A DNA stretch of 64,000 nt, from the NCBI RefSeq assembly GCF_963678975.1, contig NC_089272.1, forward strand, positions 42,289,391 through 42,353,390, given 5' to 3'. A model generated the notes under the pieces. It ran no database searches, was not told the origin of the DNA, and saw only the letters and a program-made list of their open reading frames with translations. Shown piece after piece: positions 1 to 64,000 of the stretch. The position numbers were made by a program, and so were the translations under genes. How positions within the stretch are numbered: position 1 is the stretch's first letter; each line of letters begins with the position of its first letter. The stretch is from Dysidea avara (Eukaryota > Porifera > Demospongiae > Dictyoceratida > Dysideidae).

Positions 1-1092
1 ATTGGGGTTACAGAAATGAAACAAAGATTTTCGAACTCCCCATGAGTAAGATGGTGTATAGTTTAATTGATTTGAATCTTCCTTCTTCGAGTACTGGCCC
101 GATAAAAACCCGCATATTTTTTCTTGTAGCATGCGTAATTTTACGAATTATTTTAAAATTTAGATTTTCTCAATATTCATGCTTGTGCGAATTACACGGG
201 TTTTTGCTGAGACAGTCACATATTGTAAGTTATCATACATACATACTGTACACAGTCATACATTACAAGCTACTGTATATGTAACAACAGACATTTAACC
301 AGAACATAACTATATTAGTATCCTATAGCATACTGTATGTATGTATGTAATATATAGACTAGTGTTACGTGAGTAGTTAACAACAAGTTTATAGTTATTT
401 GTGATTGAATCTTCGGGTTTGTTTTGAGGCATGAACAGGCAGCACTGTTATAAGACAGAATCTTAGTACATACTCCACTAACACTGCTACCATCCACAAA
501 TTAAATAGTTCATTACATATACATTTGCACTGCTATTGTAGTCATTATTACTTAGTGTTAACGGTATACAGTGCTTGGTTTGATTGCTTTAGTAGCTATA
601 AGCCATGTTATCTACAATAGATTTGTCTTGACTAGCAGTCGCACATCTAGTGCTGCAAAGGTATGGTAAAAGCAAATGTTCAAAGCATATTATTTATCTT
701 ACGACACATGTGACTGCATCATTAGTGTACAACATGCACAGTAGTACTAATGCACAGTACTGATATGTCTACAGAAGCTGCACACACGTGAAACACAAAC
801 AAGTCTTATAAGAACGACTGCTCTATGACAAACTATTTCTTGGTGCTCCTTACTCGATCCTGAGCACAGTAAACAGAATCTTTTACCATAGAAATTTTGT
901 TTTTGCTACCTTTTAGCTATATAAACAATGCTTGTACAGTCAAGCACTCGTGTACAGTAGCTATAAATAGTAAGTCGCCACTTATGGACTAGACATTAAA
1001 TAACAGACCACAGCGTAGTAGCTATCGGTGATTTGACAGTAGCACAAACTTGTAAATTTGGTCAAATAATAAGACTTTTCCCCTACTGACTA
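1..1092. other. A/T-rich stretch with no gene seen
   Basis: Only short open frames of about 60 to 80 codons occur, with no recognisable domain and no repeat end that I can pair. I see no tRNA-like or rRNA-like sequence here. Confidence 0.6.
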
Positions 1093-1094
1093 TA

Positions 1095-1579
1095 TAGATG
1101 GGTTGCCTTTTTAAGGTGTGGTCGTTTTACCGTAAATTTTCCACATACTTTCCGAGTTCGCTAAGTCAAAAATGTGTTACGGCTAATGGAGAAAATAAAC
1201 GTTTCGGTTAACTTTAGCAAACAAGAGTTAGCCAGCCTTCAGAACAGAAAGTATGTTATAGAGAAAGGTTCGAGCTATAACATATCCAGCGTGTAAGGTG
1301 AAGGCTGAACGAGAAGATGATTTTCTCTCAATCTTGGGTTTTTGGAAAGCGATAAAACTCGCTGAAACTTTCTTTGTAAGACTTTGCTACTACTTAGAAT
1401 GATAGACTGGATGATTTTAACTCACCTTGTATCTTTGAAGAAACAAAAATGTTTGTCAAACTATTTTTAAAAATGGGTTTTTTATTGACTTCTTGACCAC
1501 ATTGTAATCATGCGTAAAACGGAAAGTCGCGTTTGCTCGCGTTACACAAGGGACACGCCCTAAATAGGCAACCCGTCTA
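1095..1579. mobile_element. MITE with TA target duplication
   Basis: The two ends are inverted copies: TAGATGGGTTGCC at the left and GGCAACCCGTCTA at the right. The similarity continues inward, with TTTAAGG near the left end and an inverted CCCTAAA near the right end. TA dinucleotides at 1093-1094 and 1580-1581 fit a Tc1/mariner-type target duplication. At 485 bp with no coding frame it is non-autonomous. The superfamily is inferred from the TA site only. Confidence 0.7.
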
Positions 1580-1581
1580 TA

Positions 1582-1934
1582 GACTAAAATCTCGTAAGTG
1601 TATTCTAATGATTTTGCGCACTTCAGTTCTCAAATGGAATACCCTAAAAACTATCTGCAGTAAAGTAATAGTTGGAGTACATTACATAGAACTAACCTCC
1701 AAGTAAAAAAACATCGTTGTTCCATCAATAATAGTACTTTCCCTCATAGGAGTCAAGTACCTGGTTTAACGCTCAGGCGGCGCAGCGCATTTGAATTGGT
1801 TGCTATGAGCTGCAAACCGGCCTTACTAGTTACTGGGCACGCAAACGGGTTTTACGAGTGGTAACTAACGAGCTACTGGTTGTCAGGAACTTAAAAGGGA
1901 TGGCGTTATATGGAAAACTGTATTATTATTATAT
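1582..1934. other. no gene or element recognised
   Basis: Unannotated intergenic sequence between a MITE and a LINE tail. Nothing supportable was seen on either strand. Confidence 0.5.
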
Positions 1935-3355
1935 ATTTGATTAGCAGAGCCCACCTGGGGCATGAAGCTAATTTACAAGTACAATTACAAATATGAATTA
2001 TAGTATTTGTTCAGCAAAGTTATGAGACTATCTAATTGATCGGCATGAACAATATCTGAAGGCAATCGGTTCCATTCGGGAATAGTGCATTGAAAAAAGG
2101 AATACTTAAAACAGTCTATGGTAGGCTGGTAATGGAGGAACTTCATGTCATTTCTTGATCTGGTGGTAGTAATTGGTGATGGAGTTGGTAGATAATTTGT
2201 TGGAATTTGTAAGATATTATTGATTATTTTATAAAGTAAAATTAGACGAGTGCTCTCTTCGAAGTTGTAACGTTGGCTACTTAAGTGATGACAACAATGA
2301 ACTAATACTATCTCTAACATTCCTTCTCCAAAGTTGGTTCAATACAAAGCGAGCTGCTCTATGCTGAATCATTTCAAGTTTATTAATTTGATTTTGGTGG
2401 TAAGGATCCCAAATAGATGAAGCATAATCTAGTACTGGTAACACAAACTACTTGTAGCTTAAGGTTACGGGATACCGAGCGACTGTCAAACAAAAAATTT
2501 ATTACATAATTAAGGCAGGCTTGGTGTTGTTGTGTTGTATACCAGCTGGTAACAGGCTTAAATTGTTGGGGGAATCATAGCATGCTGACTGGACAGGTAC
2601 AAGGTACAAGAAAACACACGTAACAGTACAAGATAGCATAGAAACAACACACTTAGCAACTGGCGCACCTGTAAGCGCATGCGTAGTTTTGCTGACTATA
2701 TTTTCCTGAACCAAAAATCAGGACTGTCAAACTAGTTGTTAACATTTTGTATAAACAGACTACTAGTTTGGCTACTTGTCTAGGTCCTGACGGAGCTATT
2801 TGTTAGAAATAATGTTTCTAGTGCTTGTGATATGAATTTAAAAATTAATTTTGTGACCACAGTGTCTTGCTTTAGGCCATATTGTAGTCATATTTCAGCA
2901 ACTATACACATTATTCACAAATCCTCTTGTCAGTCCCTCACAAGTGATATTCTTCAAATCTTAGAATTGTTAGTAAGTTCTCATGGTTCTTCATTGGTCT
3001 GATTTTTGGTTCATAGTTTTCACTAATTGGCATGGGGACAACTCATGTTTCCATAACAACATTTGAATTCCATGTAAATTAATGAGAAGTTAAGAATGCA
3101 TAATTATTTGATAACAATTCATTAAGAAAAATCAAACCCCTAATCATGAAAAATGATTGATAGTGTACATGTGGGGTTTACAGTATCCCGTAACCTTAAT
3201 TCTTTCAATGCTTTTGAGCAAGTGCGCAAGTTACAATTCAAAACTCCAATTAATTTCATTGCTTTGCCACATACATAGTCAACATGTGGTTACCAAGAAA
3301 GTTTATGGTCAATGATAACTCCAAGATAGGAATGTTGTCTATTCAATAACGAAGG
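1935..3355 (-). pseudogene. LINE reverse transcriptase C-terminal fragment, split by a TTAA element
   Basis: Read on the minus strand, the outer parts encode the end of a jockey/CR1-like LINE ORF2. Near 3260-3330 there is a LGVIIDHKLSW-like stretch. Near 2330-2440 come LDYASSIWDPYH and IQHRAARFVLN, followed to 1985 by the tail with EWNRLPSDIV. These motifs lie after the RT palm in such elements, so this copy is 5'-truncated. Stops (for example in place of Trp at the WPTL position near 2287) and a frame change show that it is dead. The 3' UTR near 1935-1985 resembles that of the LINE ending near 11867. The element is interrupted by the insertion at 2463-3195; removing that insertion rejoins the two coding parts. 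Confidence 0.8.
2463..3195. mobile_element. piggyBac-like MITE (TTAA target)
   Basis: Perfect 13-bp terminal inverted repeats, GGTTACGGGATAC at 2463-2475 and GTATCCCGTAACC at 3183-3195, are flanked on both sides by TTAA (2459-2462 and 3196-3199). TTAA duplications are characteristic of piggyBac (and Kolobok) elements. The 733-bp interior has no transposase. It interrupts a LINE fragment, so it is younger than that LINE. Confidence 0.85.
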
Positions 3356-3439
3356 TACGGAAGAAAAAATCCCTTTTTATTTTTCCTGTTTAAATATCGT
3401 CTAACACAATCCCGGTGAACATTTGTGTGTGTGCTAAGT

Positions 3440-3512
3440 ACTTTCGCTGTACATTAATTAAATAATTATTTATTTATGATGTCACTTTTTATTATTATTA
3501 TAACTTGGTTAT
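3440..3512 (+). repeat. 3' tail of a dispersed repeat ending in ATT runs and CTTGGTTATGCAA
   Basis: The TTATTTATTTATGATGTCAC stretch followed by ATT repeats and an ACTTGGTTATGC end matches the tails at 17400-17510, at 56400-56640 and, inverted, at 18663-18745. This is a short 3'-end remnant of a SINE or LINE family whose body is not visible here. Confidence 0.5.
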
Positions 3513-4293
3513 GCAATTATTGGGGGTACAGGTAAGAAGGCAAAGCCTGTAAAAACCTGATCTAAACAATCAAACTACTACAAAAACAAGTTGATGTTGT
3601 GCTACTTCTAAAAACCAGGCGCCATGCAGCTAGCTAACTCATCTGAAATGAAGTTATTAACCAACTATATGTATTACATAGGTTTTTGGTTGTGCAATAA
3701 TACATAATGTAATTCTCGTATTTGTAATTCAGGAAATTTTCGTAATTCTCCAATTACGTTGTTATGTGCTGCTAAGGAAGCGCTTGTTAAACCATAGTTA
3801 AACAAACCGCTTTTATCAACACATTACGCACAGAAAAACTAACAATGCCAATCTATGCTACAACTGTTTCCCAAGATTTTTCAAACTTATTTTTTTTAGC
3901 GGGGTAGGAGAGGGGTTCCCCTTAGAATCACCTATGAGTATAGGTTTCTATTTTTTTAATATCCTACTATGGACAAGAAGGGCTTTGATTTGATGTAGAA
4001 AGCTTTGATTGACTTGATCCAGTCAGCAAGGCAAGTGCATATATAAGGAATCACGTAGCCTGGGATCCAGGATTTCCTCTGCATTCAACCACCACTTTTC
4101 AGTATAATTTCTCATGCTTCAGTAAGGGCCATTTTAGCTGATGAACATAACCTTATGGGCATCAATGGCTTGGCAAAAAGGATCATCCTGATAATTATTC
4201 TGCTGATCAAGTGAATGGAAGGTCCAGTTGATTATAAGCATCTGAACTTTAAAATAGTCCCTCTTGTAGAAGTAAAATGAGAGAAACTAAAGC
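3513..4293. other. no gene recognised
   Basis: Intergenic sequence without a convincing coding frame, RNA gene or paired repeat ends. Confidence 0.5.
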
Positions 4294-4301
4294 AATATTA
4301 T

Positions 4302-5441
4302 TAGGCTTGCGTCGATTATGCCGGCATAATTTTTGGCATAATAGGAGATGAAAAGCATAAAGCATAATGCTGGCATAATGGAGCATAATCAAGAGCACAA
4401 TGGGCAAATTTCTGCCACCATATGTATAACTTCTGCTATAGCAGCCACAAAATCAAGGGCTAACTTGTTTTGAATGGTGAAACGATTCCTGACAATGAGC
4501 AGTAAAATGTACTGCAGTCTTGTTTACATTTCATTGTGGGTTTGAATTTTATAGGACACATGCAGTTATGTGCCTACTAATACCAAGGCATGACAAAGCA
4601 GTTTATAGCTATATCTAATGTGTCTCATCATCTGATTTTGAATAAAATGTGATATGATGATTATGATTATTGGAACCTTGATTGGAAGACAATAGCTACA
4701 AGAGAAACTCCGATGATAATAAGGTTAGTGGTGAGTCTAGTCAATGTCTGGACATTGAGTATCTGCAGGTCTGCAGTGAGGCTGAGGTTAATATCAAACC
4801 AGGAAAATATTTCAAAAAGATTGAGATTCTCTAATAGTACAGTCAAACACTCTAATAAAACAGTCATTGCATGTAACAGAGAGAATGAGAACCATCAAGT
4901 GTTTACCCCTGGAGGCTAATATGTTCTTGGCATGGTGGTGTAAATGCAAGTTGCATAATATTATCATACTGAACAGTTGCTGTCCTTTGAATACCAATTG
5001 CTAAAACTCAGATCTATCATAATATTATTTTTATCAATAAATATTTGCATACAAAACTACAAAGATATTAGATTGGGCAGAGTTTGCCCCTCTGCCCACT
5101 GTTTGAATGTGAAAACCTTTTCTTGTATTATTGATATAAATTACCAATTAAAAAAAAGAAGAAGATATTAGACAATAAAATGTCTATAGCTTCTAAGAGA
5201 CTATAGATTTGCCTCCAGATCCCTTGCTCTAAAATGCCTACAAATTCTGGTGCACATCCCATGCAATTTCAATCTATTGCTAATTTTTGTATGTTGAAGT
5301 GACATTTTTCATTCACGTTCTGTCATATGAAGAACTTCTCTTGTTTAGAAAAAACATACAAAATAAAAGCATAATGCATTTCTGAAAAGCATAAAAACAA
5401 GCATAATAGGCAAATTTTGGAGCATAATAGACTCAAGCCTA
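4302..5441. mobile_element. hAT-like non-autonomous element
   Basis: The ends are imperfect inverted repeats: TAGGCTTGCGTCGATTATGC at the left against TAGGCTTGAGTCTATTATGC at the right. Both are flanked by a perfect 8-bp duplication AATATTAT (4294-4301 and 5442-5449). An 8-bp duplication with a TAG-type end is the hAT signature. Near both ends GCATAAT/ATTATGC motifs recur many times. There is no transposase frame in 1,140 bp. A shorter relative lies at 51995-52432 in the opposite orientation. Confidence 0.85.
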
Positions 5442-5449
5442 AATATTAT

Positions 5450-6255
5450 CAATGGAATAGACTCTGACAAGTACTGATCATATGTATGTAGAAGTTGCAT
5501 CAAAGGTGTAATGGGAGACATTGTGAATATTTAGTCAGTGGAATTTCCATCCTGGTGAGAGCAGGAATAAATCACATAGCTATTACACAGCATTCTCCTG
5601 TATAATAACTATAAATTAATCATTGTTGTCAGACGTTGCATGAGGAGACTGGGAGAAGTGACTGACATTAACCTCAGGGTTATGAAAATTTGTTGGTCTT
5701 GATAAGAGTAGCCACTGAACTTAATGCAGTCCAAGACTTCCAAAACAAATCTTTGGTTTGAAATACTATAGTGTCAGCAACAGAAAGGTTCTTTCAACTT
5801 GATACCAAATTCCACTGCAATAAAAAGTTGATATCATGACTATCACAGAATAGGTATGTTGTATAGCCTCTTGTGTCTTTCACTCATCTCTAAATATTTT
5901 TAAACACGGCTTCTACACACAGTACTATAAATCTCCAAGTGAATTGGCCTTCTGTCACCAGTTTCTTTCTGCTTTCTTTATGGATACATTATTTATGATT
6001 CGAATTGGTAGTAAATATCATGTCAAATTGATCAGCAGAAACAACAAAAGCTCTTACAGATCCATTCCAGAAACTGAGACAACTAATCCCACAATTGATA
6101 TTTCGTTACTAATGGCAACTAAACCCACAATCAATCTGTAAATTATTTCGATCTGGTTGTGTGATAAGTTTGATCACCTGGAGGTACTGCTAATAAAGTT
6201 GTAGGGCAATAGTAAGCTGCACACCTTGATTTAAGATAGTGTTACTTTCCGTGGT
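5450..6255. other. no gene recognised
   Basis: Only one 65-codon open frame without known domain is present. Nothing else can be supported. Confidence 0.5.
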
Positions 6256-6312
6256 TCCGTGGTTTAGCCCCTGATTCCGTTCCGCTCTGTTCCGTTCTGT
6301 TCTGTTCCGTCG
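6256..6312. repeat. GTTCC/GTTCT pentanucleotide-like repeat
   Basis: A short impure run of TTCCG and TTCTG units lies immediately upstream of the truncated LINE at 6316. Confidence 0.6.
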
Positions 6313-6360
6313 ATTAGACCCCACCAAAATTTTACATATAACAACACATCATAACAAGAG

Positions 6361-7342
6361 CTAGCTTCTTTTTTTTTTCAACTAATGACATAAGATAAAA
6401 CAGTACATAATAAACAAATACAAGTGATCTTAAATATGTGACCGGATTTGCGAAAAGGTACCTTTTTCACACACAAAATTTGACCCATTTTGTGAACTTT
6501 GATGCTTCATAATGTCTTTATCATTGCATATAATTATTTGCAATTTTCCATGAGTGCAGCTAAAGTATCTGGCTACATTATGAAAGTTAAAGCAAGTTAA
6601 TCAGTGTAAGGAGTCAAGCGTTACATCATTTTGTTTGCTTACATGTAAAATGTGTGGAAAAGGTACCTTTTCGCAAATCCGGTCACATATGACCTCAGCA
6701 ACCTGCACAGCAATCGGTGCCTCAGCAACGGGACAGCGCAAACTGGACCTGGCACCACGAATGCACATAATTGCAGACCTCAACAAAGAGAAGCTTAATT
6801 TACATCTCAGCAATCCCATCACTATTCCATAAGAAAGACTGTGCTTTGCACTCAAAAGGTTGGCCAATTTCTTATAAAACTGAGTAGCAGCATCACCCAT
6901 TCCACCAGTAGTAGTGAAAATTAATGGAGTAAATGAGGCATTCTCTACTTCATGAACCCGTTGTTGGTATTCACGTCTCTTTTCCTTATCATGATGTCGG
7001 TATGCAGAGTGTAGGGGTTGATTTGAGAGTGCACTAGGGTTAAAAATTCTGACATCAAAGTATGACCTCTCAAATCGTCCTCCCAAAAACCATTAGCTGC
7101 AATGTCAAGCCTTGCGCTATCATCACGGTTAGCTGTTTTGTATTGAAGGGTCTCACCAGAAAGAGGCTGAAGGTGGGGTTCAATGACAACATTGTTACAG
7201 ACCTTGGAAAGTAAATTGGCAGTTAGATCACGCATTTCATTATGTCTCAGAGAGGGAAACTTTCCCTTTGGACAAGACAGAGCATGTTCTATGGTAAAAG
7301 AGTGACCACAGGCACAGGAAGTAGGGCAGGCAGATGGTGGCC
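6361..7342 (-). pseudogene. 5'-truncated LINE tail with Cys/His and nuclease-like C-terminal domain
   Basis: Minus-strand frames 7352-7086 and 7086-6601 together encode the C-terminal region common in invertebrate LINEs. First come CACGHSFTIEHALSCPKG (a Cys/His cluster), HNEMRDL, ARLDIAANGFW and, after a one-base frame change near 7080, FDVRIFNPSA. Then follow YRHHDKEKRREY, FTPLIFTTTGGMG and LRCKLSFSLLRSAI. From family knowledge the ARLDI...FDVR part looks like a restriction-like endonuclease fold. An 18-bp direct repeat AACACATCATAACAAGAG at 6343-6360 and 7343-7360 is the target duplication, and a nine-A run near 6369-6377 (minus strand) is the 3' tail. This is therefore a genuine retrotransposed, 5'-truncated copy. 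A 251-bp MITE lies near its 3' end. Confidence 0.85.
6437..6687. mobile_element. 251-bp MITE of the TGTGACCGG family (variant)
   Basis: Inverted ends TGTGACCGGATTTGCGAAAA and its complement, about 38 bp long with one mismatch, are flanked by TA at 6435-6436 and 6688-6689. Length and outer tips match four other copies in this window (19970, 28318, 42855, 60827), but the inner TIR differs (AAAAGGTACCTTTT in place of AAAATAGGGCATGTGG). It is inserted at the end of the LINE coding frame. Confidence 0.85.
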
Positions 7343-7838
7343 AACACATCATAACAAGAGTACCTTCATATACAAAATGTCCGACATTCCACTGGCTACA
7401 GTATTAGAACACAATTATGTTGGAATCCGTTTCCACCACAAACTATCATGGGATCCTCACATCAACTACATCTGTAACAAGGCAAATCGACTCCTTGGAT
7501 TCTTAAAAAGAAATCTCCACAATGCACCATCAGAAATATTAAAGAACACGTCTACAAACAATCAAGACTCACTGAGTCGCGAGGCCAAGAAGCACAAAGC
7601 GTGCTCCCACAATAATAAACACGCGACCACTACTGTGAGTCATTTACATGAGGGATCGATTACACAATCTTTAAAATCCGCATGGCGAAATCTCAGGCTC
7701 ACTAAAAGATTCCACCTCGAAACCAGGGGCATGTAACCTTTGTATAATGAGTAACTACCACACGAAAAGTCAGGCGAATTGTTGGAATAGTTTGTTCCAT
7801 CGCCCACCCATTTACCATGCGTTAATTAAATTATTTAT

Positions 7839-8042
7839 TCAAATGTGCATCGTACTTTTTTTCATTTTCTTCGTCATCGCATCCCATTGGAGCGATTTTC
7901 TTTCAACCATGGAGTCGTATTGTAAAAAGGCTGCGGCTATCAGGGGCTTTTTACACAATGTATCTGTACATTTAATTTCGCTAAAAGTTGTTAGTTTATG
8001 AGATCGCTTTTGTACTCTTTGAAGATTCAAACTTGCTGCCAT
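7839..8042 (-). CDS. 67-codon open frame inside element C, unrecognised
   Basis: An ATG at 8042 opens a 67-residue frame rich in Lys, Met and Leu (start MAASLNLQRVQKRS), ending TGA at 7839. No family was recognised. The upstream 8043-8100 is more G/C-rich than the surroundings. If real, it could be a host first exon carried by element C, as rolling-circle elements often pick up gene pieces. Chance occurrence is about equally likely. Confidence 0.25.
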   Translation of the reverse strand: MAASLNLQRVQKRSHKLTTFSEIKCTDTLCKKPLIAAAFLQYDSMVERKSLQWDAMTKKMKKSTMHI

Positions 8043-9184
8043 GACGTCGAGGTGTGAGGCGCCCGCCTCAATTCCCAAACCCAAACAGTGTGGAAGTGGG
8101 CAAGGTCATTAGCCATAGCGAGCTGGCTGATTTGATAGACACTGTGCTGTCAACTCTTGGTTTAATTGTGAGCAGTCACTGATTTGTTTTAATTTCACCA
8201 CGGTATGCCTCCACTGACTCGTCAGCGTGACTCCGGCCCATGTAGGGCCGTACATAGCTATAGCCAGCTGTTTCATACCCGCTGTAGTGATACAGTTGAA
8301 GTAATTTACTGTTACCTCACCCGTGCACGTCTCTAATCCTGCCCCAGCCCTTCAGTACCTGTGACACTTCAGTGTTGACTTAAAAAGCCAGCACCAGCGC
8401 ATCACCTTTCAGTCACAGCACTTCGTAGACCCTCATGCAACCACCCACAATTATAGAAACTCTTTACTGATAGCATGATATATTGTAATAGTAAACATTT
8501 ACATTATGATGATCCCATAAAATTAAAAAAAAAAATGACTACAATAGCACAAGAAGCCAGATACACTAGTGTTTGGCTATGAAGTACCACCAAGAGTTCA
8601 TAATATAGTAGTGGGGTCTTGGTACCACATATTATTTTTTCTTCACCATTTGTGTGATTTGTCCATTGACCATAAACTCACCTGCCAACAGTCACAACAT
8701 CAGTATTCACCCTGCATATACAGAAAGGGATACAGTATGGTAAGGCACAACTAACTAAAAACATGTAATCATAGTCAGACTAACATGTCAACAAGCACTT
8801 ACTTCCACTATTATGATTATTGTTAAAGTGAGCATCCAACATAGTCATTCCCAAGATGTATTCAGCATACTGCAGCAATTGATGACCAATTTTGGAGTAT
8901 ATTACTTGACTTCTTTTGTGGTTCTCAACTACATTGTTGACATAACAATTTTTGTTGCTAGGAGACATATAAACTAGGAGGGACTAATGGTTATAACATA
9001 ATGGTAAGCAAGTTACAACAGCAAAGGAAATTTTAATAAACTAGCAGTGATTGGATAGTTGATAGATAAAAGTAGAAGACAATTTGTAGTTTTTCCAGTC
9101 CTGATTGTTTGAGGATAAGCACATTAGCTGAAAAAAGCAAGACAGACTAAATTTCAACACAAGGTTTATGATGCAAACTCATTA

Positions 9185-9481
9185 TGCACCTACCAATGTG
9201 TTACCCTACCACCCCCCTTGGATGTAAGTGGTGCTTTACAAGGCGAATTGACATGAAACTGCTGCTTCACTATGGGGAATTTGACAATCATTCATTAAGC
9301 ACCCAAGTATTTTTTTCTACGCTGTCAAATCCCCCACGTTGCAACTGGAGCCAATGGTAGGGATTTAACACAATAGGTTTGTCCTACGATGGGGAATTTA
9401 ACATTTGGTTGTGCCTACTATAGCCCTATATATGCCCGAAGGGGGGGAGGGGGTTAGTAGGGCAATACGTTGATATGTGCA
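9185..9481. mobile_element. 297-bp MITE of the TGCACCTATCAAT family
   Basis: The left end TGCACCTACCAATGTGTTAC and the inverted right end TGCACATATCAACGTATTGC pair with a few mismatches, and a C-rich/G-rich stretch follows inside each. A relative of 305 bp lies at 12157-12461. A clear target duplication could not be settled. Confidence 0.65.
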
Positions 9482-10141
9482 TTATATATAATATGGTGCA
9501 TCTACTGGGGTAAGTAGACTAAGCCTGTACCTTGCGGGCCTAAGCATGTTCCTCTCCTGTTTTGAAAAATAATGTTTTATTGTCTGCCTCTAACTGGAGT
9601 TTGCCTGACACCTTCAACATCACAAAAAGCTATCTAAAATGGTTAATTTAGCTTTGACCATTGGCAAACTACAACACTCAACAATTATATCAGAGTATAC
9701 ATAACTCTATATATCTGCCCAGTTACTATATAGTAGGGTCCATGGTTGTCTCAGATCTGCACATATTATCATCACATCAATTGATTGATGCATAGTAATT
9801 ATGGTATACTGTATGTACGCATTGAGCTGAGCCCTCAAAAATATTAACTTATTAGTTCTGTAGTATTGACTTACTTGCTAATCATTCAAATGCCTGACAC
9901 ATAATTTATAGTCAAAGATTTCACCATACATTAGAGGAAGCCATAAAAGTATATAGCCTTTCCTGAACTGTTGATGGAAGCATTTGTCTGCTCTTGAAGT
10001 TGTCATCACCGTTGGTTGAAATGTTGAGAAAAAATCTGTCATTTTTAGCTGTTTTCTCACTAGGGTTCAGCTCAACTTGTTCGCGGTCTGACCCACACAG
10101 CTGCTAGAACAAGTCAGCTGCAAGGATCTGGCCTACAAAAG

Positions 10142-10169
10142 CATATATATATATATATATATATATATA
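10142..10169. repeat. (TA)n microsatellite
   Basis: A run of about 14 TA units inside element C. Confidence 0.9.
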
Positions 10170-10723
10170 ATCCCAGGAAGCTACTATGGCATGGGGGATT
10201 CCTGTCTAAAATTACGACGGTAGTTATATATCCGTTTACAATGACTTATACACGAACTTACTCGGCAATTCGCTGGGAGAATAGTGTGATGCATTCAGCG
10301 CCTTCATGTCCATTCCGAGGCATACATTCAGCAACAACTCGCAGCCGATTCGCCTCCACTTGTTACGTACACAGACTAGTTATATCACCAATCCACCGCT
10401 TCAGGAAGAACCATTAAGATGGTGGCCTCGACCATAGATAATATATATCGACTTTGTCACTATCCCCGGTTCTTATTTTCACGTGAAACATCACGCAAAA
10501 TATCACGTGAGTCCTTGAGAGAAATTTGAACGGTTTGAACGAGTTTTCTCTTAGCAAATCACCTTTAGTAGCACTTCTAAACACTGAACTTGAAGCTTTT
10601 GCCACTGATTTAGCTAGCTAATCTGATACTGAAGCTGTTATTATGCATGCATGCATGCTCCTATGTAATATAATAGCCAACCTTCAGTAACTGTATGTTC
10701 TCCATTCAACAAAAAGTAGTGAT

Positions 10724-11356
10724 ATCCTGTGCCAAAAACAGCCCAGCTGTAAAAAAAGGCGAGGCCAAGAATGCACAAGTACATGTTCATGGAGTAACTA
10801 CAACCAAAAGACATGATATCAAAATCTGGCCAAGAAAACATTTACAGTGTAGGCACTTTTATGCATTCATTTTCTATATGCTTCACATTATCACATCCAG
10901 CTAGCTGTACATGTGTGCTTGCAATATAAACAAACAATACTACTGAGACGATAAAAGATGATTACACTGCATTGTTACCAAAATTAATTTAACTAAAAAA
11001 TTACAATTTGTTTCTACTTGGCCATCTTTTTGCACTGTATATTAAAATAAAAAGATGGCTAAGTAGAAACCAATTGTAAATTTTTAGTTAAATTAATTTT
11101 GGTAACAATGCAGTGTAATCATCTTTTATCGTCTCAGTAGTATTGTTTGTTTATATTGCAAGCACACATGTACAGCTAGCTGGATGTGATAATGTGAAGC
11201 ATATAGAAAATGAATGCATAAAAGTGCCTATACTGTAAATGCTTTCTTGGCCAGATTTTGATATCATGTCTTTTGGTTGTAGTTACTCCATGAACATGTA
11301 CTTGTGCATTCTTAGCCTCGCCTTTTTTTACAGCTGGGCTGTTTTTGGCACAGGAT
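10724..11356. repeat. 633-bp foldback (long inverted repeat)
   Basis: Two arms of roughly 290 to 300 bp are near-perfect inverted copies, running from ATCCTGTGCC to GGCACAGGAT around a short centre near 11030-11050. The outer part of each arm (AAAAACAGCCCAGCTG) matches the foldbacks at 43374 and 50182. It forms the 5' end of element C. The open frames on both arms are mirror images and not genes. Confidence 0.9.
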
Positions 11357-11868
11357 TGCTCTTACCATCATTAGAATACTGCTCAGCCATCTGGGACCCC
11401 TATCATCCCACTAGTATTAGAAATGATTCAACACCGCGCCGCTCATTTTGTTCTGAACAAACCCTGGCACAGATCTAACCAAAACCATGATAGCATCACA
11501 GACATGTTAACCAGTCTTGAATGGCCTACACTTCAAAACAGAAGAACAATTGCTAGACTTACCTTCCTATTCAAGATTTTCAGGAACTTACTAGCAATAC
11601 CTAATCATTGCTTACCGTCACCAACTCCAGTGTCTTACACCCGTGCTCAACATCCTCTCAAGCTAACTCAATTGCAAACAAGAGTTGATGTGTACAAATA
11701 CTCCTTCCTCCCTTGAACAATTATTCAATGGAACTACCTTCAAATTCCTAACATCGACACAATAGATCTCGAAACATTTAAGAACGCTGTAAGTAATATA
11801 ATATGTGATTGTAATGCTCATTAGCGTGTTGCCCCTAGTGGGATTTGCTAATTAACAATAAAAAATAG

Positions 11869-11935
11869 CCTCCACTCAAGAGATTAGTACCTTGAGTTAG
11901 CCCTCCCCTTTTATAAATCCTAGATACACCCCTGG
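11869..11935 (-). mobile_element. end fragment of the CAGGGGCGGATC element family
   Basis: On the minus strand, TATCTAGGATTTATAAAAGG followed by a GGCTAACTCAAGGTACTAA stretch matches the left end of the element at 37662. Only about 67 bp remain, abutting the LINE 3' end. Confidence 0.7.
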
Positions 11936-12156
11936 AAACGTAAAACGGAAAAACGTGATCCAGTACGTCACTTCCTGCCTTTTACCCAATCGACGGTTTA
12001 GACCCTTTAGACCGGACCAACGGTTGTGATTTAACCAAGTCGCTTGTTGATAGATTTTATACTCGTGTGTCAGTGTTTCACTGGTCGCATGGCGTGTTAT
12101 AGGAATTTTAAATTTCATGACTGCACCGTGGGTCAACAATGACCAGTACTAGGTAA
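11936..12156. other. no gene recognised
   Basis: Short spacer; an 80-codon open frame on the minus strand shows no domain. Confidence 0.4.
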
Positions 12157-12461
12157 TGCACCTATCAATATTATTCCCCACCTCCCCCCTCCCGGGAGTA
12201 TAATAGGGGAAATGGTGGGGATTTGACTTTCTGAAAAATCAAATTCTCCACCCATGGGGGAACAACTATAGTGGTCAAATCTCCATATAGTATGGCTGCA
12301 TTACATTTTAGGAAACAGGTTAGTTCTTATGTAGCTTGCAAGTTAAACAAACACCCAGAATTTTGAACGGTCAAATGCCCCAATGCTGGAGAAAAATTTC
12401 AGATCAAATCGTGCCAAAATTCCCATAGTAAGCCCGGGAGGAGGTAATATTGATAGGTGCA
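12157..12461. mobile_element. 305-bp MITE of the TGCACCTATCAAT family
   Basis: Perfect 17-bp inverted ends TGCACCTATCAATATTA (12157-12173 and 12445-12461) are followed by C-rich/G-rich subterminal runs. It is related to 9185-9481. No coding capacity and no clear target duplication. Confidence 0.75.
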
Positions 12462-12539
12462 GAAAGTACCTGCATGCAGAGTACGGTTATAATTGAAGCT
12501 TGTTGGCCATCTGACTGATTATGATTATGATGTGATTTG

Positions 12540-12760
12540 GGTTGAGGCTTAGAAGCCTGTACACCCATTTAATTACATACATATACATACATAAATTAGA
12601 TGCAATAAACTATGAATATAATTATTACATTAACATAAATCTATATTCATAAATGTAATTATCTATAGCTGATTTAAAATTATTTAATGAAGAATTTCCT
12701 ACAATATCACTTGTAAGATTGTTCCAGTCATTAATTACTCAACTGATCCATCTATATGCT
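12540..12760 (-). pseudogene. LINE ORF2 C-terminal tail fragment
   Basis: Minus-strand translation gives NDWNNLTSDIVGNSSLNNFK and then a stop. This is the typical last segment of CR1/jockey-like ORF2 proteins (compare EWNRLPSDIV at 2060). The A/T-rich 3' UTR runs down to about 12540. The 5' part is missing. Confidence 0.65.
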
Positions 12761-12875
12761 GAAACTCGGCTAGAATGACGCGATTTTTCCAAACAAATAC
12801 CAGAATGGTTGATACATTTTTATTATTTATTATTAGCACTTTACAGTGACCAGCACTGAAGGTCTGACAGCAACA

Positions 12876-13749
12876 CAGGGCCATAGCCAGACTTTTATCT
12901 CGGTAGGTTCTTTTAGAAGAAAGGTGGACATTTTTATATAAAATGATGCAGATTATATTATGGTGTGCGCACCCAGCATGCAACAAAGCATGCTAAAATT
13001 CCCTCCCCCCAGGAAATTTCTTTGGAAATAGATACTAAAAGGTTGAATTTAGTGGCATTTCAGTCAATAAAAATAACAATTTTTACGCTAAGCTAAAGAC
13101 CAGCTGCATGGATGATATCTGGAAAAATATCTCTACTGCTATACTGTAATTATACCATCTGCACATGCATGTGTCTAAATATAATACATTGGAATGTCAC
13201 AGTGAATAAGAATGGGAAAGATAAAGCACTCTGCCATGATCAACAGGGGCAGTGGAGCAGAACAAAAGGTGTCTTAAGAAATGAAATTTACACATTGCAT
13301 GGAGTTGAAGCATGGATCAATGCTATTCATGGGTTCTGCATGGAGGGGCTTGTCCAACAAAATCTTATTTTAATAAAAGCTCGGTTTAGACAATCTACAT
13401 GTATGCAAATTAAGTAGCTTTTAAAAGAAAATGTAATTGTGACTGTTCTATTAGAGTAATTGTTCTATTAGAGTGGTTGACTGCTCTATTAGAGTATCTC
13501 GATCTTGCATTGCATTTAATATAAGCACTGAATGAGTTACTCGGAGCACTTAATTTAGCTTCTTATTAGTAGTATCTAGTAAACTGTAGCTAATGGATTT
13601 TTGCTTCTGAAAATTTGGACTTGTATACTAAAATTGTGGACCTTTTGGTTAAATTATGGAACTTTTAGCTAAAATTGTGGACCCTTTACTGAAATTATGG
13701 ACCTTTCTCCAAGAGGGCGGTTCTTCAGAACCCCCTGGCTACGGGCCTG
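12876..13749. mobile_element. 874-bp DNA element with 5-bp target duplication
   Basis: The inverted ends CAGGGCCATAGCCAG and CTGGCTACGGGCCTG are flanked by CAACA at 12871-12875 and 13750-13754. It has the same size class and internal modules as the 882-bp element at 37662, including the CTCTATTAGAGTATCTCGATC motif near its right side (13480-13505). No transposase frame. It splits a repeat tail whose halves lie at about 12822-12875 and 13750-13840. Confidence 0.75.
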
Positions 13750-13975
13750 CAACATGTGCTGCAGCCTTAGGATTACCTAACCTAATTTCAGGGACATCAG
13801 TGAGACAGTCTCCAACAGCAAGGATACAAAACTTATAAACACCTAACAATACGATTATCTCGCCCAGCAAACGCATAGAACAATCCAATGCATGAAATTG
13901 GCACTCATGTGATCGATATTCAAATCTCGGAAAATCCAACCGTAATACTGAGGATTTCCAAATCTTTATTTATTT

Positions 13976-14383
13976 TATTATTATTTAAAACTTTATAATG
14001 GTGTAAACACACCAAAGGCCTGAAGGTAACTTGTACCAACAGCCTTGTACATTACCCTATGTTACTTATTTACATATTTATTTACATACATACATACATA
14101 TGTACAGTTGCTAAGGAGAGTTTAGATTGAAGGTGGGTGGCTGTAACTGATAAATTCTTGAGGAAGAAGTTAAGTAACATGTACAGTTGCTCTTATCGTC
14201 AAAGTTAATAACTTAATGATCATTGGTAGTAATAGGAGTCATTACATATGATTCTGTGCTGCTGGACCTTTCAATTGTGCCAAAGAGACTCTTTTTTATT
14301 AATGCTTTACAACACAAGTGCTGAAGGTCTGTAGGACACCTGGTCCTACAGCCTGCTCAAAGACTTTAGCTACTTAGACTTTA
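13976..14383 (-). repeat. SINE/LINE 3' tails
   Basis: On the minus strand, stretches like AAGGCTGTTGGTACAAG and GCAGGCTGTAGGACC are followed by ACCTTCAG..., GTGTTTACACC or GTGTTGTAAAGC, and (TAA)n ends. The one at 14284-14383 belongs to the SINE listed next. The one at 13976-14060 is a separate tail of the same kind. Confidence 0.5.
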
Positions 14384-14505
14384 ACTACTTAAGGTGTGTT
14401 TGAAAAGTTGGAGAAAGGAGAAAAAATCCATGACTGGACCTAGGTGGCCTCGAACCTGCAGCCATCCGATTTACGCTCGAACGCTTACAGGAGTCTACCA
14501 GGTGG
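14284..14505 (-). mobile_element. tRNA-derived SINE
   Basis: The minus strand at about 14440-14505 carries a tRNA-like head. A perfect RNA polymerase III B box GGTTCGAGGCC follows a stem-like GGCTGCA segment; the A box is degenerate. The tail at 14284-14380 ends in an AATAAAAAA run and resembles other repeat tails nearby. It overlaps and supplies the last 35 or so codons of the LINE ORF1 frame. Confidence 0.65.
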
Positions 14506-15455
14506 TCAGGATGTTTGTTGACATAAATGTTGTTTCCTCTTAGCTTGACAAAATTCTTGTCAGTGCCATTCTGAGCTAATTGCCACCTTGTTCTCAGATA
14601 GACTGCTTCGATTGCTCTTTCTTCTCTGGTCATGACAGGTTTGATTAGAATTGGTCTTGGTACTGAGGATCTTTTAGATAAGACAGATGTTGCATCAAAA
14701 GTGCGAAGAAATTTAATTAATATAGGTCTGGGTTTTGGATTGGAGGTATTGTATTTTCCTAGTCGATGGAAATCCCTAATAGATGACTTAGGATCAATAT
14801 TAGTAAGCACATTTTGCATGACTTCCATGTCATGTTTTAGTCTAGTGGCTCGTGAACTGTTTGGTTGGGATTCTTTAACTCCATACATGACCACATTAAA
14901 CAGTTTATCAGATTTTGCCTTGGGAGGTTCAACAAGACCTGAGGAAGGAGTACGAAGGTGATTATGATTACTTATTGGAGTTTCAGAAGTTGTGATGGAG
15001 TGGTTAGCTTCTATTAAATTCGGAGTTTTGGAAGTTGAGTTGGACGTGATAGAGTTGTTGGATTCCAAGCTAGAAATTTTTTCAGTCAAAGACTCAACAA
15101 GTTGTTTTAGGATGTTAATTTCATCTCTTTGATGTGTAAAAATGCAGTGACAACAGCGGTAAGGTTCTTTCGATTCATTACTAAGGATATCAAATAAGGT
15201 TGAAGATAGTCCACTGCATTTACGGTGCATCCAGGCATTACAACGGCCTTCGCAAAATATGGCCTCCTGTCCATCACTAGTTTCTGACCATTCTAAGATT
15301 GGCTCGTCACACACAGCACATATATCCTCTGGTTCAGTTACAGTTTCTTTGTTCTTGTCCTTTTGCTTCTTAGAATTTGGTGGGGTAAAATTAGCATGCC
15401 TTTTCCTGTCAATACCTCTCTGCTTACTTGGAGATGCAGCATTCTTTGTAGACAT
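14385..15455 (-). CDS. LINE ORF1 protein with PHD finger, 3' end derived from a SINE
   Basis: This 356-codon frame starts at an ATG at 15455. Residues 1-40 are a Lys/Arg-rich nuclear-targeting-like tail. Residues about 46-104 form a PHD-type zinc finger (CAVC, FCEGRCNAWMHRKC, CCHC). A short coiled coil lies near 112-132 and a Ser/Thr-rich linker to about 185. An RRM-like and C-terminal ORF1p domain follows (FNVVMYGVKE, IRDFHRLGKY, RPILIKF, REERAIEAVYLRTRWQLAQ). PHD-finger ORF1 proteins are known from CR1/L2-type LINEs, where they bind element RNA. The last part after NKHPDHL is translated from a tRNA-like SINE, so the natural C-terminus is lost. No ORF2 lies downstream on this strand, so this is a partial element. 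The frame itself is intact. Confidence 0.85.
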   Translation of the reverse strand: MSTKNAASPSKQRGIDRKRHANFTPPNSKKQKDKNKETVTEPEDICAVCDEPILEWSETSDGQEAIFCEGRCNAWMHRKCSGLSSTLFDILSNESKEPYRCCHCIFTHQRDEINILKQLVESLTEKISSLESNNSITSNSTSKTPNLIEANHSITTSETPISNHNHLRTPSSGLVEPPKAKSDKLFNVVMYGVKESQPNSSRATRLKHDMEVMQNVLTNIDPKSSIRDFHRLGKYNTSNPKPRPILIKFLRTFDATSVLSKRSSVPRPILIKPVMTREERAIEAVYLRTRWQLAQNGTDKNFVKLRGNNIYVNKHPDHLVDSCKRSSVNRMAAGSRPPRSSHGFFLLSPTFQTHLK

Positions 15456-15905
15456 TTAGTTGCAGTTTGAATTCAGAGAGTCTAAATAGTGCCCACTCGG
15501 GTCAGCAGAATCAGCTGAAGTATAGGATATATTGTAGAAATATTACTTCCCTTGTCATGAAATGTTAGAAAGCACTGAAGTAAAGTGTCCTTGCTTCTTG
15601 CCTTGCCTAGGATCGGTTAGAAAGCATCACAGACAATAATGAAGACAGCCAATCCCACAATCGAATCTAATTCACTTTGCAACACCAAAGCGCAATGCGT
15701 TCACACGCACGCCTATCACGTCCTGTGCTCCAGAGGAAGAAACATTTTGTCTGTCGCCAAAAAGCTGCACAGATCATGCTGCCACCAGAAACCGACCAAT
15801 AAAATCAAATCACTAATACTTTGAGTTGATGATAGAGTACTTGAACAATGTTGGGAGTGAATATCATGGCATACGAAGAACCCTATGAACCGCTGCAACA
15901 AAAAC
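15456..15905. other. 5' flank of the LINE ORF1, no gene seen
   Basis: Possible 5' UTR of the LINE just upstream of its ATG. The words GTTAGAAAGCA occur twice (about 15567 and 15617). No other feature is supportable. Confidence 0.4.
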
Positions 15906-15909
15906 TCAC

Positions 15910-16330
15910 GTGATATTATTATTATTAATGATTAACACAGTTTTACAATACTGGTAAAGATAGCTAGCAGTCAACAACAGTTCAGGCTTAGCCAAAGCCA
16001 GAGAGCTGAAGCGTTCTTCTTAAAATCTTGGCTGTTCCTAACAAAGCTGTCTTCTGCAGTGGTGGAATTATCCAATTTGGTAAATTAAGTTGACTACTGT
16101 GGTGTTTAAAATGTGTAGACACAACTCCCAAAGCACCAACCACAATTGGGATTACAATTGTTCTCATATTCCATATCTGTTGTATCTCTAAACACAAATC
16201 CTGATATTTATCAACCTTTTCTATTTCTTTGTCCTTCACATAACGATCAGCTGGAACAGCAACATCAATCACCCAGGCAACTTTTACATCCTTGTCAATG
16301 TATACTATGATTTTTAAATGGGTATAACTA
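15910..16330 (-). pseudogene. LINE C-terminal fragment (IDVAVPAD...KTALLGTAKILR type)
   Basis: Minus-strand frame from about 16310 to 15988: KVAWVIDVAVPAD, EKVDKYQDLCLEI, VPIVVGALG-like IPIVVGALGV, QKTALLGTAKILRR. This is a widespread C-terminal segment of invertebrate non-LTR retrotransposons. The 3' end runs into an ATTAATAATAATAAT tail near 15920-15945. The 5' part is absent, so it is a truncated dead copy. Confidence 0.8.
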
Positions 16331-16375
16331 CTTTATTGTGTGTATGATTTGGATGTACAGGCCATGCCTTTATCC

Positions 16376-16408
16376 AAAATTTACAATTACAATTACAATT
16401 ACTATATC
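16376..16408. repeat. (TTACAA)n short repeat
   Basis: A few TTACAA units in tandem. Confidence 0.7.
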
Positions 16409-16428
16409 AGGCCTTTATTATTATTATT

Positions 16429-16838
16429 ATTACTAGGACCGCGTCACATACAACCAAGTACATACACCAACGTGACAGCCCCCTGGTGAGGCTATTAGGT
16501 GGTGAAGGCACAATCCCCAAATCATCTCAATATGTCACAGTAGTGACAAATACAACACAATAGTGGCATCGTAACTAAAGGCCACCAGGCCACCAGTAGC
16601 TAAGTGCCAGTACATCATTGGTGTGTTAATGGCACAGTGATGTGTACACAGTATATGTATACAACACATACAGGAGAGAACTATACATTATTGCAGTATT
16701 GTATGCAGCAATACATTATAGGCAACATCACCAGATAAAAATTATTAGCCAATATACAGCACAGTATCAACAACAACTAGAGCTAAATAAGGTTCATAAG
16801 TGGTGTAGCAATGGCACAGTGATGGGTGACACACTATA
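16429..16838 (-). repeat. dispersed retroposon-like repeat, copy 1
   Basis: On the minus strand it ends in GTACTTGGTTGTATGTGACG, then CGGTCCTAG and TAATAATAATAATAA, a typical LINE/SINE 3' tail. A second copy lies at 17512-17907 in the same orientation, with the unit 16839-17511 between them. A related tail is at 42800-42854. No coding frame. Confidence 0.7.
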
Positions 16839-17511
16839 ATTATGCATACACAACTTGCAGGAGATAGCTACACAATACTGTAGGAGTACGCAAGCCAGAT
16901 GAACCAGATAAAGGAAGACAGCTAAGCCAGCCAGAGCCTAGCAGCTAAGCCAGGTGAAGGCAAAAAAGATTAAGCACGTATTGATTGCCTGACACCAACA
17001 CAAAGGAAGTTCGCCATGCCAGCTGCACAAGACAAAATTGTTTACTTGTATTTTATATGTAACTGTATTGTAAAGAGCGTGGCATGTGTTTTAATGTTTA
17101 ATTACATACTTAATGTGAATGAATCCACTGGCAGCTGGCATGGCAACTTAAGGCGTTACAAACATAAAAAGTTACTTGTAATCTTCTTGTTTATGTGTAA
17201 AGTGGCCTCTGGCTCTCACTCCACGAACATTTGCTAATCTTCTCCTTTGCGCAATCTGTAATTAAGCAAGGGTGTGGTGCTGGGCGTTATATAGAATTAC
17301 ACGTATGGTCAAGTCATCAGCACGAACAGGCACAACGATTATTCGTTTGTGCCTTCATTCACAGGCGAATCTATCCCTGGTTAGTTCATGTCTCTAGGCC
17401 TCGTAGTTTTCGAGAACATTAATTATTAATTCATTATAATTTTATTTATTTATTTATTTATGATGTAATTTTAACCGCATTTCTTATTATTCTTAGTACT
17501 TGGTTGTATAA
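16839..17511 (+). repeat. dispersed repeat that also hosts elements A and B elsewhere
   Basis: This unit, from TTATGCATACACAACTTGCA to the TTAGTACTTGGTTGTATAA tail, is the uninterrupted counterpart of the three pieces 43150-43373, 49938-50181 and 56300-56640. It therefore shows the empty target sites of the two 6-kb insertions: TATAT|GTAAC at about 17054 and AGAAT|TACACG at about 17303. Its short open frames are not conserved in the other copy. Confidence 0.8.
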
Positions 17512-17907
17512 CTAGGACCGCGTCACATACAACCAAGTACATACACCAACATGACAGCCCCCTGGTGAGGCTATTAGGTGGTGAAGGCACGATTCCCAAA
17601 TCATCTCAATATGTCACAGTAGTGACAGATATAACACAATAGCGGCATCGTAACTAAAGGCCACCAGTAGCTAAGTGCCAGTACATCATTGGTGTGGCAG
17701 TGACATGTATAAAGTATATGTATACAAAACATACAGGAGAGAACTATACATTATTGCAGTATTGTATGCAGCAATACATTATAGGAAACATCACCAGATA
17801 AAAATTATTAGCCAATATACAGCACAGTATATCAACATCAACTAGAGCTACATAGGGTTCATCAGTGGTGTAGCAATGGCACAGTGATGGGTGACACACT
17901 ATAAGAA
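17512..17907 (-). repeat. dispersed retroposon-like repeat, copy 2
   Basis: A close direct copy of 16434-16838 with small differences (for example, the duplicated CCACCAGG word is missing). It abuts the LINE fragment that starts at 17908. Confidence 0.75.
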
Positions 17908-18660
17908 TGGAATGGAATCTGGTTACTGAATCTTAACTTAGAGAAGTGCAAAGTGATGCATATAGGTAAAAGCACAGGAGCAAATTATATAATGGAAACT
18001 TTGGGGTCTACTGTAGAGTTTACAAAGACAGATTTTGAGAAAGATCTAGGCGTATGGGTAACATCTTCTCTTAAACCTTCCTTGTACTGTGATAAAGCTG
18101 TAGCTGCTGCAACCAAGATCCTGGGAATGCTTAAAAGAACATTTATAAAATTCTCTAAAGAATTGTTTATCTTCCTGTATAAAACTTATGTTAGACCACA
18201 GCTAGAATTATTATTGTGTTGTCCATATCTAGCCTGGGACATTGACATTCTAGAAAATGTACAAAGGCGGGCCACTTAACTTGTGAACGAACTAGTCAAA
18301 CTACCTTATGAGTGAAGGTTAAGAAAACTCGGACTCTATTCTCTTTACTGTCGACGACAACGAGGGGATCTAATTGAAGTTTATAAGCTTTTACACGGTT
18401 ATTATGATGTCGACTGGTCAAGGTACTTTACTCTAAGCTCTGTGCATCACCCAAGAGGACACCACTTGAAACTTTTCAAAAAACCATCACGTCTACTTGT
18501 AAGGCCGAACTTTTTCACCCAGAGATACATGGAACTCCCTGCCAGCAGAAGTTGTTTCAGCACCAACAATCTCTACTTTCAAAGCAAGTCTTGATAATTA
18601 TTGGAATGACATAGGATATGGATATGAACTAAGGCCTAGTGCCTAAACTGTATTTTTGTA
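17908..18660 (+). pseudogene. CR1-like LINE ORF2 C-terminal fragment
   Basis: Plus-strand reading: LNLEKCKVMHIG, EKDLGVWV, the LGMLKRTF segment and TYVRPQLE, then ENVQRRAT, LVKLPYE, RLRKLGLYSL, RRQRGDLIEVYKLLHG, HHPRGHHLKL and a final FKASLDNYWND. This is the post-palm region of CR1-type reverse transcriptases. Stops after ATD-type positions near 18278 and 18310 and a frame change near 18530 show decay. It is 5'-truncated. Confidence 0.85.
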
Positions 18661-18662
18661 AC

Positions 18663-18745
18663 CCTGTTTGTATATCCATTAATTATATAACCAAGTACTA
18701 ATAATAATAATACAAACGTGACGTCATAAATAATTAATTCACAGA
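18663..18745 (-). repeat. tail of the CTTGGTTGTATAA repeat family
   Basis: On the minus strand, AATTATTTATGACGTCACG is followed by ATT repeats and AGTACTTGGTTATATAA, as in 17400-17511. Confidence 0.55.
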
Positions 18746-19064
18746 CAAAACTACAAGGTATAGAACAGAACACTAACCGGTATTGGGTGAAGCGATATCC
18801 GAACGTTAAATTAAACGACGGGTTTGTTTCTGCGACTTTTAATAACCAAGTACGGTTTTTAAATAACGCTGTCCTAGCAACATCACCTGGAAACCAGTTC
18901 AAACGTATCACACGTTACTAAGTACCCACCTGTATAACCTGTTTGAGCGTCCAGCAACTAGTTTATTAACCACGATTTTTCGTTCATAGCAACTTTATAT
19001 GTGCTGCGCGTTAAACTAGGTGCTAGATACGTTGAACTTACACGCCTCTATTATCTACGGTGGA

Positions 19065-19958
19065 ACCATAGATAATAGACACCCCATACAGACAATAGAC
19101 ACCCCATACAGACAATAGACACCCCATACCGTACGCAAGGAAATTTAGACGTAAGAAAAATTTGACAAATTCAGACTTCAGCAGATTTGACGAATAAAAT
19201 GTTGACGAAAATCAAGAACTAAATTGTAGGCAAAACCTATACTTTTAAGGGCGCTTATAAACATTTGACGAATTTAAATTTGACGAATTAAACCGATTCG
19301 TCAAATTAGTCAAATTTTTTTTAACGTCAAAATTTCCTTGCGTACGGTACTGGATTGAAAACTTCTAAGCGCCACCTAATCTATCCGCACTTCGCGCCCC
19401 TTACCCTGTATGGGTTTCGTTATGTACAGACATCCTACGGATCACGTGATCACTTTTAAACCACAAAAATGACGTTACACCGGAAACGCTGGTCGAGTCC
19501 GTAAGCGCCTATAGGCGTTTTTTGCGTTCTTATTACTGTGCATTGTTTAAAGAATAAGAGGCGTCTGAAACTTCTGTCTGACACCCCTGTCTGACACGGT
19601 GAAATGGTTGATTAAGGCAAGGATGAAGGCATATGACAGGTAAACTTTTAAGATATTAAAAGTGTGCACTCACACACCAACTACATACACCACTGCAATT
19701 TCTACACCTTTGAACAGAGCATGTTCAGCCTTGACATCCTGGTGGCCAACACTGAGGCTTAACAACTATTAGTGCAATGCCATGTAATACAGAGCGTGTA
19801 TTGATTTTGGGATTATGCAGTTGGCAATGTAATTTTGTACAAAAAGAAACACTGTATGGGCCATTTACAAGATGCAAGTTCCAGCACTGGTTTTGAGGAT
19901 GCTGGGGGCTTTCACGAGTAGTAGGTGGTGTGTATTTGAGAAGTCGTGTGATTTTGTA
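19065..19958. repeat. unclassified repeat, left inverted copy
   Basis: Most of this stretch is matched in inverted orientation by 24743-25340 and, beyond the Ty3 insertion, by 30046-30062 and 31118-31215. Shared words include CTACGGATCACGTGATCAC, ACACCGGAAACGCTGGTCGA and the TACATACACCACTGCAATT block. Three copies of CAGACAATAGACACCCCATA lie at about 19070-19128. The two copies flank a 4.8-kb spacer with coding remnants. Whether they are terminal repeats of one element or two separate insertions is open. Confidence 0.7.
19129..19347. mobile_element. 219-bp MITE, TA target
   Basis: Inverted ends CCGTACGCAAGGAAATTT and AAATTTCCTTGCGTACGG are flanked by TA (19127-19128, 19348-19349). The inverted partner region at about 31185-31200 lacks it (CAATCCAGGTAGGGGTG), which confirms the empty site. 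Confidence 0.85.
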
Positions 19959-19969
19959 ACAACTGTATA

Positions 19970-20220
19970 TGTGACCGGGCCTGCGAAAATAGGGCATGTG
20001 GGCACAAACTACATCCTGAAATGTTACAGTTCATATCTTAGTACTGGAGCAGAATATTTGCATTCTGTAACTTGCATCATAAAGCCAACTAAATGCTTAC
20101 TAACAGCTGAAAATTGCATTGCCATAGCATAATGGTACAAAACGTTATGAGTGATGAAAGTTTTAAAAAGTAGGCAAAAATCATGTGCCCACATGCCCTA
20201 TTTTCGCAGGCCCAGTCACA
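19970..20220. mobile_element. 251-bp MITE of the TGTGACCGG family
   Basis: The inverted ends TGTGACCGGGCCTGCGAAAA and TTTTCGCAGGCCCAGTCACA continue through TAGGGCATGTGGGCACA. TA lies on both sides (19968-19969, 20221-20222). No coding capacity. The 90-codon frame running through it is a by-product. Confidence 0.9.
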
Positions 20221-20639
20221 TATTGTAAATCTAAGATACAGTCAAATCAAGCCTCTGGGATGAAGTCATCTCACGCTTGAATTATGCTATGGGTGTGAAA
20301 GTATTGCTGATGGTTTATAAATCAGATTTTAAAATTGTTAACATTACAGATATTTCTATTAAATATTTGATTGCTCAATAATGACATACTGTGAAAGATC
20401 AGAAGTTACAAACATGATGAAATGGTGCCCAATTATGTAGAACAGTCAAACTACAGTGGTTGTTTCCTGTGCTAAAGTGACAGTGAGTGATTTGGATTAG
20501 AGGATTAACAAATAAATGCTGCTTTTAAAGTTTCTGTGGGGGCATGCCAAAATCAATCTCCTTAGAAATAGTATAGTATGCTTTTTGTATCAACCAGACA
20601 AATGCCATTTATCCTTAGCAAATTTTCATTGCCAATGAC

Positions 20640-20692
20640 TGATCAAGCCTGCAAGAATAGAGCATGTCAGCACAAACTACATCCAGCATCGG
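20640..20692 (+). mobile_element. truncated left end of the TGTGACCGG MITE family
   Basis: TGATCAAGCCTGCAAGAATA followed by GAGCATGTCAGCACAAACTA matches the left TIR of the family with several changes; the right end is missing. Confidence 0.6.
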
Positions 20693-20729
20693 GATAACCC
20701 TACATCACAACAATCAGCCCGTAGGGTCC

Positions 20730-20752
20730 TACACACACACACACACACACAC
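20730..20752. repeat. (CA)n microsatellite
   Basis: About eleven CA units. Confidence 0.9.
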
Positions 20753-20971
20753 TTTGACAAGCTACCCCAGACGGCCGAGATATTAGAAACGGTATTAGGC
20801 GACATGTCCAATGATGATCTGCTCCACAAGCCAATCACACCGAATGACAGTTGCCAAGTTGGTAAGTTTCCCAAACAGGAGCCCCTACTCCCAGCAACCA
20901 GCCAACCGTATCTCTTCGCCACCCATATTACACTACAACACTATTCAGCTCCAATAAATATTGAAATATAG
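20738..20971 (+). CDS. open exon-like stretch, unrecognised
   Basis: A plus-strand frame reads HFDKLPQTAEILETVLGDMS, then NDDLLHKPITPNDSCQV, and stays open to a TAG at 20969. The amino-acid composition looks protein-like up to 20860. At 20861 the sequence TTGGTAAGTTT resembles a strong splice donor, so the real exon may end there. It lies between the inverted repeats, 1 kb upstream of the coding remnant at 21953. No family was recognised and no ATG precedes it. Confidence 0.3.
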   Translation, partial: HTHTHFDKLPQTAEILETVLGDMSNDDLLHKPITPNDSCQVGKFPKQEPLLPATSQPYLFATHITLQHYSAPINIEI

Positions 20972-21950
20972 ACTACCAAAATAATAGAAACTAGAAGATA
21001 TACATTTGATAAATTTCAAGTGTCTTGCCATGCATTACAAAACTAATGCACGGATACAAAAACAACTGTATGAAAATTATCCACAGTATGGATAAGTCAC
21101 TCTCTGACGACCTCCAACACGTGTGTAAACACCACTCCACCGGCTCATCAATGAGCACTATATACAAGAAATTAAATACAAACACACATCAAATTGATAT
21201 GCATATACATCCTCAATACAAACATACAACTAACAAAATTAGGACAACAAATCACCGAACAATCTGACCCATTTTGTACCGACAACACAAATACCAGAAA
21301 AGGAGAATGCAAACATAACATGAGAGTACAAATAATACGTGAGATAGACCCCAGCAACGAATAGATCTAACATTAGAATTTATGGATTAACAGACTAAAA
21401 TGTGTCTACCCACAAGGTCTCAGCTGGATAGAAAGGGACAAGGAGACCAGACACCTACTCTACCAACAGCACTGATAACAGTAACCCCTCATCACCACGG
21501 AATGATAATAACAAAAACAAAAAACTGTAATTGCACACGAGCTCACCTGATCCTCAAATATTCCATAAAAAATCCAACACCACTCCACGGATGACAAGTG
21601 AGCTGTAGTAATCCCACCCCAGTGGTTGACGCCAGCATTGACACGCATAGCTAGAGAAAAGAGGAACAATAACATTGAGAACCAACTAGCTAACCATTCA
21701 ACCTTAAGTACAAGAATAACAACCATTGGAGGCACACAAATTACAACATGTGACTGACGCACACACGCACATGTATATACATTCCATTCAAGTAGCTACA
21801 GTGTATAGACACCATAGGATCAGACCATAATTTTTTAAAGCCACAATTGATACATTCCTGAATAATTCAGAAGAAAAATTAATAGAAAACTTACAAATTC
21901 ACTAATGTGCATGTACAAAAAAATACAAACTGATTTAACTTGTTTTAACT
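20972..21950. other. no gene recognised
   Basis: Short open frames only. A possible splice acceptor word TTAACAG lies near 21392, but no exon could be defined. Confidence 0.4.
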
Positions 21951-21952
21951 GA

Positions 21953-22795
21953 GTGAAAGAGTGTAATGGACAGAGTCAGATCAAGACCAACAGCCAGGAT
22001 GAGGATGTCTCTGACAACGACATAGAGGTCCAGCCTGTTACAACTGGCACGCCAGCTGCCACTAACGATCTGATGTCATCATCCCTTGGAGGGAGAAGGT
22101 CACTGATACATAATGGTGGAGCCTCTTCATCAGCAGCAGCCATTGCTACTGCTGTCGCCAGCCCCACATTGGATACAGCCACTCCTACAACATCATCAAA
22201 TGGCAGCAGTAGCCAGATGACAAGTGGGAATGGCAGAGATAATGATGATGATGATGATGATCTATTATTAACACAACTCATCGCTGATGAGCAGCCAACA
22301 ACCAACTCAACATCTATTGAACAGGAGAACCAGCTCCAGCTGAAGAAAGAACTAGTGAAAATTAGATTTCAACTAGCCAGGTCAACAAGGCAAAGAGACA
22401 TACAGTAGTGAGGCAATCAGGATGGCACTGGCCCGTGGCAGTGTACCACCTGGAAAAATTGAGCCAAATATCATGTACAAAGACGACAGGGAATTCACCC
22501 CCAAGTGGATCAAAAAACTGACTACGGCTGAAAAAGATCTAGCCGCAACTATCATAGAGCATCTAACCAAACTAATCAAAAAATGTGATAGTCACATCAG
22601 GAAGCTCACCAGTGAATCCCTGGCCACAATGAAGAGACTTGATCCAGCCAATGCCATCACCCACTTCAGGGAGACACTGACTATGGCCAATGAGGAAAGG
22701 CTAAAGTAAAATAGAGACATAAAAAAGAGGAAACTACAGTCGAACAGAACAACAGATGGTACCCCACCCCCAAAAAGCACAGGCCGGATGAGGAA
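21953..22795 (+). pseudogene. acidic, helical protein remnant (possible retroelement ORF1), frameshifted
   Basis: The first frame (21953-22408) is Ser/Thr/Ala-rich, has a run of seven Asp (near residue 101) followed by LLLTQLIADEQ, and ends in a helix EQENQLQLKKELVKIRFQL. A second frame (22408-22709) continues after a one-base shift with IRMALARGSVPPGKIEPNI, then FTPKWIKKLTTAEKDLAATI, IEHLTKLIKKC and a basic tail DIKKRKLQS. The pattern of a helix, a VPxGKxxxP turn, then W...L..AEKDL and long helices resembles small upstream ORFs of some retroelements (I recall Penelope-like ones). This is a weak memory-based match. There is no ATG at the upstream end. Confidence 0.4.
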
Positions 22796-22859
22796 GGCCA
22801 TCAACATTTTGCACTATTACAATGTATTTGCACAATTAATTTTCACTGTAATGTAATAC

Positions 22860-24740
22860 CTAATGTCCGCACAATTATTTGCTAAATTCATAACCAATAA
22901 TTATTAATCGTGAACTTCTAAACACCGGTATGTATCCAAAATAATTTGGGACATATCCTCAAATACTTGGAAATACGATGACCAGTGGAACTCCATTGGA
23001 ACATAATTCAAAGAAATGTTAACAATGAACAAAAGCTAAAATACTTACAAAGGTCACAAAAGGCTTCATAGCAACCAATCCACACTTCGATGAAAGGACC
23101 ACTATGTTCAGAGCTTTCCAACCCCTCCCCCCCAAATCTGTGCTATGGTAACCGAGCCAAGGGTAATTCCAGCGAAAGGCCTATGGAGCAGCTGGTAGTG
23201 TTAAAGCATTTCCCAAAAAAGTCCTAATACAACTTATCTTCACCAGGATCTTAAATATTACAATAGGATCGCAATACTGCTATCCTATACATTTAAATTA
23301 CTTGGATTATGCTATCTGTGCGTCGAGCCTGTACAGGTAAATCCTTCTGGAACAGTACTTGGGGCTGTCTAAAAGTCACAGATGTAGAGGCAGTGGCACT
23401 TGTAATTATAATGACCAAAGCACGCTAGGCCCATTTAACAGTTGAGTAAACTACAGCAATGTGAGAAGTTTCTTGTTTAAGGAAGCAACAGTAATTGGAA
23501 CCTTTCGATATTTAACCACTTGTGTATGCTGCCTCTATCTCACACACATGCACCCACACACACACTAAACTACACAAAGCAAAGTTGGCTACCATGCTGG
23601 CATGGTCACTCCTACCCAGAGTGCATTACTCAGGTGCTAGGAGTCAGTGCTGGCATATCCTCCAGGGGATTGCAAGAGGCTATACCATGTCTCACAAGTG
23701 AAGGTGTGTGCATGAAGTCCCACCTTGGCCTTCACCTGTATGTGAGGCATGAATGGTTGGTATTTGCTTCCCCAGGTACCCATTGATGTTACAGCTGGGT
23801 AGGCTACTTCTCCAGTTGACACCAGGTCCCCTATTATACAGTTGGATATACTGGAGCAATGTGAGTTAACTTTCTTGCTTAAGGAAACAACAACAGAAAC
23901 TGGGCATAACCAAGCAATGAACCTGCAACCCTTCGATTGTGCGCACATCCTGAACGGCCTGTCAGTTGACAATAGCTGTGTAATGGATCTGAAGAACTGG
24001 ACCTGGCACAACCATAACCTGACACAGCATCACTGGTGCAGGACGAGATCCCTTGCGATGGAAAAGTCTGCCACACCCGCAGTGGAACTCGGGTCTAACA
24101 GGGGGGTAGGGCATAATGTCGTAACGCATGTGATTTCAGTGAAAAGTTACGTAATTTAATTGAATTCTGATAATAATTATATAATAGAAAGCTAATGTAC
24201 CAAGCTTCTAGCATCATTGTAGACGCCGAGGTCGATTACATTAACTCTTAACGGTAACTACAGTAGTATAATGAGCAATTACACAAGTCTGAACGATGCG
24301 CTATTGCAAAACTCACCATAAGATCACTGGAGCTTAATAAAGCTCAGTAGATAAAACAATTTCTACATTAGTAAATTATCATTTTTGACAAATACAGCAC
24401 TAAACTTTAAGGTGAACTAAAACTACATTCTATTGGCAAAATGTGCAGTACGGCCCACATCACGCAATTATCATGACGTCATGTCCTACCTCCTCTGCAT
24501 ATCCAATACACAGTGGCCACAATTATGCATAAAATATATGGTCCAGCCACTCAGCACGTAGACTTTACAAATAGAGTGTACAGGTGCTGAGCGCATATTC
24601 AAATTAACTTGGCCATTTGCTAATTCCCTAAAGTAACAATTGGCTTGTTGTGGTGAACTGATCAACTGACATTTGGATCAGTATTGAACTGTTAGACTTG
24701 CTGAATGCAATTAAACATCACCTTATCGTTAAGTGGTCAT
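22860..24740. other. no gene recognised; possible SINE-like repeats
   Basis: Around 23450-23520 and 23840-23940 similar words recur (AATGTGAG, TTTCTTG, TTAAGGAA, AACCTGCAACCCTTCGAT). The complement of the second resembles a degenerate tRNA B box. The rest shows nothing I can name. Confidence 0.35.
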
Positions 24741-24742
24741 GC

Positions 24743-25340
24743 AAAATCACACGACTTCTCAAATGAACTCAACCTACTATGAATGTAAGCTCCCAGTATC
24801 CTGAAACCAGTGCTGGTACTAGAATTAATTGTATGTTGAATGGCCCAATTAATTTATTTTGTGAGTACAGTTGTTTGTTATTCCTGTTAAAGTTTTTGCC
24901 TATACAAAATTACATTGCCAACTGCATAATCCCAAAATCAATGCACGCTCTGTATTACATGGCATTGTAATATGCCTTGTAATACAGAGCGTGCATTCAT
25001 AGTTGCTAAGCCTCAGTGTTGGCCACCAGGATGTCAAGGCTGAACATGCTCTGTTCAAAGGTGTAGAAATTGCAGTGGTGTATGTAGTTGGTGTGTGAGT
25101 GCACACATTTATATCTTAAAAGTTTACCTGTCATATGCCTTCATCCTTGCCTTAATCAACCATTTCACCGTGTCAGACAGAAGTTTCAGACGCCTCTTAT
25201 TCTTTAAACAATGCACAGTAATAAGAACGCAAAAAACGCCTATAGGTGCTTACGGACTCGACCAGCGTTTCCGGTGTAACGTCATTTTTGTGGTTTAAAA
25301 GTGATCACGTGATCCGTAGGATGTCTGTAGACTACATTAC
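24743..25340. repeat. unclassified repeat, right inverted copy (inner part)
   Basis: The inverted counterpart of 19426-19958. It includes CCGTAGGATGTCTGTA at its outer end and AATCACACGACTTCTCAAAT at its inner end. A small internal direct duplication of the GTAATACAGAGCGTGCATT words occurs at about 24940-24995. It continues outward after the Ty3 insertion at 30046 (ATAACGAAACCCATAC). Confidence 0.75.
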
Positions 25341-25424
25341 TGTTATAGTCTCAATCAATTAATCAACAACTCTCACGCATGTGTACAAGTACATATGGTA
25401 TTACAAAAGAGTCATCTCCTAACA
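25341..25424 (-). repeat. 3' LTR of the Ty3 element (84 bp)
   Basis: TG...CA boundaries. Identical to the other LTR except ATGTGTAC in place of ATGCGTAC. Unusually short for a Ty3 LTR. Confidence 0.9.
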
Positions 25425-25433
25425 TCTCCCCTA
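25425..25433 (-). promoter_or_regulatory. polypurine tract
   Basis: On the minus strand TAGGGGAGA sits directly before the 3' LTR, where plus-strand DNA synthesis would be primed. Confidence 0.75.
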
Positions 25434-25552
25434 CAATAACAAAAAAATTATTGTAGTACAACATGCTGCATGAGTTACAAATGATTCTAATTACAATTGT
25501 CCAAAATCAATAGTAATTTGAATTTACACTGTATGTATGCATGAATAGTCAG

Positions 25553-28317
25553 TTAATGTCTCACATAATCTTTCAGCCTGTCAGGCAGCTTCACTACTCT
25601 GCCCCTGGATGTCACAGTTGGCCCATTGGGAGGTAGTTGTAAGTCAGCATTAGCGTCAGCTGGTTTTTGTGTCTCTTCTCCCTCTGAACTTTGTACTGTA
25701 GTTGCTCTTTGGGCCTGTTAGCTGTCTGACTTTCTGGGTCACTTTGCAGATCTGGGGTTACCTCTAGGCTGGGTAAGTGTTGTTCTGTTTTTGTTCTGAT
25801 GAATTTTCTGTTTCGTCTATACATTTTTCCATCTTCTGCTTGGACCACATATGATTTATTCCCCAGCACATTGACTGTGGTTGCCTTTCTCCAAGAGCCA
25901 TCTTTTGATACTGGTTGCATTCTGACAGGCTGGTCAATGGTCAGTTCTGGGAGAGTCCTTGCGCCCCTGTCATAGTATAACTTTGCTATCTGCCTCCGTA
26001 ATTCAATAGTCTCTTGTACATTTCTTGGAACCTCAGGCATCAATAACGGTTCTGCTGTGGGTAGCAATGTTCGTGTGCGTCTAGAGTGCAACTTCTGCAC
26101 TGGGCTTACATTACTGCTTTCAGTCGGTGTGTTGCGCCTGTCAAGAATCGCTAACTGAGGATCTCTGTGGTCTTGCTTAGCTTTTGTTAGCAAGTTCTTT
26201 GCAATTTTAACAGCAGATTCGGCTTTCCCATTACTCTGGGAATGGTAGGGGGAACTTGTTATATGCTCAAACTTCCATTTGGCTGCAAATTTCTCATATT
26301 CCTGTGAGCAAACCTGAGGGCCATTGTCAGTGATCACTCTGTCTGGCACTCCATATTGAGCAAAATGCTTCTTTGTGCTGTCAATTACAGTTAAGCTGGT
26401 TGTGTCCGCAAGCTCATCTAGCTCCCAGTAATCACTGTAATAATCTACAGTTATCAGGTAGTCTTTCTTGTTCCACGTGAAGAGATCTTGTGCCACCAGT
26501 TTCCATGGTCGCGAGGGGATCTCATATGTCATAAGTGGCTCCTGTTGTTGCTTTCCTCTGTTCTCACTGCAAATTGAACATTGACTAACTTTCTCCTTGA
26601 TGTCTGCCGTCATTCCAGGCCAAAATATAACCTCTCGCGCCCTCCGGATACTTGCTTCAGCACCTTGGTGGCTAGTATGAGTTCTCACTAGCATCTCTAC
26701 CTGCAGTGACCGTGGGACAATGACTCTTGGGCCTTTGAACAACACCCCGTTTTGCACTGTAACTTCATCTCTATACCCCCAATATGTGCGAATGTTGGCT
26801 GGTACGTCATCCTTCTTGACTGGCCACCCCTGCAGAACTGTTTTTGGCAGTGTTTGAAGAATCTCATCCGTTTGGGTGTGTTTCTTTATGTCCTGGTGTG
26901 TAGCACTGCTGATTCTGATGTGTTCTATTTGGTTGATGGATTCAATGTCCTTGAAGAGCTCATTTTCTTGTTGCAGCTGAAATATGTGGTACTCAACTGG
27001 CTGTAGTTTCCCCATCTCATTGAGGTACGCTCGGCTTAGCATATCAGCTATGTACATCTTGGTTCCTGGACAGTATTTTACCTGTAGGCGATACTTTTCC
27101 AATCTTAGCAACATACGTTGGAGACGTTTGGGTGCCCCAAATATTGACTTCATAAAAATAGGTACTAATGGTTTGTGGTTTGTTGTTACAGTCACTAGCT
27201 GGCGTCCATGCAGGTATTGGTTGAATCTCTCGCATGCAAATAAGATAGACATGCACTCTTTTTTTATTTGAGCATAAGCTTGCTCAGTGCTGTTTAGTGC
27301 TCTGGATGCGAATGCAATGGGTTGGCCATTTTGCATCAGAGTTGCACCCAATCCCTTCTCTGAGGCATCACACTGGATGGTCACCTCTTCGTGTACATTA
27401 TAAAACTTAAGCACTGGTGCCGTGGTGACTAATGCCTTTACCGTCTCTAGTGCTTGCTCCTGTTGTGTTTGCCAGTAGAATGGTGTTGCTTTGTCTGTCA
27501 ATTGTCTGAGTGGAGCAACCACTTCTGCCAGTTTAGGGAGGTAGCGTGAAAGGTAATTTACAAATCCCAGTAGTCTTTCAACAGCCTTTTTGTTTGTGGG
27601 TGTGGGCATATTTTGTATTGCCTTCAGTTTCATGGGGTCAGGATGCAAGCCTTCACGGGTAAGTAGGTGACCCATGTATGCCACTTCTCTTAGTCATAAC
27701 TTCAGTTTCTTCTTGTTGAGCTTAAGATTTTGGTCTCTGGCTCGTTGCAATAATCTACGGAGATTCTTATCGTGGTCCCTCATGTAGTCATCTTCCGACT
27801 CCCCACATCCATAGACCAGGATGTCATCAGCAATGACTTCTACTCCCGGGAGATCTTGCACTATCATGTGCATGCGTCGCTGAAATTCTTCTGGTGCAGA
27901 CGAATTAAATTCCGAAGGGCATTCGTCTGTACCGGTACCGCCCAAAGGGGGTTCAAAAGGTGGTTAGATAGGAGCTTGGTTCATCTAGCTGGACTTGATG
28001 AAATCCATCGTTCGCATCTAGCACTGAAAAAACTCGTGCATTTGCCAATTGAGGCAAGATCTCGTCAAGTGTGGGAATTTGGTAAGTAGGTCTTTGTATT
28101 GCTTTGTTGAGGTCTCACGGATCTATGCACACATGTATTTTTCCAGGCTTGAGTATCATGACCAAACTACTGATCCATGCTGTAGGTTCATCAACTCTAG
28201 TTATGATCTGCTTGCTCTCTAGTTCATGCAGTTTTTCTCTGAGCTTTGTTTTTAAGAGCTACTGGTGCTCGACGTGGGGCATGCTGTACTGGGGGCACTT
28301 TTGGGTCAATTACTATA
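25553..28317 (-). pseudogene. Ty3 pol: RT, RNase H, integrase, with stops and frameshifts
   Basis: RT starts near 28290 with KLHELESKQIITRVDEPTAW and VCIDP*DLNKAI (a stop at the DP-[R/K]-DLN position). It continues with SVLDANDGFHQVQLDE, a stop before TPFGRYRYRRMPFG and the catalytic segment VEVIADDILVYG, where the usual aromatic before the first x of xxDD is Ile-Ala. Another stop falls before LREVAYMGHLLT (27690). The long frame 27684-25612 has RNase H (IQCDASEKGLGATL, a TNHKPL with Asn for the usual Asp) and an integrase His/Cys zinc region (HTSHQGAEASIRRAREVIFW ... CSICSEN). The DD-35-E core follows (VAQDLFTW, VITDNGPQ, SQSNGKAESAV). The natural C-terminus lies in another frame and ends near 25553. 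Confidence 0.9.
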
Positions 28318-28568
28318 TGTGACCAGGCCTGCAAAAATAGGGCATGTGGGCACATAAAAATTGCCTACTTTTTCAAACTTTGATGTATCATAACTTTGTA
28401 TTTCATGACTCTGTAGCCATGAAATATTTTGCAAGTATTAAATATGTAGTTGGCTTTACAATACAAGTTATAGGATAAAAATATTCTATTCCAGTACTGA
28501 GATATGACACGTTATGTGACAGGGTGTAATTTGTGCCCACATGCCCTATTTTCGCAGGCCCAGTCACA
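28318..28568. mobile_element. 251-bp MITE of the TGTGACCGG family inside the Ty3 element
   Basis: Ends TGTGACCAGGCCTGCAAAAA and TTTTCGCAGGCCCAGTCACA, with TA at 28316-28317 and 28569-28570. It separates the protease from the RT reading frame, so it moved after the Ty3 insertion. Confidence 0.9.
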
Positions 28569-28995
28569 TATGGTAATCCCCAGGCAAGCATCCCAGTCCT
28601 TCAAAGACATCACCATACTCTTGTAAGAGGGCATCATCATTGCCATCTGGGGTAGTGATCTGGTGCACCTCATTGATCGTGATCAGACCTAATTTATTGC
28701 AGGCTTCTCCAGACAACAATGGCTTCTGTGAGCCCGCAATAACTTTGAAATTGAGTTGGTGCTGTACACCCTTACATTCACAACACAAATTGCATTCACC
28801 CAGGACAGGCATCATGGTACCATCATACAATTTATGCTTGGCTGTAGTTGGGACTAAAAGTGGGTCCCCATGCTGCTTAATAACACACACATCATTAAAA
28901 GACATCACATTGCAAGTGGCCCCTGTGTCTAGCTGACATTTAATAGTGGTAGTACCAACTGGCTCAACAATATGCAACGAAACAAAAAATTCTTA
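28569..28995 (-). pseudogene. Ty3 aspartic protease
   Basis: The frame opens after the U UUU UUG slip site and runs VSLHIVEPVG, CQLDTGATCNVMS (the DTGA catalytic triad), LYDGTMMPVLGEC, LLSGEACNKLGLI to EYGDVFEGLGCLPGDY. It is then cut by the MITE. A retropepsin-like fold is expected; it would act as a dimer to cut Gag-Pol. The frame is minus one relative to gag. Confidence 0.85.
28983..28989 (-). promoter_or_regulatory. candidate -1 frameshift site T TTT TTG
   Basis: On the minus strand the gag frame reads AAT TTT TTG, and a minus-one slip on T TTT TTG gives GTT TCG TTG, which is exactly the protease frame. The heptamer fits the X XXY YYZ rule. An in-frame TAA at about 29112-29114 now blocks gag before the site is reached. 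Confidence 0.6.
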
Positions 28996-29114
28996 CCCTC
29001 ATTGTGGTGTAATGCATCTACATGCTCTATGTAAAAGGCTGAGTCATCTGAGTCTTCTTCAAAACAGTCTGAAACTGCATGTAGTTGTTGTCCACTGTGT
29101 GTTCGCTGCTGAGC

Positions 29115-29885
29115 TTATCTACATACAGATTGAAAGTGATTTTGTTTGCCACAACTGTGGCATACTTTCCCATATGCTGGACATTTGAGCTTATCCAACT
29201 GATGTTTCCCTCCACAGTATTGGCAAACTACTTGTTTTCTGTGCTGTTGAAAAGGCTCTTTTGCTGGGGTTTTGTGGAATTTGCTAGTGGTCCACTGTTT
29301 CTTACTGGTGGCACTTACTGCATTCACAGCATCCTCTTCTGGTCCGCTAATACACTTTAGCTGTTCTTGAGTTGCCTCACTTATGCGCAGGGCTTCTATG
29401 GCTCGTTGTAAGTTGCACTCTTTTTCACGGAATAATCTTGCTCTGGCTGCCTTATCACTACATCCCAGGACTAGTCGGTAGCGTAGCATCTCGTCGTGGA
29501 GCGCAGCAAACTTGCAGGATTCTGCTAAGTGGCGAAGACGTAGAACATATTGGTCAACGGTCTCATTCTGCTGCTGCTCGGCACTGTGGAACAAATAGCA
29601 CTCGTACAGAACATTACGTTCTGGCGAAAAATGTTTTCGAAGACCCTCTAATATGGTCGCCGTTTTCTTGAGTTGGCCTTCCGTGAGGTCTAGACGATTC
29701 AGCACTTGCTTACATTCTTTACCCATTAATGTTTTTAGAGTTGCTACTTGAATAGTATCTTCTTTCCCTGTCAATTCCGTGGCAACTGCATAATCCGTAT
29801 ACGCTTCTTGAAAAATCTTCCAGTTCTCTGCTATGTTGCCGCTACATTTCATTGGTTCAGGGGGAGGAATCGGGTATGCCACCAT
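29115..29885 (-). CDS. Ty3 gag with CCHC zinc knuckle
   Basis: A 256-codon frame with ATG at 29885, 76 bases inside the 5' LTR boundary. It encodes a capsid-like helical region (WKIFQEAYTDYAVATEL, LRKHFSPERNVLYECYLFHS, VDQYVLRLRHLAESC). It ends in two cysteine motifs, CQYCGGKHQLDKLKC (irregular) and CHSCGKQNHFQSVC (standard CX2CX4HX4C), which would package element RNA. The TAA after VCR is probably a mutation, since the same frame stays open for about 40 more codons up to the slip site. It forms the particle together with the downstream protease. Confidence 0.85.
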   Translation of the reverse strand: MVAYPIPPPEPMKCSGNIAENWKIFQEAYTDYAVATELTGKEDTIQVATLKTLMGKECKQVLNRLDLTEGQLKKTATILEGLRKHFSPERNVLYECYLFHSAEQQQNETVDQYVLRLRHLAESCKFAALHDEMLRYRLVLGCSDKAARARLFREKECNLQRAIEALRISEATQEQLKCISGPEEDAVNAVSATSKKQWTTSKFHKTPAKEPFQQHRKQVVCQYCGGKHQLDKLKCPAYGKVCHSCGKQNHFQSVCR

Positions 29886-29946
29886 TCTTAATTCAAATAG
29901 TTCGTCCGATGAAAGATTAATGGTCCTTAGAAGGATACAAGGGAAA

Positions 29947-29961
29947 CCGCTTCTGACACCA
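29947..29961 (-). promoter_or_regulatory. primer-binding site, tRNA-Leu type
   Basis: Immediately after the 5' LTR the minus strand reads TGGTGTCAGAAGCGG. This is complementary to the CCA end and the acceptor arm that I recall for animal tRNA-Leu (ending CTTCTGACA plus CCA). The tRNA identity is from memory. Confidence 0.7.
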
Positions 29962-30045
29962 TGTTATAGTCTCAATCAATTAATCAACAACTCTCACGCA
30001 TGCGTACAAGTACATATGGTATTACAAAAGAGTCATCTCCTAACA
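29962..30045 (-). repeat. 5' LTR of the Ty3 element (84 bp)
   Basis: Begins TGTTATAGTCTCAATC and ends CTCCTAACA on the plus strand. It is followed by ATAACGAAACCC, which continues the interrupted inverted repeat. Confidence 0.9.
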
Positions 30046-31225
30046 ATAACGAAACCCATACTGTACACAGTACCGGGAGTATATTTTATAAGAACATGTT
30101 TTGCTTACTGATGAGTAGTAAACCTACCGCTATGGAATATAAGGTTTGGCCTATTCATAGTGGGTGTACTGATGTGTATTACCTAGAAGTTTGACAAGCG
30201 CGAAAGGTTGATACGAGAGGCGGGATTTGTGAACTTGACTAAACTGGAGTGAATATACCATGAAACACATACCAGTACACGTAGCATTAGTTAGTAATAA
30301 GCATCAGCCTTAAACTAGACTTGTTCACCCCGCCATTTTCACAAACATGTTCAAATACTTTTTATACGGAAAGCGCTCATACCAGTAGTAGGGATGTCAA
30401 AACCCCGCAAAATTATGAAATTTCTTCTCCCGTAAATTTCATTTAAAAGTGGCACAATGAATTGCGCGTCTTTCAGACAGTGTAGGCACTAGAATTTTTC
30501 GTTCCACAGTGATGAACTGGTCAAGGTAGCTAGTGGTCTTCTGGTGAGTTTTCTCGTGATTATATAGAGTAGCTAGGTGCGTGTGTAAGCCCAATGTTAG
30601 TTCCCTGCCTAGAAAATGTATGGAAGATGACAACAGGCTAGTTTTGTCGATCGCCATGCACAACAGCATTCCAGTTAATCGATAGGTTGGTTTTCAGTCA
30701 GTACAAGATGGAACTTGAACACCTGTATTAGTTTCCTGGCAATTCTACGCAATTGATAATACAAAGTGATGTAATCACCCATACATCACTTGTTTTTGTT
30801 TTGTGCCATGGCTACCAATGGTGCTCAATAGAGAAGTCTGGAGAACCGCCTATTTGTTTATTTAACAATTACTGGCTACCACAAAAGCGAATGTGGCAAA
30901 CTAATAATTATATCAATCTGCAGCATGCATTTTTCAAGCTCTACAAGATGCTGTAGCTAAAACATGCATTTGTCAAACTTTTAAAAATCCGTTTGACATC
31001 CCTACCAGTAGTAGGCCAATCGCCACCCAAGAAACAATCTACTAAACTTACTAGTTAAAGCAACCGAGCTGTATCCAGACAGTAAAACAGAATCTTCGAA
31101 TGAAAAAGAGTGTTTGAAAACTTCAGGCGCGAAACGCGGATAGAACCGTAGTTTTGTATGGGCACTATACGTGTGCTTCCAATCCAGGTAGGGGTGTTTA
31201 TTATCTATGGTGGAACTTTGACCTC
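30046..31225. repeat. outer part of the right inverted copy, with extra sequence
   Basis: 30046-30062 and about 31118-31215 match, inverted, the left copy (GGCGCGAA..GCGGATAGA, CAATCCAGGTAGGGGTG, TATTATCTATGGTGGAAC). Between them about 1 kb has no counterpart on the left and includes the hAT-like element at 30389-31004. Confidence 0.6.
30389..31004. mobile_element. hAT-like MITE, 616 bp
   Basis: The inverted ends TAGGGATGTCAAA and TTTGACATCCCTA are flanked by CCAGTAG(T) at 30382-30389 and 31005-31012, an 8-bp duplication. The exact boundary is ambiguous by one base. No transposase. A different family from the element at 4302. Confidence 0.8.
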
Positions 31226-31365
31226 ATTCCCCGAACTCATGCGATACAAACTCGATGTATTTTAGTCTCGCGTAGCCAGACCCACTCTTCGCGCGGCGTT
31301 TATCGATTGATAATTATAAGCGCCTAGCTGCGAGAGGGTCTGGTATTGTTCGAATAGCAAAGTTG

Positions 31366-31557
31366 TTCTGACACCCTGAGTTTTTCAGGGTGATAATGAA
31401 ACACCTGGTTAACTTTCATCACGCCACGTCATATTGCGGACTAGTGGCTTACTGTCAATAAAGAAAGGAATTTGCTAACAACCCGGAATATGACGTGGCG
31501 TGATGAAAGTTAACCAGGTGTTTCATTATCACCCTGAAAAAGCTCAGGATATCAGAA
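31366..31557. repeat. 192-bp foldback beside the DIRS recombinase
   Basis: Arms of about 70 bp (31366-31437 and 31486-31557) are inverted copies: TTCTGACACCCTGAG against CTCAGGATATCAGAA, then TTTTTCAGGGTGATAATGAA and GGTTAACTTTCATCACGCCA. A loop of about 45 bp lies between. It ends where the tyrosine recombinase frame stops, so it may be a terminal structure of the DIRS-like element or an independent foldback. Confidence 0.85.
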
Positions 31558-32690
31558 CCTCCCACAACATACTATACCACACACCATACACCCACTATAC
31601 AACTCTTTGGATTGTGCCACCACAGAAGGTTGGCTATAATAATTATTGACTTTAGAGGGCACAAAGAAGGCGTTTATAGCTATATTAAGATACAGTCCCA
31701 AACTTTGAGAGACTTGTAGCCTACTCTCAATGTTATCCTTCACATAACCATCCTTTGCTGATTCTGAGTGCCATCGCCCATGTCTTTTGAAGAGCCTATC
31801 GGGCACCTTAGCATTGGCCGCTGCTGTAGCACCACCAGCCCTCAAACTGTGAAGACCAAAGTCCTTGACATTATACCCCAGGCTGGACAGCTTCTTCCGA
31901 AAAAGGTCTCGCAAACAAGTTTAACTTATCTTTCCTGTGCCTCGCAACTCTTCACAATGCTTGGTTTTTTGTATTGGCCTGAAGAGGAAACGCTGGTCCT
32001 CATGGGGTGTGGCTGTCCTAGCCATATAACGCTCGAGCATAGCTACAGGGCATGTCCGGCTTCCAGTTCTTGATATGACAACCTCGTCTCCTTGACGCAG
32101 CTGATCTGTCTTACTCCCTGGAATCTTAATTGCTAGCATTTCTTCAGAAAACTTAATTTCGCATGGTCTCAGCCTTATGAGCTCATCAAACCGAAGAAAA
32201 CCTGCAAATCCCAGAAGGCAGGCAGTAGCTAAGCGTAGATCAGACAGTGTTCCTGACTTCTCTGCATCATCAACGATTCTCTTCAGCATATCCACTGTTA
32301 GCGGCTCCTTCTTCACTACTGGTTTAGCATATGACCGCTGAAGCCCTTCCAACACAGTCTTCACGAATAGGTTAGAAGATGGTGAAGCCAATCCTGCGCT
32401 TGCATGGGCCCATGAGAGGGCATTACAGGCTTCTTCTGCTGCTGACTTTGACCTGGTCTTTTCCCCCAGATGCTGAAGGTATAAGGCTACTTCATGAGGT
32501 TTAGCTGGCAAAGGCACCAACTTATGAGAGGTTGCCCATGTCTTCCACATCCTGAATGCGCCCAAGTATTTCTTAACAGTGTTATTAGCACGACTATGGA
32601 GGACTGTGTTAGGTACCTTCTTTGCCAATTCCTTTAGCCCAGAATCTTCTAGCTCATCTAGTAGCTTCCAGCTTCCTTCTAGTAGAATAC
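31552..32690 (-). pseudogene. DIRS tyrosine recombinase, one internal stop
   Basis: The N-terminal core-binding part (VKKYLGAFRMWKTWATS, LPAKPHEVALYLQHLGE) is followed by the catalytic domain. Its first Arg lies in GFAGFLRFDELIRL, a Lys in IPGSKTDQLRQGD, the His-x-x-Arg box in HSLRAGGATAAANA, a His/Trp in KRHGRWHSESAKDGY, and that final Tyr is the likely nucleophile. A TAA near 31918 (after TGKIS) interrupts an otherwise continuous frame. Upstream, the frame is open to a TAA just before ACACACAG|GTATTC at 32691 and has no ATG there, so translation may depend on splicing (acceptor near 32691) or on the internal ATG at 32628. Confidence 0.9.
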
Positions 32691-32959
32691 CTGTGTGTTA
32701 TAATATTAAGCAGCCGTATAATAGTTTCTAGATACCATATACCCATGCATATCACCTAGAGCAAAGAGAACATGTCACATGCACATGGGATGAGTTTGGG
32801 TCATCAATCAATTGAGGTGCAGCTGCATCATGTCATACACCAGGATACTGGGTACTAAAAAGCTGTGGCAGTTGCCCATTCGGAACATTCTTCTATAACA
32901 CACATAATATATACATATACCTCTGGTTATTGATAGAACTATAGGCTGCACAAATGATC

Positions 32960-33165
32960 ATTCACATTAGCACTGTAGGCAGAAGTTATCTGCATTAGCA
33001 CTGCAGACTGTACATTCTTTATATTAGCACTGTAGGGTGTTGTCGTTCATATTAGCACTGTAGGCACTAATCAATAGCACTGTAGGCTGCTGTCATTAGC
33101 ACTGTAGGCTGTATTGCTCAACATAAGCTCTAAGCATTGTAGGCTGCCACTATATTCAAAGCACT
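32960..33165. repeat. minisatellite ATTAGCACTGTAGGCTG
   Basis: At least seven irregular copies of TTAGCACTGTAGGCTG-like units, some with spacers, lie in the spacer between the RNase H and recombinase frames. Confidence 0.75.
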
Positions 33166-33294
33166 GGAGACTGCAACTATTGGCTGAAGGCAAAAAATCG
33201 CCAAAACTCTAGCAACATCTCCTTAAACAACACGCTTTCATTTTACATATATATTTAAAAAAAATTTTTTTGGATGATTATATCTGTGGCTGTG

Positions 33295-35149
33295 CTACAT
33301 TGTAAAATCTAGCCTCACTGCTAAAACTGGAGTATTAGGTAAACCCTTAAACAGATTTTGACCTGTTGGACCTGACAGAAAGAGGGCTTCACTATTAGGA
33401 AGCTCAGCTATCCCCACAACTGATTTTATTGGATTTATACCATCTGCAAACAATAGGGGCCAAAAGGGGCAAGATATCCACTGGGGGACTATTAGGGTTC
33501 TTTTACAGTGCATAGCTTGGGCATGCCGAATAACCCTTGGAATCAAATAAACAGGGGGACACCACCAATTATTCTCATCCATCCAGGAACATGTAAAGGC
33601 ATCGACAGCCTCTGATCCAGGTGCCCAATACCTTGAATTGAACCACTTGAGTTGGGGATTAGATGGGTTAGCAAAACGATCAACAGAGTGGGGGCCCCAC
33701 AAAGAATCCAACCAGCTAAAAACAGAGGGTTCAACATCCAGTCATCGTAATCAACGATGCGGCTATAGTAGTCTGCCAGATCATTCTGTTCTCTAGGAAT
33801 CCACTCTGGCTCAATTCGTATGTTATTACTAGCACATGTAGAAGAAATTCCTAAGGCCTCTGCCTGCAAGGATGGCTTTTTACTTCCATACTGGACAATT
33901 CTCACCACGTTCTGGTTGTCTGTGAACCAACGCACACGCTCATTCTTTAATTTTGACTGAAACAATTCTAATACCATTCTGACAGCTTTCAGTTCCCTCC
34001 ACGTAGAGCTTTGCACTACCTCACTGAGTGACCACTGACCGTTAGCCACCTTGTTACCATGCTCCACTACATATCCCCCATGCATAGCCAGTACTACTAG
34101 CATCTGAGTATACCACCCTCACTGCAGATGGTGTGGGCCATATGTTTCTACCATTAAATTGAGATATGTTATCTAACCAAAATTGGACTTCGTCCAAAGC
34201 TTCCAATGACAATGCTAACTTTTGGCACCACGAAGTGCGGTCCTTAAGCACAGAATACAAGCTACGGGTCATTAGGCGGGTAACTGGGCCAAGGGCTAAG
34301 GACATTGAAATTATTGTGCCTATCAGACTTGCTAGTTTTCTTGCTGTGACCAACTGGGCTTCCTTCACTGCCAGCAACTTTGACTTAAGCATATCAAGTT
34401 TACCCACAGGGACAGAAAATTCACCCATTGATAAGTCGATTAGGAATCCCAGCCTTTCCATGTTGCAATTAGGCTCCCATTCACATATCTCATTATTAAC
34501 AATGAATCCCGCATTTCCCAGGTCCAGTTTAACTTGGGCACTTTCTATTAAGGCGTTCTCCTTGCTTTTTACAGCTACAATTCCATCATCCAGGTACACA
34601 ATAGCCTTCAATCCTCTACCACGCCAATGCCTTACCAAAGGTCTCATCAACTTGGTAAATAGGTAACATGCAGTTGCAAGCCCAAATGGAAGGACTTTAA
34701 ACACAAAATAGTTTGTTTCACCGTCGGTCTCCCAATGAAAACCCAAATATTTTTGATACTCAGGATGTATATCAATATGATGATAGCCAGACTTTAAATC
34801 AAATTTGAACATATTCGCCAGGCTCAAACATCAGGGCGGCTGTTCTTAGGTCTTCGTACTTAAAACTCAATACATGCAAATACTGGTTTAGGTATTTTAG
34901 ATTAAGGACCGGACGAAGCTTGCCTGATGAGTTTGACACAACTGAAAGAGGGCTACATATATATGGTCTGCCCTCCACTTGTGCTGCACATCTGTTGTTA
35001 ACCAGATTTTCAATTGCTTCAGATACAAAATCACTGTGGCTTGTGGCAGATTTGTGATTATGTTGGAAGTGTGTAGGGGGGATAAACTTAAGAGGCAGGT
35101 GATACCCATTTCTTATACAATCTAAAACTGGGGGAGAGGCATCCAGCAC
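33295..35149 (-). pseudogene. DIRS reverse transcriptase and RNase H, frameshifted
   Basis: Four overlapping frames form one protein. 35149-34799 has SPLSVVSNSSGKLRPVLNLK and NQYLHVLSFKYED. 34827-34054 has FKFDLKSGYHHIDIHPEYQ, VLPFGLATACYLFTK and the catalytic AIVYLDDGIVA. The RNase H part starts at VYSDASSTGYA and continues in 34103-33543 (STWRELKAVRMVLELF, WFTDNQNVVRI, PREQNDLADYYSR). The DIRS-type extension in 33711-33295 reads WGPHSVDRFANPSN, WFNSRYWAPGSEAVDAF, NNWWCPP and TLIVPQW. Frameshifts lie near 34815, 34090 and 33720. RT residues D...YLDD and RNase H D, E, D, D are present. Confidence 0.9.
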
Positions 35150-35155
35150 ATTCTC

Positions 35156-36350
35156 CTAGAACTCTATATTCTTTTTAAGGCGTCCTTGGACATCGGTTAT
35201 TTGCTGTAGTCCACTGGACTCTGCTTCCCAGAATTTCTGAGTTATGTCAGAACATGCTTCACCGCCGGACATGCCATGATAATTGACCTGGTGCACATCA
35301 GGCATCTCATGTAAACCCTCAGACTTATGGACACTTTTAGCATCAATTACAGGGGGCCTAACCATTGGCTCAACATCCAACTCTTGGCATTTAGCTGGCC
35401 CAGCAGCCAGATTATCAACACACTTTATGTTATTAGTTGGCCTGGAAGCCAGACTATCAATGAACTCTTTGTATTTAGCTGGTTCAGTAACCAGGCCATC
35501 AACACACTCATTGTACTTAACTTGCCCAACAACTGGACTATCAACACATGTACCACAAGAACTTTGACCTACAAACTCAAACACATCAGTAGCACTGCTC
35601 ACCACAGACTGGTACAGAGGATACAAGCGGTTTTTCGCTTTGCAACTGGCAACCAGGTGGCCATATCCTCCACAGCCATAGCATGGTCCTAGCTTCTGTT
35701 GGTTGCGGTACTGCATACTCTGGTACTGCCCAACTGGAGCTCTGTATTGATATGGGGGCCCCCCCGTGGCCATTAGCGGTGGTGGCTGGTACACATCCCT
35801 CCTGTAACCAGGTCCTGGTTGGTCCATAAAGAATTTCGGGCGTCTTCTCCTGTATCCCCATTAATATGGCCACCACCACGCCGCTTTCTGTACGTAACTC
35901 CAGTCGTCTCCGATTCCTTCTTTGACTCCTTCTTCGCCCTTTTAATTTTCTTTTCATCGTCGGAGTCGTCGGCTAAAGGATCGGCTTCATAATGTCGGAC
36001 GACACCCCAATCAGAACTGTCGGCTATCATAATGTGTTTCTGCCTTTTATGCAAGGCCTTCGCACCTTCATCCAGACAGGCATCGACTTTGGCCAGGGCA
36101 TCCTTATCTGATGGGTCGGCCGCCAACTTCTCCAGCTCGCTGCGGGCCGATGAGATGGATTCTTGCATTCCGGAATTGAACGTAAACTGGTGTTCATGGC
36201 CTTTCTTCTGGAATGTATATCCCGACTTAGTTATCTTCTGGGAGAGATCCTTGGCCGTCTTTTCCTTCGCCGTGTTCACTTCTTTCCTGAGCTCCTATAA
36301 GGAGCTCGAGAGCTTATCGTCAGCCTGTCGCTGAGCTTTTTGGATCTCCC
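35156..36350 (-). pseudogene. DIRS gag-like protein with CCHC zinc knuckle
   Basis: The N-terminal part (36350-35870) reads EIQKAQRQADDKLSSSL, stop, then KSGYTFQKKGHEHQFTFNSG, CLDEGAKALHKRQKHIMIAD, SDWGVVRHYEADPLADDSDD and a Lys/Arg-rich segment. This is the GHEHQF...KRQK...VV..Y pattern of DIRS ORF1 proteins. After a frameshift near 35865 it continues as RRRRPKFFMDQPGPGYRRDV, QNQQKL-like KLGPCYGCGGYGHLVASC (CX2CX4HX4C), then a long acidic region with repeats near PAKYKEF and PAKCQEL. It ends at a stop seven bases before the RT frame. Confidence 0.85.
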
Positions 36351-36380
36351 GCATTTCATTCATTACACAGTAAAAACAAA

Positions 36381-36670
36381 GTAGTGAACGTCACTACTAC
36401 TTAGTAGTGAAACCTCTGCCACAATACTCACTATATTTTTGTGTAGTGACGTTCACTACTTTTTTGTTGTGAACGTCACTACAAAAATGTAGTGAACGTC
36501 ACTACTAATTGTAGTGAACGTCACTACAAAAATGTAGTGAACGTCACTACTAATTGTAGTGAACGTCACTACCAACTGTAGTGAACGTCACTACTTGCAG
36601 TGCCATTAGTAGTGAACTTCACTACTGTTTTACAGTGAACGTCACTACTTATTTGCGGTGATTTCACTAC
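36381..36670. repeat. tandem array of the palindrome GTAGTGA-ACG-TCACTAC
   Basis: About ten to twelve copies of a 17-bp near-palindrome are separated by 6 to 15 bp spacers such as AAAAAT or TAATT. At 36443 one copy is in the reverse sense. It starts about 20 bp upstream of the DIRS gag frame, so it could be its 5' region or promoter, or an independent satellite. Confidence 0.85.
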
Positions 36671-37656
36671 ATCGCATTTGCATCCAGTATATATATGCAT
36701 TCATGCACCATAGAATTCCATTAAAAATAATACTGCATACAAGTAAAAATACATGTATACAAAATGTCAGTTTTTTTTCTATAGGTGCATACATGTTAGT
36801 CCAGAAATTTCTTGTGAGAAGATTCTGCAGCAGCAAAGATGCATCAGATACCGTGCAGTGTATATTGCAAGTTTTCTCATTGAACTGCAAGATATAACAA
36901 TACAAACTATGGTAACTAAATAAATCTTACCAGCATAGCTACAATAGAGCAGATGTACATGATTTATGCTGTGATAAAATAATTGTTGATATGTAATATG
37001 AGATAAACATATATGCACTTACCAACTATTGAACAACTGTGCCTAAGGGATGGGTGCATGGTATAACCATCTGATATGTTAGATCAGTTCCTATTAGTAA
37101 CCACAGTATATAGTGGTAGCAAATTGTTTCATTTGCTAGTCTTGCAGTATTCGCTATATCAAGAAACAAAGATCGTAAACAATCTCCAATGTAATAAGCT
37201 AAAGCGTTTACCTGTTTAAAACTGCTAGCAATGGAAAGTCAGTATTACCTAAACTGCCAAACAACATTTTAACTGCAGAATGGTTGTTTAAAGCTACAAA
37301 CCTTAAACACTTGCAGACACACAGCAGTACTATACCCCACAGGTATACACCACTGCAATGAATATCAATCGGCTACTGCATGGAGAGAGAACCATCATTA
37401 TTATAAATGAGAAAACACAATAAGTATAGAGTTAGCTTTACAGTATGTGCGACCTTTGGTCTCGTGCAACCACAATCAGATCGTAGTAAAAGATCTGTGT
37501 TAGCACGGCAAGGTAAATACAAGAACAAAACTGACAAACATACACACATACAGAAAACAAAAAAAAAGTGATTAGTAGTGGTGCAGGTATGTCAGAAAGC
37601 TAAAATACGTCAGTGTACACAAACCAGTTTGTAAGCAACCGCCAGTCACACCATAA
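36671..37656. other. no gene recognised
   Basis: The sense and antisense open frames of 80 to 86 codons around 36650-36900 mirror one another in A/T-rich sequence. Nothing else supportable. Confidence 0.5.
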
Positions 37657-37661
37657 GTGTC

Positions 37662-38543
37662 CAGGGGCGGATCTAGGATTTATAAAAGGGGGGGGGGCTA
37701 ACTCAAGGTACTAATCTCTTGGGTAGAGGTATGTGAAGCACACTTCCCAGCATGCTTCGCATGCTGGAACTAGGGGGGTCTGGGGGCATGCCCCCCCAGG
37801 AAAAGTTTGAAAAATAGATGTTAAAATACTGCAATTTGGAGACATTTCCACATAAAATTCATAATATTTTCTGCCTGTAGATATTTTATATACTGCCTTC
37901 AGATTATAGGTATGGCTCTCTGACTCTGAAGTATTTTGCTAATGGAAAAGTTTGGGTAGGTACAGGCAACCAAGTACATGATGCACCCCTCTCACAATTG
38001 CACAACATTGAATAGGTGCATGTTAGAATAATAATGTTGAAAGTGGAAAATTTTGAAATTTGAACAATACAAGATTGAATCTGAGAGCATTTTCAATGGA
38101 AATTGTGTACCTGAATTAAGTATTGCCATACATATTAACTACACAAGTAGATGAATGAAGCCCTTTAAACAGACCAATGCACTTCATTGTATGTATAGGT
38201 GCAGGCAGATTTGGAAAAATTCCATAACAGAACCAACTACATGTTTCCAGTGAATGTTCTATTAGAGTAGTTAGCTGACTGCTCTATTAGAGTATCTCGA
38301 TCTTATACACCTCCAATGCTGATCCGGGTCCTTGTTGCATAAACTTTAGCATAAATCCACTGATAATACCTTGGAAAGATGTTTATAAGGTGGTTTTATG
38401 AGTATTTGTATTATTAGTGATCGTATAATTATGCTAAGACAAAATTTCATTATAATACTCAGCATATTGATCAAGTAAAGCCTAAATATGAAGGGGGGGG
38501 GGCTTCAGCCCCCAAAGCCCCCCCCCCCCTGGATCCGCCCCTG
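37662..38543. mobile_element. 882-bp DNA element, CAGGGGCGGATC ends
   Basis: Inverted ends CAGGGGCGGATCTAGG and CCTGGATCCGCCCCTG have subterminal G or C runs and are flanked by GTGTC (37657-37661, 38544-38548). It shares the 5-bp duplication, size and internal CTCTATTAGAGTATCTCGATC module with 12876-13749. No transposase. Similar CAGGGGCGGATC ends are widespread in animal hAT-like elements (recall). Confidence 0.8.
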
Positions 38544-38548
38544 GTGTC

Positions 38549-39368
38549 AGTACTCCATCACTCAATTCAGTTGCTATGTGCTATACCTTATGGTATATTA
38601 AAATGAAAACCCCAAACTTCATCACCTCTTGGCTCTGGTATTGCAGTGCCGGCGCCGGGAAATTGGCAGGCAGCCAACTTTTCTGGCTGGGGTAGTCTAC
38701 GTGTGCAAAAGTGCAAAACAAATAATTACAATTTAAGACTTACTTTTCTGAATTGTTAACCACTTGCTAAATGCAACAGCTACTGGGTACGCAGTGCTAA
38801 GCTGCCTAGCCTACTCAGTTGACTCGGGAGACCGTTCTGCGGCCACCTGACCACACGTCACGGTTACGAAACAGTCTCTAGTCAATAGAAAACAGAAGTA
38901 AAAGAACAATTAATAGTCTTCCACTTACATGACTTCTACAGCACGTAACTAAGTGAGCAACGATGTTACCAAGTAGGTGACGTCATCAATTATATGTGGC
39001 ATTATTTAGAGTTTCCTTGACATGATGCTACTCGAGGTGCTACCTCTGATGCTACTGCTTAGTACTATGCACTCTGTATCTGAAGATCTATAGTGTTTAT
39101 CGTCTGTAATCAACCGTTCCTGATTAGTCTGTTTAAAATCGTAAGTAAACTGGCTGTAACTGTAAACACACATTTGAATTAATCGGCGTTAGCCAGCCCA
39201 TAGATAGTATATTCTACGTACAATATACTGTCTATGGCCAGCCTTTCATAATTACGAAGGTTTTAAGATGTTATTACTAGGGCTAATAGCACTTTAAACT
39301 GACAAATTACCCGTGCTTTGACTGATTACCAGGGCTCTAACCCTGGCCATCGCCATCCCTGGTGTGGC
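38549..39368. other. no gene recognised; one 40-bp palindrome
   Basis: 39198-39237 is a near-perfect palindrome (CCATAGATAGTATATT and its complement around CTACGTAC). No coding region seen. Confidence 0.5.
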
Positions 39369-39370
39369 TA

Positions 39371-39614
39371 TAGACCCTTCGCAGGTGAGCTGCTGCCATA
39401 GCAGCTTGGAGTACAACCAGTTTTGCAACCCTGATAGCGTTGCTTTTATATAAGAGTAAAACAATACCTAGGGCTGCTTCTCCTGCATTCCACAGCAAAG
39501 GTTGACCATGTAGGTTAAACGTACACTCTCCCCTATGCTATCAGGGTTGCAAATCGGGTTGTACTCCAAAATGGGGAATGTTGCTATGGCAGCAGCTCAC
39601 CTGCAAAGGGTCTA
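39371..39614. mobile_element. 244-bp MITE, TA target
   Basis: Inverted ends TAGACCCTTCGCAGGTGAGC and GCTCACCTGCAAAGGGTCTA, with about 75 bp of paired arms interrupted by small gaps, are flanked by TA (39369-39370, 39615-39616). Confidence 0.8.
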
Positions 39615-39659
39615 TATGCTACTGACATTTATTGATGGCCCGGAGTCAATAGTCTCTCA

Positions 39660-39698
39660 CTATATTATTATTATTATATATATATATATATATATACT
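39660..39698. repeat. ATT/(TA)n microsatellite
   Basis: ATTATTATTATT followed by about ten TA units. Confidence 0.85.
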
Positions 39699-39770
39699 TG
39701 CATGGCCAGACTACTGACCTGGAAAATGAATTTATGGCATTCTTTTCTTTTCTGAACCCAATGACACATT

Positions 39771-40432
39771 GCGACTGTGCCAAAGTTTGTGGATGTGCAG
39801 GCATTAATTAGGATACTAGCTGCCAGTCCACCGTGCGACCTGCAACTGTGGTCAATGTCAGCCAGACCTCAATATTTATGGAAAGGTTTGTCCTCACTAT
39901 TGACTGATTTCATGTACTATTTATTCATGTCCTATTTTGGGACCCAGAATTTTTATCCATTTTTTGCAGGTTTTCCTCTTTCAGAGGTAAAAAATGTATT
40001 AACCATAACTGTTGAGACCAAAATTTTTGTTCTTCCCTTGTTATCTAAGAGTTCTTTAAAGGGTCAGAAATACTACTGAGATCATTTTGTGATAACCTTT
40101 TATGGAGCTCACTCCGAAGACATCCTAAAGAGCTCACTGGTCTTGTAATGCCATTCCCAGAATATGAAGCCTCGACTTTGCAAGTGCTGGAAGATTTTCA
40201 TTTCTGGTCAAGTTATTTTAATTCAGTTACTGTATAATGTGCCAGTGCCCATCCTGGTCCGGTTACTCTAGCATTCAAATCAGTAGCATGTTACAGAAAG
40301 CAGGCTGTGCCAATCAGATTATGTTGTTGGTATTCACAATTTTTTTTAAAGTTACCATGCATTGATACTATAGAATTATCAAGAGTTAATAATAGCTCTT
40401 GGAATTATGTAATATGTTTTGTGAAGATGTAA
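39771..40432 (+). pseudogene. unrecognised decayed coding region
   Basis: The frame 39771-40060 reads TVPKFVDVQALIRILAASPP, LQLWSMSARPQYLWKGLSSL, FYPFFAGFPLSEVKN and KIFVLPLLSKSSLKG. After a frameshift near 40055 it continues as FCDNLLWSSLRRHPKELTGL, MPFPEYEASTLQVLEDFHFW, a stop at about 40240, then VTLAFKSVACYRKQAVPIRL, FFLKLPCIDTIELSRVNNSS and a TAA at 40430. The consistent composition over 200 codons argues for a real former gene or element protein. I do not recognise the family. Stops upstream of 39771 suggest a missing 5' exon or truncation. Confidence 0.45.
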
Positions 40433-41873
40433 TGGCTGCTTGTATATAGTCAACAATAGGGTGTTCTTTAAAAGAACAAAAGATGGAGGTAGAGGGCCAT
40501 GTAGTTGGAGCTGATGTACTCGTGATGCCTAATCAACATGAAAATTTTTTTTTTGGTTGTGCTTTTTGGTTAAGTTTGTTTAACCTATATATACTTATAC
40601 TTTGTATGGTTGTTAAACATGCCATTCTTGCTGCCATTGTGATCTCATTGTTTAATTATATTCCATAGTTACAACTCTGTAATGCTATAGTGAGAGTGAC
40701 CAGACCCTTCCTCTTTTTGTGAAGGAGTGGGTGCTGTCAGGGTAGTACTCTTTCTAGTAGGGTATGGGTGGAATCCTTACATTTTTACATTGTGCGGCCT
40801 CCAGAAATAAATTCAGAAGTCATTCTGTTTAAACAATTACTATATTCTCCATATGCTGCTGATGGGACCAATGCAAAAGGGGAACCAAACATCTATTCAT
40901 CGCTTGACTACGGAGACCAGCCATTGTTCTTGTAGTATTGGTATGCTCTATTAGAGTATCTTGCACCTTCATTGTTTACTGTGAGACTGTCAACCATAGT
41001 CATATCACTAGGGTGCTTTTCAAGAGAGAATTTATAGAGAGCCATTTGGAGCATTTTGGCATCTTGGAATGGAACCAAGGCAATGGCGGATTTAGCATGG
41101 GGAATTTTCAGAATGAGGTTCCATGGAACTCTTTGAACTCCCTGGATCTGCCCCTGTGTTTATATTTGACCAGCCATATTTCCAGTCTGTATTGTATCAC
41201 TTCCAGTAAATGCAAGTGCTGAGCAAATATTTAACATTTCAATACTGCAAGAAACAGGATGATGCTAAACCTGTTATATGCTATCGGCTTTTATTCAATT
41301 CAATTCCATGATCGCTTCTGTATGATAGTGATAACCATTCACAAATTGAATCATGCATATAATATGTGATTGCCTGCTGCCGTGAATACTCTCACCACCA
41401 GCCCTACATGAAACACTGCCAAATGATAGTGTCACTGAGACATGTACCAGCTTTCTCAGAAGCTTTAAGGGTAAACTCGGAGGTACCAAGAGTTACTTAA
41501 TACTGTAGCTAATGGAACTCTAGTAATCAGATATAGCAGAGTCAATTATCCACAGTTATAATAGTGAGCGAAAACCAGCTGTTTTTGTATGGTTCTATTT
41601 TGCAGTAAAAAAGTATTGAGTATAAAAATATGCATGCTACGTAAAAAATTATGCATGTTTTAGTTTTTATGTACTGAAACAAAGCACGAATCAATAAAAC
41701 CTATATAAACCATCAGATTTGCCTTTTCATGGGGAGTAAGACAATCTTTATTTCATGTATATACATCAGAAGCCATGTGAGTTATGGGTGATGCGGTAAA
41801 AATTAAGTTTACCATGGTCACTTCATTGTTGGAATGGTCTTCTTCTTTGTCCACTACTTTTGTTATTATAGAT
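40433..41873. other. no gene recognised
   Basis: Near 41081-41160 a CAATGGCGGATTTAG word and an inverted CTGGATCTGCCCCTG word, 80 bp apart, suggest a tiny deleted CAGGGGCGGATC-type element. One CTCTATTAGAGTATCTTG motif lies at 40945. No gene seen. Confidence 0.4.
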
Positions 41874-42083
41874 AAGTCTGGTTTCTGTAGCAGCTTTCTT
41901 CCGACCCTGTCAAAGCCACGAGTGTGAGATTGGCACCATTAAATGGCCATGGCTTTGTGATAATGGTGTGTAGTGAGCTGGGACTTCACAGAGAGCTCGC
42001 CAATAGTGTTCTCAGTCAATTTGGAGTAATTTGAGGGCCATGGAGGGCCATGGAGAGCCCAAACTTGGCCTCTGGATTCCAAT
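41874..42083. repeat. 210-bp direct duplication, copy 1
   Basis: Nearly identical to 42247-42456 (start AAGTCTGGTTTCTGTAGCAG, end CTCTGGATTCCAAT). The spacing is 373 bp. ATATTAAGACCACCGTCCAC follows both, after 30 extra bases in copy 1. Confidence 0.9.
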
Positions 42084-42246
42084 CGTCTTCTTACTTCATT
42101 TTATACCCGTATATTAAGACCACCGTCCACGGATTTCACATAACAAGGCTTCCACACACACAAAATCAAACTTACGATTTTACCAGAAATGGATTGCTGG
42201 TCTAATACACTATCATATTTCACACTGTACTTCCTTCAGCACTGGC

Positions 42247-42456
42247 AAGTCTGGTTTCTGTAGCAGCTTTCTTCCGACCCTGTCAAAGCCACGAGTGTGA
42301 GATTGGCACCATTAAATGGCCATGGCTTTGTGATAATGGTGTATAGTGAGCTGGGACTTCACAGAGAGCTCGCCAATAGTGTTCTCAGTCAATTTGGAGT
42401 AATTTGAGGGCCATGGAGGGCCATGGAGAGCCCAAACTTGGCCTCTGGATTCCAAT
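42247..42456. repeat. 210-bp direct duplication, copy 2
   Basis: Second copy of the unit at 41874-42083, with one or two substitutions. A 126-codon minus-strand frame that crosses it is probably spurious. Confidence 0.9.
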
Positions 42457-42780
42457 ATTAAGACCACCGTCCACCCCCACCCTCCCACCCTATTACTACC
42501 ACCTGTGATATTATTATCCGCTCGAAAAAAGCTGCTCAAAACAGGGCAAATTTTGGGTATCAGAAATGTATACACCCACTCAATGATAGCTAGTGAACAG
42601 ATGAACAATTGGTGCAAATTTTGTTTGCACAGCTGTAGGTACTGGGAAGTTATTACACAATGATTCCTTAAAATCGCCATATCTCCTAACAAAGCTTTGT
42701 GCGTCGAAGCCTTGTTTTGTCAAATTCAGTCACATATGCACACACTGTGTTGGCCATGCACTGTTTGTACATGCCCCATT

Positions 42781-42854
42781 AGTAGGTTGTCCCGTTGGTG
42801 ATTGTACTTGGTTGTGTTTGTCCCGGGCCTAGTAATAATAATAATAATAATAAT
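42781..42854 (+). repeat. retroposon 3' tail TACTTGGTTGTGTTTGTCCCG...(TAA)n
   Basis: TGTACTTGGTTGTGTTTGTC, then CCGGGCCTAG and about seven TAA units. This is the same tail type as the minus-strand repeat at 16429. Confidence 0.65.
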
Positions 42855-43149
42855 TGTGACTGGGCCTACGAAAATAGGGCATGTGGGCACATAATTTGTG
42901 CCTACTTTTTCAAATTTCATAGGGCATGTGGGCACATAATTTGTGCCTACTTTTTCAAATTTCAATTGCTCATAACTTTTTATACCACACTGCCATGGCC
43001 ATGCAATTTTCAGATCGTAGTAAGCAGTTAATTGGCAGCATGTTGCAAGTTACAGAATGCAAATATTCTGTTCCAATACTGAGATATGACCTGTAGTGTG
43101 ATAGGGTGTAGTTTGTGTCCACATGCCCTGTTTTCGCAGGCCGGTCACA
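42855..43149. mobile_element. TGTGACCGG-family MITE with 44-bp internal duplication
   Basis: Ends TGTGACTGGGCCTACGAAAA and TTTTCGCAGGCCGGTCACA. At 295 bp it is 44 bp longer than its relatives because TAGGGCATGTGGGCACATAA and the following bases are repeated in tandem (about 42875 and 42919). The flanks AAT and ATT do not give a clean TA duplication. Confidence 0.85.
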
Positions 43150-43373
43150 ATTATGCATACACAACTTGCAGGAGATAGCTACACAATACTGTAGGAGTAT
43201 GCAAGCCAGATGAACCAGATAAAGGAAGACAGCCAAGCCTGCAGCCAGAGCCTAGTAGCTACGCCAGGTGATCGCAAAAAAGATTAAGCATGTATTGAAT
43301 TGCCTGACACCAAACACAAAGGAAGTTCGCCATTCCAGCTGCTCAAGACAAAATTGTTTACTTGTATTTTATA
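43150..43373 (+). repeat. host repeat for elements A and B, piece 1
   Basis: Matches 16841-17054 (ATTATGCATACACAACTTGC, GGAAGTTCGCCAT..). It stops at TATA, where element A begins. Confidence 0.9.
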
Positions 43374-43693
43374 TCTAATCAAAAACAGCCAAGCTGTAAA
43401 AAAAGGTGCGGCCCCCAAAAAGGCCATGGTGAAAAAAGATGTGAAATTCAAGGTGGCGGCCAAGAAATGGCTGTGATGGTAGGTTAATGGTTACATTTTA
43501 ATAACAACAATTCAGGTGAATTTGGTGCCAAGACCAAGCGGCACAAAATTCACCTGAATTGTCGTTATTAAAATGTAACCATTAACCTACCATTACAGCC
43601 ATTTCTTGGCCGCCACCTTGGATTTCACATCTTTTTTCACCATGGCCTTTTGGGGGCCGTACCTTTTTTACAGCTTGGCTGTTTTTGATTAGA
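43374..43693. repeat. 320-bp foldback at the 5' end of copy A
   Basis: Arms of about 150 bp (TCTAATCAAAAACAGCC..., ...GGCTGTTTTTGATTAGA) are almost perfectly complementary around a centre near 43530. They include GGCCATGGTGAAAAAAGATG and GGCGGCCAAGAAATGGCTG words. The tips match the foldback of copy C. Confidence 0.95.
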
Positions 43694-43895
43694 TATCACT
43701 TCTTTTTGTATTTGTATACTGCAAAGTCGGCCTATGGCTGGCTTTGGGGCTTTTTTAACCCATGTGTTTTTTTCTTTACTACAGGAAGAAGAAAAAAACT
43801 TAAAGAAGAATTTTAGTACTTCAATTATTTTTGATTTTATTAGTAATTATACAAATTATATACATATATTTATTACATGCCCATTATGCCCCACA

Positions 43896-46800
43896 GGATA
43901 TTTTTTTGCAGCTGATCTCTCTACTGGGTGACTTGAAATGTAGCAGAACTATATACAGGATGGTTTCTTTGTAGCTGAACTCTCTACAAGGTAACCTCTT
44001 CTAGCTGGTCTCTCTACAGGGTATTTTGTTTCTAGCTGAACTCTCTACAGGTGATTTGTTTGCAGCTAAACTCTCTACATGGTGGTGTCTTTGTAGCCGA
44101 ACTCTCTACATGATGGTTTCTTTGTAGCTGAACTCTCTATAAGGTGACTTCGTCTAGCTGAACTCTCTACAGGGTGATTTTTTTGTAGCTGAACTCTCTG
44201 CAGGGTGATTTGTTTGCAGCTGAACTCTCTACATGATGGTTTCTTTGTAGCTGAACTCTCTACAAGGTGACTTCGTCCAGCTGATCTCTCTACGGGGTGA
44301 TTTGTTTCTAGCTGAACTCTCTACAGGTGATTTGTTTGCAGCTAAACTCTCTACATGGTGGTTTCTTTGTAGCTGAACTCCCTACATGATGGTTTCTTTG
44401 TAGCTGAACTCTCTACAAGGTAACTTCTTCTCTACAGGGTGATTTGTTGTAGTTGAATTCTCTACAAGGTGGTTTGTATGAGGCTGAACTCTCTACATGG
44501 CGGTTTCTTTGTAGCTGAACTCTCTACAGAGTGATTTGTTTGCAGCTGAACTCTCTACATGATGGTTTCTTTGTAACTGAACACTCTACAAGGTGACTTC
44601 TTCTAGCTGATCTTTCTACAGGGTGAATTGTTGTAGCTGAACTATCTACAAGGTAACTTCTTCTAGCTGATCTCTATACAGGGTGATTTGTTTGTAGTTG
44701 AATTCTGTACAGGCGGTTTCTTTGTAGCTGAACTGTGTACATGATGGTTTCTTTGTAGCTGAACTCTTTACAAGGTGACTTCTTCTAGCTGAACTCTCTA
44801 CGGGGTAATTTCTTTGTAGCTGAACTCTCTATATGATGGTTTCTTTGTAACTGAACTCTCTACAATGTAACTTCTTTTAGCTGATCTTTCTACTGGGTGA
44901 TTTGTTTGCAGCTGAACTATCTACATGGTGGTTTCTTTGTTGCTGAACTCTCTACAAGGTGAATTCTTCTACCTGATCTCTCTACAGGGTAATTTGTTTG
45001 TAACTGAACTCTGTACAAGTGCGTTTTTGTGGGTGATCTCACTGCAGGTTGATTAGTTTGTAGCTGAACTCACTAAAGGGTGATTTTGCTTGTAGCTGAA
45101 CTCCTTGCATTGTATCTAGTTTTTAGCTGATCTCTCTACAGGGTGATTTGTTTGTAGCTGATCTCTCTACAAGTTGATTTGTGTGTAGCTGATCTCTCTG
45201 CAGGTTGATTAATTTGCAGCCGATCTCTCTACAAGGTAATTTGTTTGTAGCTGAACTGTCTATAAAGTGATTTATTTGTAGCTGATCTCTCTGCAGGTTG
45301 ATTTGTTTTAGCTGAACTCTCTACAGGGTGATTTACTTGTAGCTGAACTCCTTACATTGTGTCTAGTTTCTAGCTGATCTCTCTACAGGGTGATTTGTTT
45401 GTAGCTGATCTCTCTACAAGCTGATTTATTTGTAGCTGAATTCTCTGCAAAGTGTTTTGTTTGTAGCTGACCTCTCTTCAGGGTGATTTGTTTCTAGCTG
45501 ATCTCTCTACAGGGTGATTTTTTTTGTAGCTGACCTCTCATCAGGGTGATTTGTTTCTAGCTGATCTCTCTACAGGGTGATTTTTTGTAGCTGATCTCTA
45601 TACAAGTTGATTTGTTTCTAGCTGATTGCTCTGCAGGTTGATTTGCTTGTAGATGAACTCTCTACAGGATAACTTGCTTGTAGCTGAACTCCTTACTTTG
45701 TGTCTAGTTTGTAGCTGATCTCTCTACAGGGTGATTTGTTTGTAGCTGAACTCCTTACATTGTGTGTAGTTTCTAGCTGATCTCTCTACAGGGTGATTTG
45801 TTTGTAGCCGATCTCTCTACAAGGTAATTTGTTTGTAGCTGAACTATCTATAAGGTGATTTGTATGTAGCTAATCTCTCTGCAGATTGATTTGTTTTAGC
45901 TGAACTCTGATTTGTTTTTAGCTTATCTCTGTACAGGTTGATTTGTGTGTAACTGATCTCTCTACAAGCTGATTTGTTTGCAGCTGATCACTCTGCAGGT
46001 TGATTTGTTTCTAGATGATCTCTCTACAGGTTGATTTGTTTGTTGCTGATCGCTCTAAAGGTTGATTTGTTTGTAGCTGAACTCTCTGCAAAATGTTTTG
46101 TTTGTAGTTGATCTCTCTACAAGGTGATTTTTTGTAGCTGACCTCTCTTCAGGGTGATTTGTTTCTAGCTGATATCTCTACAGGGTGATTTTTGTAGCTG
46201 ACCTCTCTTCAGGGTGATTTGTTTCTAGCTGATCGCTCTACAAGTTGGTTTGTTTGTAGCTGAACTCTCTACACGGTGATTTGCTTGTAGCTGAACTCCT
46301 TACATTGTGTCTAGTTTCTAGCTGATCTCTCTACAGGGTGATTTGTTTGTAGCTGATCTCTCTACAAGTTGAATTGTGTGTAGCTGATCTCTCTGCAGGT
46401 TGATTTGTTTGTAGCCGATGTCTCTACAAGGTAATTTGTTTGTAGTTGAACTGTCTAAAAGGTGATTTGTTTGTAGCTGATCTCACTGCAGGTTGATTTG
46501 TTTTAGCTGAACTCTCTACAGGGTGATTTATTTGTAGCTGAACTCCTTACATTGTGTGTAGTTTCTAGCTGATCTCTCTACAGGGTGATTTGTTTGTAGC
46601 TGATCTCTCTATAAGTTGATTTGTGTGTAGCTGATCTCTCTGCAGGTTGATTTGTTTGTAGCCGATCTCTCTATAGGGTAATTTGTTTGTAGCTGAACTC
46701 TCTACAAGTTGATCTGTGTGTAGCTGATCTCTCTGCAGGTTGATTTGTTTGTAGCCGATCTCTCTACAGGGCAATTTGTTTGTAGCTGATCTCTCTACAG

Positions 46801-49085
46801 GGTGATTTTTTTGTAGCTGACCTCTCTTCAGGGTGATTTGTTTCTAGCTGATCTCTCTACAGGGTGATTTTTTGTAGCTGACCTCTCTTCAGGGTGATTT
46901 GTTTCTAGCTGATCTCTCTACAGGGTGATTTGTTTGTAGCTGATCTCTCTATAAGTTGATTTGTGTGTAGCTGATCTCTCTGCAGGTTGATTTGTTTGTA
47001 GCCGATCTCTCTATAGGGTAATTTGTTTGTAGCTGAACTCTCTACAAGTTGATCTGTGTGTAGCTGATCTCTCTGCAGGTTGATTTGTTTGTAGCCGATC
47101 TCTCTACAGGGCAATTTGTTTGTAGCTGATCTCTCTACAGGGTGATTTTTTTGTAGCTGACCTCTCTTCAGGGTGATTTGTTTCTAGCTGATCTCTCTAC
47201 AGGGTGATTTTTTGTAGCTGACCTCTCTTCAGGGTGATTTGTTTCTAGCTGATTGCTCTACAGGTTGATTTTTTTGTAGATGAACTCTCTACAGGGTAAT
47301 TTGCTTGTAGCTGAACTCCTTACTTTGTGTCTAGTTTGTAGCTGATCTCTCTACAGGGTGATTTGTTTGTAGCTGATCTCTATACAAGTTGATATGTGTG
47401 TAGCTGTTCTCTCTGCAGGGTGATTTGTTTGTAGCCGATCTCTCTACAAGGTAATTTGTTTGTAGTTGAACTATCTATAAGGTGATTTGTTTGTAGCTGA
47501 TCTCTCTGCAGATTGATTTGTTTTAGCTGAACTCTCTACAGGATGATTTGTTTCTAGCTTATCTCTCTACAGGTTGATTTGTTTGTTGCTGATCGCTCTA
47601 AAGGTTGATTTGTTTGTAGCTGAACTCCTTACATTGTGTGTAGTTTCTAGCTGATCTCTCTACAGGGTGATTTGTTTGTAGCTGATCTCTCTACAAGTTG
47701 ATTTGTGTGTAGCTGATCTCTCTGCAGGTTGATTTGTTTGTAGCCGATCTCTCTAAAGGTAATCTGTTTGTAGCTGAACTCTCTATAAGGTGATTTGTTT
47801 GTAGCTGATCTCTCTGCAGGTTGATTTGTTTTATCTGAACTCTCTACAGGGTGATTGCTTGTAGCTGAACTCCTTACATTGTGTCTAGTTTCTAGCTGAT
47901 GTCTCTACAGGGTGATTTGTTTCTAGCTTATCTCTCTACAGGTTGATTTGTTTGTTGCTGATCGCTCTAAAGGTTGATTTGTTTGTAGCTGAACTCTCTG
48001 CAAAGTGTTTTGTTTGTAGTTGATTTCTCTACAAGGTGATTTTTTTGTAGCTGACCTCTCTTCAGGGTGATTTGTTTCTAGCTGATATCTCTACAGGGTG
48101 ATTTTTTGTAGCTGACCTCTCTTCAGGGTAATTTGTTTCTAGCTGATCGCTCTACAGGTTGGTTTGTTTGTAGCTGAATTCTCTAAAGGGTGATTTGCTT
48201 GTAGCTGAACTCCTTACATTGTGTGTAGTTTCTAGCTGATCTCTCTACAGGGTGATTTGTTTGTAGCTGATCTCTCTACAAGTTGATTTGTGTGTAGCTG
48301 ATCTCTCTGCAGGTTGATTTGTTTGTAGCCGATCTCTCTACAGGTAATCTGTTTGTAGCTGAACTCTCTATAAGGTGATTTGTTTATAGCTGATCTCTCT
48401 ACAGGGTGATTTGTTTGTAGCTGATCTCTCTACAAGTTGATTTGTGTGTAGCTGATCTCTCTGCAGGTTGATTTGTTTGTAGCCGATCTCTCTACAGGTA
48501 ATCTGTTTGTAGCTGAACTCTCTATAAGGTGATTTGTTTGTAGCTGATCTCTCTGCAGGTTGATTTGTTTTAGCTGAACTCTCTACAGGGTGATTGCTTG
48601 TAGCTGAACTCCTTACATTGTGTCTAGTTTCTAGCTGATGTCTCTACAGGGTGATTTTTTGTAGCTGAACTCTCTACATGGTGATTTGTTTCTAGCTTAT
48701 CTCTCTACAGGTAGATTTGTGTTTATTTGTTCATTGCTGATCGCTCTAAAGGTTGATTTGTTGCAGCCGAACACCCTGCAAAGTGTTTTGTTTGTAGCTG
48801 ATCACTCTAAAGGGTAATTTGTTTGTAGCTGAACTCTCTCCACAGTGACTTGTGTGTAGCTGAATTCTGTGTAACTGAATTCTCTAGAGAGTGACTTAAT
48901 TGTAGCTGAATTCTCTACACAGTGCATGACTTGTTTATAGCTGAACTTTCTTCAGTGTGACTTTTAATGTTCTGAATCTCTATAGTGATATATTTGCTTA
49001 ACTCTCCACATGGTGACTGTCTTCTTGCTGAACTGTCTATAAGATTAACTGTTTGCAGCTGAACTCCCTACAGAATAACTTGTGA
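43896..49085 (+). repeat. 31-bp tandem repeat array in copy A (about 165 units)
   Basis: The consensus unit is close to GTAGCTGATCTCTCTACAGG followed by GTGATTTGTTT, 31 bp. Variants GAACTCTCTACA and CCTTACATTGTGTCTAG recur at regular spacing, giving higher-order blocks. For example, 46565-46774 and 46905-47114 are identical at a 340-bp offset. The minus-strand frames through it simply repeat a short peptide and are not genes. Confidence 0.95.
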
Positions 49086-49937
49086 TGTAATAAAATTCTA
49101 TAATGGAATAAATAAATTAGCCAAATTCTCTATTAGGGTGACTGTTCTATTAGAGTATCTCGATCTCGCATTTGCTGCACGGAGTTGGCTTTCGAATCAT
49201 AACTCAGTGGTTTGTAATCCGATTCTTCTGTACTACTGCAAGGACTTTCTATGAAGATTAGTCCAGCTATACAACGATTTTCAGCTCATTGCTCTAAGCG
49301 GTTTGCCTAGTAGGCGTGAAAACAAATACTTTTTTATTCATAAAAATCGATCGCGTAATTGTGACACAGGTTGGGTTTTGTGTCATATCTCCGTGGTCTT
49401 TATCTCGATTCCTTTCAAACCACCAAACGGCACTCCTACGATGGTTACTCCATCTACATAGCAATTTTCAACTCATTCCATGAAGCGGTTTACCCTGTAG
49501 GCGTGACAACAAATCGATCTTGTTTTACGCGAATAATCGGTCATAACTCCTTAACCATTCATCGGATTTGTACCAAATTTGATGCTAGGATTCGCCTTTG
49601 GACTCCCTTTCTGTGTGCCAAATTTCACGGCGATCGGAGTACGCGTTTTCTTGTTATAGCAATTTTTGCAAGTGTGCGAAAAGACGAAGAAGAAGGAAAA
49701 AAACAACGAAACTTTGGCAGCTCGTATCTCGGAAATGGCTGGAGTGATTTCCTTCAAATTTGAAATGTAGACTCCCTTGGCTGGCGGACAACTGTGTAGC
49801 AAATTTGGTTCCAATCAGATAAGTGATCACCGAGATACAAAGGTGTGAAAATGACGTTTTCGTTCTTCCTGTCAATATACTCACGGGTGTGGCGCGCCGG
49901 CTTCTTGGGCCGCACGACACACTACCGTGTGTCTTGA
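49086..49937 (+). other. unique right domain of copy A
   Basis: This domain begins with CTCTATTAGGGTGACTG and TTCTATTAGAGTATCTCGAT. It contains two similar 150-bp segments (49180-49330 and 49370-49520, both with TCAACTCATT-like and AGCGGTTT..AGGCGTG words), then a purine-rich AAGACGAAGAAGAAGG stretch and the terminal hairpin. A 130-codon plus-strand frame (49371-49763) is broken in copy B, so coding is unlikely. Confidence 0.7.
49916..49937 (+). terminator. terminal hairpin of copy A
   Basis: GACACAC-TACC-GTGTGTC forms a perfect 7-bp stem followed by TTGA and the element end. In rolling-circle elements such a hairpin marks transposition termination; it is not a transcription terminator. That role is inferred. 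Confidence 0.65.
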
Positions 49938-50181
49938 TGTAACTGTATTGTAAAGAGCGTGGCATATGTTTTAATGTTTCTTGTATTGTTTATTGACGGG
50001 AATGAATCTACTGGCAGCTGGCATGGAGACTTGAGATGTTACAAACATAAAAGCTTACTCGAAATCTTCTTGTTTACACGTAAAGTGGCCTCTGGCTCTC
50101 CTGCACAGGCATCGCTAATATTCTCCTTCGCGTAATCTGTAAATAATTAAGCAAGGGTGTGGTACTTGGCGTTATATAGAA
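49938..50181 (+). repeat. host repeat for elements A and B, piece 2
   Basis: Matches 17055-17303 (GTAACTGTATTGTAAAGAGC to GGCGTTATATAGAA). It ends at A50181, where element B begins. Confidence 0.9.
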
Positions 50182-50504
50182 TCTAATCAAAAACAGCCAA
50201 ACTGTAAAAAAAGGTGCGGCCCCCAAAAAGGCCATGGTGAAAAAAGATGTGAAATCCAAGGTGGCGGCCAAGAAATGGCTGTGATGGTAGGTTAATGGTT
50301 ACATTTTAATAACAACAATTCAGGTGAATTTGGTGCCAAGACCAAGCGGCACAAAATTCACCTGAATTGTCGTTATTAAAATGTAACCATTAACCTACCA
50401 TCACAGCCATTTCTTGGCCGCCACCTTGGATTTCACATCTTTTTTCACCATGGCCTTTTTTGGGGGCCGCACCTTTTTTTACAGTTTGGCTGTTTTTGAT
50501 TAGA
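50182..50504. repeat. foldback at the 5' end of copy B
   Basis: Nearly identical to 43374-43693. The arms pair from TCTAATCAAAAACAGCC to GGCTGTTTTTGATTAGA. Confidence 0.95.
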
Positions 50505-50704
50505 TATCACTTCTTTTTGTATTTGTATACTGCAAAGCCGGCCTATGGCTGGCTTTGGGGCTTTTTTAACCCATGTGTTTTTTTCTTTACTACAGGAAGA
50601 AGAAAAGAACTTAAAGAAGAATTTTAGTACTTCAATTATTTTTGATTTTATTAGTAATTATACAAATTATATACATATATTTATTACATGCCCATTATGC
50701 CCCA

Positions 50705-51986
50705 CAGGATATTTTTTTGCAGCTGATCTCTCTACTGGGTGACTTGAAATGTAGCTGAACTATATACAGGATGGTTTCTTTGTAGCTGAACTCTCTACAA
50801 GGTAACCTCTTCTAGCTGGTCTCTCTACAGGGTATTTTGTTTCTAGCTGAACTCTCTACAGGTGATTTGTTTGCAGCTAAACTCTCTACATGGTGGTGTC
50901 TTTGTAGCCGAACTCTCTACATGATGGTTTCTTTGTAGCTGAACTCTCTATAAGGTGACTTCGTCTAGCTGAACTCTCTACAGGGTGATTTTTTTGTAGC
51001 TGAACTCTCTGCAGGATGATTTGTTTGCAGCTGAACTCTCTACATGATGGTTTCTTTGTAGCTGAACTCCTTACATTGTGTCTAGTTTCTAGCTGATCTC
51101 TCTACAGGGTGATTTGTTTGTAGCTGATCTCTCTACAAGTTGATTTGTGTGTAGCTGATCATTCTACAGGTTGATTTGTTTGTAGCCGATCTCTCTACAG
51201 GGTAATTTGTTTGTAGCTGAACTCTGTACAAGGTGCTTTTTTGTAGGTGATCTCACTGCAGGTTGATTTGTTTGTAGCTGAACTCACTAAAGGGTGATTT
51301 GCTTGTAGCTGAACTCCTTACATTGTGTCTAGTTTCTAGCTGATCTCTCTACAGGGTGATTTGTTTGTAGCTGAACTCTCTATAAGGTGATTTGTTTGCA
51401 GCTGAACTCTCTACATGGTGGTTTCTTTGTTGCTGAACTCTCTACAGGGTGATTTGTTTCTAGCTTATCTCTCTACAGGTTGATTTGTGTGTAACTGATC
51501 TCTCTACAAGCTGATTTGTTTGTAGCTGAATTCTCTGCAAAGTGTTTTGTTTGTAGCTGACCTCTCTTCAGGGTGATTTGTTTCTAGCTGATCTCTCTAC
51601 AGGGTGATTTTTTTGTAGCTGACCTCTCTTCAGGGTGATTTGTTCCTAGCTGATCTCTCTACAGGGTGATGTTTTGTAGCTGACCTCTCTTCAGGGTGAT
51701 TTGTTTCTAGCTGATTGCTCTGTAGGTTGATTTGCTTGTAGATGAACTCTCTACAGGGTAACTTGCTTGTAGCTGAACTCTTTACTTTGTGTCTAGTTTG
51801 TAGCTGATCTCTCTACAGGGTGATTTGTTTGTAGCTGAACTCCTTACATTGTGTGTAGTTTCTAGCTGATCTCTCTACAGGGTGATTTGTTTGTAGCTGA
51901 TCTCTATACAAGTTGATTTGTGTGTAGCTGATCTCTCTGCAGGGTGATTTGTTTGTAGCCGATCTCTCTACAAGGTAATTGTTTGT
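50705..51986 (+). repeat. 31-bp tandem array in copy B, part 1
   Basis: Same 31-bp unit as copy A. The first units (to about 51060) match copy A in order and then diverge by rearrangement. Confidence 0.95.
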
Positions 51987-51994
51987 AGCTGAAC

Positions 51995-52432
51995 TAGGCA
52001 TGAGGCTATTATGCTCCAAAAATTGAACATTATGCTTTTGAGCAGTGCTCAAAAAATCACCTATTATGCTTTTGAGAATTACCCATTATTCTCAAAATTA
52101 TGCCACCATAATTGGCCAGTTCATTGCTGTATCAGGCCATTTTCATTGATGTTTAAGCTTCAAATAGTCTTGAATTCTTTAGCTGGTTGCTGTATTAGAG
52201 TATTTCAATTCAATTGACTGCTTTATTAGAGTAAATAATCTTTAGTGACTGTTCTATTAGAGTTTCTGACTGCTCTATTAGAGTATCTCGATCTTTTTAA
52301 ACGGAATTGTGCAATCTGCAGATTTTCCTACTGTTAAAGCTTTATAATCACCTCAAAATGCTAGCATAATTCCTGATTCCCACACATACCTATTATGCCC
52401 GAAATTATGCCGGCATAATCGCCGCATCTCTA
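51995..52432. mobile_element. hAT-like MITE inserted in the array
   Basis: Ends TAGGCATGAGGCTATTATGC and GCATAATCGCCGCATCTCTA with a perfect 8-bp duplication AGCTGAAC (51987-51994, 52433-52440) that is itself part of the 31-bp unit. It belongs to the same family as 4302-5441 (GCATAAT-rich ends) and carries four CTATTAGAGT motifs at 52190-52290. Confidence 0.9.
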
Positions 52433-55400
52433 AGCTGAACTATCTATAAGATGATTTGTATGTAGCTAATCTCTCTGCAGATTGATTTGTTTTAGCTGAA
52501 CTCTGATTTGTTTTTAGCTTATCTCTGTACAGGTTGATTTGTGTGTAACTGATCTCTCTACAAGCTGATTGTTTGTTGCTGATAACTCTGCAGGTTGATT
52601 TGTTTCTCTACAGGTTGATTTGTTTGTTGCTGATCGCTCTAAAGGTTGATTTGTTTGTAGCTGAACTCTCTGCAAAATGTTTTGTTTGTAGTTGATCTCT
52701 CTACAAGGTGATTTTTTGTAGCTGACCCCTCTTCAGGGTGATTAGTTTCTAGCTGATCTCTCTACAGGGTAATTTTTTGTAGCTGACCTCTCTTCAGGGT
52801 GATTTGTTTCTAGCTGATTGCTCTACAGGTTGGTTTGTTTGTAGATGAACTCTCTACAGGGTAATTTGCTTGTAGCTGAACTCCTTACTTTGTGTCTAGT
52901 TTGTAGCTGTTCTCTCTGCAGGGTGATTTGTTTGTAGCCGATCTCTCTACAAGGTAATTTGTTTGTTGCTGATCGCTCTAAAGGTTGATTTGTTTGTAGC
53001 TGAACTCTCTGCAAAATGTTTTTTTTGTAGTTGATTTCTCTACAAGGTGATTTTTTGTAGCTGACCTCTCTTCAGGGTGATTTGTTTCTAGCTGATATCT
53101 CTACAGGGTGATTTTTTGTAGCTGACCTCTCTTCAGGGTAATTTGTTTCTAGCTGATCGCTCTACAGGTTGGTTTGTTTGTAGCTGAACTCTCTACAGGG
53201 TGATTTGCTTGTAGCTGAACTCCTTACATTGTGTCTAGTTTCTAGCTGATCTCTCTACAGGGTGATTTGTATGTAGCTGATCTCTCTACAAGTTGAATTG
53301 TGTGTAGCTGATCTCTCTGCAGGTTGATTTGTTTGTAGCCGATCTCTGTACAAGGTAATTTGTTTGTAGCTGAACTATCTATAAGGTGATTTGTTTGTAG
53401 CTGATCTCTCTGCAGGTTGATTTGTTTTAGCTGAACTCTCTACAGGGTAATTTGTTTTTAGCTGAACTCCTTACATTGTGTGTAGTTTCTAGCTGATCTC
53501 CCTACAGGGTGATTTGTTTGTAGCTGATCTCTCTACAAGTTGATTTGTGTGTAGCTGATCTTTCTACTGGTTGATTTGTTTGTAGCCGATCTCTCTACAT
53601 GTAATCTGTTTGTAGCGGAACTCTCTATAAGGTGATTTGTCTGTAGCTGATCTCTCTATAGGGAAATTTGTTTGTAGCTGAACTGTCTAAAAGGTGATTT
53701 GTTTGTAGCTGATCTCTCTGCAGATTGATTTGTTTTAGCTGAACTCTCTACAGGGTGATTTGTTTCTAGCATATCTCTCTACAGGTTGATTTGTTTGTTG
53801 CTGATTGCTCTATAGCTGAACTCTCTGCAAAATGTTTTTTTTGTAGTTGATTTCTCTACAAGGTTTTATTTTATAGCTGACCTCTCTTCAGGGTGATTTG
53901 TTTCTAGCTGATATCTCTACAGGGTGATTTTTTGTAGCTGACCTCTCTTCAGGGTAATTTGTTTCTAGCTGATCGCTCTACAGGTTGGTTTGTTTGTAGC
54001 TGAACTCTCTACAGGGTGATTTGCTTGTAGCTGAACTCCTTACATTGTGTCTAGTTTCTAGCTGATCTCTCTACAAGTTGAATTGTGTGTAGCTGATCTC
54101 TCTGTAGGTTGATTTGTTTGTAGCCGATCTCTCTACAAGGTAATTTGTTTGTAGCTGAACTATCTATAAGGTGATTTGTTTGTAGCTGATCTCTCTGCAG
54201 GTTGATTTGTTTGTAGTCGATCTCTCTACATGTAATCTGTTTGTAGCGGAACTCTCTATAAGGTGATTTGTCTGTAGCTGATCTCTCTGCAGGTTGATTT
54301 GTTTTAGCTGAACTCTCTACAGGGTGATTGCTTGTAGCTGAACTCCTTACATTGTGTCTAGTTTCTAGCTGATCTCTCTACAAGTTGAATTGTGTGTAGC
54401 TGATCTCTCTGTAGGTTGATTTGTTTGTAGCCGATCTCTCTACAAGGTAATTTGTTTGTAGCTGAACTATCTATAAGGTGATTTGTTTGTAGCTGATCTC
54501 TCTGCAGGTTGATTTGTTTGTAGTCGATCTCTCTACATGTAATCTGTTTGTAGCGGAACTCTCTATAAGGTGATTTGTCTGTAGCTGATCTCTCTGCAGG
54601 TTGATTTGTTTTAGCTGAACTCTCTACAGGGTGATTGCTTGTAGCTGAACTCCTTACATTGTGTCTAGTTTCTAGCTGATCTCTCTACAAGTTGAATTGT
54701 GTGTAGCTGATCTCTCTGTAGGTTGATTTGTTTGTAGCCGATCTCTCTACAAGGTAATTTGTTTGTAGCTGAACTATCTATAAGGTGATTTGTTTGTAGC
54801 TGATCTCTCTGCAGGTTGATTTGTTTGTAGTCGATCTCTCTACATGTAATCTGTTTGTAGCGGAACTCTCTATAAGGTGATTTGTCTGTAGCTGATCTCT
54901 CTGCAGGTTGATTTGTTTTAGCTGAACTCTCTACAGGGTGATTGCTTGTAGCTGAACTCCTTACATTGTGTCTAGTTTCTAGCTGATGTCTCTACAGGGT
55001 GATTTTTTGTAGCTGAACTCTCTACAGGGTGTTTTGTTTCTAGCTTATCTCTCTACAGGTAGATTTGTGTTGATTTGTTTATTGCTGATCGCTCTAAAGT
55101 TTGATTTGTTGCAGCTGAACACCCTGCAAAGTGTTTTGTTTGTAGCTGATCACTCTAAAGGGTAATTTGTTTGTAGCTGAACTCTCTCCACAGTGACTGT
55201 GTGTAGCTGAATTCTGTGTAACTGAATTCTCTAGAGAGTGACTTAATTGTAGCTGAATTCTCTACACAATGCATGACTTGTTTATAGCTGAACTTTCTTC
55301 AGTATGACTTGTAATGTTCTGAATCTCTATAGTGATATATTTGCTTAACTCTCCACATGGTGACTGTCTTCTTGTTGAACTGTCTATAAGATTAACTGTT

Positions 55401-55435
55401 TGCAGCTGAACTCCCTACAGAATAACTTGTGTTGT
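52433..55435 (+). repeat. 31-bp tandem array in copy B, part 2, with 307-bp higher-order repeats
   Basis: Three consecutive blocks begin with GTGTCTAGTTTCTAGCTGAT at 54047, 54354 and 54661, exactly 307 bp apart and almost identical. The terminal units after 54960 match the end of the copy A array. Confidence 0.95.
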
Positions 55436-56299
55436 AATAAAATTCTATAATGGAATAAATAAATTATCCGAATGCTCTATTAGGGTGACTGTTCTATTAG
55501 AGTATCTCGATCTCGCATTTGCTACACGGAGTTGGCTTTCGAATCATAACTCAGTGGTTTGTAATCCGATTCTTCTGTACTACTGCAAGGACTTTCAATG
55601 AAGATTATTCCAGCTATACACCGATTTTCAGCTCATTGCTCTAAGCGGTTTGCCTAGTAGGCGTGAAAACTAATACTTTTTTATTCATAAAAATCGATCG
55701 CGTAATTGTGACACAGGTTGGGTTTTGTGTCATATCTCCGTGGTCTTTATCTCGATTCCTTTCAAACCACCAAAAGGCACTCCTACGATGGTTACTCCAT
55801 CTACATAGCAATTTTCAACTCATTCCATGAAGCGGTTTACCCTGTAGGCGTGACAACAAATCGATCTTGTTTTACGCGAATAATCGGTCATAACTCCTGA
55901 ACCATTCATCGGATTTGTACCAAATTTGATGCTAGGATTCGCCTTTGGACTCCCTTTCTGTGTGCCAAATTTCAAGGCGATTGGAGTACGCGTTTGCTTG
56001 TTACAGCAATTTTTGCAAGTGTGCGAAAAGACGAAGAAGAAGAAGAAAAAAACGAAGAAAGAAAAAAAACGAAACTTTGGCAGCTCGTATCTCGGAAATG
56101 GCTGGAGCGATTTCCTTCAAATTTGGAATGTAGACTCCCTTGGCTGGCGGGCAACTGTGTAGCAAATTTGGTTCCAATCAGATAAGTGATCACCGAGATA
56201 CAAAGGTGTGAAAATGACGTTTTCATTCTTTCTGTCAATATACTCACGGTGTGGCGCGTCGGCTTCTTGGGCCGCACGACACACTACCGTGTGTCTTGA
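55436..56299 (+). other. unique right domain and terminal hairpin of copy B
   Basis: Collinear with 49086-49937 with few substitutions. The 130-codon frame of copy A is broken here at 55900, and the purine-rich GAAGAAGAAGAAG stretch is longer. Confidence 0.8.
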
Positions 56300-56640
56300 T
56301 TGCACGTATGGTCACGTCATCAGCACGAACAGGAGTGATGATTATACATTTGTGCCTTCATTCATAGGCGAATCTATCCCCGGTTAGTTCATGTCTCTAG
56401 ACCTCATAGTTTTCGAGAACATTAATTATTAATTATTATTTATTTATTTATGACGTAGTTTTAACCGCATTTCGTATTATCTTTAGTACTTTTTTTTTTT
56501 CCCGGGCTAGATGTAATGCCCTTTCCTACCACCCCCAGCACAAGAGGCAAACGTGCTGGACAAGAACTGAAAAGCGGGACATCTAAAATTATTTGTTATA
56601 TCTTTAGTACTTGGTTGTATAATAATAATAATAATAATTA
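56300..56640 (+). repeat. host repeat for elements A and B, piece 3 (3' tail)
   Basis: Matches 17304-17511 (CACGTATGGTCA, AGGCGAATCTATCCC, TTTTCGAGAACATTAATTA). It ends in the tail TTAGTACTTGGTTGTATAATAA, with a small insertion at 56492-56599. Confidence 0.85.
56492..56599 (-). mobile_element. 108-bp retroposed fragment with target duplication
   Basis: On the minus strand a ~100-bp sequence ends in GCCCGGG and a run of about ten A. It is flanked by ATCTTTAGTACTT at 56479-56491 and 56600-56612 (13 bp). This is a short LINE-mobilised copy; the source was not recognised. Confidence 0.75.
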
Positions 56641-56648
56641 TTATTATT
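56620..56648. repeat. (TAA)n/(ATT)n microsatellite
   Basis: ATAATAATAATAATAATT followed by ATTATTATTATTAATT at the end of the repeat tail. Confidence 0.85.
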
Positions 56649-57480
56649 ATTAATTGTAATATTTTGCTTTGGTTACTTGATGCAGTATTTGTTATAAGCT
56701 GAATTAATTGGATTTCTCTAGTCTTGTTAGTAATAGTAAGATGTTCACACTTTGAGATCATTACCAACTATTTAATACTTAAAAACGAAAGACTGGTCTA
56801 TTAGAGAGTTTTAAAATTGTTTTGTCATAAATCACAAATAGTTGTACTGAGAGCTAATTGATGTGTACAGACAGCTTTATTGATCAACCAGTAGCTTGTC
56901 TAACTAATGAAATCCATACAAGTGCAAATTATATTCATATGGTTATAAGTGTCATTTAGTCTGGACTATGTCGCCACTATTATCTTAAACAAGATTCATA
57001 GTTGCAATGAATTCATTAGCCCATATGGTACTACTAATAATACTCTAAATATCAAAGCCTACAATTATTCTTTGAAGGATTGCTGTGCGCTGTAACAAAA
57101 ATAAATCTAAAAATGGGTGACTGCTTTATTAGAGTAACTCAAAATAATTGTGCTCATATCAGTAGCAGTTATACACTTACAATAACTTTTTTTGCATTGA
57201 CGTATTGAGTGGTTAGATGGCTGTTTATCTAGCTAATGGAATCCCTACAATTGTAAACTATATTCACACCGCTACTGGCGACACGTCTGACACATTTGAC
57301 TTCTATAATGTGATTCATTATTAAAGGAAGTTTATTAGTCCCTATGATGTATATAGCACTGTACTAAGTGTTTCTGCTTAAAAGTAGTCTTGAAAATGCT
57401 CTGTATAGTACCAAAATCCATAATGACTGTATTCACTGACTCTAATAGAGCATTCACCAAATTCGCAAAATTGTTATGTT
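56649..57480. other. no gene recognised
   Basis: Intergenic. It carries CTATTAGAG-type motifs at 56793, 57125 and (inverted) 57430. Confidence 0.5.
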
Positions 57481-57486
57481 ATGTAT

Positions 57487-59480
57487 TTAGTAACATAACA
57501 TTAACCATTCTTGTGCCCAGTGAGCAATAATAGATAAGTCCTCTTGTAGAATTAAAATGTCTTCCTCTGAATTAATTTCCCTGTATAGAATTACATCATC
57601 AGCATAAAGCCTGATTGTGGAAGATATTTTAGTAGGTAGGTCATTAATGTACAATAGGAAAAGAAGAGGTCCTAGCACCGAGCCTTGAGGTACTCCTGAT
57701 AGGACACTACTAATACAGCTGTTCTCATTATCTAGTAATACTTGCTGTCGTCTGTTTTGGAGAAAGTCACTTATCCAATTATAAAGAGCTTGAGGTCCTC
57801 TTATGCCAAAGTGAGATAGTTTATATAGTAAACGTTGGTGGGAAACTTTGTCAAATGCTTTAGAGAAATCAAGTAAAAGGAGATCAATTTGGTGTCCTAT
57901 GTTTAAAGATGAAGTTAGATCTTGAACTATTTCTAGCAATTGTGTTTCACAGGAGTGGTTTTTCCCGAAAACCATATTGTTCACTACAAATTATATTATG
58001 CAAGTTAGCATGAGCAGATATGGAAGAAACTACTATGTGTTCAAAAACCTTACAGCAGATAGCATACAAGTTAAAGAAATTGGCTTGTAATTTGTGAGTT
58101 CAGTTCTTGATCCTTTCTTAAAGACTGGGATGACAAAAGCACTTTTCCAATCAGTTGGGAGTTTCCCTTGGTGAAGAGATGCATTGAATATTAGGGCAAG
58201 TGCTGGTGCTATATACTCAGATGTTTTCTTAAGAAATCTAGCAAGGATACCATCAGGGCCATGTGGGTTGTGAGCATTCAGATTTTTTAAGAGGGGTATA
58301 ATACCATCAGCATCAACATAAAGTGGAGGAATACTAGGGAGTGGACTGCTCTCAAATGGAGGTAATCAATCTGCAGAACTGTTGTCAATTGTAAAAACTG
58401 ATGAAAAGTGATCATTTAGAATGTTTGCCTTGTCAACATTATCAGTGTATGTCTTATTATCTTTCTGAAGCATTGGTATTCCACATTGGTCATTCCTCTT
58501 TGATTTAATACAAGAACTGTTGTTATCTATGAGTTTAGATATGTAGGAATCATGTGCATTATGGCATTCTCTCTGAACTAGGTGTTTTAGGTCTTTATAA
58601 GCTTTCCAATAAGATTCAAGTTGAGAAGAATGAGCTTTATTATATGATCTTTTTTATTGGAGAGATATTTGATATCTAGAAGATGGTATGCACAGTTTAG
58701 AAGGAATTATTTGTAAACATTTATGACATTCATCTTTGAAAATATTCCACAGATCTTGAATTTGGGTATCAGTAGTATATATACAAACCTAGATGAAAAA
58801 CAATGCATTCTTTCATTAACAGACTGCCAGTCAGCTTGGTGCCACATAAACACTGTTCAGGGTTTGGGTTCAGTAACGATAGCTGATAGAGTAGATTCAA
58901 TAGTGATGACTTCGTGATCACTTAAACCTCAACTCTGTGGGTCTGTTGGTAACAAATAAATCCAAGGTATTACTACCACTTGTTGGTGAGTCAACCATTT
59001 GAGTAAGTCCAAAAGTACTGAATGTATCAATTAACATATTACATAAGTCTAAAGGATATGAACTACCTATGGCGGTGTTTAAACTCCAGTTAATATTTGG
59101 TAGATTAAAGTCACCTGTAACCCACAAAACAGCTTTCTTGTACTTAATACACAGATTTTCTATTATTTTATATACAATTTGCATATATTGTATATCTCTG
59201 CTGGGTGGTCTTTATACAGTCAATACAATTAAGATTTGGCCATCAGACAGATTGACCCTACAAGCTACTGCTTCACACTGAGTATGTAAAGGAATTTGTG
59301 TGCAGTTAATAGTATTATGACATGCAAAAAATACTCCGCCATAACCATCCACTCTGTTTACCCAGAATACTTGATAATCTTGTGGAAAGATTTGTTGTTA
59401 TAACCATCAGAATTCAACCATGTTTCTGTCCCTGCAATAAAATCTGGAGATTAAGACTGTACTCAGTAAGTGCTTAAATT
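57487..59480 (-). pseudogene. CR1-like LINE ORF2: endonuclease and reverse transcriptase, decayed
   Basis: On the minus strand the endonuclease starts near 59460 with GTETWLNSDG and continues with VNRVDGYGGVFFACH, a YRPP motif whose Tyr is now a stop, and GDFNLPNINW. TLDLFVTNRPTEL near 58940 closes the endonuclease part visible here. The RT fingers near 58340-58050 read AHNPHGPDGILARF, KLPTDWKSAFVIPVFKKGS and NYKPISLT. The palm in the open frame 57984-57487 reads LLLLDFSKAFDKVSHQRLL, LSGVPQGSVLGPLLFLLYIN and IRLYADDVILYR, with the YADD catalytic motif intact. The copy stops at EEDILILQEDL...HWAQEW, so the 3' part is missing. Several stops and frameshifts occur between the domains. Confidence 0.9.
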
Positions 59481-59529
59481 ACTCTTTCTTTGATCTTAAT
59501 CTTCTGAAATTAACTTGAAAGAGTTTTAA

Positions 59530-60793
59530 TTTGTATATAAGATTGATTTCTAGTATTCAATAAATTACAGGTGTAATCACTGTAAGTGTTAGTAGGGCTA
59601 GTAAGTTCCTTGGTCAAGTGAGGGACTGACGACCGTCCCTCTGTACAATTTGTATGTTTTTTTTATATGGTATGATTTATCTCCTTGTTCATTTCATTGA
59701 GTTTCTCTCTTTAGAGTTTATTCTCTTCCTGTTCTTTTGGTGTCAAATCAGGTGATATAAATATTTACTTAATATGATCTGGGTTTGACTCTTCATGTAA
59801 CTTTACACTATTGCGCAGAACTGTTTTCTTCATTTTCTCTGATGATACATCGACTTTAAGCAATCTAGTCTTTCCAGGGTCTTTTTTGCCAAGTTGTATA
59901 GCTGATTCCACTTGAACATCAACATTCAGGTAATCTTGCAGAACAGAGTTTACTTACTCAATGTCATGTGCCTTTCTTTCAAATGGGTCCTCTAAAGTAC
60001 TTTCTGGAATCCTGTGTACTATCAAGTTGAGCTTTCTCCTATCCTTTTCTTTTTCTTCGGATAAGAGAGATAGATGTAACAGTAGAATGGATTACTTCTT
60101 GAAGGTCTGAAATGTCCTGTTGAGGATCTGAAACAGTCCCGCTTTGTGCAGGGATACCAGATGCAATGATTGGCCTCTCTGCTTCAAGTTGTTAGATTCT
60201 GTCAGTGAGCTCACTGACTTTAGTGTGTAGTGAACTAATCTCAGATTCTATGGATATTTTAAAGGAACCTATAGAAGATGTAATAACTTCTTGCAGAGAA
60301 GATAACAATCGAGATTCAAGTTCCTTAAAAGCTGAGCTCATGTCAAGGTGTACTGGGTCTGATTTGTCTTGAGATAAGGTGGAATTGGCATTTAAGACAT
60401 CATTCTCTTTCAAAGCTCCTGTGTTAAGGTAAGCAAGTAGTGGCTGACTTTTGTGTTTAATGGACTTCTTCCAATACTTCATAGCCTTCATACCAGTTAG
60501 GGCCTCGAATCCTTGTGGGGAAACTAACTTGCTGTTATATTCAATGCATTTAGCATAGTCCGTATTACCCTCTTGAACTTATTTAAAAGTAATCTACCTG
60601 TTCTGCCACCACATATAACTTCAATGTACTTGTGACCTTGTGTATCTTCTTGTGTATGAAGCTAGGGATGGTCATCAGTACTTCTCTGAGGACTAGTGTC
60701 AGGAGTGTCATTGGGCTTCTTCCTCTTGTGTGGATTAGTCTGATCAGTCGAGGTGTTAAGACCGCAAGTAGATGGGACATTAGAATTGGCCAT
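59530..60793 (-). pseudogene. LINE ORF1 (coiled coil, RRM-like, C-terminal domain), decayed
   Basis: The ATG at 60793 opens MANSNVPSTCG..HKRKKPND, followed by a stop and a KYIEVICGGRTGRLLLNKFK segment. A coiled-coil-like frame (60491-60192: FKELESRLLSSLQEVITSSI, SEISSLHTKVSELTDRI) comes next. It leads into an RRM-like segment RRKLNLIVHRIPEST, YLNVDVQVESAIQLGKKDPG and KTVLRNSVKLHEES, then a C-terminal-domain-like SPDLTPKEQEENK. This is the layout of a LINE ORF1p RNA chaperone. It precedes ORF2 on the same strand, so ORF1 and ORF2 are one element. At least four stops or frame changes. Confidence 0.8.
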
Positions 60794-60826
60794 AGCAGTG
60801 GCTGCCCAGAAGCGTTACTCAAAATA

Positions 60827-61075
60827 TGTGACCGGGCCTGCAAAAATAAGGCATGTGGGCACATAAAAATTGCCTACTTTTTCAAACTTTGATGTATCAT
60901 AACTTTGTATTCCATGACTCTGTAGTCATGACATTTTCAGCACTTCTTCAAAATTTAGTTGACCTTACAATACTAGTTACAGCATGGAAATAGTCTATCC
61001 CAGTAGTGAGATATGACATTATGTGACAGGGTGTAGTTTGTGCCCACATGCCCTATTTTCGCAGGCCCAGTCACA
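60827..61075. mobile_element. 249-bp MITE of the TGTGACCGG family
   Basis: Ends TGTGACCGGGCCTGCAAAAA and TTTTCGCAGGCCCAGTCACA with TA at 60825-60826 and 61076-61077. It lies just upstream of the LINE ORF1 start. Closest in its interior to the copy at 28318. Confidence 0.9.
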
Positions 61076-61077
61076 TA

Positions 61078-61644
61078 TAGCTCTATCCAACTTCAGTTGT
61101 AGCAGTTTTCCAGTGACGATTCTAAAAAGAGAGCACCAGGCAAAAACACTACTACAAGACGTCTTACTGGCCTTAAGGGGTACCGTTATCTTTTCAAGGA
61201 TGCCATGGTACAACAGCGTTAGCATGTGAACAAAGATTGACGATGGTAGTCTCTTCAGTTTTACAGCGAAAAGGATTGATGCAACCCCAATCACGTGATG
61301 GATTTTAAGACATTTGTATTGTTTTCCACCAGAAGAAAGTGCAAATCATTTTCAGTTAATAGAAGTCTCAAAAGCGATTCCATCCTACTATATACCAAGA
61401 GTTTATATATTTTATTTAAGAGTGGTGTGATTTTGGTGATATGCAAACTTTTCCCCCACTAAGATACACCTTACTACTGATCAACTTCATTGTTGATCTC
61501 CCAGTGATTTGGAAAAGGAATCGAGATGGAAAGCTTATTCCTTTACTTCACTTCGGGATTAGCCAGGAAACTAATTGACTAACCACTCCTGTAAACACTT
61601 CATTACCCACAACTTCTGTATTCCCACAAATGTGCATGCATTGA
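61078..61644. other. no gene recognised
   Basis: Intergenic sequence upstream of the LINE; nothing supportable. Confidence 0.4.
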
Positions 61645-61824
61645 GCTATTGAGGAAATTGATGAACTGCTGAGAACAACCTTCGACCGTTTTGTGAATAA
61701 GGTGAACGTGCCTAAAGAATTTGTTGAGGTGAAGCCAGGGTTATTCTTCTATTGCAATGACATGTATATTAAAATGTCAAGTGCTACATTAATGTTTCTT
61801 CAAAGGTGCGGGTCCATTTTGTAA
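61645..61824 (+). pseudogene. short coding-like remnant, unrecognised
   Basis: The frame AIEEIDELLRTTFDRFVNKV, NVPKEFVEVKPGLFFYCNDM, YIKMSSATLMFLQRCGSIL is followed by TAA. The composition is protein-like, but there is no ATG at its start and no homologue that I recognise. It may be an isolated exon of a decayed gene. Confidence 0.3.
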
Positions 61825-62485
61825 AACCAGTAAATGCTGCACTGGAACATTGCTCACAAGATGACCATTGCTCACATGATGGTTTCTTGATGATAATAAG
61901 GCATTTGTCCATATTTACAATAGAATTATAACAAGTTATGTATTAAAAGAGATACAGAAGATGTTTGAAGTGAAGGGATACCAAGAGTAGTTAGGAAAGG
62001 CTATGGCTACTAAGTGGCACAAAAACATGAGGTTTCATACCAATGGGCTGCCTACAAGTTGGAATCTTGATGAAAATGGATGGATCAAGTAATTATGTCA
62101 TTGCTTCCTATGTACTTTAAATTTCCCAGAATGTATCTGTCAATTGTACCACTACAATGATGGTCAAATATTCAAGATTACTGATCAGGCTATATACTCA
62201 GAAACTACTTTTTCATAAAAGGATTAAGTGCCATTCATGATAAGACAAAATAACACATACCAATAAAGTTAAAGAACCAATGCAATGATAACCAATATGG
62301 AGTCTTCAGCAGAATAGACATTTAGTTTATAATATATATTATGCATGCACTTTATTCAGATGTGCAAGGTAGTAACATTAATAAATGAGAAATTTAACAA
62401 AGTGAATTACAAAGAATTCTAGTTGCTGTGGGGTCAGACCCACATACTGGAGAAAAATATGAAGTGCACAATGCATAGTGATTAA
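61825..62485. other. no gene recognised
   Basis: Intergenic; nothing supportable. Confidence 0.4.
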
Positions 62486-62489
62486 CAAC

Positions 62490-63552
62490 CAGTGGCGTAG
62501 CTACCATTGAGGCAACCGAGGCAGCTTCCTCGGTAAAAAATGTTCAACAACAGGCTGAGCAGGCCTGAGTTTTTGGCACCCCGGATTTTCTACTCAAACA
62601 TTACTAGACATCATTACTGTACCACACATAATAGAATCTATGGCTGTAGTACTAAGCAGGGCTGGAACCCATGGTGACATGGTGCTGGACCACTTTTCAG
62701 CTACTCAGTTGAATTCAGTTGTAAAAAGATTGAGATACTCCAATAGAGCACTCATCGTAATATACTCTAATAGAGCATTCAGTACAGATTATAACCACTG
62801 TTCTCATTACACTGCTTGGTCTAAATAATTTACATTTAATTGTTTTTGCATTACTTTCCAAAAGTTCCAATGAGTCAACTGCATGGTATTGTATTGAGCT
62901 AATTGATCATGCATACTGTATCATATGCATTAGCAGTTACAATCAAAAATATAGCTTCCACATGCCATTTCAAAGCATATATTTTCAAAAATTTCCTTGA
63001 GGAGGCATGCCCCCAGACTCCTTAGCTTCACTCTAAAAAATTAAGTGTGCTTTGCACACAAAAAATGCGCCTTGTGACACCAAAGTGTGCTGTTTTGGTG
63101 TCACGGGGCACACTTTTGTGTGCAAAGCACACTTTATTTTTTAGAGTGTTGACATGCTTAGCACATGCAGTTGAGCATCACACGAAAGAGATAATCTCTG
63201 ACTTAAACATCAGATCAATAAAAAGTATAGTGTGCATGACTATGACCTCCGTTGCAGTCCATGGATGACCTGACCACTCAAAATATCTCCGGAGGAATGC
63301 AATTAAACTAGTCCAATAATTGAAGCATGGGAGCTATACTGTAGCATTAACTAAGCTGGAGCATTGCTTATGGCATGTAAAAAACACTCAGAGTCTTTCT
63401 TCCATCCAACCAGATAGTCAACCTGCAAATGCTGTACCACCCATATATACTTGAAAGTATATGTGAATTAATTGCATCAGAAGCAGACCCTCTCAATCAG
63501 GTCAATGTATAAACTTTGCCTTGGTAAAATTATTTTCCTGGCTACACCACTG
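62490..63552. mobile_element. 1.06-kb DNA element, CAGTGGCGTAGC ends
   Basis: The ends CAGTGGCGTAGCTACC and the inverted CAGTGGTGTAGCCAGG are followed by similar inner words (GAGGCAACCGAGGCA; CCAAGGCAAAG inverted). CAGTGGCGTAGC-type ends are common in animal hAT-like elements (recall). A target duplication is not clear. The element carries the CTCTAATAGAGCA motif (62733-62785) and a hairpin at 63029-63147. No transposase frame. Confidence 0.65.
63029..63147. repeat. 119-bp hairpin (inverted repeat)
   Basis: ACTCTAAAAAATTAAGTGTG... pairs with ...AAGCACACTTTATTTTTTAGAGT. The arms are about 55 bp with few mismatches around a short loop near GTGTGCTGTTTTGG. It could be a small MITE or a precursor of small RNAs. 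Confidence 0.85.
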
Positions 63553-64000
63553 ATGACTGTTTATCTTTCTAAATTATTGTGGATGTATATAGGTGAAAGT
63601 GATTAAAGATTTACATGTTACTAATCTAAAAACAGAGATACACAAATATATATTTGACATCACCAAAAGTTTCAAACTTTAACAAGAGCAATACAGCCAT
63701 AATGTGAATGATAGGAGGCACCAAAAAATTACTATCAAGTTCTACACTATGGCAGTGCAAGTTGACAGATGAAATATGCACAATATTAAGTAGCACACTT
63801 CTCCTATATGTCAGGAAGGCTGTCAGAGTAGTTTTGAACAGCAGAACAAGATGTTTCAAGCAACTAATTTTTAAACCTGAATAGAATTTCACATTTCCAT
63901 ATTTCAACGTTTTTGTCACAAGTTGATAGGAGCAACCACTATGGAGTTATGGATCATTTATAAAGGTATGTAAAGGGTTTGCATGTCTAGTTTTGGCCAC
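63553..64000. other. no gene recognised
   Basis: A 97-codon minus-strand open frame shows no domain. Nothing else is supportable. Confidence 0.4.

Follow-up and report, generated by a model that had tools for sequence, protein, structure and literature searches.

Positions 43374 to 56299 of the window (the whole 64,000-nucleotide stretch of Dysidea DNA analysed here) hold two units, A and B, in which a long 31-bp minisatellite is enclosed between a giant foldback and a terminal hairpin; are these mobile elements of one kind, and if so, by what mechanism do they move? We conclude that they very probably belong to a single non-autonomous rolling-circle (Helitron/Helentron-type) family of this sponge, called family 1 below, and inserted independently of each other. 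An earlier note on this DNA described two 6-kb units with identical outer ends, and both the coordinates and the termini were confirmed: A (6,564 bp) and B (6,118 bp) each begin TCTAATCAAAAACAGCC and finish GTGTGTCTTGA. Their parts are as follows (^ marks a junction or insertion point):

43374..49937, plus strand: copy A, complete element, A^TC...TTGA^T
43374..43693, plus strand: giant 5′ foldback of A, 320 bp palindrome
43406..43414, plus strand: 5′ subterminal inverted repeat of A, GTGCGGCCC (weak alone)
43694..43892, plus strand: head region of A, starting TATCACTTCTTTTTG, conserved among copies
43893..49073, plus strand: 31-bp minisatellite array of A
49100..49937, plus strand: right domain of A
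49907..49915, plus strand: 3′ subterminal inverted repeat of A, GGGCCGCAC (weak alone)
49916..49937, plus strand: 3′ hairpin of A, GACACACTACCGTGTGTC, then TTGA
50182..56299, plus strand: copy B, complete element, A^TC...TTGA^T
50182..50504, plus strand: giant 5′ foldback of B, 323 bp palindrome
50505..50703, plus strand: head region of B
50704..51995, plus strand: 31-bp array of B, part 1
51996..52432, no strand: foreign stretch of ~437 bp that splits the array of B
52433..55419, plus strand: 31-bp array of B, part 2, with higher-order repeat
55447..56299, plus strand: right domain of B, 96% to that of A
56278..56299, plus strand: 3′ hairpin of B, then TTGA

In two copies the right domain contains open stretches on its reverse strand, 187 and 194 codons long. 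A 16-base end word (up to two mismatches allowed) has four matches in the window where 0.06 are expected by chance, and these four are the two arms in each of the two copies.

The two copies were thought to occupy different points of one dispersed repeat, and an uninterrupted copy of that repeat (86.7% over 678 bp) bears this out by displaying both empty sites:

16838..17501, plus strand: uninterrupted copy of the target repeat, containing both empty sites

Empty site A lies between 17057 and 17058 and empty site B between 17296 and 17297, and each is an uninterrupted A^T. The two insertion points differ, and 244 bp of the target repeat separate A from B, which rules out a tandem duplication of one insertion. 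In a 314 kb sample of the Dysidea genome all six complete copies read A^TC...TTGA^T, and the ten family-1 5′ ends (six of them in the complete copies) all start with TC and are all preceded by A. Genome-wide, 6,201 of 6,289 exact 3′ ends are followed by T (the other 88 by another base), and when up to two mismatches are allowed the 3′ end occurs 13,658 times, compared to once for the reversed control; copies with the same ends at various AT sites are thus numerous, as the earlier note had anticipated.

That note also proposed insertion between A and T without duplication of the target. The AT sites stand, but both targets read AT, and on sequence grounds a duplication-free A^T insertion is therefore indistinguishable from one that duplicates 1–2 bp (T, A or AT); element ends CTAATC...CTTG with a duplicated AT account for the data just as well. 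No consistent duplication beyond a possible AT, the outcome named at the start as telling against the reading, was seen in the six complete copies: TAA is present on both flanks of two (210k and 239k), where a 3-bp duplication may have occurred, and the flanks of the other four do not match. An ordinary TIR transposon is ruled out, because the two ends differ and there is no consistent duplication. The equal fit of an AT duplication and the two TAA-flanked copies would also suit an element that makes short duplications (AT, or TAA in some copies), has ends such as CTAATC...CTTG and is moved by another transposase. We consider this improbable, as at most AT is common to the flanks in four of the six copies, two of which have an empty site, and several features point to rolling-circle elements: the TC at the 5′ end, the hairpin at the 3′ end, the subterminal repeats and, in one copy (below), the genes for OTU and Rep/helicase.

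The foldback, first described as near-perfect and about 320 bp long, proved on comparison with its own reverse complement (loop included) to be 92.5% self-complementary in A and 95.1% in B. Its arms covary, with 16 paired changes compared to a mean of 5.9 and a maximum of 11 in shuffles. Palindromic structures are present at both element ends, and the one at the 3′ end is a hairpin with a 7-bp stem that stops 4 nt short of the terminus. The terminus itself is TTGA in all six complete copies (TTGG in one partial copy), and the CTRR 3′ end is absent, so that the original description of a 5′ TC without CTRR holds. A long near-perfect palindrome with internal tandem repeats also resembles Tetris of Drosophila virilis (PMC4079207), a foldback element whose tandem repeats can seed satellite DNA, and might suggest a cut-and-paste foldback DNA transposon of the Tetris/FB type that acquired a tandem array. 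This is very unlikely here: the palindrome is at the 5′ end only in the six complete copies and the other end is the short hairpin, whereas Tetris, in the parts of its description available to us, has long inverted repeats as arms at both ends, tandem repeats inside those arms and 8–10 bp duplications (PMC4079207). Duplication beyond AT is absent at the two loci with empty sites, and among the four remaining complete copies the flanks are unmatched in two and have only TAA in common in two.

Foldbacks of the same type also head other families, and the foldback is therefore the 5′ end of a wider class, beyond this unit alone. One such related foldback is

10724..11356, minus strand: related foldback, taken to be the 5′ end of a different family on this strand, A^TCCTGTGCCAAAAACAGCCC

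and the 3′ end of the family headed by it was not found. Family 2 has the same plan with a different body (giant 5′ palindrome, 3′ hairpin, TTGA), and its subterminal inverted repeats agree at 19 of 20 bases at offsets of 32 (5′) and 22 (3′), a match equalled by none of 2,000 shuffles. At these same offsets copy A of family 1 has 9 of 9 matching bases, with 61 of 2,000 shuffles as good, and the ends of family-1 copy 210k score 8 (235 of 2,000 as good); family 3 has an 11-base repeat at offsets 45 and 30 (6 of 2,000 as good). Cross-family pairs score as high as some true ones, since the family 2 5′ end scores 9 with the family 1 3′ end, equal to family 1’s own pair, and the family 3 5′ end scores 11 with the family 2 3′ end, equal to family 3’s own pair. 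Subterminal inverted repeats are thus partly shown, being strong in family 2 and weak in family 1.

Do the foldback, the array and the right domain move as a single unit, as had been claimed? The order foldback, head, 31-bp array, right domain is fixed in all six complete copies, which sustains the claim for these; it does not extend to every foldback, since partial copies exist (for example C2 29336-29658, a foldback that lacks the head, the array and the right domain) and other families carry foldbacks as well. The arrays themselves are 4–5 kb long by TRF, which finds 143.9 copies in A from 44429 plus shorter rows, and counting with a loose pattern yields 166 units for A and 135 for B, where about 150 had first been noted. 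The second part of the B array contains a 307-bp higher-order repeat (3.9 copies, 95%). Every array segment in the 314 kb sample, except one 29-bp match, adjoins other family-1 parts, and an independent minisatellite is thereby ruled out. Arrays of 4–5 kb can collapse or expand in assemblies, and the lengths given here are those of the assembly; nonetheless, an assembly artefact, or independent minisatellites adjoining foldbacks by chance, has a negligible probability in our estimation, given that the junctions and the order of parts are identical in the six complete copies, that the array segments keep this company with family-1 parts and that the ends number thousands genome-wide. The 31-bp array would then be a passenger between two end modules, probably growing in place by duplication of blocks of units, and each transposition would multiply it along with the element.

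The shared ends, the AT sites, the 5′ TC and the 3′ hairpin support the rolling-circle (Helitron/Helentron) reading offered in the earlier note. Counting against it are the missing CTRR, a hairpin 4 nt rather than about 11 from the end, the weak subterminal repeat of family 1 and the TAA flanks of two of the six complete copies. What we observe directly is that the copies share their ends, sit at A^T, keep one order of parts and are numerous, that A and B each have an empty site, and that the foldback arms change in pairs; we infer the rolling-circle chemistry, what each end does and which partner acts. In such a scheme a Rep/helicase would nick at the 5′ TC of the element and one strand would be displaced; the giant 5′ palindrome might fold on the single strand and so present the subterminal repeat; displacement would halt at the short 3′ hairpin and TTGA; and the single-stranded copy would be joined, duplication-free, between the A and T of a new site.

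A full-length relative encoding Rep and helicase had been suggested as something to look for, and a candidate autonomous partner of family 1 is the 11.3-kb copy at C5:5444800-5456067, which has OTU, Helitron_like_N and PIF1 genes between family-1 ends. The matches are at 1.2e-61 for Helitron_like_N, 1.5e-8 for PIF1 and 8.4e-10 for OTU (PF02338), the last lying upstream of Rep in L027; the genome as a whole has at least 150 Helitron_like_N matches. A Helentron-type C-terminal endonuclease is absent from the reading frame in the two segments examined, L027 and L036, which lie 1,045 bp apart; the frame stops 45 residues into L036, just past GQLYVAFSRAR. The genes thus lie between the same two ends, and may or may not belong to the element. 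The gene is flanked on both sides by a dispersed repeat that has many other copies, and right after it in that repeat (L036 position 629) are a hairpin and CTAA^T that can be read as another Helitron end. No array was found within the 2.3–2.4 kb examined downstream of the close relatives L028 and L029, and bases 1–351 of L036 matched themselves alone among 40 places scored of 835 candidates. We therefore give nearly an even chance to the alternative that this copy is itself non-autonomous and that a foreign OTU-Rep/helicase gene came to lie inside it, for example via dispersed-repeat recombination. On the other side, every part, from the foldback and head through the gene and array to the right domain and 3′ end, has the same orientation, and the two halves are complementary, the 5′ half being without array and right domain and the 3′ half without foldback and head. 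Canonical-looking CTAG^T ends lie downstream of two other Rep genes (L035 and L037); because these ends belong to other families, they do not establish which Rep moves family 1.

The class fits a mixture of Helitron traits (5′ TC, A^T) and Helentron traits (subterminal inverted repeats, central repeats), without CTRR. A broader proposal, which we offer tentatively and think somewhat likelier to be wrong than right, is a separate rolling-circle lineage between Helitrons and Helentrons, with a giant palindrome as its 5′ end (its arms kept matched by selection or by hairpin-templated copying in transposition), a 3′ hairpin plus TTGA, and an OTU-Rep/helicase partner that itself carries the 31-bp array; the minisatellite would thereby have been carried to thousands of places, which may amount to a tenth of the sponge genome. 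A rolling-circle class that joins traits used to tell Helitrons from Helentrons bears on the question of which features of the ends are truly required by the Rep protein, and the giant 5′ palindrome with covarying arms makes a structural role of the 5′ end directly testable. The family is also a plain example of long satellite-like arrays being dispersed by a transposon across the genome of an early-branching animal.

Among known systems, as far as the portions of the cited papers available to us describe them, the closest in layout are the HINEs or non-autonomous Helentrons (DINE-1, and Cg_HINE of Crassostrea gigas), which have a 3′ palindrome, central tandem repeats, thousands of dispersed copies and subterminal inverted repeats like those that are strong in family 2 and weak in family 1 (PMC4067079, PMC7492417). 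In these same sources HINEs lie within T runs, whereas the Dysidea elements sit at A^T and have a 5′ TC; the 5′ palindrome is 320–810 bp in Dysidea elements, compared to a 7–12 bp inverted repeat beside the subTIR in Cg_HINE; and A and B have more than 100 units of 31 bp, whereas Cg_HINE averages up to 5 monomers of 138–181 bp, with a longest array of 29.3. Canonical Helitrons likewise begin with TC, insert between A and T with no evident duplication, have a hairpin at the 3′ end and have 5′ and 3′ ends that are mostly dissimilar; the Dysidea family differs from them in having TTGA for CTRR, in the distance of its hairpin from the end (4 nt), and in its subterminal repeats and giant 5′ palindrome. 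The proto-Helentron of Phytophthora infestans also combines Helentron-like features of its protein with A^T sites and ends of Helitron type, but these ends are 5′ TT and 3′ CTAG rather than 5′ TC and 3′ TTGA, and the available part of its description has no giant palindrome (PMC4067079). Helitron2, as defined in that part of the same paper, has a palindrome at each end, together with asymmetrical terminal inverted repeats (PMC4067079); the Dysidea family, compared on palindromes alone, has them at both ends. A literature search largely of titles and abstracts, with most subscription papers and Repbase outside it, returned no description of the Dysidea family and no Helitron with a giant 5′ palindrome. 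Copies were absent from viral contigs (searched with three patterns) and from GTDB genome contigs (one pattern). The sole match of the viral and GTDB pattern search was a bacterial MAG (L001) with 20 shared bases.

On sequence grounds, family 1, the element family to which copies A and B belong, appears to work like a rolling-circle transposon. The parts of both copies lie in the order foldback (320 bp in A, 323 bp in B), head (~200 bp, 99% identical between the two), 31-bp array (by a loose pattern count ~166 units in A and ~135 in B) and right domain (96% identical). In copy B a 307-bp block is repeated 3.9 times at 95%, which points to growth of its array in place. This array is broken by a ~437-bp stretch (51996-52432) that is rich in TATTATGC/GCATAAT words and has a CTATTAGAG motif. 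The motif TGACTGYTCTATTAGAGTATCTCGATC, frequently doubled, is dispersed across the window (13448-13504, 38259-38302, 40946-40966, 49130-49165, 52192-52293, 55477-55512, 57126 and 62728-62773) and also lies between the element's array and right domain; its core word has 7 matches at ≤3 mismatches in the window vs none in 100 shuffles.

We sought further copies in a 314-kb, non-random sample made up of the window and 250 kb more (200 kb flanking the window and 50 kb from contig C2), which holds six complete copies, A and B included.

Family-1 copies and pieces in the sample (A and B in window positions, C2 entries as marked, all others in stitched C1 positions; stitched C1 position = window position + 100000)
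43374-49937, copy A; starts A^TCTAATCAAAAACAGCC, finishes GTGTGTCTTGA^T
50182-56299, copy B; starts A^TCTAATCAAAAACAGCC, finishes GTGTGTCTTGA^T
stitched C1 70717-75703, complete copy (72k)
stitched C1 180697-188722, complete copy
stitched C1 210737-215054, complete copy (210k)
stitched C1 239278-242386, complete copy (239k)
6663-7648, partial: right domain and array
8328-9065, partial: foldback, head and array
52683-54387, partial: right domain, array and head piece; terminates TTGG
56464-59959, partial: cut within right domain
56247-56447, foldback piece plus head piece
176064-176194, foldback piece
C2 29336-29658, solo foldback
C2 stretch, two partial copies truncated by its ends
167798-168121, 258527-259261, diverged right-domain or end pieces

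That the parts travel as one unit, as the earlier note had claimed, was borne out: the order foldback, head, array, right domain is kept in all six complete copies, and partial copies that keep at least two parts have the same order. Some complete copies carry internal insertions or deletions (e.g., ~0.9 kb within the right domain of 72k), and the head of 210k is down to a few matching bases. The final 62 bp of one copy, hairpin included, is tandemly doubled, with both units finishing TTGA^T (L019:8304-8448, stitched C1 242304-242448).

The predicted insertion between A and T also held, with A 5' and T 3' of 6/6 complete copies and A before 10/10 family-1 5' ends in the sample. Longer target duplications do not recur consistently across the copies; the flanks of four of the six match in AT at most, and TAA lies on both sides of 210k and 239k. 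The target of A and B is a dispersed repeat, an intact copy of which (16838-17501) displays the empty sites ATTTTATA^TGTAACTG and ATAGAA^TTACACG. Across the 550.8-Mb host genome, in whose 108 contigs the window occupies C1:42289391-42353390, the 22-base 3' end at ≤2 mismatches gave 6,826 + 6,832 = 13,658 matches vs 1 for the reversed control; exact 3' ends are followed by T 3,062 + 3,139 = 6,201 times (98.6%) and by A, C or G 43 + 45 = 88 times. Copy A-like sequence makes up 40,124 of the 314,000 bp sampled (27,866/250,000 outside the window, just 1,747/50,000 on C2), so a rough guess from this non-random sample is that family 1 fills about one tenth of the genome. The host is probably D. avara or a close relative; the D. 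avara draft assembly was built from HiFi reads, and a word search of the main text of the genome paper found "helitron" and "satellite" 0 times (PMC12909245).

Ten foldbacks of usable length from the sample were aligned (the fragments at stitched C1 56247-56447 and 176064-176194 and a damaged C5 foldback were left out). Two-sided changes that keep pairing occur at 16 of 159 pairs, whereas 1,000 shuffles average 5.9 and never exceed 11; 45 pairs have one-sided breaks only. The shuffles keep relatedness in, and these values support, short of proof, a foldback that evolves as a pair; selection for the hairpin would explain them, as would a process in which one arm is copied from its partner.

Giant-foldback elements are a class with more than one family.

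Related foldback-headed elements
stitched 41161-47060, family 2; ~810-bp palindrome start, end GGCCGCGCGACTCACTACYGTGAGTCTTGA^T, no 31-bp array
stitched 84304-89438, family 2, likewise; first bases unlike the first copy's
stitched 180374 to 193570, putative family 3; foldback start joined to 3' end
10724-11356, minus strand; foldback that reads as the putative 5' end of a further element, A^TCCTGTGCCAAAAACAGCCC

The other arm of the family 3 foldback is at 189036, and a family-1 copy is nested at A^T between the arms (stitched C1 180374-189036; stretches L013, L014). Candidate subterminal inverted repeats are strongest in family 2 (GCGCGCCCAAGAAACTACAA vs GCGCGGCCAAGAAACTACAA, offsets 32 and 22; 0/2,000 shuffles as good), followed by family 3 (11 bases, offsets 45 and 30; 6/2,000), copy A (GTGCGGCCC, offsets 32 and 22; 61/2,000) and the weaker pair of 210k (235/2,000). 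Against this reading, the family 3 5' end scores 11 with the family 2 3' end, and the family 2 5' end scores 9 with family 1 3' ends, equal to the own pairs of families 3 and 1, respectively, with these cross-family matches lying at other offsets.

Of 230 Helitron_like_N candidates in the genome 150 were scored, giving at least 150 matches; the open frames of many exceed 1,100 residues. For five Rep loci (L027, L028, L029, L034 and the C13:9067551 copy) we inspected the downstream DNA. Two, L034 and C13, precede a canonical-looking hairpin + CTAG^T (C8:4056400-4059399, L035, and C13:9061500-9064499, L037; related stems CCTGCACG... and CCCTGCACG...), a hint that this genome harbours ordinary Helitrons as well. 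Downstream of one, L027 on C5, are a same-orientation 31-bp array, right domain and exact family-1 3' end (L036); by rough arithmetic from one 3' end per 40 kb, a right-strand 3' end falls within 3 kb by chance at ~4% of loci. A candidate for the full-length Rep/helicase-encoding relative that the earlier note proposed to look for is this Rep/helicase between family-1 ends, with a dispersed repeat on both sides of the gene. This C5 stretch (C5:5444800-5456067, 11,268 bp, read except for the 1,045 bp at 5452455-5453499) encodes OTU (8.4e-10), Helitron_like_N (1.2e-61) and PIF1 (1.5e-8) proteins, and its Rep/helicase frame stops soon after the final helicase motif, leaving no room there for an endonuclease domain. 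The flanking repeat (at least 148 matching pieces in the 40 of 835 candidates that were scored) contains, directly after the gene, a hairpin + CTAA^T, conceivably the end of another Helitron. No array lies in the stretches inspected at L028 and L029, close relatives. A family-1 5' end (A^TCTAATCC), damaged foldback and head upstream of the OTU and Rep genes (L041) make coincidence less likely, but the C5 copy could be a composite whose gene is not native to family 1, to which we give slightly less than an even chance.

Family 1 finishes TTGA, confirming that the CTRR end is absent. Unlike canonical Helitrons it lacks both CTRR and the usual hairpin spacing, and unlike Helentrons it lacks a T-rich target, yet it has some features of each. 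In the parts of the literature consulted, a Phytophthora proto-Helentron also blends Helitron and Helentron traits (PMC4067079), and Helentron derivatives bear tandem repeats with small inverted repeats and few units (PMC7492417). Given its mixed traits and these published cases, we place family 1 in neither family and regard it as a variant within the known rolling-circle kind.

Palindromic TGTAGTGAACGTCACTAC units form a small array at window 36442-36671, and like units occur in neighbouring DNA (stitched C1 69411). The window frames 25612-27693, 29115-29963, 31921-32697 and 34054-34830 resemble retroelement pol, gag-like and tyrosine-recombinase proteins, the recombinase label coming from a search and the others being our presumption. 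The protein at 31921-32697 (minus strand) shares 97% identity with a Dysidea avara protein that bears a name.
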